In this document: piece after piece, positions 1 to 64,000 of the stretch | Layout: the number at the start of each line of letters is the position of its first letter | How positions within the stretch are numbered: the stretch's first letter is position 1 | Assembly: GCF_003858635.1 (NCBI RefSeq) | Contig: NZ_RQJO01000010.1 | Coordinates: forward strand, 496,001-560,000 | Length of the DNA: 64,000 bases | Origin: Larkinella rosea | GTDB lineage: Bacteria > Bacteroidota > Bacteroidia > Cytophagales > Spirosomataceae | Direction: 5' to 3' | Translations under genes and position numbers: made by a program | The notes under the pieces: generated by a model | The model's database searches: none | The model's input: the letters and a program-made list of their open reading frames with translations, nothing else | What the model was told of the DNA's origin: nothing

Positions 1-225
1 ACCGGCGCCAAACGGAATAATGGGAAGTTGATAGGTAGTGCAAATCGAAACGATCGCGACAATTTCTTCCGTTGAGAGTGGGGAAACCACCCAGTCCGGT
101 GGCATGCAGGCGTGGTAACTAAAACCGGCGCCGTGTTCCTTTCGGACCTCGATTTGATCCGATACCCGCTCGCCCAGCAACTTTTTCAGTTCCAGCGAAA
201 TACGGTTTTTGAGCAATGCATCCAT
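1..225 (-). CDS. FAD-linked oxidase, N-terminal part (gene runs off left edge)
   Basis: Only the first 75 codons lie in the window. The sequence contains PPDWVVSPLSTEEIVAIV followed by PIIPFGAG, which is the start of the PCMH-type FAD-binding domain (FAD_binding_4) of the glycolate oxidase GlcD / D-lactate dehydrogenase (cytochrome) group; the FGAG stretch begins the pyrophosphate-binding loop. The family oxidises 2-hydroxy acids with a flavin. Substrate cannot be told from this fragment. The start ATG lies 6 bases beyond the stop of the upstream ArfB-like gene, so the two are probably co-transcribed. Confidence 0.75.
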   Translation of the reverse strand, partial: MDALLKNRISLELKKLLGERVSDQIEVRKEHGAGFSYHACMPPDWVVSPLSTEEIVAIVSICTTYQLPIIPFGAG

Positions 226-231
226 TGGGGT

Positions 232-636
232 TCAGTCAAAATCAACCTTTTTTCTTCGTTCTTTCACCTCGCCCCGTTTCTTTTTTTCGGTCCGTTTTTC
301 CTCCCGCGACGCTTTCGTTGGGCGGGTTGCTTTCCGGGGCTTGGCTTTTTCGAAGGCTTTCCGAATGAGCTGGTAGAATTTCTCAGTGACTTTATCACGG
401 TTGCCCAGCTGGGTTCGCTCGGTTTGGTGGTACAAGACCAATATGCCTTCAGTGGTAATTTTATTGACCAGTTTTTCCAGCAAAACCGCCTTTTCTTCCG
501 CCGTCAAAACCGCTGAATTGGGAATATCGAAGTATAATTCGGCTTTTGTTGCTACCTTGTTGACGTTCTGACCACCTTTGCCGCCACTGCGGGCAAACTG
601 GAATTGTAATTCGGGGAAAAGCTGCGTTGGGTCCAT
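232..636 (-). CDS. arfB: ArfB-like peptidyl-tRNA hydrolase (ribosome rescue)
   Basis: A 134-residue protein that carries the class I release-factor catalytic motif GGQ at residues 21-23 inside SGGKGGQNVNK, and a very basic Lys/Arg-rich C-terminal tail (about residues 100-134). This is the ArfB/YaeJ architecture: the tail enters the empty mRNA channel of stalled ribosomes and the GGQ loop hydrolyses the peptidyl-tRNA. Length fits the family (about 140). An in-frame extension to 735 exists, but it has no family similarity and runs into the divergent gene at 723, so the ATG at 636 (MDPTQLF) is chosen. It is followed after 6 bases by a flavin oxidase gene. Confidence 0.92.
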   Translation of the reverse strand: MDPTQLFPELQFQFARSGGKGGQNVNKVATKAELYFDIPNSAVLTAEEKAVLLEKLVNKITTEGILVLYHQTERTQLGNRDKVTEKFYQLIRKAFEKAKPRKATRPTKASREEKRTEKKKRGEVKERRKKVDFD

Positions 637-722
637 ATCGGGCGAAAACTTGACAAAGCTACAAACATTCCCGCATTCGAACGGTTCGGTTTTATAGTAA
701 TAAGCCCAAGAATTGACCAAAA

Positions 723-1088
723 ATGGATACCCCAAACGATTTTTTAGAAAACCTTCCCGAAACCAACGAACTGCTTGACAATACGCTCGATACGCTCACC
801 AACGGCGTCGATCTGGAATCGGAAGCACCCGATACCAACCTGCTTCAGAAGTGGATCGACGTGTTGAATCAAACGGAAAACACCCAACCCTTGGGCCGTA
901 AATTGTCGGAACTGAACAACGTGTTGACAACAGAATCGCCCGATACGACCACTATTCAGCGGTTACTCAACGAAATTGCCGACGCCACGGAAGAGTTTGG
1001 CGCAAAGGTTGGTCCTGAAGGCGAACTGCCTGCTCAACTGGAAGGACTCGCGGCTGCCTTGCGCAACCTGGGTGTTCAGCTTTCGTAG
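723..1088 (+). CDS. small acidic protein, unknown function
   Basis: A 121-residue soluble, strongly acidic protein with no signal peptide or membrane segment. It is rich in Asp, Glu, Asn, Thr and Leu and should be mostly helical; leucines spaced every 3-4 residues (residues 24-55 and 78-118) suggest a helical bundle. I recognise no domain. It is divergent from arfB (86 bases between the starts) and ends 7 bases before the convergent MarR/GNAT gene. Base composition matches its neighbours, so it looks like a real but uncharacterised gene. Confidence 0.7.
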   Translation: MDTPNDFLENLPETNELLDNTLDTLTNGVDLESEAPDTNLLQKWIDVLNQTENTQPLGRKLSELNNVLTTESPDTTTIQRLLNEIADATEEFGAKVGPEGELPAQLEGLAAALRNLGVQLS

Positions 1089-1095
1089 ACCGGTT

Positions 1096-2040
1096 TTACA
1101 GATCAATCTGCATCTTGATGTTCGACCGTTGGTAGGGAGAAGGACTGGATTCTACTTTATAGAAGCCGACTTTTTTGTATAACTCCAGCGCGGGCGTCAG
1201 GCTGGTGTTCGATTCGAGGTAAACCTGCCGGGCTCCCAACTGCCGGGCGATTTCCAGGGCATGCAGGCACAGCTTCTTGCCGATCTGTTTCCCCTGGGCT
1301 TCCGGCGAAACTGCCATTTTCCCTAATTCATAAACGCTGCTGTTTACTTTCAATAAGGCGCAAGTCCCCACGATTTCGTTGTTATACCGCGCAAAAAAAA
1401 CGCGACCGCCTTTTTCAACGATGTATCCTTCGGGATTACTCAACGCCCGAATATCCGGTTCTTCCACTTTAAAATACTTCTCGATCCAGGCCAGATTCAA
1501 CCGTTTGAAATGCTCCCGGTAGGTCGGATCAAAATCCATTATTTCAATTTCGTCGAGCTGTTTCATCTTGAAATAGGTTTTAAAACGACTGAGATAATGT
1601 TCCTCCGCCAGCGTTTCTTCCATCTCTTCCATCGCGAAAATAAGGTTATGGCGCTGTTTGTTAATGAGTTTCGTGTTCAATTCATTAATCGCCTGCCAGA
1701 TTTTCTCCAGCTCCGGCAGCAATTCCCGGCCTTTGTCGCTGAGTGACAGTAACCGCTTTCGGCTATCTTTCCCGGATTTTTCGGAACTGATTAAACCGGC
1801 CAGTTCCAGTTCCTTCGCCAATTGGATGATGGCCGGATGGGAGAAACCCAACTCATCCGCGATTTCGGTCACGCTCAGGGGCGGTTTTCGGGAAAGCAGG
1901 TAAAACAGGGTAAACCACTTCGGATCGAAGTCAATGCCAAACGATTGGTAAACCGCCGATGCCTGCCTGGAAATCAAATCACTGAGCCGTCTCAGGCGGC
2001 TTCCAAACGCCAATGGGCCGAGTTGCGCCATCAAATCCAT
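1096..2040 (-). CDS. MarR-type HTH regulator fused to GNAT N-acetyltransferase
   Basis: A 314-residue two-domain protein. Residues about 30-110 form a MarR-like winged helix (LSVTEIADELGFSHPAIIQLAKELELAGLI, quoted in part as LGFSHPAIIQLAKELE). Residues about 150-310 form a GNAT acetyltransferase with the acetyl-CoA loop region SPEAQGKQIGKKLC and the C-terminal ALELYKKVGF motif. Such MarR-GNAT fusions are a known family; the regulator probably senses or acetylates a small molecule or amine, but the substrate is unknown. The gene stands alone, with an AT-rich region and an inverted repeat upstream. Confidence 0.88.
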   Translation of the reverse strand: MDLMAQLGPLAFGSRLRRLSDLISRQASAVYQSFGIDFDPKWFTLFYLLSRKPPLSVTEIADELGFSHPAIIQLAKELELAGLISSEKSGKDSRKRLLSLSDKGRELLPELEKIWQAINELNTKLINKQRHNLIFAMEEMEETLAEEHYLSRFKTYFKMKQLDEIEIMDFDPTYREHFKRLNLAWIEKYFKVEEPDIRALSNPEGYIVEKGGRVFFARYNNEIVGTCALLKVNSSVYELGKMAVSPEAQGKQIGKKLCLHALEIARQLGARQVYLESNTSLTPALELYKKVGFYKVESSPSPYQRSNIKMQIDL

Positions 2041-2135
2041 ATGCGTAATTAGTTGTGTTTTAATTTACGTAATCGATTACACAAATATCAAAATTGATAC
2101 GTTAACTAGCAAATCGAGCGAGAAATTTTAAATGG

Positions 2136-2213
2136 ATAGGAACACGGATTGGACGGATGTAACGGATTTGTACGGATAAAATCAGTTTTAATCCGTCCGA
2201 TCCGTGTTCCTAT
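2136..2213. repeat. 23-bp inverted repeat with 32-bp loop (GAACACGGAT family)
   Basis: Arms at 2136-2158 and 2191-2213 match over 23 bases with a single mismatch; the core of the left arm is GGAACACGGATTGGACGGAT. The right arm contains the TAG stop codon (2210-2212) of the FG-GAP gene. It lies between the start of the MarR/GNAT gene and the end of the FG-GAP gene. It could fold as a transcription terminator, but there is no T-tract, and it looks more like a dispersed palindromic repeat. Confidence 0.85.
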
Positions 2214-3394
2214 TTTACATTCCAGTAGATCAGCACATTCAGCGTTGCCCGGCCGGAAGCGATCAAATCGAGATCGCCGTCGCCGTCCAGATCGGCGGCT
2301 TGCAGGTCTTCGGTCGCCATCATCACGCTATCGTCGAGCGAATGTTCTTTCCAGGTTTGCAGGGTTTTGTCCGGCACAAAAAGACGTACGCCCACTTTCT
2401 TTTCGGCGTTCGGGTTTCGCCAGCCGACGGCAATCTGGTCGTAACCGAGTTTCAGAAAATCCCCGCAAGCGAGCGCGTGCCCCTGGTTTAGTTGCTCGCT
2501 CAGCGTTTGCTGAACGCCGTACATCAGCTTGTTTGATGCATCCGAAATCGGGCCGTTTTTATACACGACCAGTTTGTTACCGTGCATGGGTTCAACAGCC
2601 GCCAGGAACGGAACGCTGCCACCCTGAAAACCGCGACGCACCTCTCCCATTCCGTTTCCGGCCCCAATCCAGCGGTCAATCGACGTCCACTTCCCGTTTC
2701 GATAAGCCAGCGTTTTCCCGCCTTCTTTGCTGCCAATCAGCACCTGGGTTTCGGGGCCATCTTCCCAGATTTCAAAATTATGCGTCATATGCATCGTCGA
2801 ATCGACCAGTTGCATCGGCCACGGGCTTCGCGGATCTTTCGGTTTTTCATACCCCAGGATACGCACACCCCGACCTTCGCCGTTTTTGTTACCCAAACCG
2901 TGTAATGGCACTACCACAAGTTGGTAGCGGTTTGGTGCAATCCGCGCCCAGCGCATCCGGTGCGTCGTTATTTCGTGGTGAAGTCGTACGGATTCCCATT
3001 TCCGCGTGGGATCCGTGGGACGAATCAGGTAAAAAACCGCCCCGGATTTCGTGGTATCGTTCGTTTCGGAAGGGTTCCAGCCCGCGCCGACTGCCACTTC
3101 CACTTTGCCGTCGCCGTCGATGTCACGGGCGGCAATGCAGACATTATCCTGTGGAGTCAAGTCCTGCGCCATAACGTGCCGTTGCCAGGCATCGCCCGGT
3201 TTTCCCGGATTCCGATACCAGACAATGGCTTTCTGGTCGGCCATCAGAATATCCGGTTTTTTGTCCCCATCGACATCACCAATGGCCAACCCGTAGCCAA
3301 TTGCGATCTGATTATCAACGACCTGAAGTTTAAAGTTGGGATTTTGGGCGCAGAGCGGTCCAGCAAGTAGAAAAAACGCGGCTATTTTTTTCAT
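2210..3394 (-). CDS. exported FG-GAP/VCBS repeat protein
   Basis: A 394-residue protein with a signal peptide (MKKIAAFFLLAGPLCAQ) followed by FG-GAP/VCBS-type beta-propeller blades. Calcium-loop-like repeats DVDGDKKPD, DIDGDGKVE and DLDGDGDLD appear near residues 41, 92 and 370. These domains usually mediate extracellular binding or present an enzyme-like propeller; no catalytic residues can be named. It is the last gene of the minus-strand cluster that begins at 10358, 57 bases behind the metallohydrolase gene. The stop codon lies inside an inverted repeat arm. Confidence 0.85.
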   Translation of the reverse strand: MKKIAAFFLLAGPLCAQNPNFKLQVVDNQIAIGYGLAIGDVDGDKKPDILMADQKAIVWYRNPGKPGDAWQRHVMAQDLTPQDNVCIAARDIDGDGKVEVAVGAGWNPSETNDTTKSGAVFYLIRPTDPTRKWESVRLHHEITTHRMRWARIAPNRYQLVVVPLHGLGNKNGEGRGVRILGYEKPKDPRSPWPMQLVDSTMHMTHNFEIWEDGPETQVLIGSKEGGKTLAYRNGKWTSIDRWIGAGNGMGEVRRGFQGGSVPFLAAVEPMHGNKLVVYKNGPISDASNKLMYGVQQTLSEQLNQGHALACGDFLKLGYDQIAVGWRNPNAEKKVGVRLFVPDKTLQTWKEHSLDDSVMMATEDLQAADLDGDGDLDLIASGRATLNVLIYWNVK

Positions 3395-3451
3395 AAAGAA
3401 GAAAGGATGGGTTCGGAACAGGACCTTTCTTCAATATTCGGCATTCGCGAT

Positions 3452-4327
3452 TCAATTTTCAATAGTTCGATCCAAATCCTTTTTTCCGCTCCAGCGTTCC
3501 CCCAATCGCAGCACCTGGCTGGGCGTTCCATACCGCCGGGCTTCGCGGACAAAATTGGCGGGATCTTCGGTATTGAATTCAAACAAATGATAATGATGCG
3601 GAATAACCAGTCGTGCGCCGATTTCTCTCCCCAGCCGGGCGGCTTCTTCGGGATTCAGATTTCCGGCCACGCGCCGTTCCGGTTTATTTCCGTTGATCGG
3701 CAAAAAGGCAATGTCAATGTTAAACGGTTTCAGAATTTCCACCATGCCGTCGTACCACAGTGTATCGCCACTGTGGTAGATTGTCCATGGCCCGGCCTGC
3801 ACGACAAACCCCATGAACTTACAACGGCCCTGGTCGTCGCGTTCAAGTGCATTGTGGGCCGCCGGAACGCCGTGAACCCTAAATCCGGCCACCTCAACGG
3901 TTTCGCCATCGTTCAATCCAATCGGAAAAACCGCATCGCGTTTCACGCGATCCGCCACGAAAAACCGGTTAGCTTCGGGGATCACGAACTGCACGTTCGG
4001 GCTGGCCATGAACAGCGGAATCAGGGTTTCGGCGTCGAGGTGGTCAGTATGATTATGGCTCGACGTGACCACATCGATCATCGTCAGCCGCGACGGATCG
4101 ATAACCAACTCCGACATCCGTACATGCGGCTTATCCGTAGTTTCGTATTTAACCGAAAGTGAATCAGATAGATATGGATCGAACAACAAATATCGCTCCT
4201 GCCATTGAACCAAAAAACCGCTCTGTCCCAACCACCAGACGTGAAGCTGGTCGGGCCGGGAGCGAGCGGTTTCCAGGTCAGCCAGAAACGTTTCATCTTT
4301 TTGAAATGCCGGAATTAATTCCTTCAT
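3452..4327 (-). CDS. metallo-beta-lactamase fold hydrolase, UlaG-like
   Basis: A 291-residue cytosolic protein with the metallo-beta-lactamase motif HxHxDH at H91, H93, D95 and H96 (SSHNHTDHLD), and later metal-ligand candidates in VHGVPAAHNA and IYHSGDT. The N-terminal WWLGQSGFLVQW and FDPYLSDS resemble the UlaG (L-ascorbate-6-phosphate lactonase) branch. Family role: hydrolysis of a lactone or phosphate ester with Mn or Zn. Start MKELIPAF at 4327 fits the family, and the MetE-like gene ends 16 bases upstream. The context of sugar kinase and isomerase genes makes a sugar lactonase plausible, but this is inference. Confidence 0.85.
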   Translation of the reverse strand: MKELIPAFQKDETFLADLETARSRPDQLHVWWLGQSGFLVQWQERYLLFDPYLSDSLSVKYETTDKPHVRMSELVIDPSRLTMIDVVTSSHNHTDHLDAETLIPLFMASPNVQFVIPEANRFFVADRVKRDAVFPIGLNDGETVEVAGFRVHGVPAAHNALERDDQGRCKFMGFVVQAGPWTIYHSGDTLWYDGMVEILKPFNIDIAFLPINGNKPERRVAGNLNPEEAARLGREIGARLVIPHHYHLFEFNTEDPANFVREARRYGTPSQVLRLGERWSGKKDLDRTIEN

Positions 4328-4343
4328 AAAACGGGCGTCTTTT

Positions 4344-5369
4344 TCAATTTCCTCTCACTTTCTTTGCTCCGGCCACCATATTGATCAACTTCTGGCGGGC
4401 GGCCCAGCGGGCGGTTTGACTTAACCCGCAATCGGGTGCCACAGCCAGTTTTTCGGCGGGGATGTATTTCAGGCACGTTTCGATCCGCTCAATGACGTCT
4501 TTGACAGTTTCGATGTAATAATTTTTTACGTCAATAATGCCGACTGCGACGTCCATTTTCCGCGCAAATTCCGCAATGAGCTCAATTTCGTCAAATTCCC
4601 GGTTAGCCATTTCAACGTGCACTTCGTCGACCGACAAATCGAGGAAATCCGGCAGCATCGGGTGAATTTTTCGGTAGCCGACCGGACGGCCTTTGAAATT
4701 CCCGAAACAAAGGTGCGTGGACAGTCGGCATTTGCCAACCACCGGCGCGACCGTTCGATTGAAAATATCGACAAACCGCTTCGTATCTTCCTTGTACGCA
4801 TAACACGACATTGAGGGCTCATCGACGGTAATTTCGGTGCAGCCAGCCGCCACCAGATCCTCCAGTTCTTGCCGCACAATCGGCAGGAGAGCTTCCGTAA
4901 TGTCGTACCGATCCTGGTAGCGGTCGTTGGGCAACATCCGGCCACTCAGCGTATACGGGCCGGGAACGGATGCTTTCAGGACCGGGCCCGCCGGAGCCAG
5001 CCGTTTCAGCCGCTCGTATTCGTTGACCACGCCTAAACCGTTTGGAGCCGTCAACTCCTCTGCGATCGAATGCTTACCGCGCTGATCGTGGGCGGGTGGA
5101 CCAAATTTGCGGGTTTCAGAATGATTGGGTTTCAATCCTTTGATGTAGCCGTAAAACGACAGATTGAAGTCCAGCCGGGTTTGTTCACCGTCCGTAATAA
5201 CGTCCAAACCGGCCTCCGTCTGGTCGTGAATGGCCGTTATGACGGCGTCGTTAATCATTTCCTCAATGTCGGCCGCGCCAAATTTATCGAGGTTCTGGGA
5301 CGCAAATTCTAACCAGCCTGGGAAGGGGTAACTTCCCATGACGGTCGTGCGGATGGGGGTCGGTTGCAT
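4344..5369 (-). CDS. MetE C-terminal-like (cobalamin-independent methyltransferase family) protein
   Basis: A 341-residue protein equivalent to the catalytic C-terminal half of methionine synthase MetE. The zinc ligands are kept: H219 and C221 (THLCFG), E253 (HVEMANREF) and C314 (APDCGLSQT). Opening residues TTVMGSYPFP and ITDGEQTR are typical of the stand-alone MetE-like group. It lacks the N-terminal folate half of MetE, so it may use another methyl donor or have a different C-S or C-O bond reaction. Its first 61 bases overlap the end of the phosphotriesterase-like gene, which suggests translational coupling. Its place among sugar genes argues against a housekeeping role. Confidence 0.85.
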   Translation of the reverse strand: MQPTPIRTTVMGSYPFPGWLEFASQNLDKFGAADIEEMINDAVITAIHDQTEAGLDVITDGEQTRLDFNLSFYGYIKGLKPNHSETRKFGPPAHDQRGKHSIAEELTAPNGLGVVNEYERLKRLAPAGPVLKASVPGPYTLSGRMLPNDRYQDRYDITEALLPIVRQELEDLVAAGCTEITVDEPSMSCYAYKEDTKRFVDIFNRTVAPVVGKCRLSTHLCFGNFKGRPVGYRKIHPMLPDFLDLSVDEVHVEMANREFDEIELIAEFARKMDVAVGIIDVKNYYIETVKDVIERIETCLKYIPAEKLAVAPDCGLSQTARWAARQKLINMVAGAKKVRGN

Positions 5370-6307
5370 GTATAGAGTCGTTTTGGTGTATCAATGAATA
5401 CGTTTTGAACATAATTTGCTAAATCCAGTCGCCTGAGATCGTCGCAGAACGTGGTCAGCAGCCACGTTAAACCCGGTTTTCCGCCGTACGACTGCCAATA
5501 TGTATGGCGAGCCGCGTCCATGCCTACGGTAATCTGATCCGGGAACTCGGGCAACAGTGCTTCCAGGAGTCGATACGTTCCATTGAGTTCGCCCGCTTTC
5601 CAGCGAAAACCGCTGTCGTACTCGACCCGAACACCGGTTTTTAAAACCGCCCGATGGTAGTCCATGTCCTGATTCCGATCAACGTGCGAAATCACAACGT
5701 GCGACAAATCCGCACCGAGTCGATCGAAAAGTTCGGCCTGTTCCAGCGCAAACCGCCCTTCGTTGGTATGCGTCAGAATCGGGATTCCAGTGGCCCGATG
5801 CGCGTTCACAACCGCTCGAAAAACCGTTTTCTGATGTTCCGTGAACGGTTCGTCGCCGGTCGCCAACTTGATCAGACCGGCCTTACACGGTGTGCGTTCG
5901 ACAATCGGGCCGCTATAATCGAATCGGTCAATTCCCTCTTCAATATCAGCCATGAACAGCCTCGTCAACTGGTCTTCCGAATACCGAAACCGCCAATGAT
6001 CGGGCGGGTAATATTTTTCCAGGTGAATGCCCGTTGGTGCCAGAATCTGAATACCGGTTTTCCGCGACACCTCCGCCAGTTTCAGCACGTTCCGGCCACA
6101 ATTGGCGGGCATGGTATCGACCATCGTCCGGCCACCCGCGTCATAAACCCGCTGCAGCTCTTTCGAAATTTTAACGACATCATTCAGCAAAAAATCCGGG
6201 TTGCTGCGCGTCGGAAAGCTTTCTTCGATCACAATATGCTCGTGCGAATAGGTAACTCCCATTTGCTCCGGGTCGATGTCACCTAAAACTGTTCTGACAA
6301 AACTCAT
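5309..6307 (-). CDS. phosphotriesterase-family amidohydrolase (PTE/PHP-like)
   Basis: A 332-residue TIM-barrel metal hydrolase. All binuclear-centre residues of the phosphotriesterase family are visible: H22 and H24 (SHEH), the carboxylated lysine K147 (GLIKLATGD), H180 (LTHTNEG), H208 (ISHVDR) and D264 (GMDAAR). Members hydrolyse lactones, phosphotriesters or, in some sugar operons, phosphorylated lactones or N-acetyl groups. The fold ends near residue 313 (FIDTPKRL); the last 19 residues lie in DNA shared with the MetE-like gene and look like read-through rather than conserved protein. It sits 130 bases downstream of the FAD oxidoreductase gene. Confidence 0.88.
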   Translation of the reverse strand: MSFVRTVLGDIDPEQMGVTYSHEHIVIEESFPTRSNPDFLLNDVVKISKELQRVYDAGGRTMVDTMPANCGRNVLKLAEVSRKTGIQILAPTGIHLEKYYPPDHWRFRYSEDQLTRLFMADIEEGIDRFDYSGPIVERTPCKAGLIKLATGDEPFTEHQKTVFRAVVNAHRATGIPILTHTNEGRFALEQAELFDRLGADLSHVVISHVDRNQDMDYHRAVLKTGVRVEYDSGFRWKAGELNGTYRLLEALLPEFPDQITVGMDAARHTYWQSYGGKPGLTWLLTTFCDDLRRLDLANYVQNVFIDTPKRLYTCNRPPSARPSWEVTPSQAG

Positions 6308-6437
6308 CCCTGACTATGATTGCGGTGATTCCGTTTGATTACAGCGATTGACCTGCGGTGATTGTTTATGAAAAGGTGAAAGTGAGGATGAGAGATCTCA
6401 GTTGATCGAATCATTTTATCACTGTAATCACCGTCAA
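6308..6437. repeat. intergenic region with imperfect inverted repeats
   Basis: The 130 bases between the FAD oxidoreductase stop and the phosphotriesterase-like start hold related inverted strings: GCGGTGATT occurs at 6324-6332 and 6354-6362, and the opposite-strand form TGTAATCACCG at 6422-6432. This can fold into a long imperfect hairpin and could act as a processing or attenuation site inside the operon. No coding potential was seen. Confidence 0.45.
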
Positions 6438-7787
6438 TCATTGCCAATCCCCGTACTCATAGTCCCCGGATTCCGGCACGTCCAAAACCGCCCCGATTCG
6501 GCACAAATCACCTTGTAATACACTCACATTTAATTGATTAGATGCTTCGTCATTTACGAGCGATTGCACAGCCGCCAGCCCCGCAGCCTGGCCCATCGAC
6601 ATGGTCTGGGCCATCGACCGGCACGATGCGTGAGCGTCGTGCGTCGCCGAAAAACACCGCCCGACAACCCAAACCGTCTGGCTGCCTTTCGGAACAATGG
6701 TGCCATACGGAACTCCGTAAACACCCGCGCCCGGAATATATTCCCAATGCGTTTCGTCTTCGCCATTCTGCCCTTGCCGATGATCTTCGATCGGCGCTCC
6801 GCAGAGAAAAATCCGGTCCGTCGGCAGCTTGCCCGACAGGCATTCTTCTTTCGTCAAGCGATGTTCACCGTAGACGCGCCGGGTTTCGCGAACGCCAATC
6901 TGGTGCGATAACCCAATGATGTTCGATTGGGAAAAACCGGGAACTGCATCGCGGAAAAACGCTTCGTAAACAAAGGCTTGCCGACGGCCTTCCACTTCGG
7001 CCAACGTCAAGTCTTCGGCATCGAGTGCTGAAAAACCAGTTACTTTTACGGCAACCGTCGACACACAACCTTTTGCGTTCATTTTGTGCGCCGAACCTTC
7101 CTTGCGGGGCAGTGCGTGCTTCCCGGTTTCGACGGCAATCCGCATTTTCTCGGCCAGCATTTTCTTACCGCCTTCGCGCTCATAGACATCCAGATCGACG
7201 TTACTCATCCGAAAGGTTGTCGTCATGCTTTGGGCAGGTTCGTACTCACCGGCCGTTTCGTAGGCAAAACCGGCCAGGTGACAGAAATCGGCGTCGCCCG
7301 AGGCATCAATGACCCGGCGGGCGATGACCTTACCAAAACCGCCTTTATTCCAGAAAATACCGACAAACCGCTCCCCGTCCTGATCCACATCGACCAGCGT
7401 AGTGTGCAGCAAATACCGAATACCGCCTTGCAGAATCAGCTGATCCCACACCCGTTTCAACCGTTCCGGATTGTAGTTGACGCCGGTTCCTGCGCCGTAG
7501 GTGTTGGGACGCAGAAACAGGTCTCCGGTTTTGCGAAGTTCGTTCACCACGCGATCGGGCCAGCCGCCAACGACTTTGCGCGGGCTGGCACCGGGGGTGA
7601 AAAAACCGTAAAACGTATCCAGCATCTGCGTAGACGTTCCACCCGGAAAACCGTATCGTTCCACCAGCATCACCGAAAACCGTTGCTGATTGGCAGCCGC
7701 CAGAGCCGCCACGCACCCCGCCGACCCGGCCCCAATGACCAGAATATCGGTTTCTGCAATGAGCGGTATGTGGAGGTGGTTCAGCAT
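6438..7787 (-). CDS. FAD-dependent oxidoreductase (FAD_oxidored family), cytosolic
   Basis: A 449-residue flavoprotein. The N-terminal Rossmann motif GAGSAG is at residues 19-24 (ILVIGAGSAGCVAALAAA), a second conserved patch is VIDASGDADFCHLAGF, and the C-terminal VVGRCFSATHDAHASCR is the typical FAD_oxidored (PF12831-type) signature. There is no signal peptide, so it acts in the cytosol, unlike its paralogue at 37599-39065. Substrate is unknown; oxidation of a sugar or polyol hydroxyl is a reasonable guess from context. Its start lies 3 bases behind the SIS gene stop, so the two are tightly coupled. Confidence 0.87.
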   Translation of the reverse strand: MLNHLHIPLIAETDILVIGAGSAGCVAALAAANQQRFSVMLVERYGFPGGTSTQMLDTFYGFFTPGASPRKVVGGWPDRVVNELRKTGDLFLRPNTYGAGTGVNYNPERLKRVWDQLILQGGIRYLLHTTLVDVDQDGERFVGIFWNKGGFGKVIARRVIDASGDADFCHLAGFAYETAGEYEPAQSMTTTFRMSNVDLDVYEREGGKKMLAEKMRIAVETGKHALPRKEGSAHKMNAKGCVSTVAVKVTGFSALDAEDLTLAEVEGRRQAFVYEAFFRDAVPGFSQSNIIGLSHQIGVRETRRVYGEHRLTKEECLSGKLPTDRIFLCGAPIEDHRQGQNGEDETHWEYIPGAGVYGVPYGTIVPKGSQTVWVVGRCFSATHDAHASCRSMAQTMSMGQAAGLAAVQSLVNDEASNQLNVSVLQGDLCRIGAVLDVPESGDYEYGDWQ

Positions 7788-7790
7788 AGC

Positions 7791-8582
7791 TTACCCACGG
7801 ACAAGGGTCGATTTTCCAACCTGCGCGTACAGGTTGGCCAGGCGGTGGGCGTGTTCGTCATAGGCCGCTTCGAACAGTTCCGTAGCGCGTTCGGAGCCAA
7901 CGACGACACCCGCCGTCAGAACTTTGGGCGGATGCCCGGCTTCGGTAAGCAGCCGGGCCAGTTCGGCTTTGATGCTATTGATAATCAATGCCCCGCCGAC
8001 CGTGCTGCCGGGCGCAACCGGCGTGTCCAGTCCCGGGACTGATACCATTGCGTCGCCAACGGGAGCGCCGGTATCCAGAATCAGATCGGCAAAGTCGCTC
8101 AGTTTCAAGCCGTCCTTTCGTTTGCTGGTACTTGGGTCCGAGTGTTCTTTCGTAATTAAAGCGACCACTTTTACGCCCCGTTTCTGAAACTCCTCCGCCA
8201 TTTCGATCGGCACGACGTTGCAGCCGCTTGACGAAATGACCAGGGCGGTATCCTGATCTGAAAGATCATAGTTGCGGAGGATTCGTTCGGCCAATCCGGA
8301 GACGTTCTCCAGAAACATCGCCTGACGTTGGCCGTTGGCTCCCACCACCAGATTGTGAAAGGTCAGCGACAGTTCGACAATCGGGTTGAAACCGGGGAAC
8401 GAACCGTAGCGCGGCCACATTTCTTCCACCATAATCCGGCTGTGTCCTGATCCGAAAACGTGAACCATCCGGCCCGCCAGGATCGTATCGGCAAACCATT
8501 GGGCGGCTTGCTGCAATTGCGTCGTTTGCCGTTCAACCGTGTCAATGAGCTGGCGGCATTTTTCTAAATAGCTATTTATCAT
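7791..8582 (-). CDS. SIS-domain sugar isomerase-like protein
   Basis: A 263-residue protein with a sugar isomerase (SIS) domain. Visible motifs are HVFGSGHSRIMVEEMW (residues about 40-55), the phosphosugar loop VISSSGCNVVPIEMA (about 130-144), and SVPGLDTPVAPGSTVGGALI before the C-terminal helices. SIS proteins of this UPF0309/MurQ-like type isomerise or cleave phosphorylated (amino) sugars or sense them. It lies 9 bases downstream of the ROK kinase gene and 3 bases upstream of the FAD oxidoreductase gene, so kinase and isomerase probably act in sequence on one sugar. Confidence 0.87.
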   Translation of the reverse strand: MINSYLEKCRQLIDTVERQTTQLQQAAQWFADTILAGRMVHVFGSGHSRIMVEEMWPRYGSFPGFNPIVELSLTFHNLVVGANGQRQAMFLENVSGLAERILRNYDLSDQDTALVISSSGCNVVPIEMAEEFQKRGVKVVALITKEHSDPSTSKRKDGLKLSDFADLILDTGAPVGDAMVSVPGLDTPVAPGSTVGGALIINSIKAELARLLTEAGHPPKVLTAGVVVGSERATELFEAAYDEHAHRLANLYAQVGKSTLVRG

Positions 8583-8591
8583 AGGGTTATA

Positions 8592-9482
8592 TTAATACAT
8601 TTCATCCCCGACAAAACCGGCAGCACCAATAGCTCCGGCCCAGTCCTCAAAATGGGCCTTCCGAATTGCGGTTTTCTTACCCGCCGGACGCCATTCAAAC
8701 ATGTCCAGATAGGCTTCCAGCGGTCCGAATAAAGCATCGCCAGCCTGCATAATTCCTCCACCCAACACCACTACTTCCGGCGAAAAAGCATTGGCAAAAC
8801 CGGCAATTGTCACGGCCAGTTGCCGAACCGAGGTCAGCCAGACCAGTGTGGCCAGCGGCTCGTTTTTCCGGTACGCATCGACCAATTCCTGCGTGGTTTG
8901 GTACCGACCATACGACCGCCGTAAAACCGTTGCATTACCAATGGCATCTTCCAGATTACCGGGCATGTTCGTGATTCCCAACTGATTGCTCCCCGAATCG
9001 ACCGTTACATGACCCAAATGACCCGCCATCTGGAAATAGCCCTGATGCAGCTTTCCATCGACCAGCAGCCCTCCGCCAACGCCGGTTCCGAGCGTAAGCA
9101 TCAGGGCATTTCGAATACCTTTGGCGGCTCCGTACCGGGCTTCGGCCATCAGAGCGGCATGCGCATCGTTCAAAACCCGAACCGGCGTGTTCAAATAGTC
9201 CGACCAGATGAAACCTTCCAGCCCCGGCAATCGGCCCGGCATGCAGGCAATGGCATCGTTGGCGGGCGTTGGCAGACCCGGTGCCGATAAACCAACGCTC
9301 AATTCCAATCCGTTGGCCGCAATTTTAAGTTGCTGAAACGTTTCGGCAACCGCCTGTTTCCATTGTCCGTCCTGCCCGTCATTGGTCGGACAGACGACCC
9401 GGTGCAAAACCGTACCGGTTTCGGTTTCGATCAGGACGCCTTTGATCCGGGTGCCGCCAATGTCGATGCCAATTGCGTTCAT
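8592..9482 (-). CDS. ROK-family sugar kinase
   Basis: A 296-residue ROK protein with the ATP phosphate-1 motif DIGGT at residues 7-11, the catalytic Asp D106 (VLNDAHAALMAE) and the phosphate-2 loop LGTGVGGGLLVDG (131-143). The ROK signature region keeps GHLGHVTVD, but the usual zinc-binding CxCGxxGC cluster is absent; the equivalent stretch (about 165-177) reads SNQLGITNMPGN. It has no N-terminal HTH, so it is a kinase rather than a ROK repressor. Likely role: ATP-dependent phosphorylation of a hexose or amino sugar before the adjacent SIS protein acts. SDR gene upstream, SIS gene 9 bases downstream. Confidence 0.88.
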   Translation of the reverse strand: MNAIGIDIGGTRIKGVLIETETGTVLHRVVCPTNDGQDGQWKQAVAETFQQLKIAANGLELSVGLSAPGLPTPANDAIACMPGRLPGLEGFIWSDYLNTPVRVLNDAHAALMAEARYGAAKGIRNALMLTLGTGVGGGLLVDGKLHQGYFQMAGHLGHVTVDSGSNQLGITNMPGNLEDAIGNATVLRRSYGRYQTTQELVDAYRKNEPLATLVWLTSVRQLAVTIAGFANAFSPEVVVLGGGIMQAGDALFGPLEAYLDMFEWRPAGKKTAIRKAHFEDWAGAIGAAGFVGDEMY

Positions 9483-9490
9483 TTCTTTAA

Positions 9491-9560
9491 CGGTTTACGG
9501 TATTCGGTTACTGACGCACACAAAAAACGCGTCAGCGACCGAATACCGAATACTGTATAC
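9491..9560. repeat. intergenic palindromic repeat (CGGTATTCGG..GACGC family)
   Basis: Arms at 9498-9517 and 9529-9548 pair over 20 bases with two mismatches (left arm CGGTATTCGGTTACTGACGC). The string ATACCGAATAC is then repeated towards 9567. A related element lies at 47120-47231. It occupies the whole gap between the ROK kinase start and the SDR stop, so it is transcribed within the operon. Confidence 0.8.
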
Positions 9561-9566
9561 CGAATA

Positions 9567-10358
9567 CTAATATTGTCCCTCGCTCACCGACCAGCCGCCG
9601 TCGACGGCCAGAATTTGTCCGGTGGTAAACCGGGAATAATCGGACATAAAATACACGGCAGCCCCGTCCAGATCGTTGGATTGACCAATGCGACCACGGT
9701 CCAACGGTTGTTTGGTAGCAATAAAATTCAGAATGGTTTCGTCGTTTGCCGCGCGCTGTGCCATTGGCGTTTCCACTAACCCGGGCGCTAATACGTTGAC
9801 TCGAATGTCATTATGGGCGTAATACGCGGCAATGGATTTCGTAAAACCGATGATTGCGGCCTTGGTTGCCGCGTATGCGTGCGTCGCAAAATACGTTGGC
9901 GAGGGCGAATAACCCAGGACCGAGCCCATGTTCAGGATCGATCCGCCCGTATTCTGCTCCTGAAACGCATGAACAGCCGCCTGGTTCGATAACATCAGCG
10001 ACGTCAGGTTCAGTTCAAACGTTTTATTCCAGCCTTCCAGCGTTAGTTGGTGCAACGGGCCATCGCCAAACCGCCGACCACTGCCACCTGCCACATGATA
10101 CAAGCCATCAAAACCGCCAAACTCGCCCTGGCAAATGGCAATGGCCGAAACTGCCGTGGCCGGATCGGTGGCGTCGCCGTTGAGGGCAATACCGTAACCG
10201 CCCAGCTGCGCTTCAGCCGCTTTGCAACTTTCTTCATTTCGACCGACCACCACCACCCGTGCGCCCTGCCCAACAAAGGCATGAGCCGCCGACAGGCCCA
10301 AACCGGTCGTTCCGCCAACAATCACAATCCGCTTATTGGCCAACCAAAGTTGATCCAT
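9567..10358 (-). CDS. SDR-family oxidoreductase
   Basis: A 263-residue classical short-chain dehydrogenase. The cofactor loop GGTTGLG is at residues 15-21, the NAG-like motif is replaced by VAGG at 89-92, and the catalytic set is S146, Y162 and K166 (AYAATKAA). The C-terminus has the usual GQILAVDGGWSVSEGQY ending. It should reduce or oxidise a hydroxyl of a sugar-like substrate with NAD(P). It is the first gene of the minus-strand cluster and is divergent from the GntR gene, 130 bases apart, so it is the probable main target of that regulator. Confidence 0.88.
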   Translation of the reverse strand: MDQLWLANKRIVIVGGTTGLGLSAAHAFVGQGARVVVVGRNEESCKAAEAQLGGYGIALNGDATDPATAVSAIAICQGEFGGFDGLYHVAGGSGRRFGDGPLHQLTLEGWNKTFELNLTSLMLSNQAAVHAFQEQNTGGSILNMGSVLGYSPSPTYFATHAYAATKAAIIGFTKSIAAYYAHNDIRVNVLAPGLVETPMAQRAANDETILNFIATKQPLDRGRIGQSNDLDGAAVYFMSDYSRFTTGQILAVDGGWSVSEGQY

Positions 10359-10422
10359 TTTATAAAAAAAGTAGAATGAATTAGAGGTAACGAAGGTATA
10401 AAGGCAATTTCAGTATTCCTAT

Positions 10423-10440
10423 AACTTATTATAATAAGTT
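10423..10440. promoter_or_regulatory. perfect 18-bp palindrome, candidate GntR operator
   Basis: AACTTATTATAATAAGTT is identical to its reverse complement. It lies between the divergent SDR gene (start 10358) and GntR gene (start 10489). It sits directly upstream of, or over, the -33 region of the gntR promoter, whose -7 candidate TATACTTG is at 10461-10468. Position and symmetry suit a dimeric repressor controlling both directions. Confidence 0.75.
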
Positions 10441-10460
10441 TCAGATCGGACAGATTTTCG

Positions 10461-10468
10461 TATACTTG
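10461..10468 (+). promoter_or_regulatory. candidate -7 box of the GntR gene
   Basis: TATACTTG differs from the Bacteroidota -7 consensus TAnnTTTG at one position and lies 20 bases before the ATG at 10489. A clear -33 TTTG is not seen; the palindrome at 10423-10440 occupies that place. Confidence 0.45.
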
Positions 10469-10488
10469 CTCACCAACCTCTATTCTCT

Positions 10489-11220
10489 ATGAACGAACGT
10501 CCAACCCGCATTCCCCAGTATCAGTATTTGTATGAATCACTGCGCCAGCAAATTATCCGTGGCGACTTTAAGTCGGGCGATTTGTTACCGTCCGAAAAAG
10601 ACCTTCAGAACCAGTTTCGGCTGACCCAACCGACGATCCGGCAGGCACTGGGACTTTTGGTGCAGGACGGATACATCCGCAAACATCAGGGTAAAGGCAG
10701 TATTGTGCAACCTCTACCGATTGGATTGGGCGTCATGTCGATTGTCGGCCGGCTGGCCAATACCGCCAATACGACCCGGGCCGAACGGATGACGACCACC
10801 ATTCTGACCAAACCCCGGCTGCATCCCTACCCGGACGATTTTTTGTTTACGCCAACTGAAGAAGACAGCAAAGTCGGTTTCTACTACATTGAGCGACTCC
10901 GGGCGATGGAAGACGAACCGGTTTTTTACGAAAAAATTATTTTACCCAACCGGTACCTGACCGGCTTTTCCCGGCAGCGGCTCGAAAACCGGTCGCTGTT
11001 CGATTTGCTGCGCGCCAAATACGGTTTGCTGGTGAAAGGCGGAGAACAAAAAGTGCTGGCCGTCACAGCCGACGGGGAGTTGTCGAAGCAGTTGAATGTA
11101 TCCATCGGCAGCCCGTTGCTCCGACTCGACAAACGGCTCGACACCAACCGCCCCGATTTCAGTTTCTATTCCTCGCTGTATGCTAAAACCGACAGTTACA
11201 TCCTGCACGGACGATTCTGA
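10489..11220 (+). CDS. GntR-family (HutC/UTRA type) transcriptional regulator
   Basis: A 243-residue regulator. Residues about 10-75 are the GntR winged helix (LRQQIIRGDFKSGDLLPSE and QPTIRQALGLLVQDGYI), and residues about 95-240 form a UTRA ligand domain (YYIERLRAMEDEPVFYEKI). HutC/UTRA members sense phosphorylated sugars or amino sugars. Divergent placement from the SDR-ROK-SIS-FAD cluster, with a palindrome between, suggests that it represses that cluster until a pathway intermediate binds. It converges on the histidine kinase gene with a gap of only 2 bases. Confidence 0.92.
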   Translation: MNERPTRIPQYQYLYESLRQQIIRGDFKSGDLLPSEKDLQNQFRLTQPTIRQALGLLVQDGYIRKHQGKGSIVQPLPIGLGVMSIVGRLANTANTTRAERMTTTILTKPRLHPYPDDFLFTPTEEDSKVGFYYIERLRAMEDEPVFYEKIILPNRYLTGFSRQRLENRSLFDLLRAKYGLLVKGGEQKVLAVTADGELSKQLNVSIGSPLLRLDKRLDTNRPDFSFYSSLYAKTDSYILHGRF

Positions 11221-11222
11221 CA

Positions 11223-12878
11223 TCAGCCGGGAATAACGATGGTAAACGTAGCACCCTGGTTTGGGATGCCGCTGGCCGTAATGATACCACCGTGATTTTC
11301 AACGATTTTCCGGCAAATGGCCAGACCGATTCCGGTACCTTCAAATTCTTTTTTGGCGTGCAATCGCTGGAAAATCGCGAAGATTTTGTTGGCATACCGG
11401 TTGTCGAATCCAATGCCGTTGTCGGTAATTTTCAGTTCCAGGTAACGTCGGGCGGTGATTAAACCGGGCTGGCTGGCTTCGCCCGGCGTCAAAAACCGGT
11501 GAGAAATCCGGACAATCGGCGGGAAGCCTTTTCGGGAAAATTTGAAGGCGTTGGTCAGCAGATTCTGGAAAAGCTGCCGGAACTGGGAGGCAACAACGGG
11601 CACCACCGGCAGTTGATCGGCGTAAATCTCCGCATTCACCTGTTCAATTTTGTGTTCAAGTGCCTGCAACACCTCATTCAGGATCAGTTTTAGATCATGT
11701 TTCTCGAAGGTTTGATTGGACGAGATGAGTGAAACCGACAAAATATCACCGATCAGGGTGTGCATCCGCTGGGCCGCGTCCACAATTTTCGACAGATATA
11801 CCTGCCCTTCCGCGTCGATGCTGCCTTGCTGACTCAACCGCAACCGATCACCGAAGGTCGTTATTTTCCGTAACGGCTCTTTCAGATCGTGGCTGGCGAT
11901 GTAGGCAAATTCCTGCAGACTGGCGTTCGATTGCTCCAATTGCCGTTTTTTTTCCTGAGCATGTTGTTCCGCATCGACCTGATCGGTAATGTCCAGCGAA
12001 ATGTTCAGGATGTGTTCTACTTTCCCGGCATGGTTGCGGTCGAAAACAGTACCATACGTTTGAAACCACCGGTAATTTCCGTCCTGATGGCGAATCCGGT
12101 ATCTGAACTCCGATACCTGCACCTCGTCAGCACCCACCGGCAGCCGATTCGCCTTCTCCAGCTCCCGGGCATTTTCGTCCATCAGTTTGGTCAGATCATC
12201 GGGATGAATCAGGTTCATCAAAAAACCAATTCCTTCTTCCAGTACGCGCTCTGGCGAAAAACCGAGCAATACCTCAAATCCCTGACTCATGAATAAATAC
12301 TTCCCCGTGTGAATGTTGAAGGTGGCAATGATCGCCGGGGCAGTATCCGTTATTTTCTCAGTGAAATGCAGCTGCTGGTTTAAATGCTCGTTCAATACAC
12401 TGATATACTGCGCAATCATGCGGTTTTGCAATTCGAGAATATACCGGTCGATTTCCCGGATAATCGGAATAAAAACCAGCGGATCTGTTGAATAGCGCGT
12501 TAAAAACGTGGTCAGAGCCTGTTTCCTGACGTAGCTGATCGACCCAATATCGTTCGTGGCGATCTGGTTCCGGCCAATCGTGGGCAGTTGATCCTGCGAC
12601 CAGCGGTTGACGGTTGCGATAATATTTTCAACCGACCGGTTTTCGACGAAAGCGACCAACAGTTTAATCGTGGTTTCCTTTGACATTTCCAGCAGTTGCT
12701 CGTCCGAAAGAGACTTAAAAAAAGCCAGCATTGGAAGGTCAACTTCGCGGAACAGGCGAATGAACTCAGCGGCCAATTCCTCCAGGTGGTTATCCAGGAG
12801 AAATTGGGCGTAAGCGGGCAAATAAACCAGCGCTAGTTCGCCGGAACCGGTGTCCGGGTTGGTGGAAGTGGCCGACAA
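11223..12878 (-). CDS. PAS-domain sensor histidine kinase, soluble
   Basis: A 551-residue protein without membrane segments. An all-helical N-terminal region (about 1-170) of unknown kind precedes a PAS_3 fold (about 175-305; RHQDGNYRWFQTYGTVFD), a short coiled coil, the HisKA H-box with H330 (ASHDLKEPLRK) and a HATPase_c domain (LLTNAFKFS as N box, DNGIGFD as G1, GTGIGLAICRKIV as G2). The kinase half resembles the phytochrome-like/PAS kinases common in Bacteroidota. No response regulator gene is near, so it is an orphan. The Gfo/Idh gene lies 27 bases upstream on the same strand. Confidence 0.9.
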   Translation of the reverse strand: MSATSTNPDTGSGELALVYLPAYAQFLLDNHLEELAAEFIRLFREVDLPMLAFFKSLSDEQLLEMSKETTIKLLVAFVENRSVENIIATVNRWSQDQLPTIGRNQIATNDIGSISYVRKQALTTFLTRYSTDPLVFIPIIREIDRYILELQNRMIAQYISVLNEHLNQQLHFTEKITDTAPAIIATFNIHTGKYLFMSQGFEVLLGFSPERVLEEGIGFLMNLIHPDDLTKLMDENARELEKANRLPVGADEVQVSEFRYRIRHQDGNYRWFQTYGTVFDRNHAGKVEHILNISLDITDQVDAEQHAQEKKRQLEQSNASLQEFAYIASHDLKEPLRKITTFGDRLRLSQQGSIDAEGQVYLSKIVDAAQRMHTLIGDILSVSLISSNQTFEKHDLKLILNEVLQALEHKIEQVNAEIYADQLPVVPVVASQFRQLFQNLLTNAFKFSRKGFPPIVRISHRFLTPGEASQPGLITARRYLELKITDNGIGFDNRYANKIFAIFQRLHAKKEFEGTGIGLAICRKIVENHGGIITASGIPNQGATFTIVIPG

Positions 12879-12905
12879 GGGAGTGGCATTTAAACGTTCG
12901 GTTGC

Positions 12906-14099
12906 CTATGTCAAATCGCGTTCCAGAATCCGGCCGGTTTGCTTGTCTTTCAGAATGACTTTGTGCCGCCCGTCGTGCGTTACTTCTTCCTTAATCAGGT
13001 AAAAATCCTCGTCGTAATCGACCAGCGTCGATTCCTGCGTCAAGCCTTCACGACCCCGCCAGACCGGCAGATGAACCGATTCCCATTGTTTGGTTTCGGC
13101 CGAACGGTATGCCGCATCCAGCACGGCATTGACCACGTAGCCGTCGTAAAACGTTTCAGCGGGTTCGTGTCCTTCATCGGCGGCATTGAACATATCCGTA
13201 AACATGTGGTTATACCCCAGATCATTCACCTCATCGCCAACCGGAAACAGCCAGCCCGACGTACTTTCGGCTTTTTCGGCTACGTAGTCGGCCCCTTTTC
13301 CGCTGGTATACATTTCAAAACCGGTGCGCAGGAAGTTATTGATCCAGATCGTTCCTTCGGTTCCCATCACCTCGTCGCGCAGGTCCATTCCGCCCCGGAA
13401 CGTCCAGCTTACTTCAAACTGACCGATGGCGCCGTTTTCGTATTTCACGAGCGCAATGGCGTGATCTTCGGCGTCGATGGGTTTCACCTGCGTGGCCGCC
13501 CAGCACATCACCTCGACCGGTTTTACGTCTTTTCCGATGAAATTTCGGGAAATTTCGACACAATGACAACCCAGGTCGAGCATGCAGCCGCCACCGGCCT
13601 GCTCCTTGTCCCAGAACCAGTCGCTGTGCGGCCCCGGATGGGTTTCGCGCGATTTGGCCCACAAAATCCGACCCAACGCACCGTTTTTAACACTTTCCAG
13701 GGCTTTCAAAAACTTGGGGGTATAGCATAGATCTTCGAGATATCCGGCAAAAATTCCGGCTTCCTCGACCGCCTTCATCATGCGCAACGCTTCCTCACCA
13801 TTGCGGCCCAGCGGTTTGGTGCTCACGACGGCTTTTTTATGTTTGGCACAGAGCAAGACGGCAGCCTCGTGGAGGTTGTTGGGTAAGGCAATACAAACCA
13901 TGTCGACTTCCGGGTTGGCAATCACGGCTTCCATATTCGTTCCCCAGATGGAACAACCGTAGTCGGCGGCAAATTTTTGAGCGCTTTCTTCCCGGCGGGC
14001 GTAAATAGCTACCACGCGGTCACGGCCCCGTTGACCGTGGATGGATTCGGCGTAGAACCGGCCAATGAAACCGGAACCCAACATTGCAATTTTTCGCAT
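12906..14099 (-). CDS. Gfo/Idh/MocA-family oxidoreductase
   Basis: A 397-residue NAD(P)-dependent dehydrogenase with an N-terminal Rossmann domain ([12 protein letters not shown] at residues 7-18), the family lysine motif as TKPLGRN (near residue 96) and a C-terminal alpha/beta domain (about 130-350). Asp and His residues of the catalytic region appear in [15 protein letters not shown]. These enzymes oxidise or epimerise sugars and polyols such as inositols. It has no signal peptide. The last 40 residues ([20 protein letters not shown]) form an additional tail. Upstream lies the promoter region shared with the divergent His-rich protein gene. Confidence 0.9.
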
Positions 14100-14210
14100 A
14101 AAGGGTAAAGGAAAGTTAAGGATTCATCATTTCTTGACTGTCAAATATAGTCTCTTGAACCGTTTTCCAAGGAAAAAGATTAAAATATCGAGCAAATGAA
14201 TCAGATAATT

Positions 14211-14240
14211 AACTAAATTTAGACAAGTCTAAATTTAGTT
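14211..14240. promoter_or_regulatory. 30-bp palindrome overlapping promoter, candidate operator
   Basis: Arms AACTAAATTTAGAC (14211-14224) and its exact complement (14227-14240) are separated by two bases. The core TTTAGAC-AA-GTCTAAA resembles sites of DtxR/MntR-type metal repressors, which is an inference from memory of such sites. It lies immediately before the -7 box at 14243, over the place where the -33 box is expected, as for a repressor site. Confidence 0.8.
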
Positions 14241-14242
14241 TC

Positions 14243-14250
14243 TATATTTG
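14243..14250 (+). promoter_or_regulatory. Bacteroidota -7 box (TATATTTG)
   Basis: TATATTTG matches TAnnTTTG perfectly and lies 44 bases before the ATG at 14295. A TTTAG string at 14218-14222, 20 bases upstream and inside the palindrome, may serve as the -33 element. Confidence 0.65.
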
Positions 14251-14294
14251 CTAAAACAGACTACCCCTCGTTTCACAACTTATTATTAGGAGCC

Positions 14295-14660
14295 ATGCAT
14301 TGGTTGCCGGTTTATCGACGGAAAATCGCCCGCTTCCTGCTGATTTTATTCAGCTTGATGATGGTCAATTCGGTCATTTTCCGGCATGCTCACCGGCTTG
14401 CCAGCGGGCGTATCATCGTTCACGCACACCCGTTCAAACCCGTCGGTGACAGTCCTTACCAACCCAATACCCACACCTACGGCGAGTTATTCTGGCTCGA
14501 TAATTTTACCAACGCCCTTTACGATGGCCTGGCCCCGTTTGTGTTTGTCTGCGCTGTTCTGGCTATACCACGCCAATTGGGCTTTCTAACGCTTTATCAG
14601 CGCGTTAGCACCCACTTCTTTCCTTATTTCTCCCAACGGGGTCCGCCGGTTGTCGGATAA
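14295..14660 (+). CDS. small His-rich membrane protein linked to TonB receptor
   Basis: A 121-residue protein with an N-terminal hydrophobic segment (IARFLLILFSLMMVNSVIF, residues about 11-29) and then clustered histidines (FRHAHRLASG, IVHAHPFKP, PNTHTYGELFW), and a second hydrophobic stretch (LAPFVFVCAVLAI, about 78-90). A ribosome binding site AGGAG lies at 14288-14292. I recall similar small proteins beside TonB receptors in Bacteroidota, but their function is not known to me. His clusters and the metal-repressor-like palindrome upstream suggest a part in metal handling at the inner membrane or periplasm. Confidence 0.7.
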   Translation: MHWLPVYRRKIARFLLILFSLMMVNSVIFRHAHRLASGRIIVHAHPFKPVGDSPYQPNTHTYGELFWLDNFTNALYDGLAPFVFVCAVLAIPRQLGFLTLYQRVSTHFFPYFSQRGPPVVG

Positions 14661-14787
14661 TTTCTTCCTGATCCATTCCCGTTTGATGCGCTATTGCCAC
14701 TGACCTGGATGCGTGCGGTACAGCACCGAATGCCTCTTCGTGTATTTTCGGCAGCGAGTGATTTTCTTTCTTCCTTTCGACACAACC

Positions 14788-17082
14788 ATGTTCAAAACGA
14801 TATACTTGTCGGTTCTGCTGATGCTTGGCAGTACCCTATTTGCCAATGCCCAATCGACTGCTACCCTTATTGGGAAAGTTATTTCAAAACAAAAACCGCT
14901 TGAGTTATCGACCGTTGCGTTAAAAGGAACGCGTTTCGGCACCTTGAGCGACAGCGCGGGCGTTTTTAAATTGACTGGTATTCCGGCGGGCCGCTACCAG
15001 TTCGTTGTTTCGCAGGTTGGATTTGATACGTACCAACGAACCGTAACGCTGACGGCTGGCCAGACACTGACGCAGAACGTCGATCTAAAAGAAGCCGCCA
15101 ATACCCTGGGCGAAGTCGTGATTACGGGCACGATGAAGGAGGTTTCGAAGCTGGAAAGTCCGGTGCCGGTGGAGATTTATACCCCGAAATTTTTCCAGAA
15201 AAATCCGACGCCCAACATTTACGACGCCCTGCAAAACATCAATGGTGTCCGCCCCCAATTGAATTGCAACGTCTGCAACACCGGCGATATCCACATCAAC
15301 GGGCTCGAAGGTCCCTACACGATGGTGTTGCTCGACGGCATGCCCATTGTCAGCTCATTATCAACGGTTTATGGCCTTTCCGGAATTCCAAACTCGCTGG
15401 TCGAGCGGGTCGAGGTGGTGAAAGGTCCGGCTTCGACGCTCTACGGATCAGAAGCCGTGGCCGGTTTGATCAACATCATTACAAAAAATCCCCTGAAAGC
15501 GCCCACCGTGACGGCGGATGTTTTCGGCACCAGCTGGCAGGAATACAATGCCGATCTCGGCGTCAAGTTTCGCGCCGGTAATGCCAATTCTCTGGTCGGA
15601 ATCAACTACTATAATTTTCAGCATCCGTACGATAAAAACGGCGACGGTTTTACGGATGTAACGCTGCAACACCGGATTTCGCTTTTCAATAAATGGCAAT
15701 TTCAACGGAAAGAAAACCGCCAGGCCAGCATCGCTGGCCGGTATTTCTACGAAGATCGCTGGGGTGGTCAAACCAACTGGACTCCCCAATTTCGCGGAAC
15801 CGATAGCCTGTATGCGGAAAGTATTTACACCAAACGGATCGAACTGATTGGTTCGTACCAGTTGCCGACCACGGAAAACATTACCCTCCAGTCGTCGTTC
15901 AACAGCCACCACCAGAACTCCTATTACGGCACGACGGCCTTCATTGCGACGCAGCGGATTTTCTTCGCGCAGCTGCTGTGGAACAAGGAATTTAATCGTC
16001 ACTTCAGTTTACTAGTGGGAACGCCGTTTCGCTACACGTTTTATGACGACAGCACACCCGCCACCCGATCCAACGATGCCGTACCGGTTAACCAGCCCGA
16101 TCGTACCGTGCTGCCCGGCGTTTTCGCCCAGCCCGAGTTTACGTTCAACCCGAAACACAAGTTATTGCTGGGGTTGCGCTACGACTACAATTCGCGGCAC
16201 GGCAACATCCTGACACCCCGGTTTTCGTATAAATGGGCACCTAACAAAGACAATGTGGTGCGTCTGAACGCCGGAACGGGGTATCGGGTAGTGAATCTTT
16301 TTACCGAAGACCACGCGGCTTTGACCGGCGCCCGGCAAGTGATTGTGAAGGATGAGCTGAAACCCGAACGAAGCTGGAACGTGAATGTCAATTACACGAA
16401 ACAGATTATTTACGGGGGCGGTTTTCTGAATGTCGATGCGTCGGTGTTTTATACCTATTTTACCAACCGGATTATTGCCGACTACGACACCGACCCGAAC
16501 AAAATCTTCTTTGATAACCTGAAAGGGCATTCGACCTCGAAGGGGGTGAGTGTGAACCTGGAAGCCAGCTTTACGTTCCCGCTAAAAATCAACACCGGTT
16601 TTACGCTCATGGATGTGTATAAAGTGGAAACCGGTGCCGACGGGCAGGACGTCCGGACGCGCCAGCTGCTGACCGAACGCATCACCGGTACCTGGACGGC
16701 CTCCTATGAGTTCGGACGCGGTTTTTCGGCCGACTACACCGGCAACCTGTACGGCCCGATGCGCCTGCCCCGGCTGAGTTCTGACGATCCGCGCGCACCG
16801 TATTCACCGACCTGGAGTATTCAGAATATTCAGGTGACCAAGAAATTCGACAACGGTTTTGAGATTTACGGGGGTATCAAAAACCTGCTGAATTTCACGC
16901 CCCCCGCCAACAGCATTGCCCGCGCCAATGATCCATTCGACAAACGCGTTAGTTTCGACCAGCAGGGGCAGGTGGTTGCCACGCCCGACAATCCGTATCG
17001 ACTTACGTTCGACCCGAATTATGTCTTTGCGCCCAATCAGGGGATCCGCGGTTTTCTAGGTGTTCGGTATACGGTGCGATAA
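14788..17082 (+). CDS. TonB-dependent receptor with CxxC plug motif
   Basis: A 764-residue outer-membrane receptor. A signal peptide (MFKTIYLSVLLMLGSTLFANA) is followed by a carboxypeptidase-regulatory-like beta domain (about 22-105), the plug (about 115-225; VLLDGMP, VVKGPASTLYGSEAVAG) and a 22-strand-type barrel ending in GVRYTVR. C160 and C163 (CNVCNTGDIHING) lie in the plug. No STN domain, so it does not signal to an anti-sigma factor. I chose the ATG at 14788 because the 25 residues before it do not fit a signal peptide. It probably forms a transcription unit with the His-rich protein and may import a metal or metal complex. Confidence 0.9.
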   Translation: MFKTIYLSVLLMLGSTLFANAQSTATLIGKVISKQKPLELSTVALKGTRFGTLSDSAGVFKLTGIPAGRYQFVVSQVGFDTYQRTVTLTAGQTLTQNVDLKEAANTLGEVVITGTMKEVSKLESPVPVEIYTPKFFQKNPTPNIYDALQNINGVRPQLNCNVCNTGDIHINGLEGPYTMVLLDGMPIVSSLSTVYGLSGIPNSLVERVEVVKGPASTLYGSEAVAGLINIITKNPLKAPTVTADVFGTSWQEYNADLGVKFRAGNANSLVGINYYNFQHPYDKNGDGFTDVTLQHRISLFNKWQFQRKENRQASIAGRYFYEDRWGGQTNWTPQFRGTDSLYAESIYTKRIELIGSYQLPTTENITLQSSFNSHHQNSYYGTTAFIATQRIFFAQLLWNKEFNRHFSLLVGTPFRYTFYDDSTPATRSNDAVPVNQPDRTVLPGVFAQPEFTFNPKHKLLLGLRYDYNSRHGNILTPRFSYKWAPNKDNVVRLNAGTGYRVVNLFTEDHAALTGARQVIVKDELKPERSWNVNVNYTKQIIYGGGFLNVDASVFYTYFTNRIIADYDTDPNKIFFDNLKGHSTSKGVSVNLEASFTFPLKINTGFTLMDVYKVETGADGQDVRTRQLLTERITGTWTASYEFGRGFSADYTGNLYGPMRLPRLSSDDPRAPYSPTWSIQNIQVTKKFDNGFEIYGGIKNLLNFTPPANSIARANDPFDKRVSFDQQGQVVATPDNPYRLTFDPNYVFAPNQGIRGFLGVRYTVR

Positions 17083-17299
17083 GGAAAAGCAAGTCGTGCA
17101 ACGGTTGTCCGACAAACGCTGTCCATGAAATCAGGGAGTTAAAACAGCTCACTTAAACATTTCATCCGGCAACCCGGTTTATTGCAAAAGTCAGTTTTTG
17201 TAATCCGGTTTTTTAAATTATTGCACCGAAGAATAGAACAATTGCAAGAATCATCGGTTTTAATGATTTGATAACCATTACATTACTAATTTTTCCATA

Positions 17300-17307
17300 T
17301 AAATTTG
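17300..17307 (+). promoter_or_regulatory. Bacteroidota -7 box before the CBM48-like gene
   Basis: TAAATTTG matches TAnnTTTG exactly, 28 bases upstream of the ATG at 17336. The nearest TTTG (17267-17270) is 29 bases further up, too far for a normal -33 box, so the -33 element is not clear. Confidence 0.6.
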
Positions 17308-17335
17308 CAACCGTAAATCAAACAAACTACTCCAT

Positions 17336-17647
17336 ATGGCACTTGCAAAACAATATGTAAAAAGCAAGCCTACAATTTGCAAAGTAACGTTTACGCTGCC
17401 TGCTGACGCCGTTAACGGTGCTACAGCGGTTGCTCTGGTGGGTGATTTTAACGGCTGGGATTCTTCAGCTACTGCTCTTAAGAAACAAAAAGACGGTTCT
17501 TATAAAACGACGGTTGAACTACCGGTGGGTCAGGAAAGCCAATTCCGGTACCTGATCGACGGCGAAACCTGGTTGAACGACCAGGAGGCTGATAAATATG
17601 TTACCAGTGGCGTTTCAGCGGACGAAAATTCGGTGGTTGTTTTGTAA
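17336..17647 (+). CDS. stand-alone CBM48/AMPK-type glycogen-binding domain protein
   Basis: A 103-residue cytosolic protein consisting of one isoamylase-early-set/CBM48 domain. The signature VALVGDFNGWDSSATALKKQ (about residues 33-52), then GSYKTTVELP and FRYLIDGETWLND, is typical of glycogen-binding beta-sandwiches. There is no catalytic domain, so it probably binds glycogen or starch-like polymer or a partner. It is monocistronic: it has its own -7 box and a strong terminator at 17728-17774, which suggests high expression. Such single-domain proteins are common in Cytophagales, with unknown role. Confidence 0.9.
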   Translation: MALAKQYVKSKPTICKVTFTLPADAVNGATAVALVGDFNGWDSSATALKKQKDGSYKTTVELPVGQESQFRYLIDGETWLNDQEADKYVTSGVSADENSVVVL

Positions 17648-17959
17648 GAAGCAATCTGTCAATGCAGTACGTTTTGCTGCAAAAAGACAAGGATTTTCCT
17701 GATACAAAGGAAATCTGAGAATACCAGGCTTTCTGTTTTTTGTGGTTTAAAACTGCAAAACAGAAAGCTTTTTTCTATTATACAGCCGCAGCCATGCGGT
17801 TTTCAATCAGGCCCGGAGTTTAACCGAAAATAGCCCTTTCGGTTGCCCGCTTATTCAATTGATCTTCACACGGCCTCAATTCGTATCGATGCAAAAAAAA
17901 TTGCGGAGCGCTATTTGTAATGACGCCAATAACCTGCTAATTGGGTACTAAAAAGTGTT
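17648..17959. other. intergenic region with terminator; no gene seen
   Basis: The 312 bases between the CBM48-like gene and the barrel protein gene contain the terminator at 17728-17774. The remainder (17775-17959) has no reading frame with protein features and no clear -33/-7 pair that I can assign to the next gene. Confidence 0.6.
17728..17774 (+). terminator. intrinsic terminator of the CBM48-like gene
   Basis: Perfect 12-bp arms GCTTTCTGTTTT (17728-17739) and AAAACAGAAAGC (17757-17768) are followed by TTTTTT. It lies 80 bases after the stop codon. Confidence 0.88.
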
Positions 17960-19252
17960 ATGCAAATTTCTACAACTGTCTTTTCTATTTTCTCTTTCTT
18001 TCTTTTCAGCTTTCCACTTTTTGCCCAAAAAAGCGTAGCGCCAGGTTACATTTTAATCCAGTCTACCGATACCATTCCGGGGTTCATCGACGATAAAAAC
18101 TGGAATAAAAACCCTGTTCAGATTCAGTTTAAAAAACGGCTGGAGGATGAGTTGCAGACCTATACGGCCAACCAGCTAAAAGCATTTGGTATCACCGGCG
18201 GGGAACGGTACGAAAGTCACGCCGTATTAATCGACAAATCACCCACAATTATTGCCGACATGGTGGAGTCTACCGCCAACTCCACGGTAGAAGATACGGT
18301 TTTCCTGACCGTTTATGTAAAAGGACTCTTGAGCCTTTACTATTTAAAAGACGAAATGGAAAAAATCCATTTTTTCGTACAACGTGGTAACCAATCGCCA
18401 CAGGAATTGATTTTAAAACGGGCAATAGTCGAAAAGCAGGGAACCAGGGTGCTGGCGACCGAAGAAAAATACAAAACACAACTGGAAGATTATCTGGCCG
18501 ATTGCCCGCAATTGAAAGCCAGCATTCAGAAAACGGCATATACCCCCCAATCGATGCAGCGATTAATCAGCCGGTATTACCAATGCCGGATCAACGAAAC
18601 GATCACTTACCAGGTTGCGCCGGAGAAGTTTCGACTTAGTCTTAATGCCCTGGCGGGGGTTTCCCACACGGGATTAAAATTCACTGGAAAGATGCCGGTT
18701 AGTTTAACTACTCCCAAATTCAGCCAGTCCACCAACGTTACGTTTGGTGTCGGATTCGATCTCGATTTGCCCCGAAATCACGACAAATGGGCCATTTACA
18801 ACGAATTAAGGTGGAGATCATATCAGGCAACGGCCAATTACGAGGAAGTTGAATCCAGCGAACGATACACAAAAAGCTCGATCTCATTCGATTTGAATTA
18901 CGTCAGTCTGGTTACCATGTTCCGCTATCGGTTTGGTCTGGCAGGGCTGCGGGCCTTCGTGAATGCGGGAATCGTAAACTCACTGAATGTCCGTGCAAAA
19001 AACAACAAAACCGTCGAATCGCGTCTTTTCAGCACGACAACGATTGAACACGTTAAAGCAATTGACGATTTCAGAGCGTATGAGCAAGGTCTTGCTATTG
19101 GCTTTGGCCTGGCCTGGAAACGCTTCACCGGTGAGTTACGCTATGAACTGAGCAATGGCATGTCGGCATACACTGAACTGCGTTCAGGCGTCAAAACGGC
19201 AAGTTTTCTGGTAGCTTATCGGCTAAACCAGGGCGGTTTTTCAAAAAACTAA
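17960..19252 (+). CDS. exported outer-membrane beta-barrel protein, unknown function
   Basis: A 430-residue protein with a signal peptide ending at FPLFAQ (about residue 23). The N-terminal half (about 30-210) resembles the uncharacterised soluble region seen in many Cytophagales surface proteins (GYILIQSTDTIPGFIDDKNW). From about 215 the sequence alternates hydrophobic and polar residues in beta-hairpins (LSLNALAGVSHTGLKF to FLVAYRL), as in PorT/OMP_b-brl-type barrels of about 8 strands. No enzymatic motif is visible. It ends in front of a bidirectional terminator. Confidence 0.75.
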   Translation: MQISTTVFSIFSFFLFSFPLFAQKSVAPGYILIQSTDTIPGFIDDKNWNKNPVQIQFKKRLEDELQTYTANQLKAFGITGGERYESHAVLIDKSPTIIADMVESTANSTVEDTVFLTVYVKGLLSLYYLKDEMEKIHFFVQRGNQSPQELILKRAIVEKQGTRVLATEEKYKTQLEDYLADCPQLKASIQKTAYTPQSMQRLISRYYQCRINETITYQVAPEKFRLSLNALAGVSHTGLKFTGKMPVSLTTPKFSQSTNVTFGVGFDLDLPRNHDKWAIYNELRWRSYQATANYEEVESSERYTKSSISFDLNYVSLVTMFRYRFGLAGLRAFVNAGIVNSLNVRAKNNKTVESRLFSTTTIEHVKAIDDFRAYEQGLAIGFGLAWKRFTGELRYELSNGMSAYTELRSGVKTASFLVAYRLNQGGFSKN

Positions 19253-19259
19253 AGTATAA

Positions 19260-19306
19260 AAGCGACCCGGTTTTGCCTCAAATGGCCTTAAAACCGGGTC
19301 GCTTTT
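19260..19306. terminator. bidirectional terminator hairpin
   Basis: Perfect 15-bp arms at 19260-19274 (AAGCGACCCGGTTTT) and 19290-19304, with A/T tracts on both sides, between convergent genes ending at 19252 (+) and 19353 (-). Confidence 0.85.
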
Positions 19307-19328
19307 ATGAAATCAAATCAGGAAATTT

Positions 19329-19346
19329 CACGGACTAAAGTCCGTG
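19329..19346. repeat. REP-like hairpin (CACGGACT..AGTCCGTG)
   Basis: Arms CACGGACT and AGTCCGTG with a two-base loop, followed by GGTACG. The same unit occurs at 48249-48266 within a longer element. It lies just after the stop of the isomerase-like gene, in the 3' intergenic position usual for REP sequences. Confidence 0.8.
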
Positions 19347-19352
19347 GGTACG

Positions 19353-20291
19353 CTAGACCGTAAAGTTATCGGATTCGACGTAGGCTTTGATCAGCGCGAT
19401 TTCTCCTTCTTTACCCGGCTGGGAATTCCCGTGTTCCATGCCCCAGATAAACTCCTTGTTATCGGCTTTGGCTTTTTCGTAACAGTGCTTAAAAATGTTC
19501 TTGTAATTGATTTCGCCCGTCGTTGGCTCCTTCCGGCCCGGATTGTCGCCAATCTGGAAATAACCGATTTCGCTCCAGCACCAGTCGATGTGCGGAATCA
19601 CGTGGCCTTCGTTTTTCTGCATGTGGTACACATCAAACAGAATTTTACAGGCCGGACTGTTCACCGCGCGGCAGATTTCGTACGTCTGATCGGAGGTACG
19701 CAGAAACAGGTTGGGGGTATCGCTCAGCGGTTCCAGCACCATCGTCAATCCGTGCGGAGCCAGAATATCAGCCCCCCGACGCAAGGCGTCGATGACGTGG
19801 CCGGTTTGGATACCGATGGGCAGATTGCGCTGAAAATCACCGGGAACGACCGTCATCACTTTTGTATTCACACGCTTGGCTACATCCACCGCCCGCTTGC
19901 AGCCGTTCAGAAAAATATCGACGTAATCTTTGTTACCTGCCGCGAGGGTGTTTTGTCCGTTCCCGCCTTTATCGACCACAAAAACGCCCATTTTCATATT
20001 CAGGCGCGCCATTTCCTTCGCAATTTTTTCCTGCTCCTCAACCGGTCGGCCCATCATCCCGTTGTCCTCGATCGCCTGAAAACCGTTGTCAGCCATGAAC
20101 TTGAGCTGATCGATCACGTCTTTTCCGGCGCTGTTGGTAAACATGCCGAAGTGGGGCGCATACAGCAATTTGAACTGGTTTTTAGCCACTGTCCGGGGTT
20201 GTGAAGACTCGTTTCCGGCCATTGCCTTACCGGTCAATGCGGCACCGGCAAGACCTAACGTTGATTTAACAAAATCGCGACGTTGAATCAT
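19353..20291 (-). CDS. exported sugar-phosphate isomerase/epimerase-like TIM barrel
   Basis: A 312-residue AP-endonuclease-2-like TIM barrel (hydroxypyruvate isomerase/xylose isomerase-like). Residues 4-10 (RRDFVKS) and the hydrophobic STLGLAGAALTGKAMAG form a Tat-type signal, so it should act outside the cytosol as a folded, metal-containing protein. Metal-site candidates are VLEPLSD, ILFDVYHMQ and FIWGMEHG. The family isomerises sugars or keto acids; some exported members act on glycosides in 3-keto-sugar pathways. It is 15 bases behind the propeller/cytochrome gene and is probably in one operon with it. Confidence 0.87.
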   Translation of the reverse strand: MIQRRDFVKSTLGLAGAALTGKAMAGNESSQPRTVAKNQFKLLYAPHFGMFTNSAGKDVIDQLKFMADNGFQAIEDNGMMGRPVEEQEKIAKEMARLNMKMGVFVVDKGGNGQNTLAAGNKDYVDIFLNGCKRAVDVAKRVNTKVMTVVPGDFQRNLPIGIQTGHVIDALRRGADILAPHGLTMVLEPLSDTPNLFLRTSDQTYEICRAVNSPACKILFDVYHMQKNEGHVIPHIDWCWSEIGYFQIGDNPGRKEPTTGEINYKNIFKHCYEKAKADNKEFIWGMEHGNSQPGKEGEIALIKAYVESDNFTV

Positions 20292-20305
20292 AATAGGGAA
20301 GGTTT

Positions 20306-23300
20306 CTATTTTCTTTTTAAACTTGATAAGTAATCCACTAAATCCACCAGTTCCTGCGTCGACATGTTTTCCTGCAAACCGGAAGGCATCATCGACGCAT
20401 CCATTTGCTTCATGGAGGCCACGTCGCTCATCTTGTAGTTCGTGACCACGCCACCCGGAAACTTCATTTGCAGGTCGGTTTCCGTTTTGCTGGAAATGAT
20501 TCCCGAAACCGTGCTGCCATCCTTGAGTTTCACCTCGAAGCCTTCGTACCCGAAGCTGATCCCGGCATCCGGGTAGAGAATCGACAAATACTGGCCTTCT
20601 TTCGGCAATTTGCTACCAATTTCGGAAAGCTTGGGCCCAAAATCCATGCCTTCGCCGTTGATCTGGTGACAAATTGAACAGTTCGTTTTGAAAAGCGCCA
20701 CACCCCGGCTGGCGTCGCCGGTCATGGCCAGCAGGTCGGGAATGGCCGGTAATTTCTTGCCTTCGGCTCCTTTCGCGCCATCGAGGTAACTGGCGGCTTC
20801 CATCCGGACCTTTTTCCGCCAGGTGGTGCTAACGCCCTGCACGGCTGCGGTTTTGTATTCCGGCTTAATCTTGCCTTCCCGCAACAAGGTCAGAATCAGG
20901 GTCTCGCCGTCGTTGCTGCCACCAATGGCGCGGGTGGCTTCTTTCCGCAGCAGGGCCGGGCGGTTTTCGTCGAGGGCCACGGTTTGCAGCATATCGAGCG
21001 ATTCTTTACTGCCCACCCAACGCAACGCCGAGATCATTCCGAGAGCGGCATCCTGATTGCTACCGTTGACGATTTCCCAAACCATCTTGCCACCACCCTG
21101 CTTCAGCAATTGCCGGGTGGCATCGCGGCCGATCAGATCGTTCGGTTGTTTTTTACTCAATTCGAGCAACCGCTGGTTTTCGGCAACGGGTTCATACCGC
21201 ATCACCATTTCCATGTATTCGGGTTTGCCGTAGGTTTCGTCCAGTAATTTGGTCAAAGCCGCCATCGCTTCCGGCGTTTTCTTCACAAAATCCTGATCGA
21301 GGTGGCGCAACGCCAGTTTCGTGATCTGAACGTCGTTCGGGTTGTTTTTTAACAAAGTCAGTAGCGCACTCGATTTTTCGGTCAAGCCGGGGTTGAAATC
21401 GAACGCCCGGAAATACCGCAGACGCCCCGTCAGATCGGTTTTTGAATCGCCCGCCAGACTGGCCAGCAGCGGTACGGATTCTTTGGTACGCGCCCGCCAA
21501 ACAATGTCTTTTCCGGCATCGGTCGCCGTCGGATTCGCTCCGGCCCGTTTCAGCCACGCGCTGTAATACGAATCCCACTGACCGTCGGCCCCAATACCCA
21601 GAGCCTCCAGATACCAGCGATCTTTGCCATCGTGTTTGGCGGCCAGTTGCGCCCACAAATCCGGTGCTTCCGGCGATTTATTCCGGCGCAGAGCAATGGC
21701 GCATTCCCGACGCACCTGCGGATCAGTATCGTTTATCAATTGCTTCACGTACGGAATAACGTCGGTTTTCAGTTCGCGGGCGGCCCGCAAACCAGTGATG
21801 CGCAGATTCGGATTCGCATCTTTCAGGGCGGTTTCGATGTATTTTTTCCCTTTCCCGTCCAGCTTGCTCAACAGCCAGAGGGCGCGGGCTTTCATGCGCG
21901 GATCGGGGGAAGTGGCATACAATTTCGCCAGGTCTTTTTCGGCTTTGGCACCCAGATCGTGCAGTTTGTTCCAGGCCGCCGACCGGATCGCCATGTTCGG
22001 GCTTTGCAGGGCTTCAATCGCTCCGGCGGTGGTTGCCAGATCGACCTTCGGAATTTTATACGGCGTATTTGGTGGAGCGACGCGATAGACCCGGCCCCGG
22101 TTCAAATCGCCAGCCTGGTGCCCACCCACTCCGGGATCGTACCAGTCGGAAATAATGAGCGAACCGTCGGGTGCGACGCACACATCCGAAGGCCGGAACC
22201 ACTGGTCACGAGCACCTTCCAGCAGCGGCACAATCGTCGCTTTATAGCCCGCGCCGTCGTTCGTTACGGGATACGACCGAACAATATTCGGACCCGCATC
22301 GCAGTGAATAATCTGTCCCTGAAACACTTGCGGCAATAATTTTCCTTCGTAAAGAATAATACCCGTGGGCGAACCCGCGCCGGTTTGCAACAGATTCGGC
22401 ACCACGCCGGGGTCGTTCAGGTGCCAGTGTTGCAGCGGAATGGTGGGTTCCAGGTTGGTCCGGTTGACGCGCCAGCCCGCGCCGGTCATTTCGTCGGTAT
22501 ACCCGTAGTTGCCGTACTCCATCACGTAGTTGATCCGCACGCCCTTGTTGCCATCATCGTCGTTGTCCGACTGCCACATGGTTCCGTACGAATCCAGCGC
22601 AACTTCGTAGTTGTTCCGGAAATTCTGACCGAGCACTTCCATCTCGCTGCCGTCGGGATTACACCGAAAAACCATGCCCTGCCGGTAGTTTTTCAGGTCA
22701 ATTTCCTTACCGGTATTGCGGTCGAAAATGGCTTTGCCATCTTTGTCCCTGATTTGCTTGCCTTCGTTTCCAAAGTTGAAATACCACTTTCCATCCGGTC
22801 CAAACAGAAAAGAGTGGAGACCGTGATCGTGGTCCGCTCCGCTGATCCCCGTAAATAACAGCTCTTTTTTATCGGCTTTATCGTCGCCGTTTTCATCCGT
22901 AAAAACGTACACGTTCGGGCTATCCGACACAATCACCTTGTTGCCCTGCACCCAGACGCCGAGCGGTGAAACCAGTTCGGGCCCCTGGTAAAATACCTTG
23001 CTGATGTCGGCTTTTCCATCGCCGTTGTTGTCTTCCAGAATCAGAATGCGATCTCCCTCGGGGCGGGTGGCACTACCGGTAATATTCGCCCGGTAATTAT
23101 AGGCTTCACACACCCAGACGCGGCCCCGCGCATCGACGTCGATGTTCGTCGGATTGCTCAGCATCGGTTCCGAAGCGAAGAGGGTAGCTTCCAGTCCCGG
23201 TGCCACATTCAGGCTCCCTACCGCATATTTCGGATCGTGTTTGTCATCATCCGAAAGTCCGGCAAAAAGCCGGTCGAGGTACGCGCCGGAAGCCTGGTTG

Positions 23301-23416
23301 AGGTTGTCGTTTTGCCAGGCGCCAACCAGAACGCCCCCAATGATAAGGCCGGCCGTAGACAGGGCTATCGCCCGGCGAGACATCCGGAATAGAGATGAAT
23401 AACGAGTTGAGTTCAT
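20306..23416 (-). CDS. PVC-type propeller / HEAT repeat / cytochrome c protein
   Basis: A 1036-residue exported protein. After an N-terminal membrane anchor or signal (RAIALSTAGLIIGGVLVGAW) come a glucose/sorbosone-dehydrogenase-like beta-propeller (about 60-450; membrane-bound dehydrogenase domain), HEAT repeats (about 460-840; NLRITGLRAARELK, DPQVRRECAIALRR) and a C-terminal haem domain with CSICH at about 913-917 and MMPSG as possible distal ligand. Such proteins are thought to oxidise sugars or alcohols and pass electrons to the haem. The ATG at 23416 is preferred; 36 residues of in-frame extension to 23524 do not look like a signal. It is followed by the exported isomerase gene. Confidence 0.87.
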   Translation of the reverse strand: MNSTRYSSLFRMSRRAIALSTAGLIIGGVLVGAWQNDNLNQASGAYLDRLFAGLSDDDKHDPKYAVGSLNVAPGLEATLFASEPMLSNPTNIDVDARGRVWVCEAYNYRANITGSATRPEGDRILILEDNNGDGKADISKVFYQGPELVSPLGVWVQGNKVIVSDSPNVYVFTDENGDDKADKKELLFTGISGADHDHGLHSFLFGPDGKWYFNFGNEGKQIRDKDGKAIFDRNTGKEIDLKNYRQGMVFRCNPDGSEMEVLGQNFRNNYEVALDSYGTMWQSDNDDDGNKGVRINYVMEYGNYGYTDEMTGAGWRVNRTNLEPTIPLQHWHLNDPGVVPNLLQTGAGSPTGIILYEGKLLPQVFQGQIIHCDAGPNIVRSYPVTNDGAGYKATIVPLLEGARDQWFRPSDVCVAPDGSLIISDWYDPGVGGHQAGDLNRGRVYRVAPPNTPYKIPKVDLATTAGAIEALQSPNMAIRSAAWNKLHDLGAKAEKDLAKLYATSPDPRMKARALWLLSKLDGKGKKYIETALKDANPNLRITGLRAARELKTDVIPYVKQLINDTDPQVRRECAIALRRNKSPEAPDLWAQLAAKHDGKDRWYLEALGIGADGQWDSYYSAWLKRAGANPTATDAGKDIVWRARTKESVPLLASLAGDSKTDLTGRLRYFRAFDFNPGLTEKSSALLTLLKNNPNDVQITKLALRHLDQDFVKKTPEAMAALTKLLDETYGKPEYMEMVMRYEPVAENQRLLELSKKQPNDLIGRDATRQLLKQGGGKMVWEIVNGSNQDAALGMISALRWVGSKESLDMLQTVALDENRPALLRKEATRAIGGSNDGETLILTLLREGKIKPEYKTAAVQGVSTTWRKKVRMEAASYLDGAKGAEGKKLPAIPDLLAMTGDASRGVALFKTNCSICHQINGEGMDFGPKLSEIGSKLPKEGQYLSILYPDAGISFGYEGFEVKLKDGSTVSGIISSKTETDLQMKFPGGVVTNYKMSDVASMKQMDASMMPSGLQENMSTQELVDLVDYLSSLKRK

Positions 23417-23731
23417 AAACGACCCGTAAAGTTGAGGGTTGGAATAAATCGTGTAAATGTAGTAATAAAACCCAAAAAACCGCTTAGCAGCAAGAGAAGT
23501 CAAACGGATCAAAAAACTCCTCATTCAGGCTCGTATTCAGCGCTAATTTCTGTCTATTTACCGGATGTAGTCGCCGATACCGACTCTTTCAGCGATTTTT
23601 AGCCGACCCCACTCACGCCGGTATCCTATTCCGGGTGAACGGCCAGAAATCGCGGGGCTCCTACCCGATTTAAAATGAGAAAAGCCGACGCTTTTGCGTC
23701 GGCTTTTCAGGACCGATTCGATTGGGGGCGC
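23417..23731. other. intergenic region, promoter of the cytochrome gene and terminator of the SusCD locus
   Basis: Contains a possible 36-codon upstream extension of the cytochrome gene (to 23524), which I judge non-coding, and a terminator hairpin at 23680-23707. The rest shows no gene. Confidence 0.55.
23680..23707 (-). terminator. intrinsic terminator of the first SusCD operon
   Basis: Perfect 12-bp arms AAAAGCCGACGC (23680-23691) and GCGTCGGCTTTT (23696-23707) with loop TTTT. It lies 25 bases after the stop of the last gene at 23732; the A/T ends allow termination in either direction. Confidence 0.88.
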
Positions 23732-25075
23732 TCAGAAAAGTCGGTTCAGTTTCGCTTCGTAATAAGCCGGGACAACGACAAAAAAACGGGCCGTATACAG
23801 CCGTTTCCAGTCATACTGCATCAGCGCATTTTTCAACGCCGGTTTATACTTCTCAATCAACGCTTTGTTACCAGACAAAAGCACCACCCAAACCGCAAAC
23901 AGCGGTTCGCGCATGTGTTTGTCTTCGTAGACCCGGGCGGGCGACTGTTTACTCCACTCCCGCCCCTGTTGTAGCGCCACCTCGAGCGTGGTGGCAATGT
24001 CGGGTTGCGGTTTCCATCCGGTATTCAGCAGCCGCCAGTTTTCGTTGAACGCCAGGTTGTGGGCGTTGTCGAAGTTTTTATACCGGGATACATGCAAAGC
24101 AGCCCGTTCAGCACTCGCATGCAGCCCTTTCCGAAATTTTTCCCGTAAAACCGGGTCCTGTTCCATGTCGGCCAGCGCCTTCAGATTGGCCTGCGAAACA
24201 CCGGTGATCCAGAACTCGTTTTCCGTTTTATTGCCTTTTTCCGGGTTAGCGGTTTCGTACGGCAAGCCCTGTGCACACAATTCCAGCCGGTTGAGCGAAT
24301 CGCCTTCGGGGATTTCGTTCAGCCGCTGGTGGTAACCATCCAGCCAGTGTTTGTTTCCGGTCACGTCATAAAGGGCACGGTAAATAAACACCAGCCGGGC
24401 CGAAATCCGGCAGCCTTTGTCGGTCAGATTGCCACGAAAACCGTAGTTGTCCCGGTCGCACGGCAATTGCCAGTTGGTTTTTTCCAGGGCATTACCAATC
24501 GTTTCCATCAGGCCAATCAACCGTTTTTTTTCGGCCTCATCGGGAATCCCGCTTTTGATATACCGCCAGATGCCGTAAAACCACGGCCCGGTCTGGTCGT
24601 CGGAACCGGCGACGTGGTGACTCCTTCCGTCGGTCGAAATGCCCCGGGCAATAAAACCGGGTACGGTTCCGACCGTTGCCAGCAAAACCAGTCCATTGGC
24701 AATTTTCCGGGCCTCCTCCGCGTCGGCTTTCTTTTTTGTCAGTTTCCAGCGATTGCACAGGCCGTCCAGGTAAATCCCATTGAAAAATGCCCCGTTTTCG
24801 ATCGGCGACCACCACGACAGTCCGTTCGGTTTATCCGATTGACATTCCTCCGGCGTTGGAATCAACGTATTTCCGTCCCGACCGGCGTAATCGTACAAAA
24901 TTCCGGTTTGCGGACTCAAAAACCGCCTGTTGATTTCCTGTTGAGCCAATTCAATCTGCCGTTGCAGCGAATCGCCGGAAGGCAAAACCGGACGGTTTTG
25001 TGCTTTTACCAAACTACCCGACAAGCCGATGACCACTAGAAAACCGGTGCCCAAAAACCGCAAGTGTTGTTTCAT
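23732..25075 (-). CDS. secreted protein of unknown family, tandem paralogue 1
   Basis: A 447-residue protein with a signal peptide (FLVVIGLSGSLVKAQ). It shares a clear pattern with the upstream gene: SDKPNGLSWWSPIENGAFFN, GIYLDGLCNRW, VPGFIARGISTDG, GSDDQTGPWFYGIWRY. Predicted helices between these motifs suggest an alpha/alpha toroid as in many glycan-active enzymes; acidic residues in ENG, YLDG and SDDQT could be catalytic. I do not recognise the family. As the last gene of a sigma/FecR/SusC/SusD locus it is likely periplasmic and acts on the imported ligand. Confidence 0.8.
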   Translation of the reverse strand: MKQHLRFLGTGFLVVIGLSGSLVKAQNRPVLPSGDSLQRQIELAQQEINRRFLSPQTGILYDYAGRDGNTLIPTPEECQSDKPNGLSWWSPIENGAFFNGIYLDGLCNRWKLTKKKADAEEARKIANGLVLLATVGTVPGFIARGISTDGRSHHVAGSDDQTGPWFYGIWRYIKSGIPDEAEKKRLIGLMETIGNALEKTNWQLPCDRDNYGFRGNLTDKGCRISARLVFIYRALYDVTGNKHWLDGYHQRLNEIPEGDSLNRLELCAQGLPYETANPEKGNKTENEFWITGVSQANLKALADMEQDPVLREKFRKGLHASAERAALHVSRYKNFDNAHNLAFNENWRLLNTGWKPQPDIATTLEVALQQGREWSKQSPARVYEDKHMREPLFAVWVVLLSGNKALIEKYKPALKNALMQYDWKRLYTARFFVVVPAYYEAKLNRLF

Positions 25076-25086
25076 AAAAAAACTGG

Positions 25087-26403
25087 TTACTTGTTCTGAA
25101 GACGAAACCAGACCGCTTCGGCAGGAAAGAATTGCGAATAATACAGTTTGTCAGCCCGGAAATGGGTCAACGCACCCCGGATTTCGGAACGGTGTTGCTC
25201 CACCAGCTTCCGGTCGGGGGCCATCGTGACAATCCACGCCATCCAGAGCGGTTCACGGACAAACCCCAGCTCCTGATTCCGGCGCGGAGACAACTTCACA
25301 AGTTCGTTCAACTCCGTTTGCGAAACATCGAGCGCGTCCTGTTCGCTGTGCTGCGGTTTCCACCACTGGTTCAGCGTCCGCCAGTCGTGCAGGAACGTCT
25401 TCTGATCGTTGCGATCGAATTGATGCCACAAACTGATTCCACTGGCGGCACTGCGCGCACTGGCATTCAGCCCCTCTTCGTAGGCCTTTCGCATTTCCGG
25501 GTCTTTTTCCATTTCCCACAGCGCCCGCACGTCCACCGTACTCGACACGCCCGTCCATCGAAATTGCTTCGGAATGTCGAATTTCATGCCTTCCGCGCAA
25601 ATCTGGAGTCGGCTGCGCCGGGGTTCCCCGCCCATTTCCCGGGCCGCATCCTGATACAATTGGTTCCATTTGGCGTCGCCGGTCAACTGGTGCAGGGCTT
25701 TCAGGATGAACAGCAAACGGGGCGCGCCTTCCCAGTTGAAAGTAGCAAATGAATTGCGGTATTTCGATGGCGAATACGACATGGTCGGCAACCGCCAGTT
25801 GTTGGCCAGCAACGCGTTGGCAACTTCCGTCATTTTGGCAATGATCTGCCGCCGTTCGGGCGGGTCGGGCATACCGGTATCAAGGTAACGCCAGAGTCCG
25901 TAAAACCAGGGCGAGGTCTGGTCGTTGGAGCCCATCGCCGGGGGTGTTTTGCCGTCCGTCGCCACACCACGTCCGATAAAACCGGGGGTGTCGCCAATCG
26001 AAGCCAGAAACAGCAATCCCTGCGCCAGCCGCTTCGCCTTTTGCCGGTCGGCTTCGTTGCGTCGGTGCATCCAGCGCTGGCAAATGCCGTCCAGGTACAA
26101 GCCGTTGAACATCGAGCCGTTTTCGGTGGGTGTCCACCAGCCGAGCGCGTTGGGTTTATTCTCCCGAAACTCAGCTGCCGTCGGACGGTCAAACCGCCCG
26201 TCGAAATCCGCAAAATCGATCAGGATGGCATGCTCGTCGATAAACCGTCGCCAGATTTCCTGATGCGCTTTTTCCACGTTCAGGCTGTCTTCCGAGCTTG
26301 ATTTCTGTCCCAAAACCGCAGCGGTTTTTAGCTGAAACGAACTGAACAATAGCAGGATCAAGCCAAAAAAACTCAAAGCCGTTTTTTGCCGGAGTTGCCT
26401 CAT
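25087..26403 (-). CDS. secreted protein of unknown family, tandem paralogue 2
   Basis: A 438-residue protein with an N-terminal hydrophobic segment (ALSFFGLILLLFSSFQL). It is paralogous to the next gene, sharing ENKPNALGWWTPTENG, NGLYLDGICQRW, TPGFIGRGVATDG and GSNDQTSPWFYGLWRY. A duplication that kept these motifs and diverged elsewhere suggests two related substrates or two steps. No known enzyme signature is found. Its start overlaps the SusD stop by four bases (ATGA-type), so translation is coupled. The stop lies 11 bases before the first base of paralogue 1. Confidence 0.8.
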   Translation of the reverse strand: MRQLRQKTALSFFGLILLLFSSFQLKTAAVLGQKSSSEDSLNVEKAHQEIWRRFIDEHAILIDFADFDGRFDRPTAAEFRENKPNALGWWTPTENGSMFNGLYLDGICQRWMHRRNEADRQKAKRLAQGLLFLASIGDTPGFIGRGVATDGKTPPAMGSNDQTSPWFYGLWRYLDTGMPDPPERRQIIAKMTEVANALLANNWRLPTMSYSPSKYRNSFATFNWEGAPRLLFILKALHQLTGDAKWNQLYQDAAREMGGEPRRSRLQICAEGMKFDIPKQFRWTGVSSTVDVRALWEMEKDPEMRKAYEEGLNASARSAASGISLWHQFDRNDQKTFLHDWRTLNQWWKPQHSEQDALDVSQTELNELVKLSPRRNQELGFVREPLWMAWIVTMAPDRKLVEQHRSEIRGALTHFRADKLYYSQFFPAEAVWFRLQNK

Positions 26404-27896
26404 TTCCAGTCCGGGTTTTGTTCCAGTTTGGGATTTGCCCGGATTTCGTCCAGCGGAATCGGGTAATAGCGGTGTTTGGGCAAGGGCGTCCGGGTCGGAT
26501 ACACCTCGTTGACTGCTTTCGGAATCACCGTCAGAAACGTGTTGGTGCGGGTCAGGTCGTACCAGCGGTCGCCTTCGGCAAAAAACTCCCAGCTTCGTTC
26601 CTGCAAAACCGCCTTGATAAAATCGTCCTTGCTCAACCCCGTCTGGAGATTGGCCAGCCCCGCCCGGGTTCGAATCGCGTTGAGGTATTGGTAGGCCGTC
26701 GCCGTCGGGCCGTTCAGCCGGGCTTCCGCTTCCGACGCAATCAGGTACACATCCGCCAGCCGCAGCATCGGGACGTTGTTCCGGCCTTTGGCCCCAACGG
26801 AGTTTTTATCCATGTATTTTTTGATCAGAACGCCCTTCACGGTATAGGGCGTAATTTCCTTCTGCGGAACCACTTTCCCCGCGACGCTGACGAAGCTCGT
26901 GTCCAGCAATTGCCGCCGTTTGTCGGTGGGACTAAACGAATCAAAAAACGCCTGGAAGGCAAAAATGGAGCCGAAGGTCGTGTTTCCGTAATCCCGGCTG
27001 GCGCTGTTGGCGGGGCCGCAGAATCCCATCAAGGTCGTGCCGCGCGCCCGGGTGGCGTTGTCGCCTTCGAAGGCAAACATATTTTCCTGCCGGGCCGCAT
27101 CCTCTTTTTCGACGTCGAATACGTCGAGCACATTCGGCATCAGCGTGTATTTCCCGGAATTGATGACCTCCAGGGCTTTTGTTTTGGCGGTTGCCCAATC
27201 TTCCGCGTACAAAGCCGCTTTGGCATACAAACCGATGGCGACTTCTCTGGAGGCCCGGCCTTTAATCGTGGATGCGGAATACGAAGGCAGTTTGGCAATG
27301 GCCTCGTCCAGATCCTTGAAAATTTGTTTGTAAACGTCAGCTTTCGGGCTTTTGGCCACCAGCGCGTCCGATTCACTCTGGCTGGGCGCGGTTCGGATGA
27401 CTACGTCTCCGAAGTTTTTGGTTAGCGTAAAATGGTAGAACGCACGCAGGAACAGGGCTTCCCCCACAATGGCGTTCCGGCGGTTGGTTTCCATCGCAAT
27501 CGACGGTACCCGGTCGATCACCCAGTTGGCATTTTCGATGCCTTTGTAACAAAACTGCCACAACCCATAGGGGCTTTCGGCGGTCCGGCCAAAGCTTTTC
27601 GGCCCCGAATAATCGGTGTCGTAGCTGTAAACCGCAAAGACGTTGCGACCCACGACCGGTTTTACCCAAAGCTGATCCCCGGCAAAATCACCGGCAAAAA
27701 CAATAGGGGCCTGGTCGAAGAGATCGTTGATCGAGCCATAAGCCGCCGTTAAAGCCGCTTCGGCGTCCTGCGCACTTTTGTAAAAATTGGTCGTGATGAC
27801 CGACGAATACACGGTTTCGTCTAGCTCCCGGCAGGCGCTGAAGCAGAAAACCGCCAAAACCGCCACCAGAATGGATGTTGAAAAAGATCGTTTCAT
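26400..27896 (-). CDS. SusD/RagB-family nutrient-binding lipoprotein (locus 1)
   Basis: A 498-residue surface lipoprotein. Lipobox FSAC with C22 as the lipidated residue; then the SusD pattern: helical TPR-like N-terminus (NFYKSAQDAEAALTAAYGSI, residues 36-56), ALFLRAFYHFTLTKNFGDV, and the C-terminal VLQERSWEFFAEGDRWYDLTR and YPIPLDEIRANP. It forms the lid of the SusC transporter at 27916-31359 and binds the glycan or other ligand. It lies 19 bases downstream of SusC. The following gene overlaps its end by four bases. Confidence 0.95.
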   Translation of the reverse strand: MKRSFSTSILVAVLAVFCFSACRELDETVYSSVITTNFYKSAQDAEAALTAAYGSINDLFDQAPIVFAGDFAGDQLWVKPVVGRNVFAVYSYDTDYSGPKSFGRTAESPYGLWQFCYKGIENANWVIDRVPSIAMETNRRNAIVGEALFLRAFYHFTLTKNFGDVVIRTAPSQSESDALVAKSPKADVYKQIFKDLDEAIAKLPSYSASTIKGRASREVAIGLYAKAALYAEDWATAKTKALEVINSGKYTLMPNVLDVFDVEKEDAARQENMFAFEGDNATRARGTTLMGFCGPANSASRDYGNTTFGSIFAFQAFFDSFSPTDKRRQLLDTSFVSVAGKVVPQKEITPYTVKGVLIKKYMDKNSVGAKGRNNVPMLRLADVYLIASEAEARLNGPTATAYQYLNAIRTRAGLANLQTGLSKDDFIKAVLQERSWEFFAEGDRWYDLTRTNTFLTVIPKAVNEVYPTRTPLPKHRYYPIPLDEIRANPKLEQNPDWK

Positions 27897-27915
27897 GAAA
27901 GTCAGGGGTTACGAA

Positions 27916-30900
27916 TCAGAATGTACACTGAAGACCTACTACGTACGATTTGGCGGCCGGGTACGTACCGTTGTCGTAGAACAGCGCGTTGGCACTGCCG
28001 TAATTATTGGATTCGGGGTCCCAGCCCTGGTATTTGGTTAACGTAAAAAGGTTATTACCAGCCACATACGCCCGAATGCCCTTCGTAAATTTGACGCGGG
28101 GCAGGTTGTAGGCCAGCGTCAGGTTCTTGACCCGGATGTAGGAATTATCCTCCACCCAGCGATCGCCCACCGGCAGGTTCGTGCCCTGCGCCGGTTTGAC
28201 ATATTCGTTGTTGGGATTGGTCGCCGACCAGCGGTTGGCCGTTCCTTCGAGCAGGTTGACCTGGCCGGATGGCGTTTCGAACGTAAACCGGAACCCGTTG
28301 AACAACCGACTGCCCTGTACGCCCTGCACAAAACCGCTCAGCTCGAAATTCTTGTACTTCACCAGCGTCGAAAAACCGAAAAAGTATTTGGGCTGCGCAT
28401 TGCCGACGATCACCTGATCGTCCGTGCTGATTTTACCATCGCCGTTGACATCCTTGATTTTGAAGCCACCCGTCCGGGCGTCATAACCGGGCAGAAAGGT
28501 TTCGCCGGTCTGGTTGATGCCGTCCAGAATGTACGTCCGGTAAATGCCCAGCGGATACCCAACTTTCAGAATGGAGTAGCTCGACAGGGCAATTTCGTTC
28601 TGAATACCGTCCAGCGCCAAGACCTTGTTCTTGTTGAAGGTGATGTTCCCCGACGCTTCCCATTTAACCGCTCCGGTCAGAATCTTGCCGTTCAGACCCA
28701 ACTCCAGCCCCTTGTTCTGGATCGAACCGTAATTTCCGGTGATCGTGGTGTAGCCCGACGACATCGGTAAGGCTTTGGTGAAGAGCAGGTTATCGGTGCG
28801 TTTGTGGTAATAATCTGCAACGACATTCAGGCGGTTATTCAGAAAGGACACATCCAGACCGATATCGAGTTGTGTCGCCTGTTCCCACTTCAAATCCGGG
28901 TTGGCAATGCCGCTCGGATTGATGCCGGTTTGGGTTACATTGTTGAAATTGTAGTTGTAGCCCTGCCCGCTCACGGTTGCCAGCGACTGGTACGGCCCGA
29001 TCGCCCCCGCATTTCCGGTTACTCCGTAGCTGGCCCTGAGTTTCAGATCACTGATGAACTTGACCGGTTTCATAAACTCCTCTTCAATCACCCGCCAGGC
29101 CGCCGACACCGCCGGAAAAAAACCGTATTTGTTGTTCGCGCCAAATTTGCTGGAACCGTCGATCCGGCCGGTCAAATCCAGAAAGTAGCGGTCTTTAAAA
29201 CCGTAGGCTACCCGGCCCAGCCACGAACTCAAACTGCTTTTATTCCGGAAGCTCGACAGCGCATACACCGTGGCATTGGCCGTCGACCAGTTTTCGGTGA
29301 AGTCGTTGCCAAAACCGGAAGCGGTCTGGTTATTTTGTTGCAACACATCCGACTGGGTGGCGTACACCACCGTGGCGTTGAGGGTGTGAAATTGACCAAA
29401 CTGGGTTTTATACGTCAGAATACTTTCGTGCAGCAAAGTCCGCGCGTAGCTGCTGTTGTTGCTGGCCGACCCATTCACGGCGTTGGGGTTATTCAGCGAA
29501 ATCGAATCGACGATGGAGCGGGGCGAATACTGTTCCTGCAAACTGGACGACAGGTCGGCGTTGAAGCTGGCCCGGTATGTCAAGCCTTTGAGAATCATGA
29601 CTTCCAGGTAGAGATTCCCCAGAAAGCGGTTTCCGTTGGTGTAGTTTTTCTTCGCCAGTTCGCCCATTGGATTGACGGTTTCGCGGTATCGTCCGTTGAA
29701 CTGATCGGCAAAGGAATACACGCTGCCATCGGCCCTGTACGGCAGCAAGGTGGGTGGAGCCGCCACCGCCCGGCCCAGAATTCCCTCACGGGCACTCGTG
29801 ACGTTCACGCCCGTTCCGCCCGCATTCACCCGGTTTTCGCCCGTCAGGGTGTAATACAAACTGGTGCCCACTTTGAATCGGTCACTGATTCGGTGATCGA
29901 TGTTGGCCCGGAGTGCATACCGCTCATAATCCGTCTTTTTGATGACACCCTGCTGACTAAAATAATTTGCTCCGAGCGCAATCTGGGTTTTGTTCGTGCC
30001 GGTATTCACCGAAAGCTGGTGGTTCTGAATCATCGCTTTGCGAAAAATCAAATCCAGGTAATTGGTTCCGGCACCCACCGCGGTTGGATTGGGATACACC
30101 ACGGTGGGGCTGTACGTCGCGTTTTCCAACTGCGCAAACTGCGTCGCGTTCAGAATGCCCAGCTTCCGCGTGGTTTCCTGCTGACCGACGTAGCCGTCGT
30201 AGGAAACGTTCGTTACGCCGTCTTTGCCGCGTTTGGTTGTGATCAAAACGACGCCGTTGGCCGCTCTAGCTCCATAAATGGCGGTGGCAGCCGCATCCTT
30301 CAGCACCTCGACGGATTCGATATCGGAGGGGTTGATCTGCGAAAGCGGATTGGCGGCATTGACGCCCGACGAAGCCGAAATCTGGATGCCGTCGATCACA
30401 TACAGCGGTTCCGATGTTCCGTTGATGGAGTTCGTCCCCCGGATGCGCACGCTGATATTCCCGCCGGGCGTTCCCGAATTTTGCCGCATGTCGAGCCCAC
30501 TCACGCGCCCCTGAAGGCCCTGCGCCAGATTGGCCACCGGTGTGGCTTTCAACTCTTCGGCTTTGACGGAGGCAATGGCGCCGGTTAGGGAGCTTTTGGT
30601 TCGGGTACCGTAGCCCACCACCACGACTTCACCCAGGGCTTTGGTATCGGGCGCCAGTTGAACGTCGAAAGTCGTGCGGTTTCCGACCTCCATTTCCTGA
30701 TTCAGGTAGCCAACAAAGGAAAAAATCAGGGTCACTTGACCGGTTGGAATGCTGAGCCTGAATTTTCCGTCGCCATCGGTGGTTGTTCCCCGCGTGGTGT
30801 TTTTAATGACGATACTGACGCCGGGTAATCCCGAACCGGTTTCGCTTTTAACGGTTCCGGTAATGACCTGATCGTCAACTTGTTTTATTTCTTTTCCCGA

Positions 30901-31359
30901 AACCGGTTCCGGTTCAGGAAGAATCTGGGCCGTTAGTGGCGTGGTCGAGCCGGGGGTTATTTCGGTTGCTTTTTGCAGCACTTCCGGGCTATCGGCATTC
31001 CGGCGATCCTGCTTTTTATCCAGAATCAGGTACGCGCCATTCTGCGTTTTTTTGTAATATAAACCAGTCGAGTTCAGCAGCTTGCCCAGATTGAACTCCA
31101 GCTTTCGGTTCAGATTCAGCAATCCCGACGGTACCGTAACGCCCTCCAGCAAACCGCCTTCGAACAGAATATCGACTCCGTAATGGTTTTTCAAATCCTT
31201 CAGCACATCGCGCAGTTTGCGGACTTCCGGATTGTTTTCCTGCCGGGATGCGGGTTGCTGCACACGGGCAAACGTCTGGGCGCAGATCGGGAAACTCGGG
31301 AGGGAAAGTAAGGCAACTAGAATTCCTCCCCAGAGCGTTTTTCGTAAGGGTCTTTTCAT
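27916..31359 (-). CDS. SusC/RagA TonB-dependent transporter with STN domain (locus 1)
   Basis: A 1147-residue transporter: signal peptide, STN domain (about 45-115; VRKLRDVLKDLKNHYGVDIL), CarboxypepD_reg-like domain (about 165-240; GLPGVSIVIKNTTRGTTTD), plug (VIDGIQ, VLKDAAATAIYGARAANGV) and a large barrel ending in LQCTF. The STN domain means that it can signal ligand binding to the FecR protein encoded 25 bases upstream, and so to the ECF sigma factor. The substrate cannot be read from the sequence. Partner: SusD at 26400-27896. Confidence 0.95.
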   Translation of the reverse strand: MKRPLRKTLWGGILVALLSLPSFPICAQTFARVQQPASRQENNPEVRKLRDVLKDLKNHYGVDILFEGGLLEGVTVPSGLLNLNRKLEFNLGKLLNSTGLYYKKTQNGAYLILDKKQDRRNADSPEVLQKATEITPGSTTPLTAQILPEPEPVSGKEIKQVDDQVITGTVKSETGSGLPGVSIVIKNTTRGTTTDGDGKFRLSIPTGQVTLIFSFVGYLNQEMEVGNRTTFDVQLAPDTKALGEVVVVGYGTRTKSSLTGAIASVKAEELKATPVANLAQGLQGRVSGLDMRQNSGTPGGNISVRIRGTNSINGTSEPLYVIDGIQISASSGVNAANPLSQINPSDIESVEVLKDAAATAIYGARAANGVVLITTKRGKDGVTNVSYDGYVGQQETTRKLGILNATQFAQLENATYSPTVVYPNPTAVGAGTNYLDLIFRKAMIQNHQLSVNTGTNKTQIALGANYFSQQGVIKKTDYERYALRANIDHRISDRFKVGTSLYYTLTGENRVNAGGTGVNVTSAREGILGRAVAAPPTLLPYRADGSVYSFADQFNGRYRETVNPMGELAKKNYTNGNRFLGNLYLEVMILKGLTYRASFNADLSSSLQEQYSPRSIVDSISLNNPNAVNGSASNNSSYARTLLHESILTYKTQFGQFHTLNATVVYATQSDVLQQNNQTASGFGNDFTENWSTANATVYALSSFRNKSSLSSWLGRVAYGFKDRYFLDLTGRIDGSSKFGANNKYGFFPAVSAAWRVIEEEFMKPVKFISDLKLRASYGVTGNAGAIGPYQSLATVSGQGYNYNFNNVTQTGINPSGIANPDLKWEQATQLDIGLDVSFLNNRLNVVADYYHKRTDNLLFTKALPMSSGYTTITGNYGSIQNKGLELGLNGKILTGAVKWEASGNITFNKNKVLALDGIQNEIALSSYSILKVGYPLGIYRTYILDGINQTGETFLPGYDARTGGFKIKDVNGDGKISTDDQVIVGNAQPKYFFGFSTLVKYKNFELSGFVQGVQGSRLFNGFRFTFETPSGQVNLLEGTANRWSATNPNNEYVKPAQGTNLPVGDRWVEDNSYIRVKNLTLAYNLPRVKFTKGIRAYVAGNNLFTLTKYQGWDPESNNYGSANALFYDNGTYPAAKSYVVGLQCTF

Positions 31360-31384
31360 TGACGTAAAAAGGGTTTAGGAATGG

Positions 31385-32380
31385 TTACTGGTCTTCGACG
31401 AACCGGACGGTATTTTTATCCCGGATCACCCGAATGCCAAAAAGTTCAGAAATGGTGTTGAGCAGATCGTCCGCATTGTCGGCCCGGAACGATCCCACAA
31501 TGGTTCGGCGGGCCAGTGAATCGGTGCTGATTTCGACCTGCAAGCCGTAGTTTTCCGTGAGCATTTCGCCAAACTCACGCAACGGCATGTCTTCAAAAAC
31601 GAAGCGACGTTCCGTAAAAGCGGAATACTTTTCGGGTTCGACGTGGCTCCGCAATTGCAACCGGTTCTGGTTGCCAAACGTCGCCAGATCACCCGGTTTC
31701 AGCATCACCTCTTTTTGGTGCCGGTTTTCGGTATAACTCAGCTGCACTTTCCCCCGGCGGAGCATCACCTTGCCGCCCCGCGTCCGGGTGTAGACGGTGA
31801 ACTCGGTTCCGAGCACGGTTACGTTGAAATTCTCGCGGGTTTTCACCAGAAACTTCTGATTACCAACCTGGTGCGTTACTGAAAAGAAAGCCTCTCCGAA
31901 CAGGATAACCTCCCGCGTCTGATCGCCGAATCCGAAACGCGGCACCTGCAATTCGGAGTTGGCATTCAGCGTCACCTTACTCCCATCCGGCAAGCTGATC
32001 GACCGGGTTTCGCCAAAAGCGGTTTGGTAAGTCTGGTACCAGATCCGCTCCCGACCGAGCCAGCCCGCGAGAATTACGCCAATAAAAACCGCAGCGGCAG
32101 CCAGCCAGCGTCTGGAAAAACCGCCCCGTCGAATGGGTTCGGTTCCGGTTCCGACATGGATGGCAGCAACCGGCGCAGTTGCTTCCATGTGCCGTACGTA
32201 CCGATCCAGCGCCGAATCCAGTTCGGGCGCATACGAGGGCGACAGGTGTTCCCACTCCACCAGCCACCGGTAAAACGATTCCTGGTTGGCTTCATCCTGC
32301 AACCATTGTTCGATCAGCCGCTTCTGCAAGGGGGTGATTTGACCGGCAAAATGGGCGAACACCAGTTCTTTGTTGATCAT
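31385..32380 (-). CDS. FecR-family anti-sigma factor (locus 1)
   Basis: A 331-residue inner-membrane regulator. The cytosolic N-terminus (about 1-85) holds the sigma-binding region, one transmembrane helix follows (about 88-106, AAAAVFIGVILAGWL), then the periplasmic FecR domain (ISLPDGSKVTLNANSELQVP; VLGTEFTVYTR) and a C-terminal STN-binding DUF4974-type domain (FEDMPLREFGEMLTENYGL). The ATG at 32380 (MINKELVF) fits the family better than the ATG 26 codons upstream. It transmits the signal from SusC to the sigma factor encoded upstream. Confidence 0.92.
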   Translation of the reverse strand: MINKELVFAHFAGQITPLQKRLIEQWLQDEANQESFYRWLVEWEHLSPSYAPELDSALDRYVRHMEATAPVAAIHVGTGTEPIRRGGFSRRWLAAAAVFIGVILAGWLGRERIWYQTYQTAFGETRSISLPDGSKVTLNANSELQVPRFGFGDQTREVILFGEAFFSVTHQVGNQKFLVKTRENFNVTVLGTEFTVYTRTRGGKVMLRRGKVQLSYTENRHQKEVMLKPGDLATFGNQNRLQLRSHVEPEKYSAFTERRFVFEDMPLREFGEMLTENYGLQVEISTDSLARRTIVGSFRADNADDLLNTISELFGIRVIRDKNTVRFVEDQ

Positions 32381-32485
32381 CGGATTCAAGCGTTGGTTCG
32401 TCGGAAGCGGTTGCGGTTCTGACGCCGTTTCTAGATAGACAAAAATGGGCGGCAACACACGTAGTCGGGAAGGAAGAAAGTTGGC

Positions 32486-33163
32486 TCAGCCCGGTAAATT
32501 GCCGATTCCCGCCAGCAGGATTGCCCAGATCCAGACATGTTTCAGGCCGTTTCGCAAGGTCGCCAGCGCTTTTCCAATGTGGGTTTCAACCGTGCGGATC
32601 GACAGGTGCAGTTCGTCGGCAATCTCCCGGTTTTTCTTGCCTTCGAACCGGTTCATGATAAATACTTTCTGACACTGGGGCGGAAGCGTCGCCACCAGTT
32701 CATCGACTTTCCGGTACAATTCTTCGAACTGCATCATCCGTTCCGGCGCATCGGACGAAGCCGATTCCAGTTGCAAAACCGTATCCAGCGAATCGTTTTT
32801 CTTCAATTCGTTCATCAGGTAGTTGTAAGCCCGGTTTCGAACCGACCGGAACAAATACGCCCGGTAGGAATGCTGCACCTGACTGAATGCCTGCGTGTTC
32901 CAGAAATTATAAAAAATATCGGCGACCAGATCCTCCGCAATTTCGCGGGAGTACACAAACCGGACGGCGTGGGTACACAGCGGTTTGTAGTACAGGCGGA
33001 ACAGCAACTCACACCCCTTTTTCGGATCGGTTTCGAAGGTTTTCCGAATGAAAAGTTCGGAATCCAGGGTTTGCACCGGTTCCCATTCATTCAGCCCAAC
33101 GGGTCGGCTGGTATTTGTTGGATCGGTGTTTTCCGAAGGTTCTGGCGTAAAAGCGGCCCGCAT
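32486..33163 (-). CDS. ECF RNA polymerase sigma factor (locus 1)
   Basis: A 225-residue Bacteroidota-type ECF sigma factor. Region 2 is about 45-110 (LFRLYYKPLCTHAVRF, EIAEDLVADIFYNFW, YRAYLFRSVRNRAYNYL) and region 4 about 145-205 (LPPQCQKVFIMNRFEGKKNREIADELHLSIRTVE, of which the DNA-reading helix is ELHLSIRTVE). It should direct transcription of the SusCD genes downstream and is held by the FecR protein. It lies 105 bases before the FecR start. Upstream there is a repeat-rich region shared with the divergent permease gene. Confidence 0.93.
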   Translation of the reverse strand: MRAAFTPEPSENTDPTNTSRPVGLNEWEPVQTLDSELFIRKTFETDPKKGCELLFRLYYKPLCTHAVRFVYSREIAEDLVADIFYNFWNTQAFSQVQHSYRAYLFRSVRNRAYNYLMNELKKNDSLDTVLQLESASSDAPERMMQFEELYRKVDELVATLPPQCQKVFIMNRFEGKKNREIADELHLSIRTVETHIGKALATLRNGLKHVWIWAILLAGIGNLPG

Positions 33164-33516
33164 ACACGACGATTTAAACGGCTGTTTTCCGGTTTTTTAG
33201 TCCCGTTGGAATTAAAGACAAATTCAAAGCCGAATATACGTAGTGGCAGTTGGGATTTTTTTAGAAAAAGTTTGGCGGAAAAAAGAAGGACGGTTGACCA
33301 TTGACGATTGACCATCGACGATTGACAATTGACGGTGGACAATGGTCATTAGTCAATGGTCAATCGTCGATCAATACTGTCCACGATTGGACAACAATAC
33401 GTCCGTTTTTGGACAGCGTTTCCTTCATTATCGGGCATTACACTGCCTGAGAGCATTTTTTTTCATCTGGCATCAGATTTGATTTAACTTATTGTATCTA
33501 ATAGATTTTTCCACTG
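33164..33516. other. divergent promoter region with short repeats; no gene seen
   Basis: The 353 bases between the sigma factor gene and the permease gene contain repeated GACCATTGAC/GACGATTGAC units (33293-33375) and further AT-rich sequence. No protein-like reading frame was found. Confidence 0.55.
33293..33375. repeat. cluster of TTGACNATTGAC-like direct and inverted repeats
   Basis: The motif TTGAC[CGA]ATTGAC recurs several times; an 18-bp inverted pair (33316-33333 against 33352-33369) has one mismatch. Spacing is irregular, so it is not a CRISPR array. It lies in the divergent promoter region. Confidence 0.75.
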
Positions 33517-36189
33517 ATGAAAAAACTGCCAAACCCGACTGGACCGCCCAAGCCCGCTGAGCCACCTCGCTGGGCCGACCGTCTGCTGGCGTGGTTTGTG
33601 GCCCCGCACCTGTTGGAATACATCCAGGGCGACTTGCATGAAATGTTCTACAAGCGCATCCGGGAGGTGAGCCCGGCGCAGGCTCGCTGGGAATATTGCC
33701 GGGCCGTTTTACAATGCTTGACACCTTTTTTTTATAAACCGCTCCGGCCCGGACCGCCGTACGCTGCCAGCCTTCGCGATGAATACCCAAATCCTGCCCG
33801 AACCGCTATGTTACGCAACTACTTCAAAATCGCTTTCAGAAACCTTGTCAAGCACAAGGGGTATTCATTTATCAACATTGGCGGACTGGCTACGGGTATG
33901 GCAGTGGCCCTGTTGATCGGTCTTTGGATGTATGATGAGTTGTCCTTCGACAAGTATCACCAGAATTATGACCGTATTGCAAAGGTTCTGCAAAGCGCAA
34001 CTGTTAATGGCGATTATGGCGTGGGCGAGTCCATGCCTATCCCACTGGGAACCGAACTTCGAACGGCTTACGCGGACAATTTTAGCCATGTCGTCATGTC
34101 ATCCCGGACCCGCGAGCACATTTTGGCGTATGGCGAGCGGAAATTTATCAAAACCGGTACGTTCCTGAGTCCGGAAGCGCCCGACATGTTCACTTTAAAG
34201 ATGCTCAGTGGCACACGGGCAGGCTTGAAAGAACCGGCTTCCATTTTAGTGTCTGAATCCGTTGCACAGGCTCTTTTTGGAAACACGGATGATCCAATGG
34301 GCAAAATCATAAGGATCGACAACAAGCTGAACGTCAAGGTAACCGGTGTCTATAAAGATCTTCCTTACAACACCGAATTCAGGGACATGACCTTTATCGC
34401 GCCCTGGGATTTGTACGTATCATCGGAACCCTGGATAAAAAATAATGCCGGATGGGAAAATAATTCGTTCCAGATTCTGGTCCAGATTGCTCCCAAAGCT
34501 GATTTTGATGCGATTTCGGCAAAAATCAGCGACCTCCGGCTGAAGCATGTCCCGGAAGTGGCTTTTGCGAAACCGGAAGTGTTTTTGCATCCCATGAGTC
34601 GCTGGCATTTGTATTCGGGTTGGGACAAATCAGGTAACGTGGAAGGTCGGATTCAGTACGTCTGGCTATTTGGCATTATCGGTGTTTTTGTGCTGGTGCT
34701 GGCCTGCATTAACTTTATGAATCTCGCAACGGCTCGTTCCGAAAAGCGAGCAAAAGAAGTGGGCATCCGCAAAGCCGTTGGCTCGGTTCGTTCCCAACTC
34801 ATCAGTCAGTTTTTCAGTGAATCGCTGCTGGTGGTTGCGGTGGCATTTGTGCTGTCCTTTCTGCTGGTGTTGCTGCTGCTACCTCTCTTTAATGAAGTGG
34901 CCGACAAAAAACTGACGATTCTGTGGAATGAGCCGCTTTTCTGGCTATCCGGTCTGGGATTTAGTTTGTTAACGGGCCTGTTGGCGGGCAGTTATCCCGC
35001 CCTTTATTTATCCTCTTTTCAGCCGGTAAATGTGTTGAAGGGTACCTTCCGGATTGGCCGGTTTGCTTCCATTCCCCGGAAGGTGCTGGTCATCGTTCAG
35101 TTTACGGTTTCGGTGACGCTGATCATCGGCACGATCATCGTTTTCCGTCAAATCCAATACGCCAAAAACCGGCCGATTGGCTACGACCGAAATGGGCTGA
35201 TCACGGTTGCCATGAATACGCCGGAGTTGTCTGGCCGTTACAATGCGCTGCGGAATGAGCTGATCGAAACGGGTGCCGTGGTGGAAATGTCCACTTCCTC
35301 GACGCCAGTAACGAAGTTGAGTTCCCAGAATGTCGGTTTCGACTGGGAGGGCAAAGATCCGAATTTCAAAGAGCAGTTTGGGACGGTTGCTGTTACCCAT
35401 GATTTTGGTAAAACGGTGGGGTGGCAATTCGTGGCCGGGCGGGACTTTTCCCGGAGCTTTTCGACCGATTCGTCGGGCATGGTTCTGAATGAAACGGCAG
35501 CCCGCTATATGGGTTTGAAAAACCCGGTGGGAAAAATTGTCAAGTGGAATGGAAAGCCCTTCCGGGTTGTGGGCATTGTCAAAGACATGGTGATGGGTTC
35601 TCCTTTCGAACCCGTTTACCAAACCGTTTTTGTGTTAAATTATGACTGGGCGGGTGTCATCAATATCAAATTGAATCCGCAACGCAGCACCAGTGAGTCA
35701 TTGGCAAAAATCGAAGCGGTTTTCCGTCAGTTCAGCCCCGGCAGTCCGTTCGACTATAAGTTCTCGGATCAGCAATTCGCCTTAAAATTTGCGGCCGAAG
35801 AACGGATCGGCAAACTGGCATCGGTCTTCGCCATACTCGCCATTTTCATCAGTTGTCTGGGCCTGTTCGGGTTGGCATCTTACGTGGCTGAACAGCGTAC
35901 TAAAGAGATTGGCGTTCGGAAAGTATTGGGCGCTTCGGTGCTGAATCTATGGGGATTACTTTCCAGAGACTTCGTTTTTCTGGTCGTAATTTCGCTGGCG
36001 ATTGCGACCCCAGTGGCGTATTATTTTCTGCATAACTGGCTCCAGGCTTATGAATACCGTACGGAGATTTCCTGGTGGATTTTTGCCGCATCCGGCCTGG
36101 GGGCCCTATTCGTCACATTACTAACGGTCAGTTTTCAGAGTATCAAAGCAGCGTTGATGAATCCGGTGAAAAGTTTGCGAAGCGAATGA
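33517..36189 (+). CDS. ABC transporter permease, MacB/FtsX type with permease prefix domain
   Basis: An 890-residue membrane protein. An N-terminal permease-prefix domain (about 15-75; APHLLEYIQGDLHEMFYKR) precedes two FtsX/MacB repeats: first TM helix (about 117-138), a periplasmic MacB_PCD domain, three TM helices (about 385-510), then a second TM, periplasmic domain and final three TM helices (about 770-880; FAILAIFISCLGLFGLASYV). It has the coupling motifs KRAKEVGIRKAVGSVRSQL and QRTKEIGVRKVLGAS. Such proteins work as mechanotransmission pumps or lipid/lipoprotein or peptide transporters; no ATPase gene is beside it. It converges on the esterase gene, 3 bases apart. Confidence 0.92.
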   Translation: MKKLPNPTGPPKPAEPPRWADRLLAWFVAPHLLEYIQGDLHEMFYKRIREVSPAQARWEYCRAVLQCLTPFFYKPLRPGPPYAASLRDEYPNPARTAMLRNYFKIAFRNLVKHKGYSFINIGGLATGMAVALLIGLWMYDELSFDKYHQNYDRIAKVLQSATVNGDYGVGESMPIPLGTELRTAYADNFSHVVMSSRTREHILAYGERKFIKTGTFLSPEAPDMFTLKMLSGTRAGLKEPASILVSESVAQALFGNTDDPMGKIIRIDNKLNVKVTGVYKDLPYNTEFRDMTFIAPWDLYVSSEPWIKNNAGWENNSFQILVQIAPKADFDAISAKISDLRLKHVPEVAFAKPEVFLHPMSRWHLYSGWDKSGNVEGRIQYVWLFGIIGVFVLVLACINFMNLATARSEKRAKEVGIRKAVGSVRSQLISQFFSESLLVVAVAFVLSFLLVLLLLPLFNEVADKKLTILWNEPLFWLSGLGFSLLTGLLAGSYPALYLSSFQPVNVLKGTFRIGRFASIPRKVLVIVQFTVSVTLIIGTIIVFRQIQYAKNRPIGYDRNGLITVAMNTPELSGRYNALRNELIETGAVVEMSTSSTPVTKLSSQNVGFDWEGKDPNFKEQFGTVAVTHDFGKTVGWQFVAGRDFSRSFSTDSSGMVLNETAARYMGLKNPVGKIVKWNGKPFRVVGIVKDMVMGSPFEPVYQTVFVLNYDWAGVINIKLNPQRSTSESLAKIEAVFRQFSPGSPFDYKFSDQQFALKFAAEERIGKLASVFAILAIFISCLGLFGLASYVAEQRTKEIGVRKVLGASVLNLWGLLSRDFVFLVVISLAIATPVAYYFLHNWLQAYEYRTEISWWIFAASGLGALFVTLLTVSFQSIKAALMNPVKSLRSE

Positions 36190-36192
36190 TTC

Positions 36193-37599
36193 TCAATCAT
36201 TTCCCTGTCGATCCAATCCCAACGCCCAATTATCCGTCCGAAACGGAATGACCGGCAGTCCTTCCTGACTAAATAAATTAGGTTCGGGGGCGTCGCGGAA
36301 AGCAAACCGGACGGCGAGCGGTTTTTCAACGCCATCGGCCCACACTTCGACGGTATGTTGATCAATCCGGGCCTGCGCTTTTCTGAAAACCCGATCGGCT
36401 CCGGCGATTTCAAACTCGGTAATTGGCTCGGTTTTCGCCATCAGGCCGTTGGGAGCATGATCAAACATAAGCCGAATCCGGTTTCCCGCGATCAGCATGG
36501 AGCGATATTGCGGACTTTTGTAAGGGTCGATTCTTTGCTGATACGTCTCGGCTAAAGCCCAGTTGGCCAATCGATTGCCGACTTCTTTTTTATAGACCGG
36601 ATGAATGTCATCCAGATTATCGACCAGGTCCGTCGTTACGATCATCCCGGTTTTGGGAATAGCCATCGCCTTCGCCTGGTTTTCGCGGATCAAAGCGGTT
36701 TCAAACGTGCCACCGTACCGGTAGGGCGCCAGTTGGACGGAATAAAACGGAAAATCGTTTTGCCAGACGCTCCGCCAGCTTTCCACCAGCAAACGCGTCA
36801 ACTGGGCATACGCCGGGGCATAGTGCCGGTTCGATTCACCCTGGTACCAGATCACCCCGGCAATGGCGAAGGACGTAATCGGTGCGACCATTCCGTTATA
36901 CAACACGCCCGGAATATTCGGTGCCCAGGGCGTTTTGACCATCGTTCGGCCCGAATGCCGGGTTTCGGGATACAGGTTGACGAGCGATTCGGGCAGCCAC
37001 GTATCCATCTTGGAACCACCCCAGGACATATCGATCAGGCCAATCGGAACGCCGAGTGTGGTTTGCAGTTTTTTCCCGAAAAAGTAACCGACGGCGCTGA
37101 ACCGCTTCAAACTAACGGAATCACAAACCGCCCAGTTTCCGCCCACGTTGTCCTGCGGAGTGGCGGCCGCCCGGCGACCCATCCTGAACAACCGGATGTT
37201 GGGGTTGTAGGCCGTCGGCAATTCGGCGCGGGCATCCTTTACACCACCTGCCGCAGTAAGCGCCATGTTCGACTGACCCGAACAAACCCAGACTTCGCCA
37301 ATCAGAATGTTGGTCAGCAAAACCGTATTGTTCCCTTTGATTGCAATCGAATACGGTCCACCGCTTTTCGGGGTTCGCAGCCGGATTTTCCAGGTCGCGT
37401 CCGCAGCGCCGGTTACGCTCACGACCCGGTTTTCCCAACTCGCCGTAACGGTTATTTTTTCGGTCGGATCGGCCCACCCCCAAATCGCGACCTCGGTTTG
37501 CTGCTGCAAAACCATGTCCGAAGCCAGAATCGGCGGCAAAACGACCTTGGCTTTCGCAGCAGCAATTAACCCAATCCACAGCAAAAGAGCGGTTTTCAT
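36193..37599 (-). CDS. sialate O-acetylesterase-like SGNH esterase, exported
   Basis: A 468-residue exported esterase. A signal peptide (MKTALLLWIGLIAAAKAKV) leads to the SGNH hydrolase fold with block I VWVCSGQSNM (nucleophile Ser), block III VIWYQGESN and block V DIHPVYKKEVG (Asp-His). It removes O-acetyl groups, classically from sialic acid but also from other acetylated glycans. The ATG at 37599 shares one base with the stop of the FAD oxidoreductase gene (TGATG), so it is translationally coupled; the upstream ATG at 37647 is not used in this view. Last gene of SusCD locus 2. Confidence 0.9.
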   Translation of the reverse strand: MKTALLLWIGLIAAAKAKVVLPPILASDMVLQQQTEVAIWGWADPTEKITVTASWENRVVSVTGAADATWKIRLRTPKSGGPYSIAIKGNNTVLLTNILIGEVWVCSGQSNMALTAAGGVKDARAELPTAYNPNIRLFRMGRRAAATPQDNVGGNWAVCDSVSLKRFSAVGYFFGKKLQTTLGVPIGLIDMSWGGSKMDTWLPESLVNLYPETRHSGRTMVKTPWAPNIPGVLYNGMVAPITSFAIAGVIWYQGESNRHYAPAYAQLTRLLVESWRSVWQNDFPFYSVQLAPYRYGGTFETALIRENQAKAMAIPKTGMIVTTDLVDNLDDIHPVYKKEVGNRLANWALAETYQQRIDPYKSPQYRSMLIAGNRIRLMFDHAPNGLMAKTEPITEFEIAGADRVFRKAQARIDQHTVEVWADGVEKPLAVRFAFRDAPEPNLFSQEGLPVIPFRTDNWALGLDRQGND

Positions 37600-39065
37600 C
37601 AACCCCGCATCCCGAGTTTGGTCAAAACCGCCACGGCTTCGCTCCACTCGACTTCGTGGGGCAATCGTTTGCTTTTAGCCGCCAGCGCAGCTACCACCCC
37701 GGCGGCTTCGCCCATCGCCACGGCATTGCCGGTGACGCGGTAGCTGGCGTGGGCCGTAAAATCGCCACTGATGCAGCGCCCGGCCATCATCAATCCATCG
37801 ACATCTTTGGCGATCAGCGCCCGCAACGGAATGTCGTACGGTTTCATCTTGATACCGCCCCGCGAGATCGTTTCGGTCTCGTTCGTTTTCCGATCCGATG
37901 CGTGAATATCGACACCAAACGTGGGCCGGACAACCGCATCTTCGTGTCGGGCACCCATCGCCAAATCGTCTTTGGTGACGGTATACCGACCGTGAATCCG
38001 ACGGCCGTCCCGAATCCCGATCTGTTCGGGTGTTGCCACGATCTGGATGCCTTCCCAGGGTCCGCCGAGCTTGTTCAGTCCACGAACGATGTTGTAAACT
38101 TCCGCCCGGGCGCGAACGGTAGCTTCCGTAATTTCATCGGCATCGAAGGCTTTGATGTTGTATTCGTGGTTGACCATCACCATCACCAGATTGTCCCGAA
38201 TCAGAAAGAGCGTCGGCATGCCGTACGAGGGCGTAATGCCAGCCCGGTTGATCTCGCTCATGAACGCTTTGGTCGCTTTCACGTGCCAGTCCATGTTCGC
38301 TTTGCCGTTGTCGTCCTGATAAAACGAAATGTACGGTTTGAGCGCGGCAGCCTCTTTCACGACGGCCAACGTGTTGAGAGTCAGCGGCTGACAGGGACAG
38401 GTATCGCCCCCCCGCCCGATTTCCCAGCTGTTCCCGGCCTGCGCACCCAGATCGCCGTCGCCGGTGGCATCGATAAACACCTTCGCCTTCCAGGCCTGGC
38501 GCCCCGATTTCGATTCGGTAATGACGGTCGTCACCTGATTTTTATCCTTGTAAGCAGCCGCCACGCGGGTATGCAGCAAAAATTTCACCCCGGCATCGGT
38601 ACACATTTCTTCGAGCAACACCTTCATTTCGTCCGGCGCGTAGACAAACTGATCAGGGACTTTATTGCGCCGGGCGTCGCGTTCGTCGAGCTTTTTGATG
38701 ATCTCTTTCGTCAGACCCGGTTTATTGAAATCGAAAATATAGGTCAGCAAACCGGCCGTCCAGACCCCGCCCAGACAGCCGTGGATTTCCAGCAACTGCG
38801 TCCGGGCACCGGCGCGGGCGGCCGTGATGGCGGCAGCGATGCCAGCCGGGCCACCTCCGCAGACCAGTACATCAACCTCGCCCTTGATGGGCAGATTTTG
38901 GGCTGGTTCCGGGAAAGTGGTGGTTTTTTGGGTTTGCGAAAAACCGCTTTCCGACAAACCAAGACCGGAAAGGGAAGTTGCCCCTACGACCGTTGATTGC
39001 AGAAATTTCCGGCGGTTCAGGTTAAACATTCCGGTGATCTCCGGTTTATTTTCAATGGATTCCAT
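37599..39065 (-). CDS. exported FAD-dependent oxidoreductase (FAD_oxidored family)
   Basis: A 488-residue flavoprotein with a Tat-type signal (NRRKFLQST at residues 17-25, then hydrophobic to about 40). The dinucleotide-binding motif CGGGPAG begins at residue 69; AKVFIDATGDGDLGAQAG and DGLMMAGRCISGDFTAHASYR are the family signatures. A start at residue 13 (39029) is equally possible. Tat export would carry the FAD-loaded enzyme to the periplasm. It follows SusD in locus 2 and probably oxidises the imported ligand or a product. It is a paralogue of the cytosolic enzyme at 6438-7787. Confidence 0.9.
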   Translation of the reverse strand: MESIENKPEITGMFNLNRRKFLQSTVVGATSLSGLGLSESGFSQTQKTTTFPEPAQNLPIKGEVDVLVCGGGPAGIAAAITAARAGARTQLLEIHGCLGGVWTAGLLTYIFDFNKPGLTKEIIKKLDERDARRNKVPDQFVYAPDEMKVLLEEMCTDAGVKFLLHTRVAAAYKDKNQVTTVITESKSGRQAWKAKVFIDATGDGDLGAQAGNSWEIGRGGDTCPCQPLTLNTLAVVKEAAALKPYISFYQDDNGKANMDWHVKATKAFMSEINRAGITPSYGMPTLFLIRDNLVMVMVNHEYNIKAFDADEITEATVRARAEVYNIVRGLNKLGGPWEGIQIVATPEQIGIRDGRRIHGRYTVTKDDLAMGARHEDAVVRPTFGVDIHASDRKTNETETISRGGIKMKPYDIPLRALIAKDVDGLMMAGRCISGDFTAHASYRVTGNAVAMGEAAGVVAALAAKSKRLPHEVEWSEAVAVLTKLGMRG

Positions 39066-39093
39066 GATGAGTTCGCTGGTAAGTTGGTAGAAA

Positions 39094-40542
39094 TCAATAC
39101 CCCGGATTCTGGTCTTTCACCGGATCGATGGCCTTGTTGTAATTCAGTTCGGAAACCGGAATCGGCCACAGAAAATGTTTGTCAGCAATGGTTTTCCCTT
39201 TAGCTGCCTGAATAATTTCCTGCGCTTTTCCCGTCCGCTTCAACTCCAGCCACCGTTTGCCTTCGTACTGAAATTCATAGCCGCGCTCTTTGACCACGAG
39301 ATTCAGAAACGAAGCCGTCGTTGGGTAATCCGCCAGTTTGAAATCGACCGTTGAGGCCGTCAGAGCGGTTTTTCCGTACGCCCGGCGATGCACCTGATTG
39401 AGCGCTTCCATCGCGGCCGCCGTGGGCGCGCTACCCGCCCGACCCGCTGCTTCGGCGTAAATCAGCAACACATCGGCGTAGCGATACCACGGCACGTCGT
39501 TACCGGCCCCGGCAAATTCGAGCGAATTGGGATCGATGAATTTCTTGCTCAACAAGGTCGTTGCGCCGATGCCGATATTCCAGGAATACCAGATTCCTTT
39601 CCGAAGATCGGCGTTATCCCAGCTCTGGTAAACCGGATTCGTGCTGTCGCTGTGGAGGCCGAAAACGCCCCCGCCCCCGCCGAGGAATTTGGTGCCGGGA
39701 TGGTTGATGAGCGTCGGAAAAAGATTGCCCTGACTGGGTTGACGGGAGAATTTGAGGTAAAAAATCTCTTCGGGCGTCGAGATCAAATCCGGGCCGAACA
39801 CTTTCTGAAAATCGTCGGACGACGCGACCGGAACCAGGGAAAATTTAGCAGATTTGATGATTTCATCGGCTTTGTCGCGCGCATCGGCAAATTTTCCCTG
39901 CTCCAGATAAACATCCGCCAGCATGGTTTTGGCCGCCCATTTGGTGGGCCGCCCCGGCTGCGTGACCTGATCGGGCAGGTTCGTTTCGGCTTCCTTCAAA
40001 TCGGCCAGAATCAAGGCATACACTTCGTCGACGGTGTTTCGTTTGGCGTCGATTTCGGTCATGTTGGCCTCCGTCCGAAGCGGCACTCCGGCCCAGTTCC
40101 GCACGAGGTGGAAGTAGCTGAAGGCCCGCAGAAATTTCGCTTCGGCCACATAACCGGTGATATCGGTTTTGCTGATCGCTTTTCCATTCGGTGCGTTTTT
40201 GATCACCAGATTGGCATTCCGAATGCTGAGGTAATAGGCTTCCCAGGCCCCGGAAACGCGGCTGATGTTGACGTTATCCAGCCCCTGAAAATTATTTAAA
40301 ACCGCATAACTTCCCCGGCCATAGGCGTAATCGATATGCGCTTCCAAAACCGCCATATAAACGCCCATGCCGTTGGTCGAACTGCTCCGCAAGGGCACAT
40401 AAATGGCGTTGACAGCCGATTCTACTTCGGCTTTTGTATTGTAATACGTTTCAACCGCCAGGGTCTTCGGTTCTTCTTTTAAAATATCCTCGCAGGATAG
40501 GAGAAGAAGCATTGGGAGAAGGAATAGTAGTAGCTTTTTCAT
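39094..40542 (-). CDS. SusD/RagB-family nutrient-binding lipoprotein (locus 2)
   Basis: A 482-residue surface lipoprotein. Signal peptide with lipobox LLSC (C17), then the SusD features ETYYNTKAEVESAVNAIYVPL, AKFLRAFSYFHLVRNWAGVPL and the C-terminal LVVKERGYEFQYEGKRWLEL and WPIPVSELNYN. It partners the SusC protein at 40640-43990, 97 bases upstream, and captures the ligand at the surface. The FAD oxidoreductase follows after 28 bases. Ligand unknown; the O-acetylesterase in the locus suggests an acetylated glycan. Confidence 0.95.
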   Translation of the reverse strand: MKKLLLFLLPMLLLLSCEDILKEEPKTLAVETYYNTKAEVESAVNAIYVPLRSSSTNGMGVYMAVLEAHIDYAYGRGSYAVLNNFQGLDNVNISRVSGAWEAYYLSIRNANLVIKNAPNGKAISKTDITGYVAEAKFLRAFSYFHLVRNWAGVPLRTEANMTEIDAKRNTVDEVYALILADLKEAETNLPDQVTQPGRPTKWAAKTMLADVYLEQGKFADARDKADEIIKSAKFSLVPVASSDDFQKVFGPDLISTPEEIFYLKFSRQPSQGNLFPTLINHPGTKFLGGGGGVFGLHSDSTNPVYQSWDNADLRKGIWYSWNIGIGATTLLSKKFIDPNSLEFAGAGNDVPWYRYADVLLIYAEAAGRAGSAPTAAAMEALNQVHRRAYGKTALTASTVDFKLADYPTTASFLNLVVKERGYEFQYEGKRWLELKRTGKAQEIIQAAKGKTIADKHFLWPIPVSELNYNKAIDPVKDQNPGY

Positions 40543-40639
40543 GGATCAATGAGTGATTGATGGATGAGCGATTGAGTGAAGAAAGAGCGAAGCTGCCAAA
40601 TGATTTTTACATCACTCAACCCTCATTTACTCAATGCAT

Positions 40640-43600
40640 TTAAAATCCCGCCCGGAGGCCAAAGGTGACGGATTTGGAAGTGGGATAGCTAAAGTGATCA
40701 AACCCCTGCGCCGTTGAATTGGCACCGCCGTTGGAATTCACTTCCGGATCCCACCACGAATACTTCGTTAACGTCAGTAAGTTCTGACCGCTGGCATACA
40801 GTTGAACGTTTCGAATCCATTTGACACCCCATTTCTGAACGGGCAAATTGTAGGCTAACTGAATGTTTTTCAACCGCATGTACGAACCGTCTTCCACAAA
40901 CCGGTCGGATACGTTCGTACGGGTGGTGCTGCTGATCACCGGGTATTTCGCGTTCGGATTCGTTGGTGTCCAATGATCCAGAAAAACCTCGCGGGGCATG
41001 TTCAGGCCGTAGCCGTAATCGACGGTATTATTGATGGAACTGGTGTTAAATATATCGTTCCCCTGCGTACCCTGAATGAAGACGGTTAAATCGAAATTCC
41101 GGTACGACATACTGGAGTTAAACCCGTAAATAAAGTTCGGGTTTGGATCACCAATAAACGTTTTATCCCGAACGGTTATCGCCTTATCACCGTCCAGATC
41201 TTTGTATTTTATCTTTCCTTTTTCGTCAAAACCGTCTTCCAGATATCCCCAGAAACGGCCCATTGGCTGGCCTTCCCGCAGGATATTCCGCGTGTCGGTA
41301 ATGGCCGAAATGTCGACAAAACCGCCCAGAATATCCTGCCCGCCGTAGAGTTTGATGACCTTGTTGCGGTTAAAGGCAATGTTGGCGTTGATATCCCATT
41401 TAAATACGCCCGAAAACAGGTTTGCATTCAGTCCCAGTTCAACGCCTTTATTCTGAACTTCGCCGACATTTTTAAGCGTGGTTATAAAGCCCAGCGAAGA
41501 CGGTAACTGCACGGTATTCAGCAGATCCCGGGTATTTTTGACGTAATAGTCGGCCGTCAGCACAACCCGGTTGCCCAAAATCCCGAAGTCTACCCCGATG
41601 TCTTTCTGTTCAGTGGTTTCCCATTTCAGATTTCCGGGCAGGTTCGTGCCGGGCGCGTAAGCCGTATACAGCGCGTCGCCGAAGATGGTTTTGGCCGACA
41701 CCAACTGGTTGAGTGTCGCATAAGCTCCAATAGCCTGGCTACCGGTCAACCCCCAGCTGGCCCGGAGTTTCAGATCGGTAATGAAGGCATTGTTTTTCAG
41801 GAAATCCTCGTTGGAAACCCGCCAGGCCACGGCCGCCGACGGAAAATGGCCCCATTTATTGCCCGCACTGTATTTGGACGAACCGTCCATCCGAAAACTG
41901 ACCGTTGCCAGGTATTTGCTGTCGAAGGCGTAATTGACGCGCCCCAGAAAAGACGCAAGCGTCGACTTGGAATAGCTGGACGTCGGAATCCCCGGCGTTC
42001 CGGCAGCTGCCAGATCGTAGGTTTGGCTGGCATTGCTGATGTAGCCTAACCCGCTGCCATACAGCGAGGTACTGACAAAATCCTGGTAGGTAAAACCGGC
42101 GACTGCCGAAATGCTGTGTTTTTGCCGAATGGTTTTGTTGTAACTAATTGTGTTCTCGTTCAGGAGACTGGTAAACTGGCTGGTGCTGACGCCCGCGCTG
42201 CCCTGCGATCCGACGTAGTTGTTGGTCGTGTACGAATCCGTGCGGTCGTCGGCGTTTTCGATACCGCCCGAAATTTTGAGCGTCAGTTCCGGAATCGGAT
42301 TGTACACAAAGGCGGCATTGGTCAGCACCCGGTTTCCTTTGGTCAGGTTGGTTTGCTCGTTGAGCGAGTTGATCGGGTTGACCAGGGCCGCATTGATGAA
42401 CGCGTACGTGGTGCCGAACACCCGATAGGTGCCGTCGTCATTGTAAGGCGTCAGAACCGGCGGGGCCGAAATCGCCCCCGCGATCAGCGACGCGCCCCGG
42501 TTACCGCCCTGGCTGTTGCGGGCGTTGGTGGTGATTTTGGTTAAGGTCGAGGACAGATTAAACGATAGTTTTTTACTGATGGCGTGATTGAGGTTGGTGC
42601 GGAGCGAATACCGGTTGTAATCACTACCGCGAATAATGCCGTCCTGCCCGAACAGACTGCCGGAAATGGAAAATTGAGTCTTTTCACTGCCACCGCTGAT
42701 GGTCAGCGCGGCTGTTTTCATGGGTGCCCGCTGAAAGACGAAGTCCTGCCAGTCGAAACCCTGCCCAAAACCGTCGATCTGGGCTTGCGTGAAATACGGT
42801 TTCAGGTTGTCGTTGGCGGCCTGTTCGTTGTAAAAGGTCGCAAACTCCTTCGCATTCATCAAATCCAGTTTTTTCCGCAAGGTCTGCGTACTGTAACTGG
42901 TCTCGAAATCCACGGTTGTTTTGCCGGATTTCCCTCGTTTGGTGGTGATCAACACCACGCCGTTCGCGCCCCGCGACCCGTAAATGGCCGTTGCCGACGC
43001 ATCTTTCAGAATCTCGATGTTTTCAATATCCGCGTTGTTCAACACCGTCGGATTGCTGCCAGACAGCGGAAAACCGTCGACCACGTACAACGGCTCATTG
43101 CCACCCTGAATGGAATTAGTGCCCCGAATCCGGACGCTGACGCTGGCGCCGGGCGCACCGGTATTCTGCAACACCTGCACGCCAGCCGCCCGACCCGACA
43201 GCGCCTGCAACACGTTGGCATTCGGAAACGAATTGAGTTCTTTAGCCTTTACCTGCGACAGCGAACCGGTCAAATCACTCTTCTTAACGGTTCCGTAGCC
43301 TACCACAACCACTTCTTCCAGGCTTTTGGTATCGATTTTCAGATGAATATCCAATGTCGACCGGTTGCCAACCGGCACCTCCTGATTCAAATAACCGACA
43401 AACGAAAAAACCAGAATGGTGGCCCCGGCGTCGTTCCGTTCGTCAGGAATGCTCAGTTTGAATTTCCCATCGGCATCGGTGGTGGTGCCCCGGGTCGTAT
43501 TTCGGACCACGACGCTGACCCCCGGCATGCCCTCCCCTTTTTCGTCCGTCACGTTCCCGCTCACCACCCGGTCTACCGGTTTTTCGGATTCGGGCGTGAT

Positions 43601-43990
43601 CGTTGCGGATTGGTCGTCGTTCGGGCTTTCCGAAACCGGGCCGGGAATAATCGCAATCTGGCTCCCCGTCACCACGTACCGGAGTTGCAGCGGTTTCAGC
43701 AGCCGGTCGAGCACATCGACCAGGCGCTCGTCACTGGCCGCCAGCGTGATTTTCCGGTCGACCTGAACAATCTGACGACTGTACACGAACTTGACATGGG
43801 CGGTTTTTTCCAGCGTCGTCAGCGCCTGCCGGATGGTGTGGTTATCCAGCCGAACACTCACCCGCTGATCGAGCAGTTCCTGCGCCCGGGCCGCCAGCAC
43901 ACTGTTCATCAGCAAGGCCGTCAGCAACACCTGAAGGAACGAAATTCGCATAAGCATCCGAATCGTTTCGTGATTTGTAAACTTGTACAT
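40640..43990 (-). CDS. SusC/RagA TonB-dependent transporter with STN domain (locus 2)
   Basis: A 1116-residue transporter. Signal peptide (after a longer n-region MYKFTNHETIRMLMR), STN domain (about 40-113; TIRQALTTLEKTAHVKFVYS), CarboxypepD_reg domain (about 143-225; GMPGVSVVVRNTTRGTTTDA), plug (YVVDGFPLSGSN, EILKDASATAIYGSRGANG) and barrel ending in GLRAGF. The STN domain links it to the FecR and sigma factor genes upstream. It shares the overall plan of the locus 1 SusC, but the barrel sequences differ, so the ligands probably differ. Confidence 0.95.
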   Translation of the reverse strand: MYKFTNHETIRMLMRISFLQVLLTALLMNSVLAARAQELLDQRVSVRLDNHTIRQALTTLEKTAHVKFVYSRQIVQVDRKITLAASDERLVDVLDRLLKPLQLRYVVTGSQIAIIPGPVSESPNDDQSATITPESEKPVDRVVSGNVTDEKGEGMPGVSVVVRNTTRGTTTDADGKFKLSIPDERNDAGATILVFSFVGYLNQEVPVGNRSTLDIHLKIDTKSLEEVVVVGYGTVKKSDLTGSLSQVKAKELNSFPNANVLQALSGRAAGVQVLQNTGAPGASVSVRIRGTNSIQGGNEPLYVVDGFPLSGSNPTVLNNADIENIEILKDASATAIYGSRGANGVVLITTKRGKSGKTTVDFETSYSTQTLRKKLDLMNAKEFATFYNEQAANDNLKPYFTQAQIDGFGQGFDWQDFVFQRAPMKTAALTISGGSEKTQFSISGSLFGQDGIIRGSDYNRYSLRTNLNHAISKKLSFNLSSTLTKITTNARNSQGGNRGASLIAGAISAPPVLTPYNDDGTYRVFGTTYAFINAALVNPINSLNEQTNLTKGNRVLTNAAFVYNPIPELTLKISGGIENADDRTDSYTTNNYVGSQGSAGVSTSQFTSLLNENTISYNKTIRQKHSISAVAGFTYQDFVSTSLYGSGLGYISNASQTYDLAAAGTPGIPTSSYSKSTLASFLGRVNYAFDSKYLATVSFRMDGSSKYSAGNKWGHFPSAAVAWRVSNEDFLKNNAFITDLKLRASWGLTGSQAIGAYATLNQLVSAKTIFGDALYTAYAPGTNLPGNLKWETTEQKDIGVDFGILGNRVVLTADYYVKNTRDLLNTVQLPSSLGFITTLKNVGEVQNKGVELGLNANLFSGVFKWDINANIAFNRNKVIKLYGGQDILGGFVDISAITDTRNILREGQPMGRFWGYLEDGFDEKGKIKYKDLDGDKAITVRDKTFIGDPNPNFIYGFNSSMSYRNFDLTVFIQGTQGNDIFNTSSINNTVDYGYGLNMPREVFLDHWTPTNPNAKYPVISSTTRTNVSDRFVEDGSYMRLKNIQLAYNLPVQKWGVKWIRNVQLYASGQNLLTLTKYSWWDPEVNSNGGANSTAQGFDHFSYPTSKSVTFGLRAGF

Positions 43991-44080
43991 AACTTGGAGG
44001 TGGTTTAGTTATTCCGGGCAAAGGAGTAGCTACACCGGTCCGCGGTGGCCCGAAAAGTGCCGCCGGATCGGTCAATTCCA

Positions 44081-44117
44081 CCCGCTATGTTCGCACCATA
44101 GCGGGCTTTTCTTTTTT
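44081..44117 (+). terminator. plus-strand terminator-like hairpin between FecR and SusC genes (locus 2)
   Basis: Arms CCCGCTATG (44081-44089) and CATAGCGGG (44097-44105) followed by CTTTTCTTTTTT on the plus strand. All genes here are on the minus strand, so it faces against them. On the minus strand it is a hairpin without a T-tract. Confidence 0.7.
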
Positions 44118-44125
44118 GGTATGGT

Positions 44126-45244
44126 TTACTGACAGCCTTTGCTGGTGACAATAATCCGGGCGTCGACCACTTCGTAGGAGGCCCCGATGGACGCACACAG
44201 CAGCCGGAGTTGGTCGTGCAGCGGCACGCCCGCCATCGACGCCGTCAGGGTGCAGTTTCGCAGAACCGTCGGATCATAGATGATTTCGACACCATAGGCT
44301 TTTTTCAGCCGTTCAAAAACGCCCGACGCCGGCGTATCCTCGAAATTGAAAGACTCCCGGTTTTCGGGCTGGGCCAGCACGGCAGGCTGCGTTACGAGTT
44401 CTTTCTGATAGCGGCTCTGGCTGGCATCATACGTAACCTGCTGATTGGCAGTCAGTACCACTCCCGGCACTTCCTTCGAATCCGGACGTTGGGCGGTTTT
44501 CCAGTCGCGCCGGTCCATCACCGACACCTTGCCCGAAATCACCGAGACTTTCATTCGGCTTTCTCCGGCGCGGGCCTGCACCCGAAATCGGGTGCCCAAA
44601 ACGCGCGTCACCAGCGGGCCGCTGTACACCAGAAAAGGGCGCTTCCCTTCATGAACAACGGAAAAGGTAGCTTCGCCTTTCAACTGAATTTCGCGTTGAT
44701 CCAGGTTAAATGTGCGGGGATACCGCGCTTCGCTGTTCGGCATCAACCGCATCCGGCTCCCATCGGGCAACGTCAAATCGACCGGTTGCGAGGTCCCGTT
44801 TACCTGACTGACCCACTGATCGTTAGGCGGTTTTTCATTTTCGCTAAACGCAACGGTTTCCGGCAGCGAACCCGGTTTTTCGCGCAATAGAAACCAGCCT
44901 AAACCGATGCCCGATATCAACAGGATGGTGGCCGCAACCTGCCAGTAGCGATGGCTGAACGATTGCTGAACCCGCTGCCAGCGCGACGGTTCCTGGGCAT
45001 AGCTGGCCAGTTTGACGATCCGTTCCACCTCCAGTATTTCCTGCTCTACGGATAGATTGTGCGGGCGGTTTTTCAGTGCTTCCGCCATGTCTTTCGCCAG
45101 CAATAACGTGGCCCGTTGCTGTGGATTTTCCCGCTGCCATTGCTCCCAGAATTGCCGGGCCTCGGGCTGGCCGTGTTTAACCCACGCCAGAAACCGGGCA
45201 TCCATCAGGAAATCTTCGACGGTAAACTGTTGATACGCTTTCAT
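44126..45244 (-). CDS. FecR-family anti-sigma factor (locus 2)
   Basis: A 372-residue inner-membrane protein. The cytosolic part (about 1-95) is followed by a transmembrane helix (about 98-117; YWQVAATILLISGIGLGWFLL), the FecR domain (VDLTLPDGSRMRLMPNSEARYP; GEATFSVVHEG; VLGTRFRVQAR) and a C-terminal DUF4974-like domain (FEDTPASGVFERLKKAYGVEI). It holds the sigma factor encoded 75 bases upstream until SusC signals. It differs clearly in sequence from the FecR of locus 1, which limits cross-talk. Confidence 0.92.
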   Translation of the reverse strand: MKAYQQFTVEDFLMDARFLAWVKHGQPEARQFWEQWQRENPQQRATLLLAKDMAEALKNRPHNLSVEQEILEVERIVKLASYAQEPSRWQRVQQSFSHRYWQVAATILLISGIGLGWFLLREKPGSLPETVAFSENEKPPNDQWVSQVNGTSQPVDLTLPDGSRMRLMPNSEARYPRTFNLDQREIQLKGEATFSVVHEGKRPFLVYSGPLVTRVLGTRFRVQARAGESRMKVSVISGKVSVMDRRDWKTAQRPDSKEVPGVVLTANQQVTYDASQSRYQKELVTQPAVLAQPENRESFNFEDTPASGVFERLKKAYGVEIIYDPTVLRNCTLTASMAGVPLHDQLRLLCASIGASYEVVDARIIVTSKGCQ

Positions 45245-45319
45245 AGAGGTGCTGTGGAAGGGCTTCGGTCGTTAATAGGCGTCCTTGCCGGTGCCATACT
45301 CAGGGTGCGGTTATTTTTA

Positions 45320-45946
45320 TCAGTGTCCCAGAAACCAGTAACCGATCATCGACAACAACGAAGGCCAGCTTTCCCGCAGCCGACGCAGTCCGCGATACAG
45401 TAAATTGGCCACCGATTGCCGGTTAACGGCCAGAATGTCGGCGATTTCATCATTCGATAATTCTCCGTAAAACTTAAGGTGAATCGCTTCCCGCTGGCGG
45501 TCCGACAATTGCGCCAGCAAGTCATTTAGCCGAGCGGTTTGGTAATCCGACAATTCGGTCCGAATCAGGGCCTGTTCTGCCGTAATTTCTTCCGAACTCA
45601 CATCGTCGAATGCAAAGCCGTCTTCGTTGACAACCGACGAATGGCGCTGCACCTCCCGGTGAATTTTCCGCCGGAGCGATTTGTAGAGATACGGCCGGAT
45701 GTACTGCGTTTGCACGATTTTGGCGCGGTAGGTCCACAAGTCCAGGAACAAATCCTGAAGACAGTCTTTCAGCAAATCCGAATCGCGGGTAAACCGGCCG
45801 CCGTAAAAATGGAGTTCGCGGTAAAAATGCTGCACCAATTCCTGAAAAGCCAGCGGTGACCCTTCCCGAAATTGCTGCCACAGCAACGTTTCATCGGTTT
45901 TCTCCCAGGCGTTTTGGTATTTTTGACTTAGATCGGGTTTCAACAT
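45320..45946 (-). CDS. ECF RNA polymerase sigma factor (locus 2)
   Basis: A 208-residue ECF sigma factor. Region 2: FQELVQHFYRELHFYGGRF, DLLKDCLQDLFLDLW and IRPYLYKSLRRKIHREVQR (about 30-105). Region 4: LSDRQREAIHLKFYGELSNDE and IADILAVNRQSVANLLYRG (about 145-190). It is the first gene of locus 2 and should drive transcription of the FecR, SusC, SusD, oxidoreductase and esterase genes. A region of hairpin repeats lies upstream of it. Confidence 0.93.
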   Translation of the reverse strand: MLKPDLSQKYQNAWEKTDETLLWQQFREGSPLAFQELVQHFYRELHFYGGRFTRDSDLLKDCLQDLFLDLWTYRAKIVQTQYIRPYLYKSLRRKIHREVQRHSSVVNEDGFAFDDVSSEEITAEQALIRTELSDYQTARLNDLLAQLSDRQREAIHLKFYGELSNDEIADILAVNRQSVANLLYRGLRRLRESWPSLLSMIGYWFLGH

Positions 45947-46346
45947 GATCCCTGCGATTTACCGGATTCAGAATGAGTAGTCAGAAAATGACGAGGTCGA
46001 ACGGCGCGACTGGTGGTTAATAGGTGCGATAATTCAAATAATACTCAGGATTGTACAAAATATTTTTATTCTTTTTTTAAAAATACAAGCCCATGGTTTT
46101 AACCGTGGGCTGAGCGAAAATCTGACCTATATAAAAACCGTTTTAACGGTTTAAAACCCGGATCGAAAAACGTTGAAACGGTTAATGGTGGTTCAATTTT
46201 TCTCACATAACCCACCGTTAAAACGGTGGGCTGGGATTTTTGACCTGCTAAATTCATCGTTACGGTAATTTATCAACCAATCAAATGGTTTTCTGTCGCT
46301 GACTTCGTTTCTTGCGGTTTTTGAAAACCGTGTAATCCCTAACATT
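45947..46346. other. intergenic region with three hairpin repeats; no gene seen
   Basis: The 400 bases between the sigma factor gene and the divergent SDR gene hold hairpins at 46088-46111, 46135-46152 and 46211-46230. Between 45960 and 46080 the DNA is AT-rich and may contain the sigma promoter; no defined box was identified. Confidence 0.6.
46088..46230. repeat. cluster of three REP-like hairpins
   Basis: 46088-46111: AGCCCATGGTT/AACCGTGGGCT arms (one mismatch). 46135-46152: AAACCGTT/AACGGTTT. 46211-46230: CCCACCGTT/AACGGTGGG. They share a CCCAC.G...C.GTGGG core with the elements at 19329 and 48242. Confidence 0.8.
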
Positions 46347-47114
46347 ATGAATGCGTTCTGGCAACTGACCGGCTACCGTGCGCTGGTCACCGGCGGCACC
46401 AAAGGCATTGGCGAGGCCATCGTAAAACAACTGCTGGAATTTGGCGCAGATGTGTTTATCGTCGCCCGCGACAACAACCTGCTTCAACAAAAACTGAGTG
46501 ATTACCGGCAGAGCGGTTTTTCGGTAGACGGACTGGCGGTCGATATGAGTCAAACCGGCGCGGCAACGCAACTGATCGAAACGGTGAAGGAACGCTGGGG
46601 AAGTCTGGATATTCTGATCAACAATGCGGGAACGAACATCCGAAAACCGACCGTCGACTACACCACCGACGAGTTCGATTTCCTGCTGAACACCAACCTG
46701 CGGTCGGGCTATGAATTGAGCAAGGCGGCTTATCCGCTGTTGAAAAAGTCGGGGAAGGGAAGTATAGTTTTTGTATCGTCGGTGTCCGGCCTGACGCACA
46801 CGAGCAGCGGTTCCATTTACGGCATGACCAAAGCCGCTCTCCACCAACTGACACGCAACCTTGCCGTCGAGTGGGCGACAGATAACATTCGGGTCAACAC
46901 GATTGCGCCCTGGTACGTCCTGACGCCACTGGCCGAACCGGTGCTGACCAATCCGGAGAAACTGGAAGGAATTTTGAAACGAACGCCGATGAACCGCACC
47001 GGGAAACCGGAAGAAATTGCGGCTTCCGTCTCGTTTCTCTGCCTGCCCGCAGCGGGCTACATCACCGGCCAAACGATTGCCGTCGATGGGGGAATGACGG
47101 CCTGGGGAATGTGA
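46347..47114 (+). CDS. SDR-family oxidoreductase (tropinone reductase-like)
   Basis: A 255-residue classical SDR. Cofactor loop TGGTKGIG at residues 15-22, NNAG at 92-95, catalytic Y158 and K162 (IYGMTKAA), Ser at about 144-145 (VSSVSG), and C-terminal [15 protein letters not shown]. It reduces or oxidises a carbonyl/hydroxyl with NAD(P); the tropinone-reductase-like subgroup is named by overall pattern, and the true substrate is unknown. It is monocistronic; a palindromic repeat (47120-47231) separates it from the convergent Hint gene. Confidence 0.9.
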
Positions 47115-47119
47115 ATGAG

Positions 47120-47231
47120 CGGTTTACGGTTTTCAGTATTCGGTTTACGCCGGGCCGACGTTTCGGTGGCTGACGCATGCTAGCTTGCGCTCTTGACTTG
47201 GAACGCGTCAGCCACCGAATACCGTAAACCG
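47120..47231. repeat. palindromic repeat between convergent genes
   Basis: Outer arms CGGTTTACGGT (47120-47130) and ACCGTAAACCG (47221-47231), and inner arms TTCGGTGGCTGACGC (47162-47176) and its complement (47205-47219). It shares CGGTTTACGG, TATTCGG and CTGACGC with the element at 9491-9560. It may also end transcription from both sides. Confidence 0.8.
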
Positions 47232-47232
47232 A

Positions 47233-48225
47233 TTACTTATCCAGCACCACCACTTCATTCACCAGGTAGCTGCCGCGATCGGTAACGAGGTTGTAGACTT
47301 TGTTGATCGTCCGGATATCCGATTGAGTATGAGCGACTTTCCAGGCGGCTACCGAGTGGCTTGCGCCGTCGAAACGGTAGAGAACATCGCCGTTTTGCAA
47401 ATCACCTAATTTCTTCGCGCCGGTGGCGGTTTGAACGGGGTGGTTCGCCGTGGCTTCCAGCAACACCGGTTTGGTCAGTGTCGTTGAATGGCTGGCGGAA
47501 ATTTCCTGAACCGGAGTGATCCAAACGCCCGTAATCGCCAGATTCGGTTTTTGGTGAATCGTTACTTCCCGTACTTTCGCCGAAACCAGCAAGCGGGTTT
47601 TGGCATCGTACGCCATTACGTCATCACCGGCTTTGATCTGGTCGATGGTTTTCGTTTGCCGGTCGGCCAGCGTTACGACCGCATCAGCCGGGAAGCAGAA
47701 ATTGTATTCTTCTTTTTTCTTCTCACCGCCTTCTTCTTTCGTTCCGCCACCCATCAGCAGCGCCATTTCGCGGGAGAGTACAAAACCGAGTGCCGACATC
47801 AGCCCGGCTTCTTTTTCACCAACGTATTTCAGATCATCGATGTACGCATCCCACGCCTTGCGATCGGCGCTGGCACCGGGAACCACGAACGGTTTGGTTT
47901 CTTTGGTTTTTCCATTTTCATAAACCGCCAGCAAACCCAGTTCTTTGGTGTCGGCAGCCGTGAAAATTTTGTACAAATAGATTTTCCGGGGAATCCCGTC
48001 GCTGTAATTGAAGACGTAGGCCGGACGTTCTTCGTAACGATCCAGAATAAAATCGCCGGATTTGAAATAGGTATCTTTTTCGAGATTACCAATTTTAATG
48101 GCCTTAATGGCCTTCAACTGATCCAGCGACATGCTCGCAGTCTGCGCCCAAACGCGTAGCGAAACCAGTTGCAAAACCGCAACACAACCAATGACAAGGA
48201 ATTGACGAAGTAAGTTAGTTTTCAT
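47233..48225 (-). CDS. secreted protein with C-terminal Hint (hedgehog/intein-type) domain
   Basis: A 330-residue protein with a signal peptide (VIGCVAVLQLVSLRVWAQ), an N-terminal domain of unknown kind (about 30-160) and a charged linker (GGGTKEEGGEKKKEEYN). From C177 to the end the sequence has the Hint pattern: CFPADAVVTLADRQTKTIDQ, then VMAYD, the B-block TANHPV (T259, H262) and the terminal NLVTDRGSYLVNEVVVLDK. There is no final His-Asn and no C-extein, so it is not an intein but a Hog/BIL-like autoprocessing domain that may cleave behind F176. It lies downstream of two exported enzyme genes and a REP-like element. Confidence 0.85.
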   Translation of the reverse strand: MKTNLLRQFLVIGCVAVLQLVSLRVWAQTASMSLDQLKAIKAIKIGNLEKDTYFKSGDFILDRYEERPAYVFNYSDGIPRKIYLYKIFTAADTKELGLLAVYENGKTKETKPFVVPGASADRKAWDAYIDDLKYVGEKEAGLMSALGFVLSREMALLMGGGTKEEGGEKKKEEYNFCFPADAVVTLADRQTKTIDQIKAGDDVMAYDAKTRLLVSAKVREVTIHQKPNLAITGVWITPVQEISASHSTTLTKPVLLEATANHPVQTATGAKKLGDLQNGDVLYRFDGASHSVAAWKVAHTQSDIRTINKVYNLVTDRGSYLVNEVVVLDK

Positions 48226-48241
48226 AGTAGATGGTTTAATT

Positions 48242-48340
48242 ACGTACCCACGGACTAAAGTCCGTGAGTTTTATTACTCTGAGTTGACAGTATAGTTTAC
48301 ACGGACTAAACGGGGCCGCCCGGCGGTCCGTGGGTACGTT
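48242..48340. repeat. bipartite REP-like element with 14-bp terminal inverted repeats
   Basis: Terminal arms ACGTACCCACGGAC (48242-48255) and GTCCGTGGGTACGT (48327-48340) are exactly complementary. Inside are one hairpin (48249-48266, CACGGACT/AGTCCGTG) and a second, partly GC-rich unit (48300-48332). The element fills the gap between the Hint gene start and the amine oxidase stop. Confidence 0.85.
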
Positions 48341-49901
48341 ATTTTTTCGTGTACTCACCCACCCGGGCGTGCAGTGAATCGACCACCCGCCGGGCAGACG
48401 TAAACGCTCCGGCCATCCAGGCCGTCAGGTACGTCGTATGTTCCCCGGCAAAATAAATGTTTCCATCCGGTTCGAGCAGCGCGGGGTAGAATTTCCGACG
48501 GATGGCATCGTCGTAAACCGCCCAGCCGCCTTCGCTATACGGAATTTTCTGCCAGGCCAGCGAGAACGAGTTTTCGAACTCCTGCGGGTATTGCGGGTGA
48601 ATTTTATACCCCTGCTCCAACGCCATTTTTTCGCGTGCGGGAAGCGATAGTTCCCCCACCGCTTCGGCCCGGCTGTAGAAATTATAATAGCCGATCAGCA
48701 CGCCTTTTTTGCCCATCAGGTCGAAGGACGGATACCAGATCTGATTGATATCCATGTTGGTACGGGAAATTCCGCCGTAGATCGCGTCGTCTTCTTCCCA
48801 AAACCGCCGTTTGAATTGCAGCCCGATTTTACCGGTTTTCATGTACGGAATAAAATCCGCCGACCGCTTCACCATCGGCGACAGGTCCGATTCGATCTTT
48901 TTCAAAACCGGTAACGGCAGGGTACAAACGCAGAATTCGGCGGTGATTTCGGTCGGTTTTCCGTCTTTCTGGTACACCACCCGAACGCCGTTTTCCGTTT
49001 TCCGCAACTCCTTCACCGGTGCATTGAACTGAATCTTTCCGACCAGTTTTTTCTCGAGTGCTTTCGGAATCGCATCCATCCCGCCAACGGGTTGGAGGAG
49101 CGTCGAATGCTGCTCGAACGTATAATCGCCGTTGTTGTAAAAAACCGGTTGCATGTAACCGGAACGTAAATACTCCGTCAACCCATACGGATCGACCAGG
49201 TCACCGGGAACAGCCCCGGCGCCGGGCATCGTTTTGTACCCTCGGCGATTCGTGCCTTTGTAAAGCTTGCCGGTATTCAGATCACCTTCATTTTTCAGAA
49301 AATCGACCAGCTTTTCGACGTCTTCTTTCGTCAACTGCTGATCGAGCGACGCCTGATCGAGCGCTTTCGCCAGCAACTCGCTCGTGTAACCGCGCATATC
49401 GCTGTGGTATTCCCGAATGCGCATCCGCTTGTTGGCCAGCGACCCCGGCCCGCCGTCGTTATACAACCAGGCCGACTCGTTGGAACCGTTGAAAATCTGA
49501 AGCGGTACGCCCAGTTCACGGCAATAATGTAACGTGAGGTGGTGATTGTGCGGAATCCGGGCCGCTCCGCCGTTAAAATACTGACCGTCAATGAATGTAC
49601 AGGTTTGTTCCGTGCCGCCGATTTCAGTTTCCTTCGTTCCGCCCCGAACCGTCCAGACGCGGCCACCGGAGCGGCTCCGGGCTTCGAGAATGGTGCAATC
49701 GTACCCCAGTTTCCCCAATTCGTAGGCGGTGGCCATTCCCGCCAGACCCGCGCCCAGAATTACTACTTTTCGGGCTTTTCCTTCTTTGAGTCCATTGGCC
49801 GGTAAATCGAACGCTTCGGCGGGCGCCGGTTTTAAAAGTCCCCACGCCAGTAAGGTTGCGTAACTTGCTCCGGTTGATTCAATAAAATTCCGTCGGGTCA
49901 T
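48339..49901 (-). CDS. exported flavin-containing amine oxidase
   Basis: A 520-residue flavoprotein of the monoamine oxidase/L-amino acid oxidase family. Tat-type signal TRRNFIEST at 2-10 with a hydrophobic stretch after it; FAD motif VVILGAGLAGMATAYEL (about 46-62); EARSRSGGRVWT (about 76-87); and the C-terminal FAD region YFAGEHTTYLTAWMAGA (about 484-500). It oxidises an amine or amino acid to the imine, producing H2O2. Export as a folded flavoprotein suggests a periplasmic substrate. An exported aminotransferase gene lies 68 bases upstream, separated by a hairpin. Confidence 0.9.
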   Translation of the reverse strand: MTRRNFIESTGASYATLLAWGLLKPAPAEAFDLPANGLKEGKARKVVILGAGLAGMATAYELGKLGYDCTILEARSRSGGRVWTVRGGTKETEIGGTEQTCTFIDGQYFNGGAARIPHNHHLTLHYCRELGVPLQIFNGSNESAWLYNDGGPGSLANKRMRIREYHSDMRGYTSELLAKALDQASLDQQLTKEDVEKLVDFLKNEGDLNTGKLYKGTNRRGYKTMPGAGAVPGDLVDPYGLTEYLRSGYMQPVFYNNGDYTFEQHSTLLQPVGGMDAIPKALEKKLVGKIQFNAPVKELRKTENGVRVVYQKDGKPTEITAEFCVCTLPLPVLKKIESDLSPMVKRSADFIPYMKTGKIGLQFKRRFWEEDDAIYGGISRTNMDINQIWYPSFDLMGKKGVLIGYYNFYSRAEAVGELSLPAREKMALEQGYKIHPQYPQEFENSFSLAWQKIPYSEGGWAVYDDAIRRKFYPALLEPDGNIYFAGEHTTYLTAWMAGAFTSARRVVDSLHARVGEYTKK

Positions 49902-49913
49902 AGTTTAATGAAG

Positions 49914-49966
49914 AATGAAGAATGAACAATGGATAATGAAAGGCTGTCCATTGTTCATTCTTCATT
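49914..49966. repeat. 20-bp perfect inverted repeat
   Basis: Arms AATGAAGAATGAACAATGGA (49914-49933) and its exact complement (49947-49966) with a 13-base loop, in the gap between the aminotransferase stop and the amine oxidase start. No T-tract. Confidence 0.85.
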
Positions 49967-49969
49967 GGA

Positions 49970-51148
49970 TCAGGCTATTTTCTTAAAGACGTCCATAAAC
50001 ATACCCATTTCGTCTACGGTGCCGACGCTGACGCGGCAGTAGGGCTGGGCGTTGTATTCGCGGGTGGAGGTGAGAATGCCGTTGCCGAACATTTCTTTTT
50101 CAAACTGTTTCGTTTTCATCCGGATCGGAAACAACACGAAGTTGGCATACGAGGGAACGTATTCGTACCCCTTCTCTTTCAGCCCTTTATAGAGCAATTC
50201 GCGGGCTTTGTCGTTTTCAGTGCGGCAGAAATTCTGCCACTCTTCGTCCTGGTAGCTGGCAATTCCGGCTTTGAGCGTGGTTACACTCGGGTTCCACTCA
50301 CCCCGCGAGTAGTTCTGTAATTCGGGCAGGAATTTTTCGGGTGCAATGGCGTAGCCCAACCGCAAACCGGCAAAACCGTGTATTTTGGAAAACGTGCGGG
50401 TCAGGAACAGGTTGTAGCCTTCCGCCACGAGTTTCGGCAGGGCCGGACGTTCTTCCGGTTTCAGAAAATCGATATACGCTTCGTCGATAAAAACCGGTAC
50501 TTTGGGCGACACTTCCTTGCAGAAAGCCACCAGATCGGCCACCGGCACAACGGTTCCCGTCGGGTTGTTGGGGTTACATATATAAACCAATCGGGTATCC
50601 GCAGTAACTTTAGCTTTCATAGCGGCCAGGTCGTAGCGGTATTCCTTCGTCAGCGGTACGGCTTCGATTTTGGCACCGAATTTTTTGGCGCAACCCAGAA
50701 AATCGTCGTAGGTAAACTGGCTGGTCAGAATGGTACCGCCACTGCTTTTGGCAGCACTCCCCGTATAATAAACCGCCATCGCCGTCAGCAATTCTGACGA
50801 TCCGGCGGAAAGCATTACGTTCTCGGGTTTGACGCCTTCCTTAGCCGCAATCAACTGCTTCAGTTCCTGGCCTTCGAACATGGCATACCGGTTACTGACT
50901 TCAGCCGCCTGGATGAGCGCTTCTTTGGCTTTTTTCGAAATTCCGTGCGGATTTTCGTTGAAGGCAATCCGGGCTTTCAGTTTCGGCATTTCCCGACCCA
51001 ACTGAGCAAATTCGTTGAAGAGCGTTTGTTCGTGCAGTGCATTTACCGCAACCGGATTGAGCGCGAAAGACGACCGGTTTAATGTAAGACCGGCGGTTAA
51101 CAGAGCACCCGTGCGTAACCAATTTCGGCGAGAGATGGGAAGGTCCAT
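49970..51148 (-). CDS. exported PLP-dependent aminotransferase, HisC-like
   Basis: A 392-residue fold-type I aminotransferase of the histidinol-phosphate aminotransferase family. The Tat-like signal RRNWLRTGALLTAGLTL (residues 7-23) is followed by a complete enzyme: NENPHG (64-69), CNPNNPTG (191-198), IDEAY (221-225), the PLP lysine K255 (RTFSKIHGFAGLR) and a C-terminal RVSVG. HisC enzymes are cytosolic, so export is unusual. It may transaminate a periplasmic amino acid or a cell-wall-related compound. Same strand and order as the amine oxidase and Hint genes, divergent from the ABC ATPase gene. Confidence 0.9.
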   Translation of the reverse strand: MDLPISRRNWLRTGALLTAGLTLNRSSFALNPVAVNALHEQTLFNEFAQLGREMPKLKARIAFNENPHGISKKAKEALIQAAEVSNRYAMFEGQELKQLIAAKEGVKPENVMLSAGSSELLTAMAVYYTGSAAKSSGGTILTSQFTYDDFLGCAKKFGAKIEAVPLTKEYRYDLAAMKAKVTADTRLVYICNPNNPTGTVVPVADLVAFCKEVSPKVPVFIDEAYIDFLKPEERPALPKLVAEGYNLFLTRTFSKIHGFAGLRLGYAIAPEKFLPELQNYSRGEWNPSVTTLKAGIASYQDEEWQNFCRTENDKARELLYKGLKEKGYEYVPSYANFVLFPIRMKTKQFEKEMFGNGILTSTREYNAQPYCRVSVGTVDEMGMFMDVFKKIA

Positions 51149-51550
51149 GATTTCGTAGGTTTCGTAATTTTTTTGTACTAAACTACGATGAGATTTTATT
51201 ATTTCCGAATAAAGCCAAATGCAATTTCGTCATTTCAAAAATAAACAAATTTTCTAAAACAGTTTATTATTGAAAGTAGATTTATATTCTTTTTGAAATT
51301 ATTACCAATAATCACTTTAAATTCAAAGTAGTTTTACCAAAACCGCCACTGTTTCCGGCAAAATCAGCTTAATTTTAAACTAGATCTTTTTCGAAAACCG
51401 ATTCCTGAAATGCGTACTTTCCCTGATTAAGATGCGTAGAAAGATTTTGCATCTCCAATAGAAAAATGACGAAATATATACTATACTTACTTTCTACTCA
51501 AAATGCGTATCCGCCGAACCGATCAATGACTTAACTTAACCCATCCTCCA
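51149..51550. other. AT-rich divergent promoter region; no gene seen
   Basis: The 402 bases between the aminotransferase gene and the ABC ATPase gene are much richer in A+T than the neighbours. A short inverted pair GATGC/GCATC occurs at 51431-51453. I could not assign a confident -33/-7 pair to either gene. Confidence 0.55.
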
Positions 51551-52453
51551 ATGAAACTGACGATTACCGATCTGAATAAAACGTATTCCAATGGCGTCAA
51601 GGCGCTGCACAATGTCACACTTACGATTCCGCAAGGCATGTTTGGCTTGTTGGGACCGAACGGGGCGGGTAAATCGTCGCTCATGCGCACGATTGCAACC
51701 TTGCAGGAAGCCGACAGCGGTCAGATTCTGCTGGAAGATACGCCCCTGGGAACCATCGATGTGCTGCGCCAGAAAGATTCCATCCGGCGCGTATTGGGCT
51801 ATTTGCCGCAGGAATTTGGGGTTTATCCGAAAGTGTCGGCCGAAACCATGCTCGACCACATTGCCAGTTTGAAAGGCATCAACAACAGCCGGGAACGGAA
51901 ACTGATCGTCGAAGCACTGCTCGAAAAAGTCAATCTGGCGCACGTCAAAAAGAAGAATCTGGGTACGTTTTCGGGTGGGATGAAACAGCGGTTTGGCATC
52001 GCCCAGGCGCTCATCGGCAGTCCCAGCCTGATCATTGTGGATGAACCTACCGCCGGTCTGGACCCCGCCGAACGCAACCGGTTTCATAACCTGCTCTCGG
52101 AAATTGGCGAAAATACCGTCGTCATTCTTTCTACGCACATTGTGGAAGACGTCACCAACCTCTGCTCCGACATGGCGATCATCAGCCTCGGAAACGTGAT
52201 TGCGCAGGGACACCCCGCCGATCTGGTGGCGGGTATTCAGGGAAAAATCTGGCGCAAAATCATCGAAAAAGCCGAACTGGACACTTATAAAGCCAACCAT
52301 CAGGTGATTTCGACGCAGCTTAAGGGCGGTAAAACCCAAATCCATATTTACAGCGACACTCCTCAGCTTGGTTTCGATCCCGTCGAAGCCAACCTGGAAG
52401 ACGTTTACTTCTCCAAAATCACGAGCCATCAAGAGGTAGGAATTATGAGTTAA
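51551..52453 (+). CDS. ABC transporter ATP-binding protein
   Basis: A 300-residue ABC ATPase. Walker A GPNGAGKSS (about 35-43), Q-loop LPQEFGVYP, signature FSGGMKQR (about 139-146), Walker B LIIVDEPTAGLDP and H-loop STHIVEDV. The C-terminal 80 residues are a small regulatory extension. It powers the permease encoded 64 bases downstream, which carries its own peptidase. Typical for ABC-2 type exporters in Bacteroidota; substrate unknown. A repeat-containing spacer at 52440-52514 separates the two genes. Confidence 0.94.
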   Translation: MKLTITDLNKTYSNGVKALHNVTLTIPQGMFGLLGPNGAGKSSLMRTIATLQEADSGQILLEDTPLGTIDVLRQKDSIRRVLGYLPQEFGVYPKVSAETMLDHIASLKGINNSRERKLIVEALLEKVNLAHVKKKNLGTFSGGMKQRFGIAQALIGSPSLIIVDEPTAGLDPAERNRFHNLLSEIGENTVVILSTHIVEDVTNLCSDMAIISLGNVIAQGHPADLVAGIQGKIWRKIIEKAELDTYKANHQVISTQLKGGKTQIHIYSDTPQLGFDPVEANLEDVYFSKITSHQEVGIMS

Positions 52454-52514
52454 GAATTAAGAGTTAAAAAATCTGTGCGCATTCATTAACTCTTAACTCA
52501 TAACTCTTAATTCC
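52440..52514. repeat. imperfect inverted repeat of TTAAGAGTTAA type
   Basis: Left 52455-52467 (AATTAAGAGTTAA) can pair with 52486-52498 (12 of 13 bases) or with TAACTCTTAATTC at 52501-52513. It covers the end of the ATPase gene and the spacer before the permease gene, and may tune expression inside the operon. Confidence 0.7.
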
Positions 52515-52517
52515 CTT

Positions 52518-55500
52518 ATGTTTACCAAGATATTTCGTTTTGAACTGGCTTACCGCCTGAAACGTCCGGCTACCTATCTCTACGGTTTTCTGCTTTTTCT
52601 GTACACCTTTCTCATTCTGATTTACGGCAACGGTCCGGCGTCCGAAAAAGCCAATGTCAATTCGCCCTACGCAATTTCATACCTGCTGATCCTGACCAGT
52701 ATTTTTGCCACGATGCTGAGCTCGGCGGTGATGGGCGTGCCGGTTTACCGCGACATTGAACACAACACCCGCTCCTATTTTTTCTCCTACCCCATCAGCG
52801 AACGCGGTTATCTGCTTGGCCGGTACCTGGGTTCGTTCGTCATCCTGATCGGGATCATGGGCTGTACCTGCCTGGGCATCGCGCTCGGATCGTTGCTGGG
52901 ACCGGTTTTGAATCTGGCCGACAACGTCGAACGCTACGGTCCGATCCGGTTGTGGGATTATGTACAACCGATGCTGGTTTTCGTTATTCCAACGGTTTTC
53001 TTCACCGGAAGCCTGTTTTTCAGTCTGGTTGCTTTAACGCGGAATGTGTTTGTAACCTACGCCGGAAGTTTGCTGCTGTTCATCGGTTATCTGCTGGGCA
53101 TCACGCTGGCGTCGGATCTGGAAAACAAAGACATTGTCGACCTGCTCGATCCGTTTGCGCTCAATACGTTTACCAATGCTACCAAATACTGGACGCCCGC
53201 CGAGCAGAACGAACTCCATGCCACGCTGGACGGAAACGTGCTGCTGAACCGGCTTTTGTGGGGTGGCATCGGTTTGGCAACGCTGCTTTACACGCTCTTC
53301 CGGTTTGATTTTCAGCGGTTTTTAGCCGTTAAACTGGGTAAAAAATCGAAAGCCGAAGCCGTCGCTAAAAAGGCAAAACCGCTCCTGACTTTGCCCGTTG
53401 CCGAAAAGATCTTTTCAACCAATGCCTATTTCGGACACCTCTTCCGGCTGACGAAACTGGAGTTCGGTAACATCATCAAAGACGTTTATTTTCTGGTCAT
53501 TCTGATGGGTGGCGTGTTGTTTCTGTTTCTGGATGGCTGGTTTGCCGATCAGATTATGGGCACCCGCTCACTGCCAACCACTTATTACATGATTGAAGTC
53601 AAAGACTTCGACTACATTCTGTTCGTCTTTATTCTGATCATTTTCTACACCGGCGAGAGCGTGCACCGCGACAAAGCCGTTCACTTCGACAACATTGCCG
53701 ACGCGCTGCCGGTACCGAACTGGGTGACCTATGGCGCGAAGTTTCTGGCGCTGGCTGTCATCTGCTTCTTATTGGTCAATCTGGTGATTATCAGCGGGGT
53801 TCTGAACCAAACCGTTAAAGGCTATTTTGAGTACGACTTCGGACAATACTTTACGGATCTGTACCTGATCGAGTTCCCGGAATATTTGCAACTGCTGATG
53901 CTGGCGTTTTTTGTGCACATCATGGTGAACAGCAAGTTTACAGGACACATCATTACGGTCGGAATCTGGGTGGTGATGGTGGCCCTGCGGAACTTCGCAG
54001 AACTGGATTATAACCTATTTTTCTACAGCTACACGCCCGGCTACCGGATTTCGGACATGAACGGTTTCGGGCATTTTCTAAAACCGCTGGCCTGGTTCAA
54101 TCTGTACTGGCTGGCGTTTGGATTTGCACTGCTCGTGATCGGCAACCTGTTCTGGAACCGGGGCAGTGAAGGTGACCTCAAAACCCGCTGGCGACTGGCT
54201 AAACTCCGGTTCAATAAGCCATCAGCGACGGCCTTAGCGGTTTTTCTGCTTATTTGGGTGGGTTCCGGAATCTGGATTTACTACAACGTCAGCGTGTTGA
54301 ACAAGTACCAGACCGCCGACGAAACCCGGGAACTGCAGGCCCGTTATGAGAAAAAATACAGCCGCTACGAGCGAACCGCCCATCCGAAAATTACCGATCT
54401 GAAGGTTAAGATCGACCTCGTCCCGGAAGAACGGCGGGTCACCGCCAATGGGATTTATACGCTGGTCAATAAAACTGCCCGCCCGCTGGATTCGCTGCAT
54501 TTGCTGTTTGCTTCGCCGGAATACAATCACCCCAAAACCGAGAAATTCCTGATCGACGGCCAGGATCCAAAAATTTTGCTGAAGGATACGGTTTTCCGGT
54601 ATTATATCTACAAACTGCCCCGCACGCTCCAGCCCGGCGACACGGCCCGCATGGAAATCACCATTGCCGCCCAACCAAAAGGTTTCACCAACAGCGGCTT
54701 AAACCGGGAACTGGTGTACAACGGAACCTTTTTCGACACCGGTATTTTCCCGTCCTTCGGTTACAATCCCGCTGGTGAACTGACCAGCGATAAATACCGC
54801 AAAAAATACGGTTTGCCCATCAAGCAATACCAGCAACCGCCCTACACCGACGCCTGGGGGCGGAGCAATTTCCTGTTTACGCAGGACGGCGACTGGATTA
54901 CGTTTGAAGGCACCGTTAGCACCGCGCCCGACCAGATTGCGATCATGCCGGGCTATCTGCAAAAAGAGTGGAAAGCCAATGGGCGCAAGTATTACCACTA
55001 CAAAATGGACGCGCCGATTGCCTATTTCATGAACGTCAGTTCGGCACGATATGCCGTCAAACGCGACATCTGGAAAGCACCCGATGGCAAAACCGTCAAC
55101 ATCGAGGTGTATCACCACCCGACGCACGGACGGAACATCGATCGATATGTGAACTCCGTGAAGGCGTCGATGGATTACTACAACGCCAACTTTAGTCCGT
55201 ACCAATTCCGGCAGATGCGGATCATGGAGTTTCCGCGTTACGCCAGTTTTGCCCAATCGTTCCCGAATACCGTGCCCTATGCCGAAAGTTTCGGCTGGGT
55301 GGGCGATTTTCGCGATCCCGACAAAACCGATTATGCCTATTACGTAACCGCCCACGAAGTCGCGCACCAGTGGTGGGGGCATCAGGTGATGCCGAGCAAT
55401 ACGCGGGGTGCCAACCAGATTTCGGAGTCGATGGCCGAGTATTCATCCCTGATGGTGTTGAAGAAGACGTACGGCGACAACATCATGCAATCCCGTCTGA

Positions 55501-56147
55501 AATACAGCCTCGACCGGTATCTGCGCGGGCGGTCGTCGGAAGACAAGTTTGAGGAAACGCTGCTCGACAACGACACGCGGGCGTACGTCTGGTACGACAA
55601 AGGCTCAGTCGTGTTGTTTGCCCTGCAGGATTATATCGGCGAAGACCGGCTCAACCGGGCGTTCAAAGAATACGTCCAGCGGGATGCGTTTCAGCAAAAA
55701 GCACCGTTTACGACCAGCCGGGACTGGTACAGTTACATCAAGGCTGCCACGCCCGATTCGCTCCAGTATTTCCTGACCGATAACTTCGAGAAAATTACAC
55801 TCTACGAAAACCGCATTACGGAAGCCAAAGCTGAACCGCTGAAAAACGACCAGTATAAAGTCAAAATGACGGTGCAGACTAAAAAGCTGTACTACGACAA
55901 GGCGGGGAAAGAAACCGGTGCAGGCAAAGCAAAGGACCTGATCGAGATCGGGATTTTTGCCGCTGACGCTAAAAACAAGAAAGGCATGACCGAAAAAGTG
56001 CCGCTGTACCTGAAAAAACAGTGGCTTGGCCCCGGTACGCATACGCTCGAATTCGTCGTAAAAGGCAAACCGGCCAAAGCCGGGATTGACCCGTACAACA
56101 AGCTGATCGACCGGGTGTCGGATGATAATGTGAAGCCGGTGGAATGA
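52518..56147 (+). CDS. ABC-2 permease fused to M1-family aminopeptidase
   Basis: A 1209-residue fusion. Residues about 1-590 form an ABC-2-type permease with about 12 transmembrane helices in two sets (about 20-260 and 315-595), separated by a cytosolic loop. After a last helix (AVFLLIWVGSGIWIYYNVSV, about 575-595) the periplasmic part is an M1 metallopeptidase: zinc motif HEVAH at 946-950 (HEVAHQWWGHQ), third ligand E970 (ISESMAEYSS) and the C-terminal helical region. The classical GxMEN is replaced by FPRYASFAQSFPNTVPYAES. The fusion couples export or import to peptide trimming; known in Bacteroidota, substrate unknown. Confidence 0.92.
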   Translation: MFTKIFRFELAYRLKRPATYLYGFLLFLYTFLILIYGNGPASEKANVNSPYAISYLLILTSIFATMLSSAVMGVPVYRDIEHNTRSYFFSYPISERGYLLGRYLGSFVILIGIMGCTCLGIALGSLLGPVLNLADNVERYGPIRLWDYVQPMLVFVIPTVFFTGSLFFSLVALTRNVFVTYAGSLLLFIGYLLGITLASDLENKDIVDLLDPFALNTFTNATKYWTPAEQNELHATLDGNVLLNRLLWGGIGLATLLYTLFRFDFQRFLAVKLGKKSKAEAVAKKAKPLLTLPVAEKIFSTNAYFGHLFRLTKLEFGNIIKDVYFLVILMGGVLFLFLDGWFADQIMGTRSLPTTYYMIEVKDFDYILFVFILIIFYTGESVHRDKAVHFDNIADALPVPNWVTYGAKFLALAVICFLLVNLVIISGVLNQTVKGYFEYDFGQYFTDLYLIEFPEYLQLLMLAFFVHIMVNSKFTGHIITVGIWVVMVALRNFAELDYNLFFYSYTPGYRISDMNGFGHFLKPLAWFNLYWLAFGFALLVIGNLFWNRGSEGDLKTRWRLAKLRFNKPSATALAVFLLIWVGSGIWIYYNVSVLNKYQTADETRELQARYEKKYSRYERTAHPKITDLKVKIDLVPEERRVTANGIYTLVNKTARPLDSLHLLFASPEYNHPKTEKFLIDGQDPKILLKDTVFRYYIYKLPRTLQPGDTARMEITIAAQPKGFTNSGLNRELVYNGTFFDTGIFPSFGYNPAGELTSDKYRKKYGLPIKQYQQPPYTDAWGRSNFLFTQDGDWITFEGTVSTAPDQIAIMPGYLQKEWKANGRKYYHYKMDAPIAYFMNVSSARYAVKRDIWKAPDGKTVNIEVYHHPTHGRNIDRYVNSVKASMDYYNANFSPYQFRQMRIMEFPRYASFAQSFPNTVPYAESFGWVGDFRDPDKTDYAYYVTAHEVAHQWWGHQVMPSNTRGANQISESMAEYSSLMVLKKTYGDNIMQSRLKYSLDRYLRGRSSEDKFEETLLDNDTRAYVWYDKGSVVLFALQDYIGEDRLNRAFKEYVQRDAFQQKAPFTTSRDWYSYIKAATPDSLQYFLTDNFEKITLYENRITEAKAEPLKNDQYKVKMTVQTKKLYYDKAGKETGAGKAKDLIEIGIFAADAKNKKGMTEKVPLYLKKQWLGPGTHTLEFVVKGKPAKAGIDPYNKLIDRVSDDNVKPVE

Positions 56148-56160
56148 GTGTAAAAAAGGC

Positions 56161-56254
56161 TATTTCGCGAAGTTGAGCGGAGAAAAAAAAGAGCTAAGCG
56201 GAGGTTAATTTCTCTGCTTAGCTCTTTTTTTTCTCCGCTCAACTTCGCGAAATA
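56161..56254. terminator. long perfect inverted repeat, bidirectional terminator
   Basis: Arms 56161-56199 and 56216-56254 are complementary over 39 bases without mismatch (start of left arm TATTTCGCGAAGTTGAGCGG), with a 16-base loop and an internal A8/T8 run. It lies between convergent genes ending at 56147 and 56272. Confidence 0.9.
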
Positions 56255-56271
56255 ACTCTTTTGAAAATTCT

Positions 56272-56745
56272 TTACTGTTTCAGGTAAACGAATTGAACAG
56301 TATAGGTAACCACTTCAACTTTCTTCGTGCTCGGGTTGGTCAACGAGTCACTGCTCGTTATTGCTTTCGAAAGCAGTTGGTTTGGTGTAACCGTAGCATC
56401 TAACGTATATACATCTTCATTACCCTGATCGTCTTTCAATGACAATTGATTGTTGGCAAACGTCCAGTTGCCTTTGTAATCAATCACCCGACCGCTGGTG
56501 CGAAGCGTTCCAGTAAATGTCTTGTCTGTTTTGGTAATAAAGCTATCCTGATAATCGAAAATCGCAGGATCATTATCAGCGTTGTAACCAGCCGTTGCGT
56601 AAACGCCCGTAAAACCGCTGGTCCGAATCCGATCTAACTTCCACGAACCGACCGACGGATCGGGTGCCGGATCGCTGTCCTTGTTACATGAGTTCAGGCC
56701 AGCCGCAAACACCACTACGCAAATTAAATAAAGTAAACGCTTCAT
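56272..56745 (-). CDS. lipocalin-like lipoprotein
   Basis: A 157-residue lipoprotein with lipobox GLNSC (C20). After a short DPAPDP linker the WKLDRIRTSG and FTGTLRTSGRVIDYKGNW strands, repeated beta-hairpins and TYTVQFVYLK ending match the lipocalin-like domain common in Bacteroidota lipoproteins. Role unknown; such proteins bind small hydrophobic or surface ligands. It stands alone and converges on the ABC-permease/M1 gene with the 39-bp inverted repeat between them. Confidence 0.8.
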   Translation of the reverse strand: MKRLLYLICVVVFAAGLNSCNKDSDPAPDPSVGSWKLDRIRTSGFTGVYATAGYNADNDPAIFDYQDSFITKTDKTFTGTLRTSGRVIDYKGNWTFANNQLSLKDDQGNEDVYTLDATVTPNQLLSKAITSSDSLTNPSTKKVEVVTYTVQFVYLKQ

Positions 56746-56961
56746 AGATTGTCAGGTTTTTGTGAGGTAACTGTTTTAGTGTGATTGGATGAGATGACCG
56801 TTATGAACGAAATCTACAAAAAAAATGCTCAGCTTGTAAATTTATTGCCAAAAAGCCGGAATTTTCTCTTTTGAAGTACGCGCGAAACCGCCAAAACGTT
56901 GCGTCAATGCTTTATTTTACCAATGAAGTGATTCGGCGGACCCGGTTTTGTTATACTATTT

Positions 56962-58326
56962 TTACCGCAAACTGGGTCGCGGAATCACCGGTAAACTCTC
57001 GTTCCCATCTTCGCTAACGGCCTGAACCGCAAAGAAATAATGGTCTTTTGAATACGGCAGTGTCAGGCCCACTTTGTCCGTAAAAAATTTCTTTTGCCAG
57101 AACGGCCAATAAGTCTCCCGCATCAGCACATAATACCCTTTGATTTTCCGACCTGCTGAACCTCCGGCTTTGGGCGTCTGCCAGAACAAACTGGTGGAAT
57201 TGGTCAGGTTTCGGGCTTCCACCGTCACATTCTGGGGCATCGACGGCGCTTTGGCCAGATTCGCCAAAACCGCCAGATTCATAGCCGTATTTTTCCGGAG
57301 GTATTCAAAGTCCATGAACTTCACAAAGTCACCGTATTCCACACCGTCCTGCGTCCGCAAATCCTGGTGCTGATGCGCAAAATTTTCGTTCATTTCCGTG
57401 ATCCGCACCGCCGGAAATCCCCGATTGACGAATGGCGTGTGGTCACCCCCGCGCAAAAACCGGTCGTTCCGATACACCATCACCACTTCCAGCTGGTCGA
57501 CATACCGCTCTCCCACTTCTTTGGTATACCGCGCCAGTTGCCGCGATTTTCCATCGTTTTCCAACCCGTATTGCCGGATGTTGGCCGCCAGCGAATCGGT
57601 CTGGTAGCCAGGCAATCCTTCGCTGAATACGCGAACTTTTGTGTTGTCGATAACGCGTGTATCCGGGCTATTATTTGACCCCATGATGTCGTTATTCAGC
57701 AAGGCTTCCAGGTTCCATTTCTCATTTTTGGCCCGCTGCGCCAGGTGATCGGCACCGAGCAACCCCTGCTCCTCTCCGCAAACCGTCACGAAAATGATGG
57801 TGGCCGGAAACGGAATCTTGCTCATCACCCGGCAAAGCTCGATGACGGCGGCCGTTCCCGAACCGTCGTCGTTGGCACCCGGTGCGTCGGCGGTGCGGTT
57901 CATCACGTCAGTTACGCGGCTGTCGATGTGGCCACTCACCAGAAAAATCCGATCGTCATTCGGGTCCGTTCCTTTGAGCGTCGCCATCACATTGCCCATT
58001 TGCGTCGGCACATCGACGCGCTTGCCGTCGGGTGGCAGCGTCCAGGTGTCGATTTGGGCAGTCAATCGCCCACCCGATTGTTTGGCGTACTGCTGAAACC
58101 GGCTCAACACCCACTGCCGGGCCGCGCTCAGGCCGCGTTTGGGTGCCGTAGTGCTCAGGGTATGACGCGTTCCAAACCTGACCAGATTTGTCACGTGCGC
58201 CCGCAGGCTGTCCGCCGAGATTTCGCTCACCAGCTGGGCGATGATCGGGTCACGATTGACCGTCGTCTGAGCCTGAACGGCCAGTGAAACGAGGAGAAGT
58301 GTAATCGAACAGGCAACGAATTTCAT
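56962..58326 (-). CDS. secreted M28-family metallopeptidase
   Basis: A 454-residue secreted zinc peptidase. Signal peptide to about residue 20 (LLVSLAVQAQ). The co-catalytic zinc ligands are H133 (SGHID), D153 (GANDDGSG), E185/E186 (CGEEQGLLG), D213 (NNDIMG) and H320 (AHQHQD). The last 95 residues (from about 360, QNVTVEARNLTNSTSLFWQTP) form an Fn3-like module. Family role: aminopeptidase or carboxypeptidase on peptides outside the cell. It is downstream of two small envelope protein genes and probably co-transcribed with them. Confidence 0.92.
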   Translation of the reverse strand: MKFVACSITLLLVSLAVQAQTTVNRDPIIAQLVSEISADSLRAHVTNLVRFGTRHTLSTTAPKRGLSAARQWVLSRFQQYAKQSGGRLTAQIDTWTLPPDGKRVDVPTQMGNVMATLKGTDPNDDRIFLVSGHIDSRVTDVMNRTADAPGANDDGSGTAAVIELCRVMSKIPFPATIIFVTVCGEEQGLLGADHLAQRAKNEKWNLEALLNNDIMGSNNSPDTRVIDNTKVRVFSEGLPGYQTDSLAANIRQYGLENDGKSRQLARYTKEVGERYVDQLEVVMVYRNDRFLRGGDHTPFVNRGFPAVRITEMNENFAHQHQDLRTQDGVEYGDFVKFMDFEYLRKNTAMNLAVLANLAKAPSMPQNVTVEARNLTNSTSLFWQTPKAGGSAGRKIKGYYVLMRETYWPFWQKKFFTDKVGLTLPYSKDHYFFAVQAVSEDGNESLPVIPRPSLR

Positions 58327-58347
58327 TCGGAAAATGGATGAGTTAAG

Positions 58348-58647
58348 TTATCGGAATGACTGACGAAGATACAGCGTCGTATCGTTTTTGCTGCGTCGGG
58401 TCGGACGCTGCGTTGAATTTTTGGTAAACCGGTGAGTGGGTTTCGGACGCATAAGCAGGCGGTTTTGCTGATTAAACCACGATGCCACCAGGGCTCCGGC
58501 CAGTAAAACTGATGCGCCAAGCGACCAGAATGCAATCCGGCGCGTCGGCAACAGCAGTTCGGGTTGGTAGAACGCACGGGTTTCGTCTTCCGAAAACAGT
58601 TCCCGAAAGTTCAAATCATCTGACTCATTTTGCTCCGTGTTTTTCAT
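58348..58647 (-). CDS. small single-pass membrane protein
   Basis: A 99-residue protein with an acidic N-terminus (NESDDLNFRELFSEDETRAF), one hydrophobic helix (about residues 38-58, IAFWSLGASVLLAGALVASWF) and a basic tail with TRRSKNDTTL. No domain is recognised. Its start overlaps the stop of the upstream exported protein gene by four bases (ATGA type), so the two are translationally coupled; 21 bases after it the M28 peptidase gene begins. Inner-membrane location with the acidic end in the cytosol is likely. Confidence 0.75.
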   Translation of the reverse strand: MKNTEQNESDDLNFRELFSEDETRAFYQPELLLPTRRIAFWSLGASVLLAGALVASWFNQQNRLLMRPKPTHRFTKNSTQRPTRRSKNDTTLYLRQSFR

Positions 58648-59165
58648 AGTCGTTGCACCAGGCTAAAGCCAAAGGCGGTTTTTGTTGTTCCGGGAAGAGG
58701 TTGCGCCGAAAACCCAAATCGGGCGTTGGCGAGCGCCCGGTTGTATTCCGTAACGGCTTTTCGGACCTTCGAACCGCCAATAATATTCAGGCCCAGTGAA
58801 ACACCAATGGAGCCAAAATACACGGCCCAATAGTCGCCCGACCGGGTATACGTTCCGCGGTTTCGCGTCAGAACGTAGACCAGCGGAATAGCGGCAGCGA
58901 CCTGGCCAATCACGACAAACGTTCGGTAGGTTCGAAAATGCCGGTTCACAATCGGATCATTTAATTCATTGAAGGGAATTTCCAGCGAATTCGACGACCG
59001 CAGCCGTTTGCCTCCGTAATAATAAGCCCCATACGATCGCTCAATGGGCTTCAGGTAAGCTGGAACCGCCACGCCGGGGCGATAAAAGGTTGAATCAGCA
59101 GCTCGTTGAGCAGTGGCCGTTCCCAGAATGCTGAGGCAGATCAGAAATAAGAAAATGAATCGCAT
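58644..59165 (-). CDS. exported protein of unknown function
   Basis: A 173-residue protein with a signal peptide (FIFLFLICLSILGTATAQ). The remainder has a tyrosine-rich stretch (RSYGAYYYGGKRL), two hydrophobic segments (VVIGQVAAAIPLVYVL, about 90-105, and YWAVYFGSIGVSLGLNII, about 118-135) and the motif YNRALANARFGF. It may be an integral envelope protein. The ATG at 59165 is preferred over the one five codons upstream because it gives the better signal peptide. It is the first gene of the small unit leading to the M28 peptidase. Confidence 0.7.
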   Translation of the reverse strand: MRFIFLFLICLSILGTATAQRAADSTFYRPGVAVPAYLKPIERSYGAYYYGGKRLRSSNSLEIPFNELNDPIVNRHFRTYRTFVVIGQVAAAIPLVYVLTRNRGTYTRSGDYWAVYFGSIGVSLGLNIIGGSKVRKAVTEYNRALANARFGFSAQPLPGTTKTAFGFSLVQRL

Positions 59166-59285
59166 GGATATATAACGCACAAGATTGGTATTCTACTCGA
59201 TAATAAGGAAAAGAGATGAGAACTGCCAGCCCGGTTTCTCAAAAAAAAATCGGTTTCCGGGAATTATTGCGCAGGATGATTTGTA

Positions 59286-59306
59286 CTGTAACAAATAGTA
59301 TTACAG
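59286..59306. promoter_or_regulatory. CTGTAA-N9-TTACAG operator before the Rrf2 gene
   Basis: CTGTAA at 59286-59291 and TTACAG at 59301-59306 with a 9-base spacer, ending one base before the ATG. The same motif with the same spacing precedes the next gene. Confidence 0.8.
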
Positions 59307-59307
59307 A

Positions 59308-59718
59308 ATGACCAACAGCCGGTTTTCCATCGCCATCCATATTTTGACCTTGCTTGCCAAAGCTGGCCCTGAATGGGTATCGTCGGACTACCTGGCGGGC
59401 AGCGTGAACATCAACCCGGTTTTGATTCGGAAAGAAGTGAGCAACCTGCGTAAGAAAGGCTTGATTATCAGCAAAGAAGGCAAGAATGGCGGCAGTAGTC
59501 TGGCCAAACCGGCGGAAAAAATCCTGCTCTCGGAGGTGTACCAGGCCGTGCGCCCTGCGTCGTTGCTGGGGCAAACCCGGAATAGTCCGAACCCGGATTG
59601 TCCGGTGGGACGCCAGATTAACAGCCACCTCGATACGCTTTTTCAGACCGCCGAAAACGCCATGATCAGTCAATTACATCAAACCACGCTGGCTGAGTTT
59701 AGTGAGCAATTTCATTAA
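59308..59718 (+). CDS. Rrf2-family transcriptional regulator (YwnA-like)
   Basis: A 136-residue regulator. The start MTNSRFSIAIHILTLLAK is typical, followed by the winged helix (SSDYLAGSVNINPVLIRKEVSNLRKKGLI) and the family loop GGSSLAKPAEKILLSEVYQAV. It has a single cysteine in the C-terminal part (NPDCPVGR), not the three-cysteine cluster of IscR, so it is probably not an iron-sulfur protein but a redox or ligand sensor like YwnA. It should regulate itself and the NAD(P)-binding gene downstream through the shared CTGTAA-N9-TTACAG sites. Confidence 0.9.
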   Translation: MTNSRFSIAIHILTLLAKAGPEWVSSDYLAGSVNINPVLIRKEVSNLRKKGLIISKEGKNGGSSLAKPAEKILLSEVYQAVRPASLLGQTRNSPNPDCPVGRQINSHLDTLFQTAENAMISQLHQTTLAEFSEQFH

Positions 59719-59734
59719 TTTTTTTTGAATAAAA

Positions 59735-59755
59735 CTGTAACCATTTCAATTACAG
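59735..59755. promoter_or_regulatory. CTGTAA-N9-TTACAG operator before the NAD(P)-binding gene
   Basis: CTGTAA at 59735-59740 and TTACAG at 59750-59755; the symmetry extends to AACTGTAA/TTACAGTT. A TTTG at 59724-59727 may be the -33 box. Confidence 0.8.
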
Positions 59756-59789
59756 TTCCATAATTCCAGTTTAAACTAGATATAAAACC

Positions 59790-60434
59790 ATGAAAATCGC
59801 ATTGATCGGATCCACTGGCTACGTGGGTTCCCACCTGTTGAAAGAAGCTTTACACCGTGGTTACGACGTAACGGCAATTGCCCGAAATCCGGAAAAAGGA
59901 ACGACTGAAAATCCGCATCTGACACTGGTCAAAGGCGACGTGTTGAACGATGAGGAAGTAGCCAACCTGGTGGCAGGTCACGATGCGGTCGTGAGCGCCT
60001 ACAACGGCGGCTGGTCAAATCCCAACATCTACGATGACCACCTGGCCGGTTCGCTGGCCATTCAGAATGGTGTTAAAAAAGCCGGTATCAAGCGTCTGCT
60101 GGTCATCGGTGGAGCCGGAAGCCTGGAAGCTGCGCCGGGGCTTCAACTGGTCGATACTCCCCAATTCCCCGCCGAGTGGAAAGCCGGAGCCCTGAGCGCC
60201 CGTGATTACCTCAACATTCTGCAAAAAGAAGAGACTTTGGACTGGACATTTTTAAGCCCGGCTATTTTGCTGGAACCGGGCGAGCGCACCGGGCAATTCC
60301 GCAAGGGCCTCGATCAACCGGTTTTTGACGAAAATGGGGTGAGCAAAGTTTCGGTTCAGGACCTTGCCGTAGCGGTTTTTGATGAACTGGAAAATCCGCA
60401 GCACATCCGTCAGCGGTTTACGATCGGGTATTGA
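59790..60434 (+). CDS. NAD(P)-binding oxidoreductase, NmrA/YwnB-like
   Basis: A 214-residue atypical SDR. The cofactor loop GSTGYVGSHL is at residues 7-16, AIARNPEK follows at 30-37, and VIGGAGSLE and WTFLSPAILLEPGERTG complete the family pattern (YwnB-like, also close to flavin-reductase-type proteins). These bind NAD(P) and probably respond to redox stress or act on electrophiles. A neighbouring Rrf2 regulator gene is the usual partner (as in ywnA-ywnB). The unit ends in the hairpin at 60441-60494. Confidence 0.9.
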   Translation: MKIALIGSTGYVGSHLLKEALHRGYDVTAIARNPEKGTTENPHLTLVKGDVLNDEEVANLVAGHDAVVSAYNGGWSNPNIYDDHLAGSLAIQNGVKKAGIKRLLVIGGAGSLEAAPGLQLVDTPQFPAEWKAGALSARDYLNILQKEETLDWTFLSPAILLEPGERTGQFRKGLDQPVFDENGVSKVSVQDLAVAVFDELENPQHIRQRFTIGY

Positions 60435-60440
60435 TGAAGC

Positions 60441-60494
60441 ACGGGTTGCACGGTTTTATCGGCAGTTGTTTTCGGCCCAAACTGTGCAACCCGT
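60441..60494. terminator. terminator hairpin between convergent genes
   Basis: Arms ACGGGTTGCAC (60441-60451) and GTGCAACCCGT (60484-60494) pair perfectly, followed by TTATCTTTT. It lies between genes ending at 60434 (+) and 60502 (-). Confidence 0.8.
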
Positions 60495-60501
60495 TTATCT
60501 T

Positions 60502-61827
60502 TTAACCTGCTTCCGGCAACGCTAAAAAGAAGCTGGTGCCAATGCCCTGCTCGCTTTCGAACCACAGTTTTCCATTCTGTTCTTCGGCGTATTCTTTGCA
60601 AAGAAACAATCCCAGTCCAACGCCTTTTTCATTGTTGGTTCCGTAGGTAGATCGGGATTTTAACGAAAATAAATAGGCTTTATCTTCATCGCTGATTCCG
60701 TCGCCGTTGTCTTTTATTTCGATCCGGATATCCGGCTTCGACTTCACGGCTTCGATGCGGATCGATCCTCCAAAAGGGGTAAATTTTAACGCATTCCCGA
60801 CCAGATTTCGCAGGATAAGTTCCAGCATATTGTGATCAGCCCGAACCCATAAAGATTCATCAACCGCGTGGGTAAGTCGAATGGTTTTCTTAATAGCCAG
60901 CGGTTTATAAATCTCCAGAATAGGTCGAAGCACCGAAAAGATATTTACATGAGTGATCGATGCTTTTTTTCCCCCCATCTGGCTGGTCGACCATCCTAAC
61001 AGGTTATTAAGCATATCCTGCGTATTGCCAACGACGTGCAGCAGATCCGCTTCAATTTTTCTTTTCTGTATGTCGTCAACTTCAGTTTCTCCCAATATTT
61101 CCAGGTAGTGCTGAACGGAAGCCAGTGGCGAACGTAAATCATGCGAAATAATGGAGAATAACTTGTTTTTCTCCGCATTCAGTTCTTCGAGCATGGCTGA
61201 TTTTTCTTCAACCAGCCGCTGCTCGGCCTTGTAGGCTTTCCTGAAAAAATACGTTGCCAGATAGATGAGTACAATCCCTACCAAATACGTTGACGCCACA
61301 TCTATAATTTGGTTTGAACGGCTTGAATAATGACCGACGACACTTTCCGGATAAAAGTATTCAATGGTAAGAAGGCCGAAAACGACGCACAGATTCAATC
61401 CAAACCAGAACAATTGCTGGCGTCTGGGTGAGGTAATTGCTATTAATGAATAAATGAGGATAAATAACAGAAGGGAAGACCCAATAACGCCGGCATTAAA
61501 AAAATAATTAATCCCTAATAACGTATTCAGTAAAATTCCGGCCAGTGTAATGCTGATATAAAACCGGTTTTTAATCCGTGATAAATAGTATAAAAATATA
61601 AAAACGAAACAGAGAACTAGGGATATAAGGGATGCTTCGGTTAATCCGATGTAGTAATTAAATGGAATGTTATAAAACATAGCCGCAATACCCACCACGC
61701 ATATTGAATTAAATATACGGCTTTCAACGGTAGCATCGCCCGGTTTGCCGACCAGCGCGGAGAAAACGCTTCGTAATTTGTTGAGCAGTAAATAGTTCTT
61801 CAAGTTGTTTCCAATATAATCAGACAT
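60502..61827 (-). CDS. membrane sensor histidine kinase (7TM-like), orphan
   Basis: A 441-residue kinase. About six transmembrane helices (about 40-200; FNSICVVGIAAMFYNI, LISLVLCFVFIFLYYL, FWFGLNLCVVFGLLTI, TYLVGIVLIYLATYFF) without a large sensor domain, a linker coiled coil (about 200-222), the H-box with H229 (IISHDLRSPLAS) and a HATPase_c domain (LVGNALKFTPFG; DNGDGISDE; GVGLGLFLCKEY). The signal is probably membrane-embedded. No response regulator is adjacent. Start MSDYIGNN at 61827; it ends 7 bases after the shared hairpin. Confidence 0.9.
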   Translation of the reverse strand: MSDYIGNNLKNYLLLNKLRSVFSALVGKPGDATVESRIFNSICVVGIAAMFYNIPFNYYIGLTEASLISLVLCFVFIFLYYLSRIKNRFYISITLAGILLNTLLGINYFFNAGVIGSSLLLFILIYSLIAITSPRRQQLFWFGLNLCVVFGLLTIEYFYPESVVGHYSSRSNQIIDVASTYLVGIVLIYLATYFFRKAYKAEQRLVEEKSAMLEELNAEKNKLFSIISHDLRSPLASVQHYLEILGETEVDDIQKRKIEADLLHVVGNTQDMLNNLLGWSTSQMGGKKASITHVNIFSVLRPILEIYKPLAIKKTIRLTHAVDESLWVRADHNMLELILRNLVGNALKFTPFGGSIRIEAVKSKPDIRIEIKDNGDGISDEDKAYLFSLKSRSTYGTNNEKGVGLGLFLCKEYAEEQNGKLWFESEQGIGTSFFLALPEAG

Positions 61828-61882
61828 AAAAACAGGTGATTAAAATCGAAGTTTAACCACCTATTTTTAAGAAAGCATTTCA

Positions 61883-63883
61883 TTATTTAACGACTTTCAG
61901 CGTCCCCTGCATGAGCGATGCATGACCGGGGAAGGTGCAAACAAACTGATAATCACCCGGCGTAGTTGGGGCAACGAAATAGAGCGATTCGGAACTTTCG
62001 GGTTGCATCAGGTTCGTATGAAACAGCACATTCGGCGTCACGGGCACATACTGCATTTTGGAACCGTTTAAATTCAGTTTCAGGGCTGCATCGCCGACGA
62101 CGTTGGCGGTTGCGGGCTTTACAATCACGCAGTTATGCAGCATGTCGTCGTTGTTATTGAAAATCCACTTAATGCGGCTCCCGGCTTTCACTTCCACCTG
62201 TGTCTTGTCAAATTTCAACCCCGGTACCGTACCGATCGTAATCACCTGGTCGGGGCCGTTGGTCCAGTCGGCAGGCTGTTCGGTAATGTGCTTTGCATTG
62301 ACGGCGGCCTTCCCTTTGGCACCCGAAACCGGTGGTTCCGTTTTTGTGGAAGCCATTGTCATGTCGCTGTGAGTGTGTTTCGCGGGAGCCGCAATGGTCA
62401 GTTTCGTTCCCGGTGCAATGTGGTTCAGCGTGTAATACCCGGTATTATGCAGTAACGCCAGACCGGCCGCGGATTTGACGCCTTCGGCTTTAACTTCATG
62501 AACAAACCCTTCACGCAAAACCGTATCGGCTACAATCCTCACTTTCAAGCCATTATCCGACACCACAACGCCCCGAATCGGAACGGGCCGGGCGTCTTCA
62601 ACCGGGCTACCGTAGATTCGGTGGTATTTATACGTGAAGCTGTTCATGCTGTAGGAAGCCAGATCTCCGGCGGTTTTCTTGTCAACCGGAAGCGTAAATT
62701 CTAACTCAAAGCCGTCGGGCATCGACCGGATGGCTTTCATTTCAAACGGCGTCTGTCCCGTCCAGACTAACCGCTGAACACCGTATGGGTCTTTGCCGGT
62801 AGCCGCCCAGCCACGACTCGTCTGTCCGACAAACAGGGAGCCATCGAGCCCCCAGGCCATCCGCAGAATACCGGACTGGAAGCCGGAACGGAACAGAAAA
62901 CAGGCACCCTGAAACTCACCCGCTACTTTTTCCAGAAACACCCGCATGATCTTACTGTGTCCCTGATCACCCACAAACAACTGACCGTCGAACGGCCCAA
63001 ACCGGTTCGAAGTGGTATCTTCCACAATATCGGAGGTTGAAATGCCCAGTATCGTGTGCGGGAACCAGATGGCCGGAACTTTCAGCCCTTTGACGGTTTT
63101 GGCCACTTCATGCATCGGTTTTCCGGTACTCGGCACATCCTCCGGTTTCAGTTTCACGGGCGAGCCCGGCTCCGACGACCACCGCAACCCGGCGGGATTC
63201 CCGGCGAAGTCGCCCAGTTCGAGGTGCGTCATCCGGCCCGAACCAACCCAGTCTCCCTGGTTTTCGGTGTAAAAAATGCTGCCATCGCGCAACTGCCGGA
63301 AACTCGAGGGCGAGCGCAACCCCGTCGCATACGGTTTCAACTCTCCTTTTTCGGTTACTTTCAGCATCCAGCCCCGCCATTTGGCTAAACTTGCTCCGTA
63401 GCCAATCCAGTCGAGGTTGAGCGTAATGAGCATTTCGCCATTCGGCATAAACAGCGGGCCGTACGAATATTCGTGATAATTACCGGACAGCGGCCATTTC
63501 ACGACCGACTGGTATTCATTGGCTTCGTCGTCGCCATCGGTGTCGATCATTTTGGTCAATTCGCCCCGCTGAGTAGCATAAATGGCCCCGTTGTGGTACG
63601 CCAGCCCGAGCGGTTCGTGTAAACCGTAGGCAAACCGCTTAAACTGCGGCTGACGGCTTCCTTTCATATACGGATTGGTGATGAACCAGACCTCACCCCG
63701 GCGCGTCGAAACGCCCAGTCGGCCATCGGGCAGCACGGCCATTCCGCCAACCTCCAGCTTGACGCCTTCCGGAATCGGAACGGTGACAAGCCGGTAATAA
63801 TCGTCTTCCGTCAACGGGCGTTGCGCCACAACCACGGACGAGATAAAGAAGGCAAAAAAGAGAAACGAGAGTTTATTTTTCAT
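61883..63883 (-). CDS. sorbosone-dehydrogenase-like propeller fused to plastocyanin domain
   Basis: A 666-residue exported protein. Signal peptide (FFAFFISSVVVAQ), then a six-bladed propeller of the PQQ-like glucose/sorbosone dehydrogenase type (about 25-390), a domain of about 390-500, a His/Ala-rich linker and a C-terminal cupredoxin domain (about 545-666). The type I copper ligands are visible: H583 (MLHNCVIV), C649, H654 and M658 (CTFPGHASLM). It probably passes electrons from sugar or alcohol oxidation to the copper site. It starts 12 bases behind the stop of a partial gene. Confidence 0.9.
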   Translation of the reverse strand: MKNKLSFLFFAFFISSVVVAQRPLTEDDYYRLVTVPIPEGVKLEVGGMAVLPDGRLGVSTRRGEVWFITNPYMKGSRQPQFKRFAYGLHEPLGLAYHNGAIYATQRGELTKMIDTDGDDEANEYQSVVKWPLSGNYHEYSYGPLFMPNGEMLITLNLDWIGYGASLAKWRGWMLKVTEKGELKPYATGLRSPSSFRQLRDGSIFYTENQGDWVGSGRMTHLELGDFAGNPAGLRWSSEPGSPVKLKPEDVPSTGKPMHEVAKTVKGLKVPAIWFPHTILGISTSDIVEDTTSNRFGPFDGQLFVGDQGHSKIMRVFLEKVAGEFQGACFLFRSGFQSGILRMAWGLDGSLFVGQTSRGWAATGKDPYGVQRLVWTGQTPFEMKAIRSMPDGFELEFTLPVDKKTAGDLASYSMNSFTYKYHRIYGSPVEDARPVPIRGVVVSDNGLKVRIVADTVLREGFVHEVKAEGVKSAAGLALLHNTGYYTLNHIAPGTKLTIAAPAKHTHSDMTMASTKTEPPVSGAKGKAAVNAKHITEQPADWTNGPDQVITIGTVPGLKFDKTQVEVKAGSRIKWIFNNNDDMLHNCVIVKPATANVVGDAALKLNLNGSKMQYVPVTPNVLFHTNLMQPESSESLYFVAPTTPGDYQFVCTFPGHASLMQGTLKVVK

Positions 63884-63894
63884 GATTTTTATAA

Positions 63895-64000
63895 CTAGGC
63901 AATTCGGGAGCCGTTTTCTGTTTTACGTTCGGTTTGCAGCAATGTTACTTCACCATCCGGGCCAACTGCGCCCAATACCAGGCATTCACTTTTGAACGTG
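63895..64000 (-). CDS. partial gene, C-terminal 34 residues (runs off right edge)
   Basis: An open frame enters from the right edge and stops at TAG (63895-63897). The visible residues are FKSECLVLGAVGPDGEVTLL and then QTERKTENGSRIA. The family is not clear to me. It ends 12 bases before the start of the propeller/plastocyanin gene, so it is probably the upstream member of an operon. Confidence 0.5.
   Translation of the reverse strand, partial: TFKSECLVLGAVGPDGEVTLLQTERKTENGSRIA

Follow-up and report, generated by a model that had tools for sequence, protein, structure and literature searches.

The window, the 64,000-nucleotide stretch of the Larkinella rosea genome that was analysed, contains a GntR-associated gene cluster that is a conserved unit in Bacteroidota, far beyond chance. 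We tentatively propose, with less than even confidence, that this unit is part of a GntR-controlled two-compartment regulon degrading a C3-oxidised sugar via a 6-phosphosugar lyase (the SIS protein), phosphorylated lactones and methyl transfer by a MetE-like protein. Membership, co-occurrence, shared operator-like sites and residue conservation are read from sequence, and we infer every pathway reaction, the compartments and the substrate.

Layout and conservation of the cluster

Nine ORFs and their domain calls were verified at their coordinates by an ORF check and profile searches of the window. The GntR/UTRA regulator gene diverges across 130 bp from an operon encoding, in order, SDR, ROK, SIS, FAD, PTE, MetE-like, UlaG-like and FG-GAP proteins, with intergenic gaps of 84, 9, 3, 130, -61, 16 and 57 bp, the negative value reflecting the overlap of the PTE and MetE-like ORFs. 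The compact cluster with one divergent GntR/UTRA regulator described in an earlier note on this DNA is thus confirmed, and its limits are redrawn: the eight-gene operon and GntR stand, FG-GAP is peripheral, and a Gfo/Idh gene and a distant pair encoding a DUF7133/cytochrome-c protein and an exported TIM barrel also belong to the unit. L. rosea itself is a soil-type bacterium.

The exported FG-GAP/AUDH-type beta-propeller (2210..3394, minus strand; PF13517; PF22301, 36.9 bits against a cut-off of 27) was found by tblastn in the loci of 9 of 28 relatives (eight of the window's genus and L037), and a wider set of 50 MetE loci holds it in 6; these counts rule it out as a core member and mark it as a lineage-specific accessory. 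The Gfo/Idh dehydrogenase (12906..14099, minus strand) is assigned to the unit by recurrence, with a match in 14 of the 28 relatives' loci and a position at most 8 kb from MetE in 10 of the 50 wider loci; in L182, L222, L223 and L225 it is about 62% identical and stands beside SIS and UlaG.

Among 395 Bacteroidota genomes, all 18 with a UlaG ortholog and all 12 with an FAD ortholog also have SIS. Where identity was measured in this set, a SIS protein at least 35% identical was accompanied by MetE, FAD or both in 23 of 23 cases, and one less than 34% identical by neither in 7 of 7. The association of MetE with SIS gave a Fisher p of 5e-20 in these genomes and of 2.8e-13 in 59 relatives (2e-10 when the window's genus is counted once), values in which counting the genus once, within the 59-relative set, is the only adjustment and deeper phylogeny is uncorrected. 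Of 26 relatives with MetE, 25 also carry UlaG, which is missing from every relative that lacks MetE; the pairing holds even when the genes are unlinked. Within 8 kb of the 50 MetE loci with sufficient flank, SIS occurs in 47, SDR in 47, ROK in 44, UlaG in 43 and FAD in just 6; seven of ten genomes without SIS at the MetE locus carry it elsewhere. The unit therefore survived the co-occurrence check that the earlier note had proposed, both in relatives and in the 395 genomes, and its reading as a single regulated catabolic unit, whose substrate is probably a phosphorylated sugar, is upheld. The core is SIS plus MetE-UlaG and/or FAD-PTE, two modules that are found separately or jointly and that the window cluster merges. 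Five genomes (G218, G227, G175, G391 and G368) have SIS and FAD without MetE-UlaG, so the methyl step cannot be general.

Candidate operator and second locus

Upstream of the divergent GntR/UTRA regulator gene (10489..11220, plus strand; PF00392, PF07702) lies a perfect 16-bp palindrome, ACTTATTATAATAAGT (10424..10439), a candidate GntR operator on the basis of its recurrence in GntR/SDR gaps. It is exact in 10 of 12 such gaps inspected (nine from the window's genus, the window included, and one Spirosoma plasmid), carries one mismatch in L045 and is absent from L037; in the window it is unique at up to three mismatches (expected 0.07). In all nine genomes of the window's genus, a genome-wide site search also located it at a second locus, in the form of a double site, and in the five of these loci that were read it precedes a DUF7133/cytochrome-c gene adjoining an exported TIM-barrel gene. 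The double sites are positioned before the DUF7133 gene and past most of the TIM gene; in the window genome the TIM gene adjoins the double site, and its control by the site is not clear-cut. Orthologs of this pair come after MetE-UlaG in flavobacteria L105 and L129, and the DUF7133 gene only in L108; a palindrome of at least 14 bp occurs upstream of MetE in L108, with none in L105 or L129. Shared operator-like sites suggest that the operon and the second locus form one regulon.

In G003 and G006, Gfo/Idh and 3-keto-disaccharide-hydrolase-like genes carry a one-mismatch site and were considered as a third regulon member; their counterparts in the window genome lack any site at up to three mismatches, and the candidate was therefore dropped. 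The one-mismatch sites read in G001 and G008, one per genome, adjoin dissimilar genes, and exact or one-mismatch sites also occur in G038, G043 and G044, none of which has SIS.

Features of the encoded proteins

The SDR dehydrogenase (9567..10358, minus strand; PF13561) has glucose 1-dehydrogenase as its top subfamily, at 176 bits and below the cut-off of 215. In the ROK sugar kinase (8592..9482, minus strand; PF00480), H-x-GH, which we take to be typical of ManNAc kinases, replaces E-x-GH; it is found in 82 of 84 ROK rows, and CxCGxxGCxE in none of them (some genomes are entered twice), and three aligned glucokinases carry E at this position. The SIS protein (7791..8582, minus strand), previously called an isomerase, belongs to the UPF0309/PRK02947 (NagS-type) family (PRK02947, 273.2 bits against a cut-off of 135), whose characterised member is a dehydratase, and we reassign it as a predicted 6-phosphosugar lyase (dehydratase). 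In alignment it retains the NagS residues H53, S54, R64, E94, S119, S121 and D179, with H47, R58, E92 and D177 (NagS H53, R64, E94 and D179) invariant in 13 rows, and the NagS contacts S91 and N228 are replaced by Met89 and Val226.

The FAD-dependent oxidoreductase (6438..7787, minus strand; PF12831, 301 bits) is predicted to oxidise ahead of a lactonase; a fold search gave no useful match (model pLDDT 69, TM at most about 0.35). The two lactonase-type hydrolases of the earlier note hold at family level, and neither reaches a specific cut-off. The phosphotriesterase-family (PTE) protein (5309..6307, minus strand; PF02126) is nearest to phospho-furanose lactonases, with 3pnz and 3msr as its best solved relatives, NF045706 as its top equivalog (181.3 bits, cut-off 630) and histidine and lysine motifs that presumably have a metal role. 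The metallo-beta-lactamase-fold protein (3452..4327, minus strand; PF12706) is UlaG-like at family level, scoring 85 bits against a cut-off of 144 and 55.4 against 306 (NF008688), and in a PDB search NAPE-PLD outscores UlaG.

The 341-aa MetE-like zinc protein (4344..5369, minus strand; PF01717) comprises the catalytic domain only, without the folate domain. Alignment with the genome's own MetE indicates that zinc ligands and homocysteine anchors are retained; H219, C221, E253 and C314 are invariant in 17 aligned rows, as is Arg144, which replaces the folate-stacking Trp (we assume the zinc, homocysteine and folate roles of these residues). Its AlphaFold2 model (pLDDT 84) best matches 3rpd, 'B12-independent methionine synthase', and also uroporphyrinogen decarboxylases (TM about 0.55-0.62). 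Scores remain below the cut-offs of TIGR01371, the two-domain MetE (79 bits against 930), and of the PRK04326-type core methionine synthase equivalog (216.7 against 406); a plasmid search returned 424 records of the general family, all below 60% identity (best 32%). Judging from its residues, the MetE-like enzyme may transfer a methyl group to homocysteine.

Proposed pathway, alternatives and known systems

In the regulon that we propose, the steps outside the cytoplasm would fall to a DUF7133/cytochrome-c dehydrogenase together with an exported TIM barrel: oxidation of a sugar or glycoside, with C3 as the probable site, and its cleavage or rehydration. In the cytoplasm, the Gfo/Idh and SDR dehydrogenases would tune the oxidation state, the ROK kinase would phosphorylate the sugar, and SIS would eliminate a group from the 6-phosphosugar, NagS-like, to give a 2,3-unsaturated furanose. 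The FAD enzyme or SDR would oxidise this furanose at the anomeric carbon to a phosphorylated 1,4-lactone resembling ascorbate 6-phosphate, to be opened by the PTE-type or UlaG-type hydrolase, and the MetE-like enzyme would move a methyl group from an acidic phosphorylated intermediate onto homocysteine. If the methyl group does come from a pathway intermediate, it follows that the substrate would be a methylated sugar.

This scheme is consistent with the genome-level linkage of SIS, MetE-UlaG and FAD, with SIS, SDR, ROK and UlaG lying near MetE, with the palindrome, the double site and the TIM/DUF7133 orthologs after MetE-UlaG, and with the retained NagS, zinc and homocysteine residues and the Trp-to-Arg144 exchange. 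C3 oxidation is suggested by some loci holding Gfo/Idh with signal-like starts, 3-keto-disaccharide hydrolase and TIM barrels; of the 3-keto-glycoside feature pair, a Gfo/Idh dehydrogenase and an AP_endonuc_2 TIM barrel in one regulon, Gfo/Idh adjoins the window cluster and the TIM gene of the window genome lies at the second locus, beside the double site. A TIM-barrel gene lies within the operon in L031-L034, not in that of the window. Published precedents for oxidation-elimination-hydration-reduction exist. Against the scheme, the methyl donor is postulated, and ordinary methyl ethers of sugars donate poorly to a zinc thiolate; the S91 and N228 contacts are changed, and SIS relatives 26-36% identical to NagS had negligible or no activity on GlcNAc-6P; similarity of the UlaG-like and PTE proteins to lactonases is distant; SIS and FAD occur in genomes without MetE-UlaG; the double sites lie past most of the TIM gene; and, because only 6 of 50 MetE loci carry FAD, oxidation at the others would fall to SDR alone.

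An amino-sugar substrate is suggested instead by NagB-type deaminases (13 of 50 MetE loci; GxNGHIGFNEP in 20 of 20) and an N-demethylase-clade, GbcA-like Rieske enzyme (6 of 50; 361 bits, under the cut-off of 670). On this route a hexosamine 6-phosphate, N-acylated or N-methylated, would be dehydrated by SIS, and the resulting chromogen-I-type furanose would be oxidised, opened and deaminated, with the MetE-like and Rieske enzymes removing N-methyl groups. NagS chemistry, plasmids of Martelella and Planococcus on which relatives of SIS lie close to nagA or nagB, and the ROK motif with its presumed ManNAc-kinase link agree with this route; the low NagB and Rieske counts and the altered GlcNAc-6P contacts in SIS speak against it, and we rate it as improbable. 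We likewise consider it unlikely that a 3-keto-hexose is phosphorylated and C1-oxidised to a 3-keto-hexonolactone 6-phosphate, an ascorbate-6-phosphate isomer, which is opened by UlaG and turned into a pentulose 5-phosphate by the MetE-like TIM barrel, working as a decarboxylase or zinc lyase without methyl transfer. UlaG as near-constant partner of MetE, 3-keto-type genes in regulon and neighbourhoods, and the uroporphyrinogen decarboxylase matches fit such a route; all MetE zinc- and homocysteine-holding residues are nonetheless retained, and we know of no MetE-family lyase.

Much as epoxyalkane:CoM transferase couples a thiol to an epoxide, the zinc-thiol fold of the MetE-like protein could add a thiol to a reactive unsaturated intermediate, as detoxification or carrier, with electrophilic enones expected if SIS eliminates; the annotated recurrent neighbours include no recognised family that processes thiol conjugates, and we rate this as quite improbable. 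Least probable is an ordinary core methionine synthase sitting by chance in a sugar operon: the 3rpd match speaks for it, but a plain methionine synthase role was set aside because full MetE and MetH are both encoded elsewhere in the genome, and MetE-like presence tracks SIS and UlaG across distant lineages. Of the substrates suggested earlier, a methylated or lactone-forming sugar stays the best guess; a phosphonate or phosphotriester sugar is rejected, as no phosphonate enzyme is among the annotated neighbour families, lactonases are the nearest relatives of the PTE protein, and the GntR protein scores under the PhnF and PhnR cut-offs.

To our knowledge the unit fits no known pathway, in line with the earlier note, and no description of this gene set appeared among the matches listed in open-licence literature (titles, abstract starts). 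Perhaps, though we regard this as doubtful, it represents a previously undescribed Bacteroidota sugar catabolism in which a methionine-synthase fold demethylates a phosphorylated ascorbate-like sugar lactone; sugar demethylation would then supply the methionine cycle independently of folate and vitamin B12. Vaguely named genes become a defined regulon that has a core, a second locus and an operator open to test; it ties together UPF0309 SIS proteins, DUF7133 cytochromes and MetE-like singletons, all poorly understood, and offers a place to seek a new MetE-fold reaction and a new fate of 3-oxidised sugars.

The levoglucosan (LgdA/B1/B2/C) and O-glycoside beta-eliminase pathways, as far as the portions of their descriptions consulted go, share Gfo/Idh and TIM-barrel sugar isomerase-like proteins with the unit but end in free glucose and mention no SIS, MetE-like or phospholactonase step. 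Phospho-furanose lactonases (3pnz, 3msr) are the closest solved relatives of the PTE protein, with histidine and lysine motifs, at a score far below their cut-off, and UlaG, the L-ascorbate-6-phosphate lactonase, shares the metallo-beta-lactamase fold of a protein that scores better with NAPE-PLD. NagS (SCO4393), the Streptomyces GlcNAc-6-phosphate dehydratase, has the UPF0309/SIS family, the four essential residues and the three serines that bind phosphate in common with the window SIS but differs at S91 and N228 (Met and Val in the window SIS); its published abstract confines NagS to Streptomycetaceae. The core methionine synthases MesA-D and MetE share the catalytic domain and zinc ligands of the MetE-like protein, and the Mes proteins also its lack of a folate domain; the MetE-like protein is set apart by scores below the cut-off of every NCBIfam methionine-synthase model matched, by an invariant Arg in place of the folate Trp and by its location in a sugar regulon.

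Cluster composition and co-occurrence

The compact nine-gene cluster claimed by the earlier note is present in full and closely packed in the window. Domain searches place the GntR/UTRA regulator on the plus strand (10489-11220) and the SDR, ROK, SIS, FAD (PF12831), PTE, MetE-like (PF01717), UlaG-like and FG-GAP genes on the minus strand, the UlaG-like protein having a metallo-beta-lactamase fold. From GntR to FG-GAP, the proteins are 89-98% identical to those of a near relative of the window's genome (G004). The SIS protein exceeds the NCBIfam cut-off of the UPF0309-type subfamily PRK02947, and PTE, UlaG-like and MetE-like proteins lie far under the equivalog cut-offs of the NCBIfam models they match. 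Proteins of about 110-160 aa, apparently one family, flank the cluster in one to several adjacent copies in the window's genus (window 723-1088; matched loci L273, 16393-17909, and L278, 3270-4474).

Conserved co-occurrence in related genomes, proposed earlier as a check, was found: a search for SIS and one with the MetE alignment matched SIS in 27 and MetE in 26 of the same 59 relatives, and both in 25. Fisher p is 2.8e-13 for MetE versus SIS (2e-10 when the window's genus counts as a single entry) and 9e-16 for UlaG, whose 25 relatives are the MetE set minus G012; these genomes are kin by descent, with kinship corrected no deeper than genus. SIS occurs without MetE in two relatives (one a distant 36% match, the other a 78%-complete genome) and MetE without SIS in one, 66% complete. 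MetE and UlaG lie about 5 kb or less apart in 14 of the 25 relatives and farther or on separate contigs in 11, linkage still being possible across contigs of draft assemblies. FAD was matched in 10 of the 59, always with SIS.

Among 395 phylum genomes, SIS was found in 33, MetE in 23, UlaG in 18 and FAD in 12; all 18 UlaG genomes carry both SIS and MetE, and all 12 FAD genomes carry SIS. MetE occurs without UlaG in five: G012, and G062, G072, G256 and G299, whose MetE matches are distant and which also lack SIS. Along an identity line set post hoc, after the table was inspected, MetE, FAD or both accompany every best SIS at least 35% identical to the window's (23/23 genomes), and neither accompanies those below 34% (7/7); this split covers 30 of the 33 SIS genomes, the others being G238 (with FAD), G302 (with MetE and UlaG) and G132 (with none). 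The cluster is almost certainly a conserved functional unit.

Two modules in variable arrangements

A MetE-based contig scan gave 544 confirmed matches, the best 80 of which were used as loci; neighbourhoods were counted at the 50 of these whose flanks reach 5 kb or more upstream and 4 kb or more downstream. The genes lying no more than 8 kb from MetE at these 50 loci were SIS (47), SDR (47), ROK (44), UlaG (43), NagB-type (13), Gfo/Idh (10), and FAD, PTE and Rieske (6 each). SIS is not listed at 14 of the best 80 loci; it lies elsewhere in seven of the ten genomes searched among these, and the same search also covered L105, which has SIS in its locus, and found none in G062, G072 and G299.

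SDR-ROK-SIS-FAD-PTE occurs without MetE on plasmids of Spirosoma and Persicobacter, as does the set with no ROK listed on a Haliscomenobacter plasmid; five measured phylum genomes (G218, G227, G175, G391, G368) have SIS and FAD without MetE or UlaG. The SDR-ROK-SIS-MetE-UlaG arrangement is found in many loci, and both modules stand together in Pareuzebyella (L105) and in seven of nine genomes of the window's genus, FAD being missing from G001 and G005. Divergent lineages still retain the set, as in L222, L223 and L225 (SIS-GFO-UlaG, 45-63% identity, MetE about 12 kb off) and in L181, ordered GntR-SIS-SDR-FAD-MetE-PTE with weak matches for SDR (38%), GntR (25%) and PTE (32%).

In several Cytophagales, ROK and SIS are separated by a gene with a penicillin-binding transpeptidase domain (PF00905; L044:9029-9883 and similar; eight rows of cluster k22, some genomes counted twice). 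A Rieske oxygenase, kin to glycine-betaine/stachydrine demethylases, is inserted in an operon subset (L100:6477-7688 and ten other loci), accompanied by an MFS transporter and often also a NagB-type deaminase.

A shared palindrome and a second locus

The palindrome ACTTATTATAATAAGT lies at 10424-10439, inside the 130-bp GntR/SDR gap of the window; of 2000 shuffled versions of this gap, 13 contained a perfect 16-bp palindrome. The window's palindrome stands unaltered in 10 of 12 such gaps, has one change in L045 and was not found in the L037 gap. Because nine of the ten exact gaps, the window's included, come from one genus (the tenth is Spirosoma plasmid L188), this conservation partly reflects shared descent. 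Sites with at most one mismatch occur in 13 of 29 genomes searched, the reversed pattern giving 0-2 matches per genome and strand as control. Between GntR and MetE of L108, positions 9875-9890 form another perfect 16-bp palindrome, of different sequence but sharing the ACTT...AAGT ends, which is possibly the operator there; the matching stretches of L105 and L129 hold no palindrome of at least 14 bp.

A double site with exactly 78 bp spacing stands at a second place in all nine genus genomes (G000-G008), with one mismatch in each copy in G008. In the five of nine that were read, one copy runs into the 3' end of an exported AP_endonuc_2 TIM-barrel gene, and the second sits in the space separating this gene from a same-strand DUF7133-HEAT-cytochrome-c gene, which is therefore the most likely target of both. 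The second-locus proteins of the window's genome are 56-61% identical to homologs following MetE-UlaG in L105 and L129, as against 38% for the window's own DUF7133 paralog. The MetE-UlaG-DUF7133-TIM gaps are 8, -1 and 19 bp in L105; an additional ORF separates the DUF7133 and TIM homologs in L129, and the DUF7133 homolog alone was found after MetE-UlaG in L108. The pair also lies upstream of SDR-ROK-SIS-FAD-PTE in L173 and L050. Operator-like sites and gene order in other genomes thus point independently to the same genes.

Within the window, a paralogous TIM barrel (PF01261) and DUF7133/HEAT/cytochrome-c gene (19353-23524), about 5 kb past Gfo/Idh and near SusD (26400-27896), possibly form another sugar-oxidation locus. 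A sialic-acid-type acetylesterase (PF03629) and a second PF12831 FAD oxidoreductase adjoin a SusD/TonB receptor pair at 36193-43990, and a Hint (intein/hedgehog-type) module protein (PF01079) is encoded at 47233-48225.

Active-site residues and candidate chemistry

In an alignment with the MetE of the same genome, the MetE-like protein retains H219, C221, E253 and C314, which we take to be zinc ligands, and S13, E62 and D183, presumably homocysteine anchors; Arg144 replaces a Trp that we assume to be the folate-stacking residue. Across 17 rows, with identities as low as 34%, neither Arg144 nor Lys132 varies, and the AlphaFold2 model (pLDDT 84) best matches 3rpd and MetE catalytic domains. That the protein is a homocysteine methyl acceptor enzyme is a tentative, rather doubtful assignment. 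The ROK H-x-GH motif is kept in 82 of 84 rows, some genomes appearing twice, with E in place of its H in three aligned glucokinases; GxNGHIGFNEP is kept in 20/20 NagB-type proteins.

The SIS protein retains H53, R64, E94 and D179 of the Streptomyces GlcNAc-6P dehydratase NagS, essential according to PMC12680351, and the phosphate-contacting S54, S119 and S121; S91 is replaced by Met and N228 by Val. The same paper describes NagS homologs of 26-36% identity as having negligible or no GlcNAc-6P activity. Since the essential and phosphate residues are kept and S91 and N228 changed, the SIS protein is likely to be a lyase of some other 6-phosphosugar, the lyase assignment itself being somewhat favoured.

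Gfo/Idh, the TIM barrels and a 3-keto-disaccharide hydrolase in some loci, together with published precedents (PMC7676230 and PMC10628242), make a 3-oxidised sugar a fairly probable input; for a phosphorylated lactone in the pathway the chances appear about even. In some lineages, the accessory NagB and Rieske genes point to an amino sugar. Because some FAD genomes lack MetE-UlaG, a methyl step, if real, would be confined to one module; we propose that the enol ether of an ascorbate-like lactone could be an adequate methyl donor for a zinc thiolate. Further literature was drawn on (PMC7857596, PMC9007349, PMC11300592). Among the titles and abstract beginnings listed, no description of the gene set was found: neither this combination nor the pairing of MetE with UlaG is described in the literature searched, and the component families are already known.
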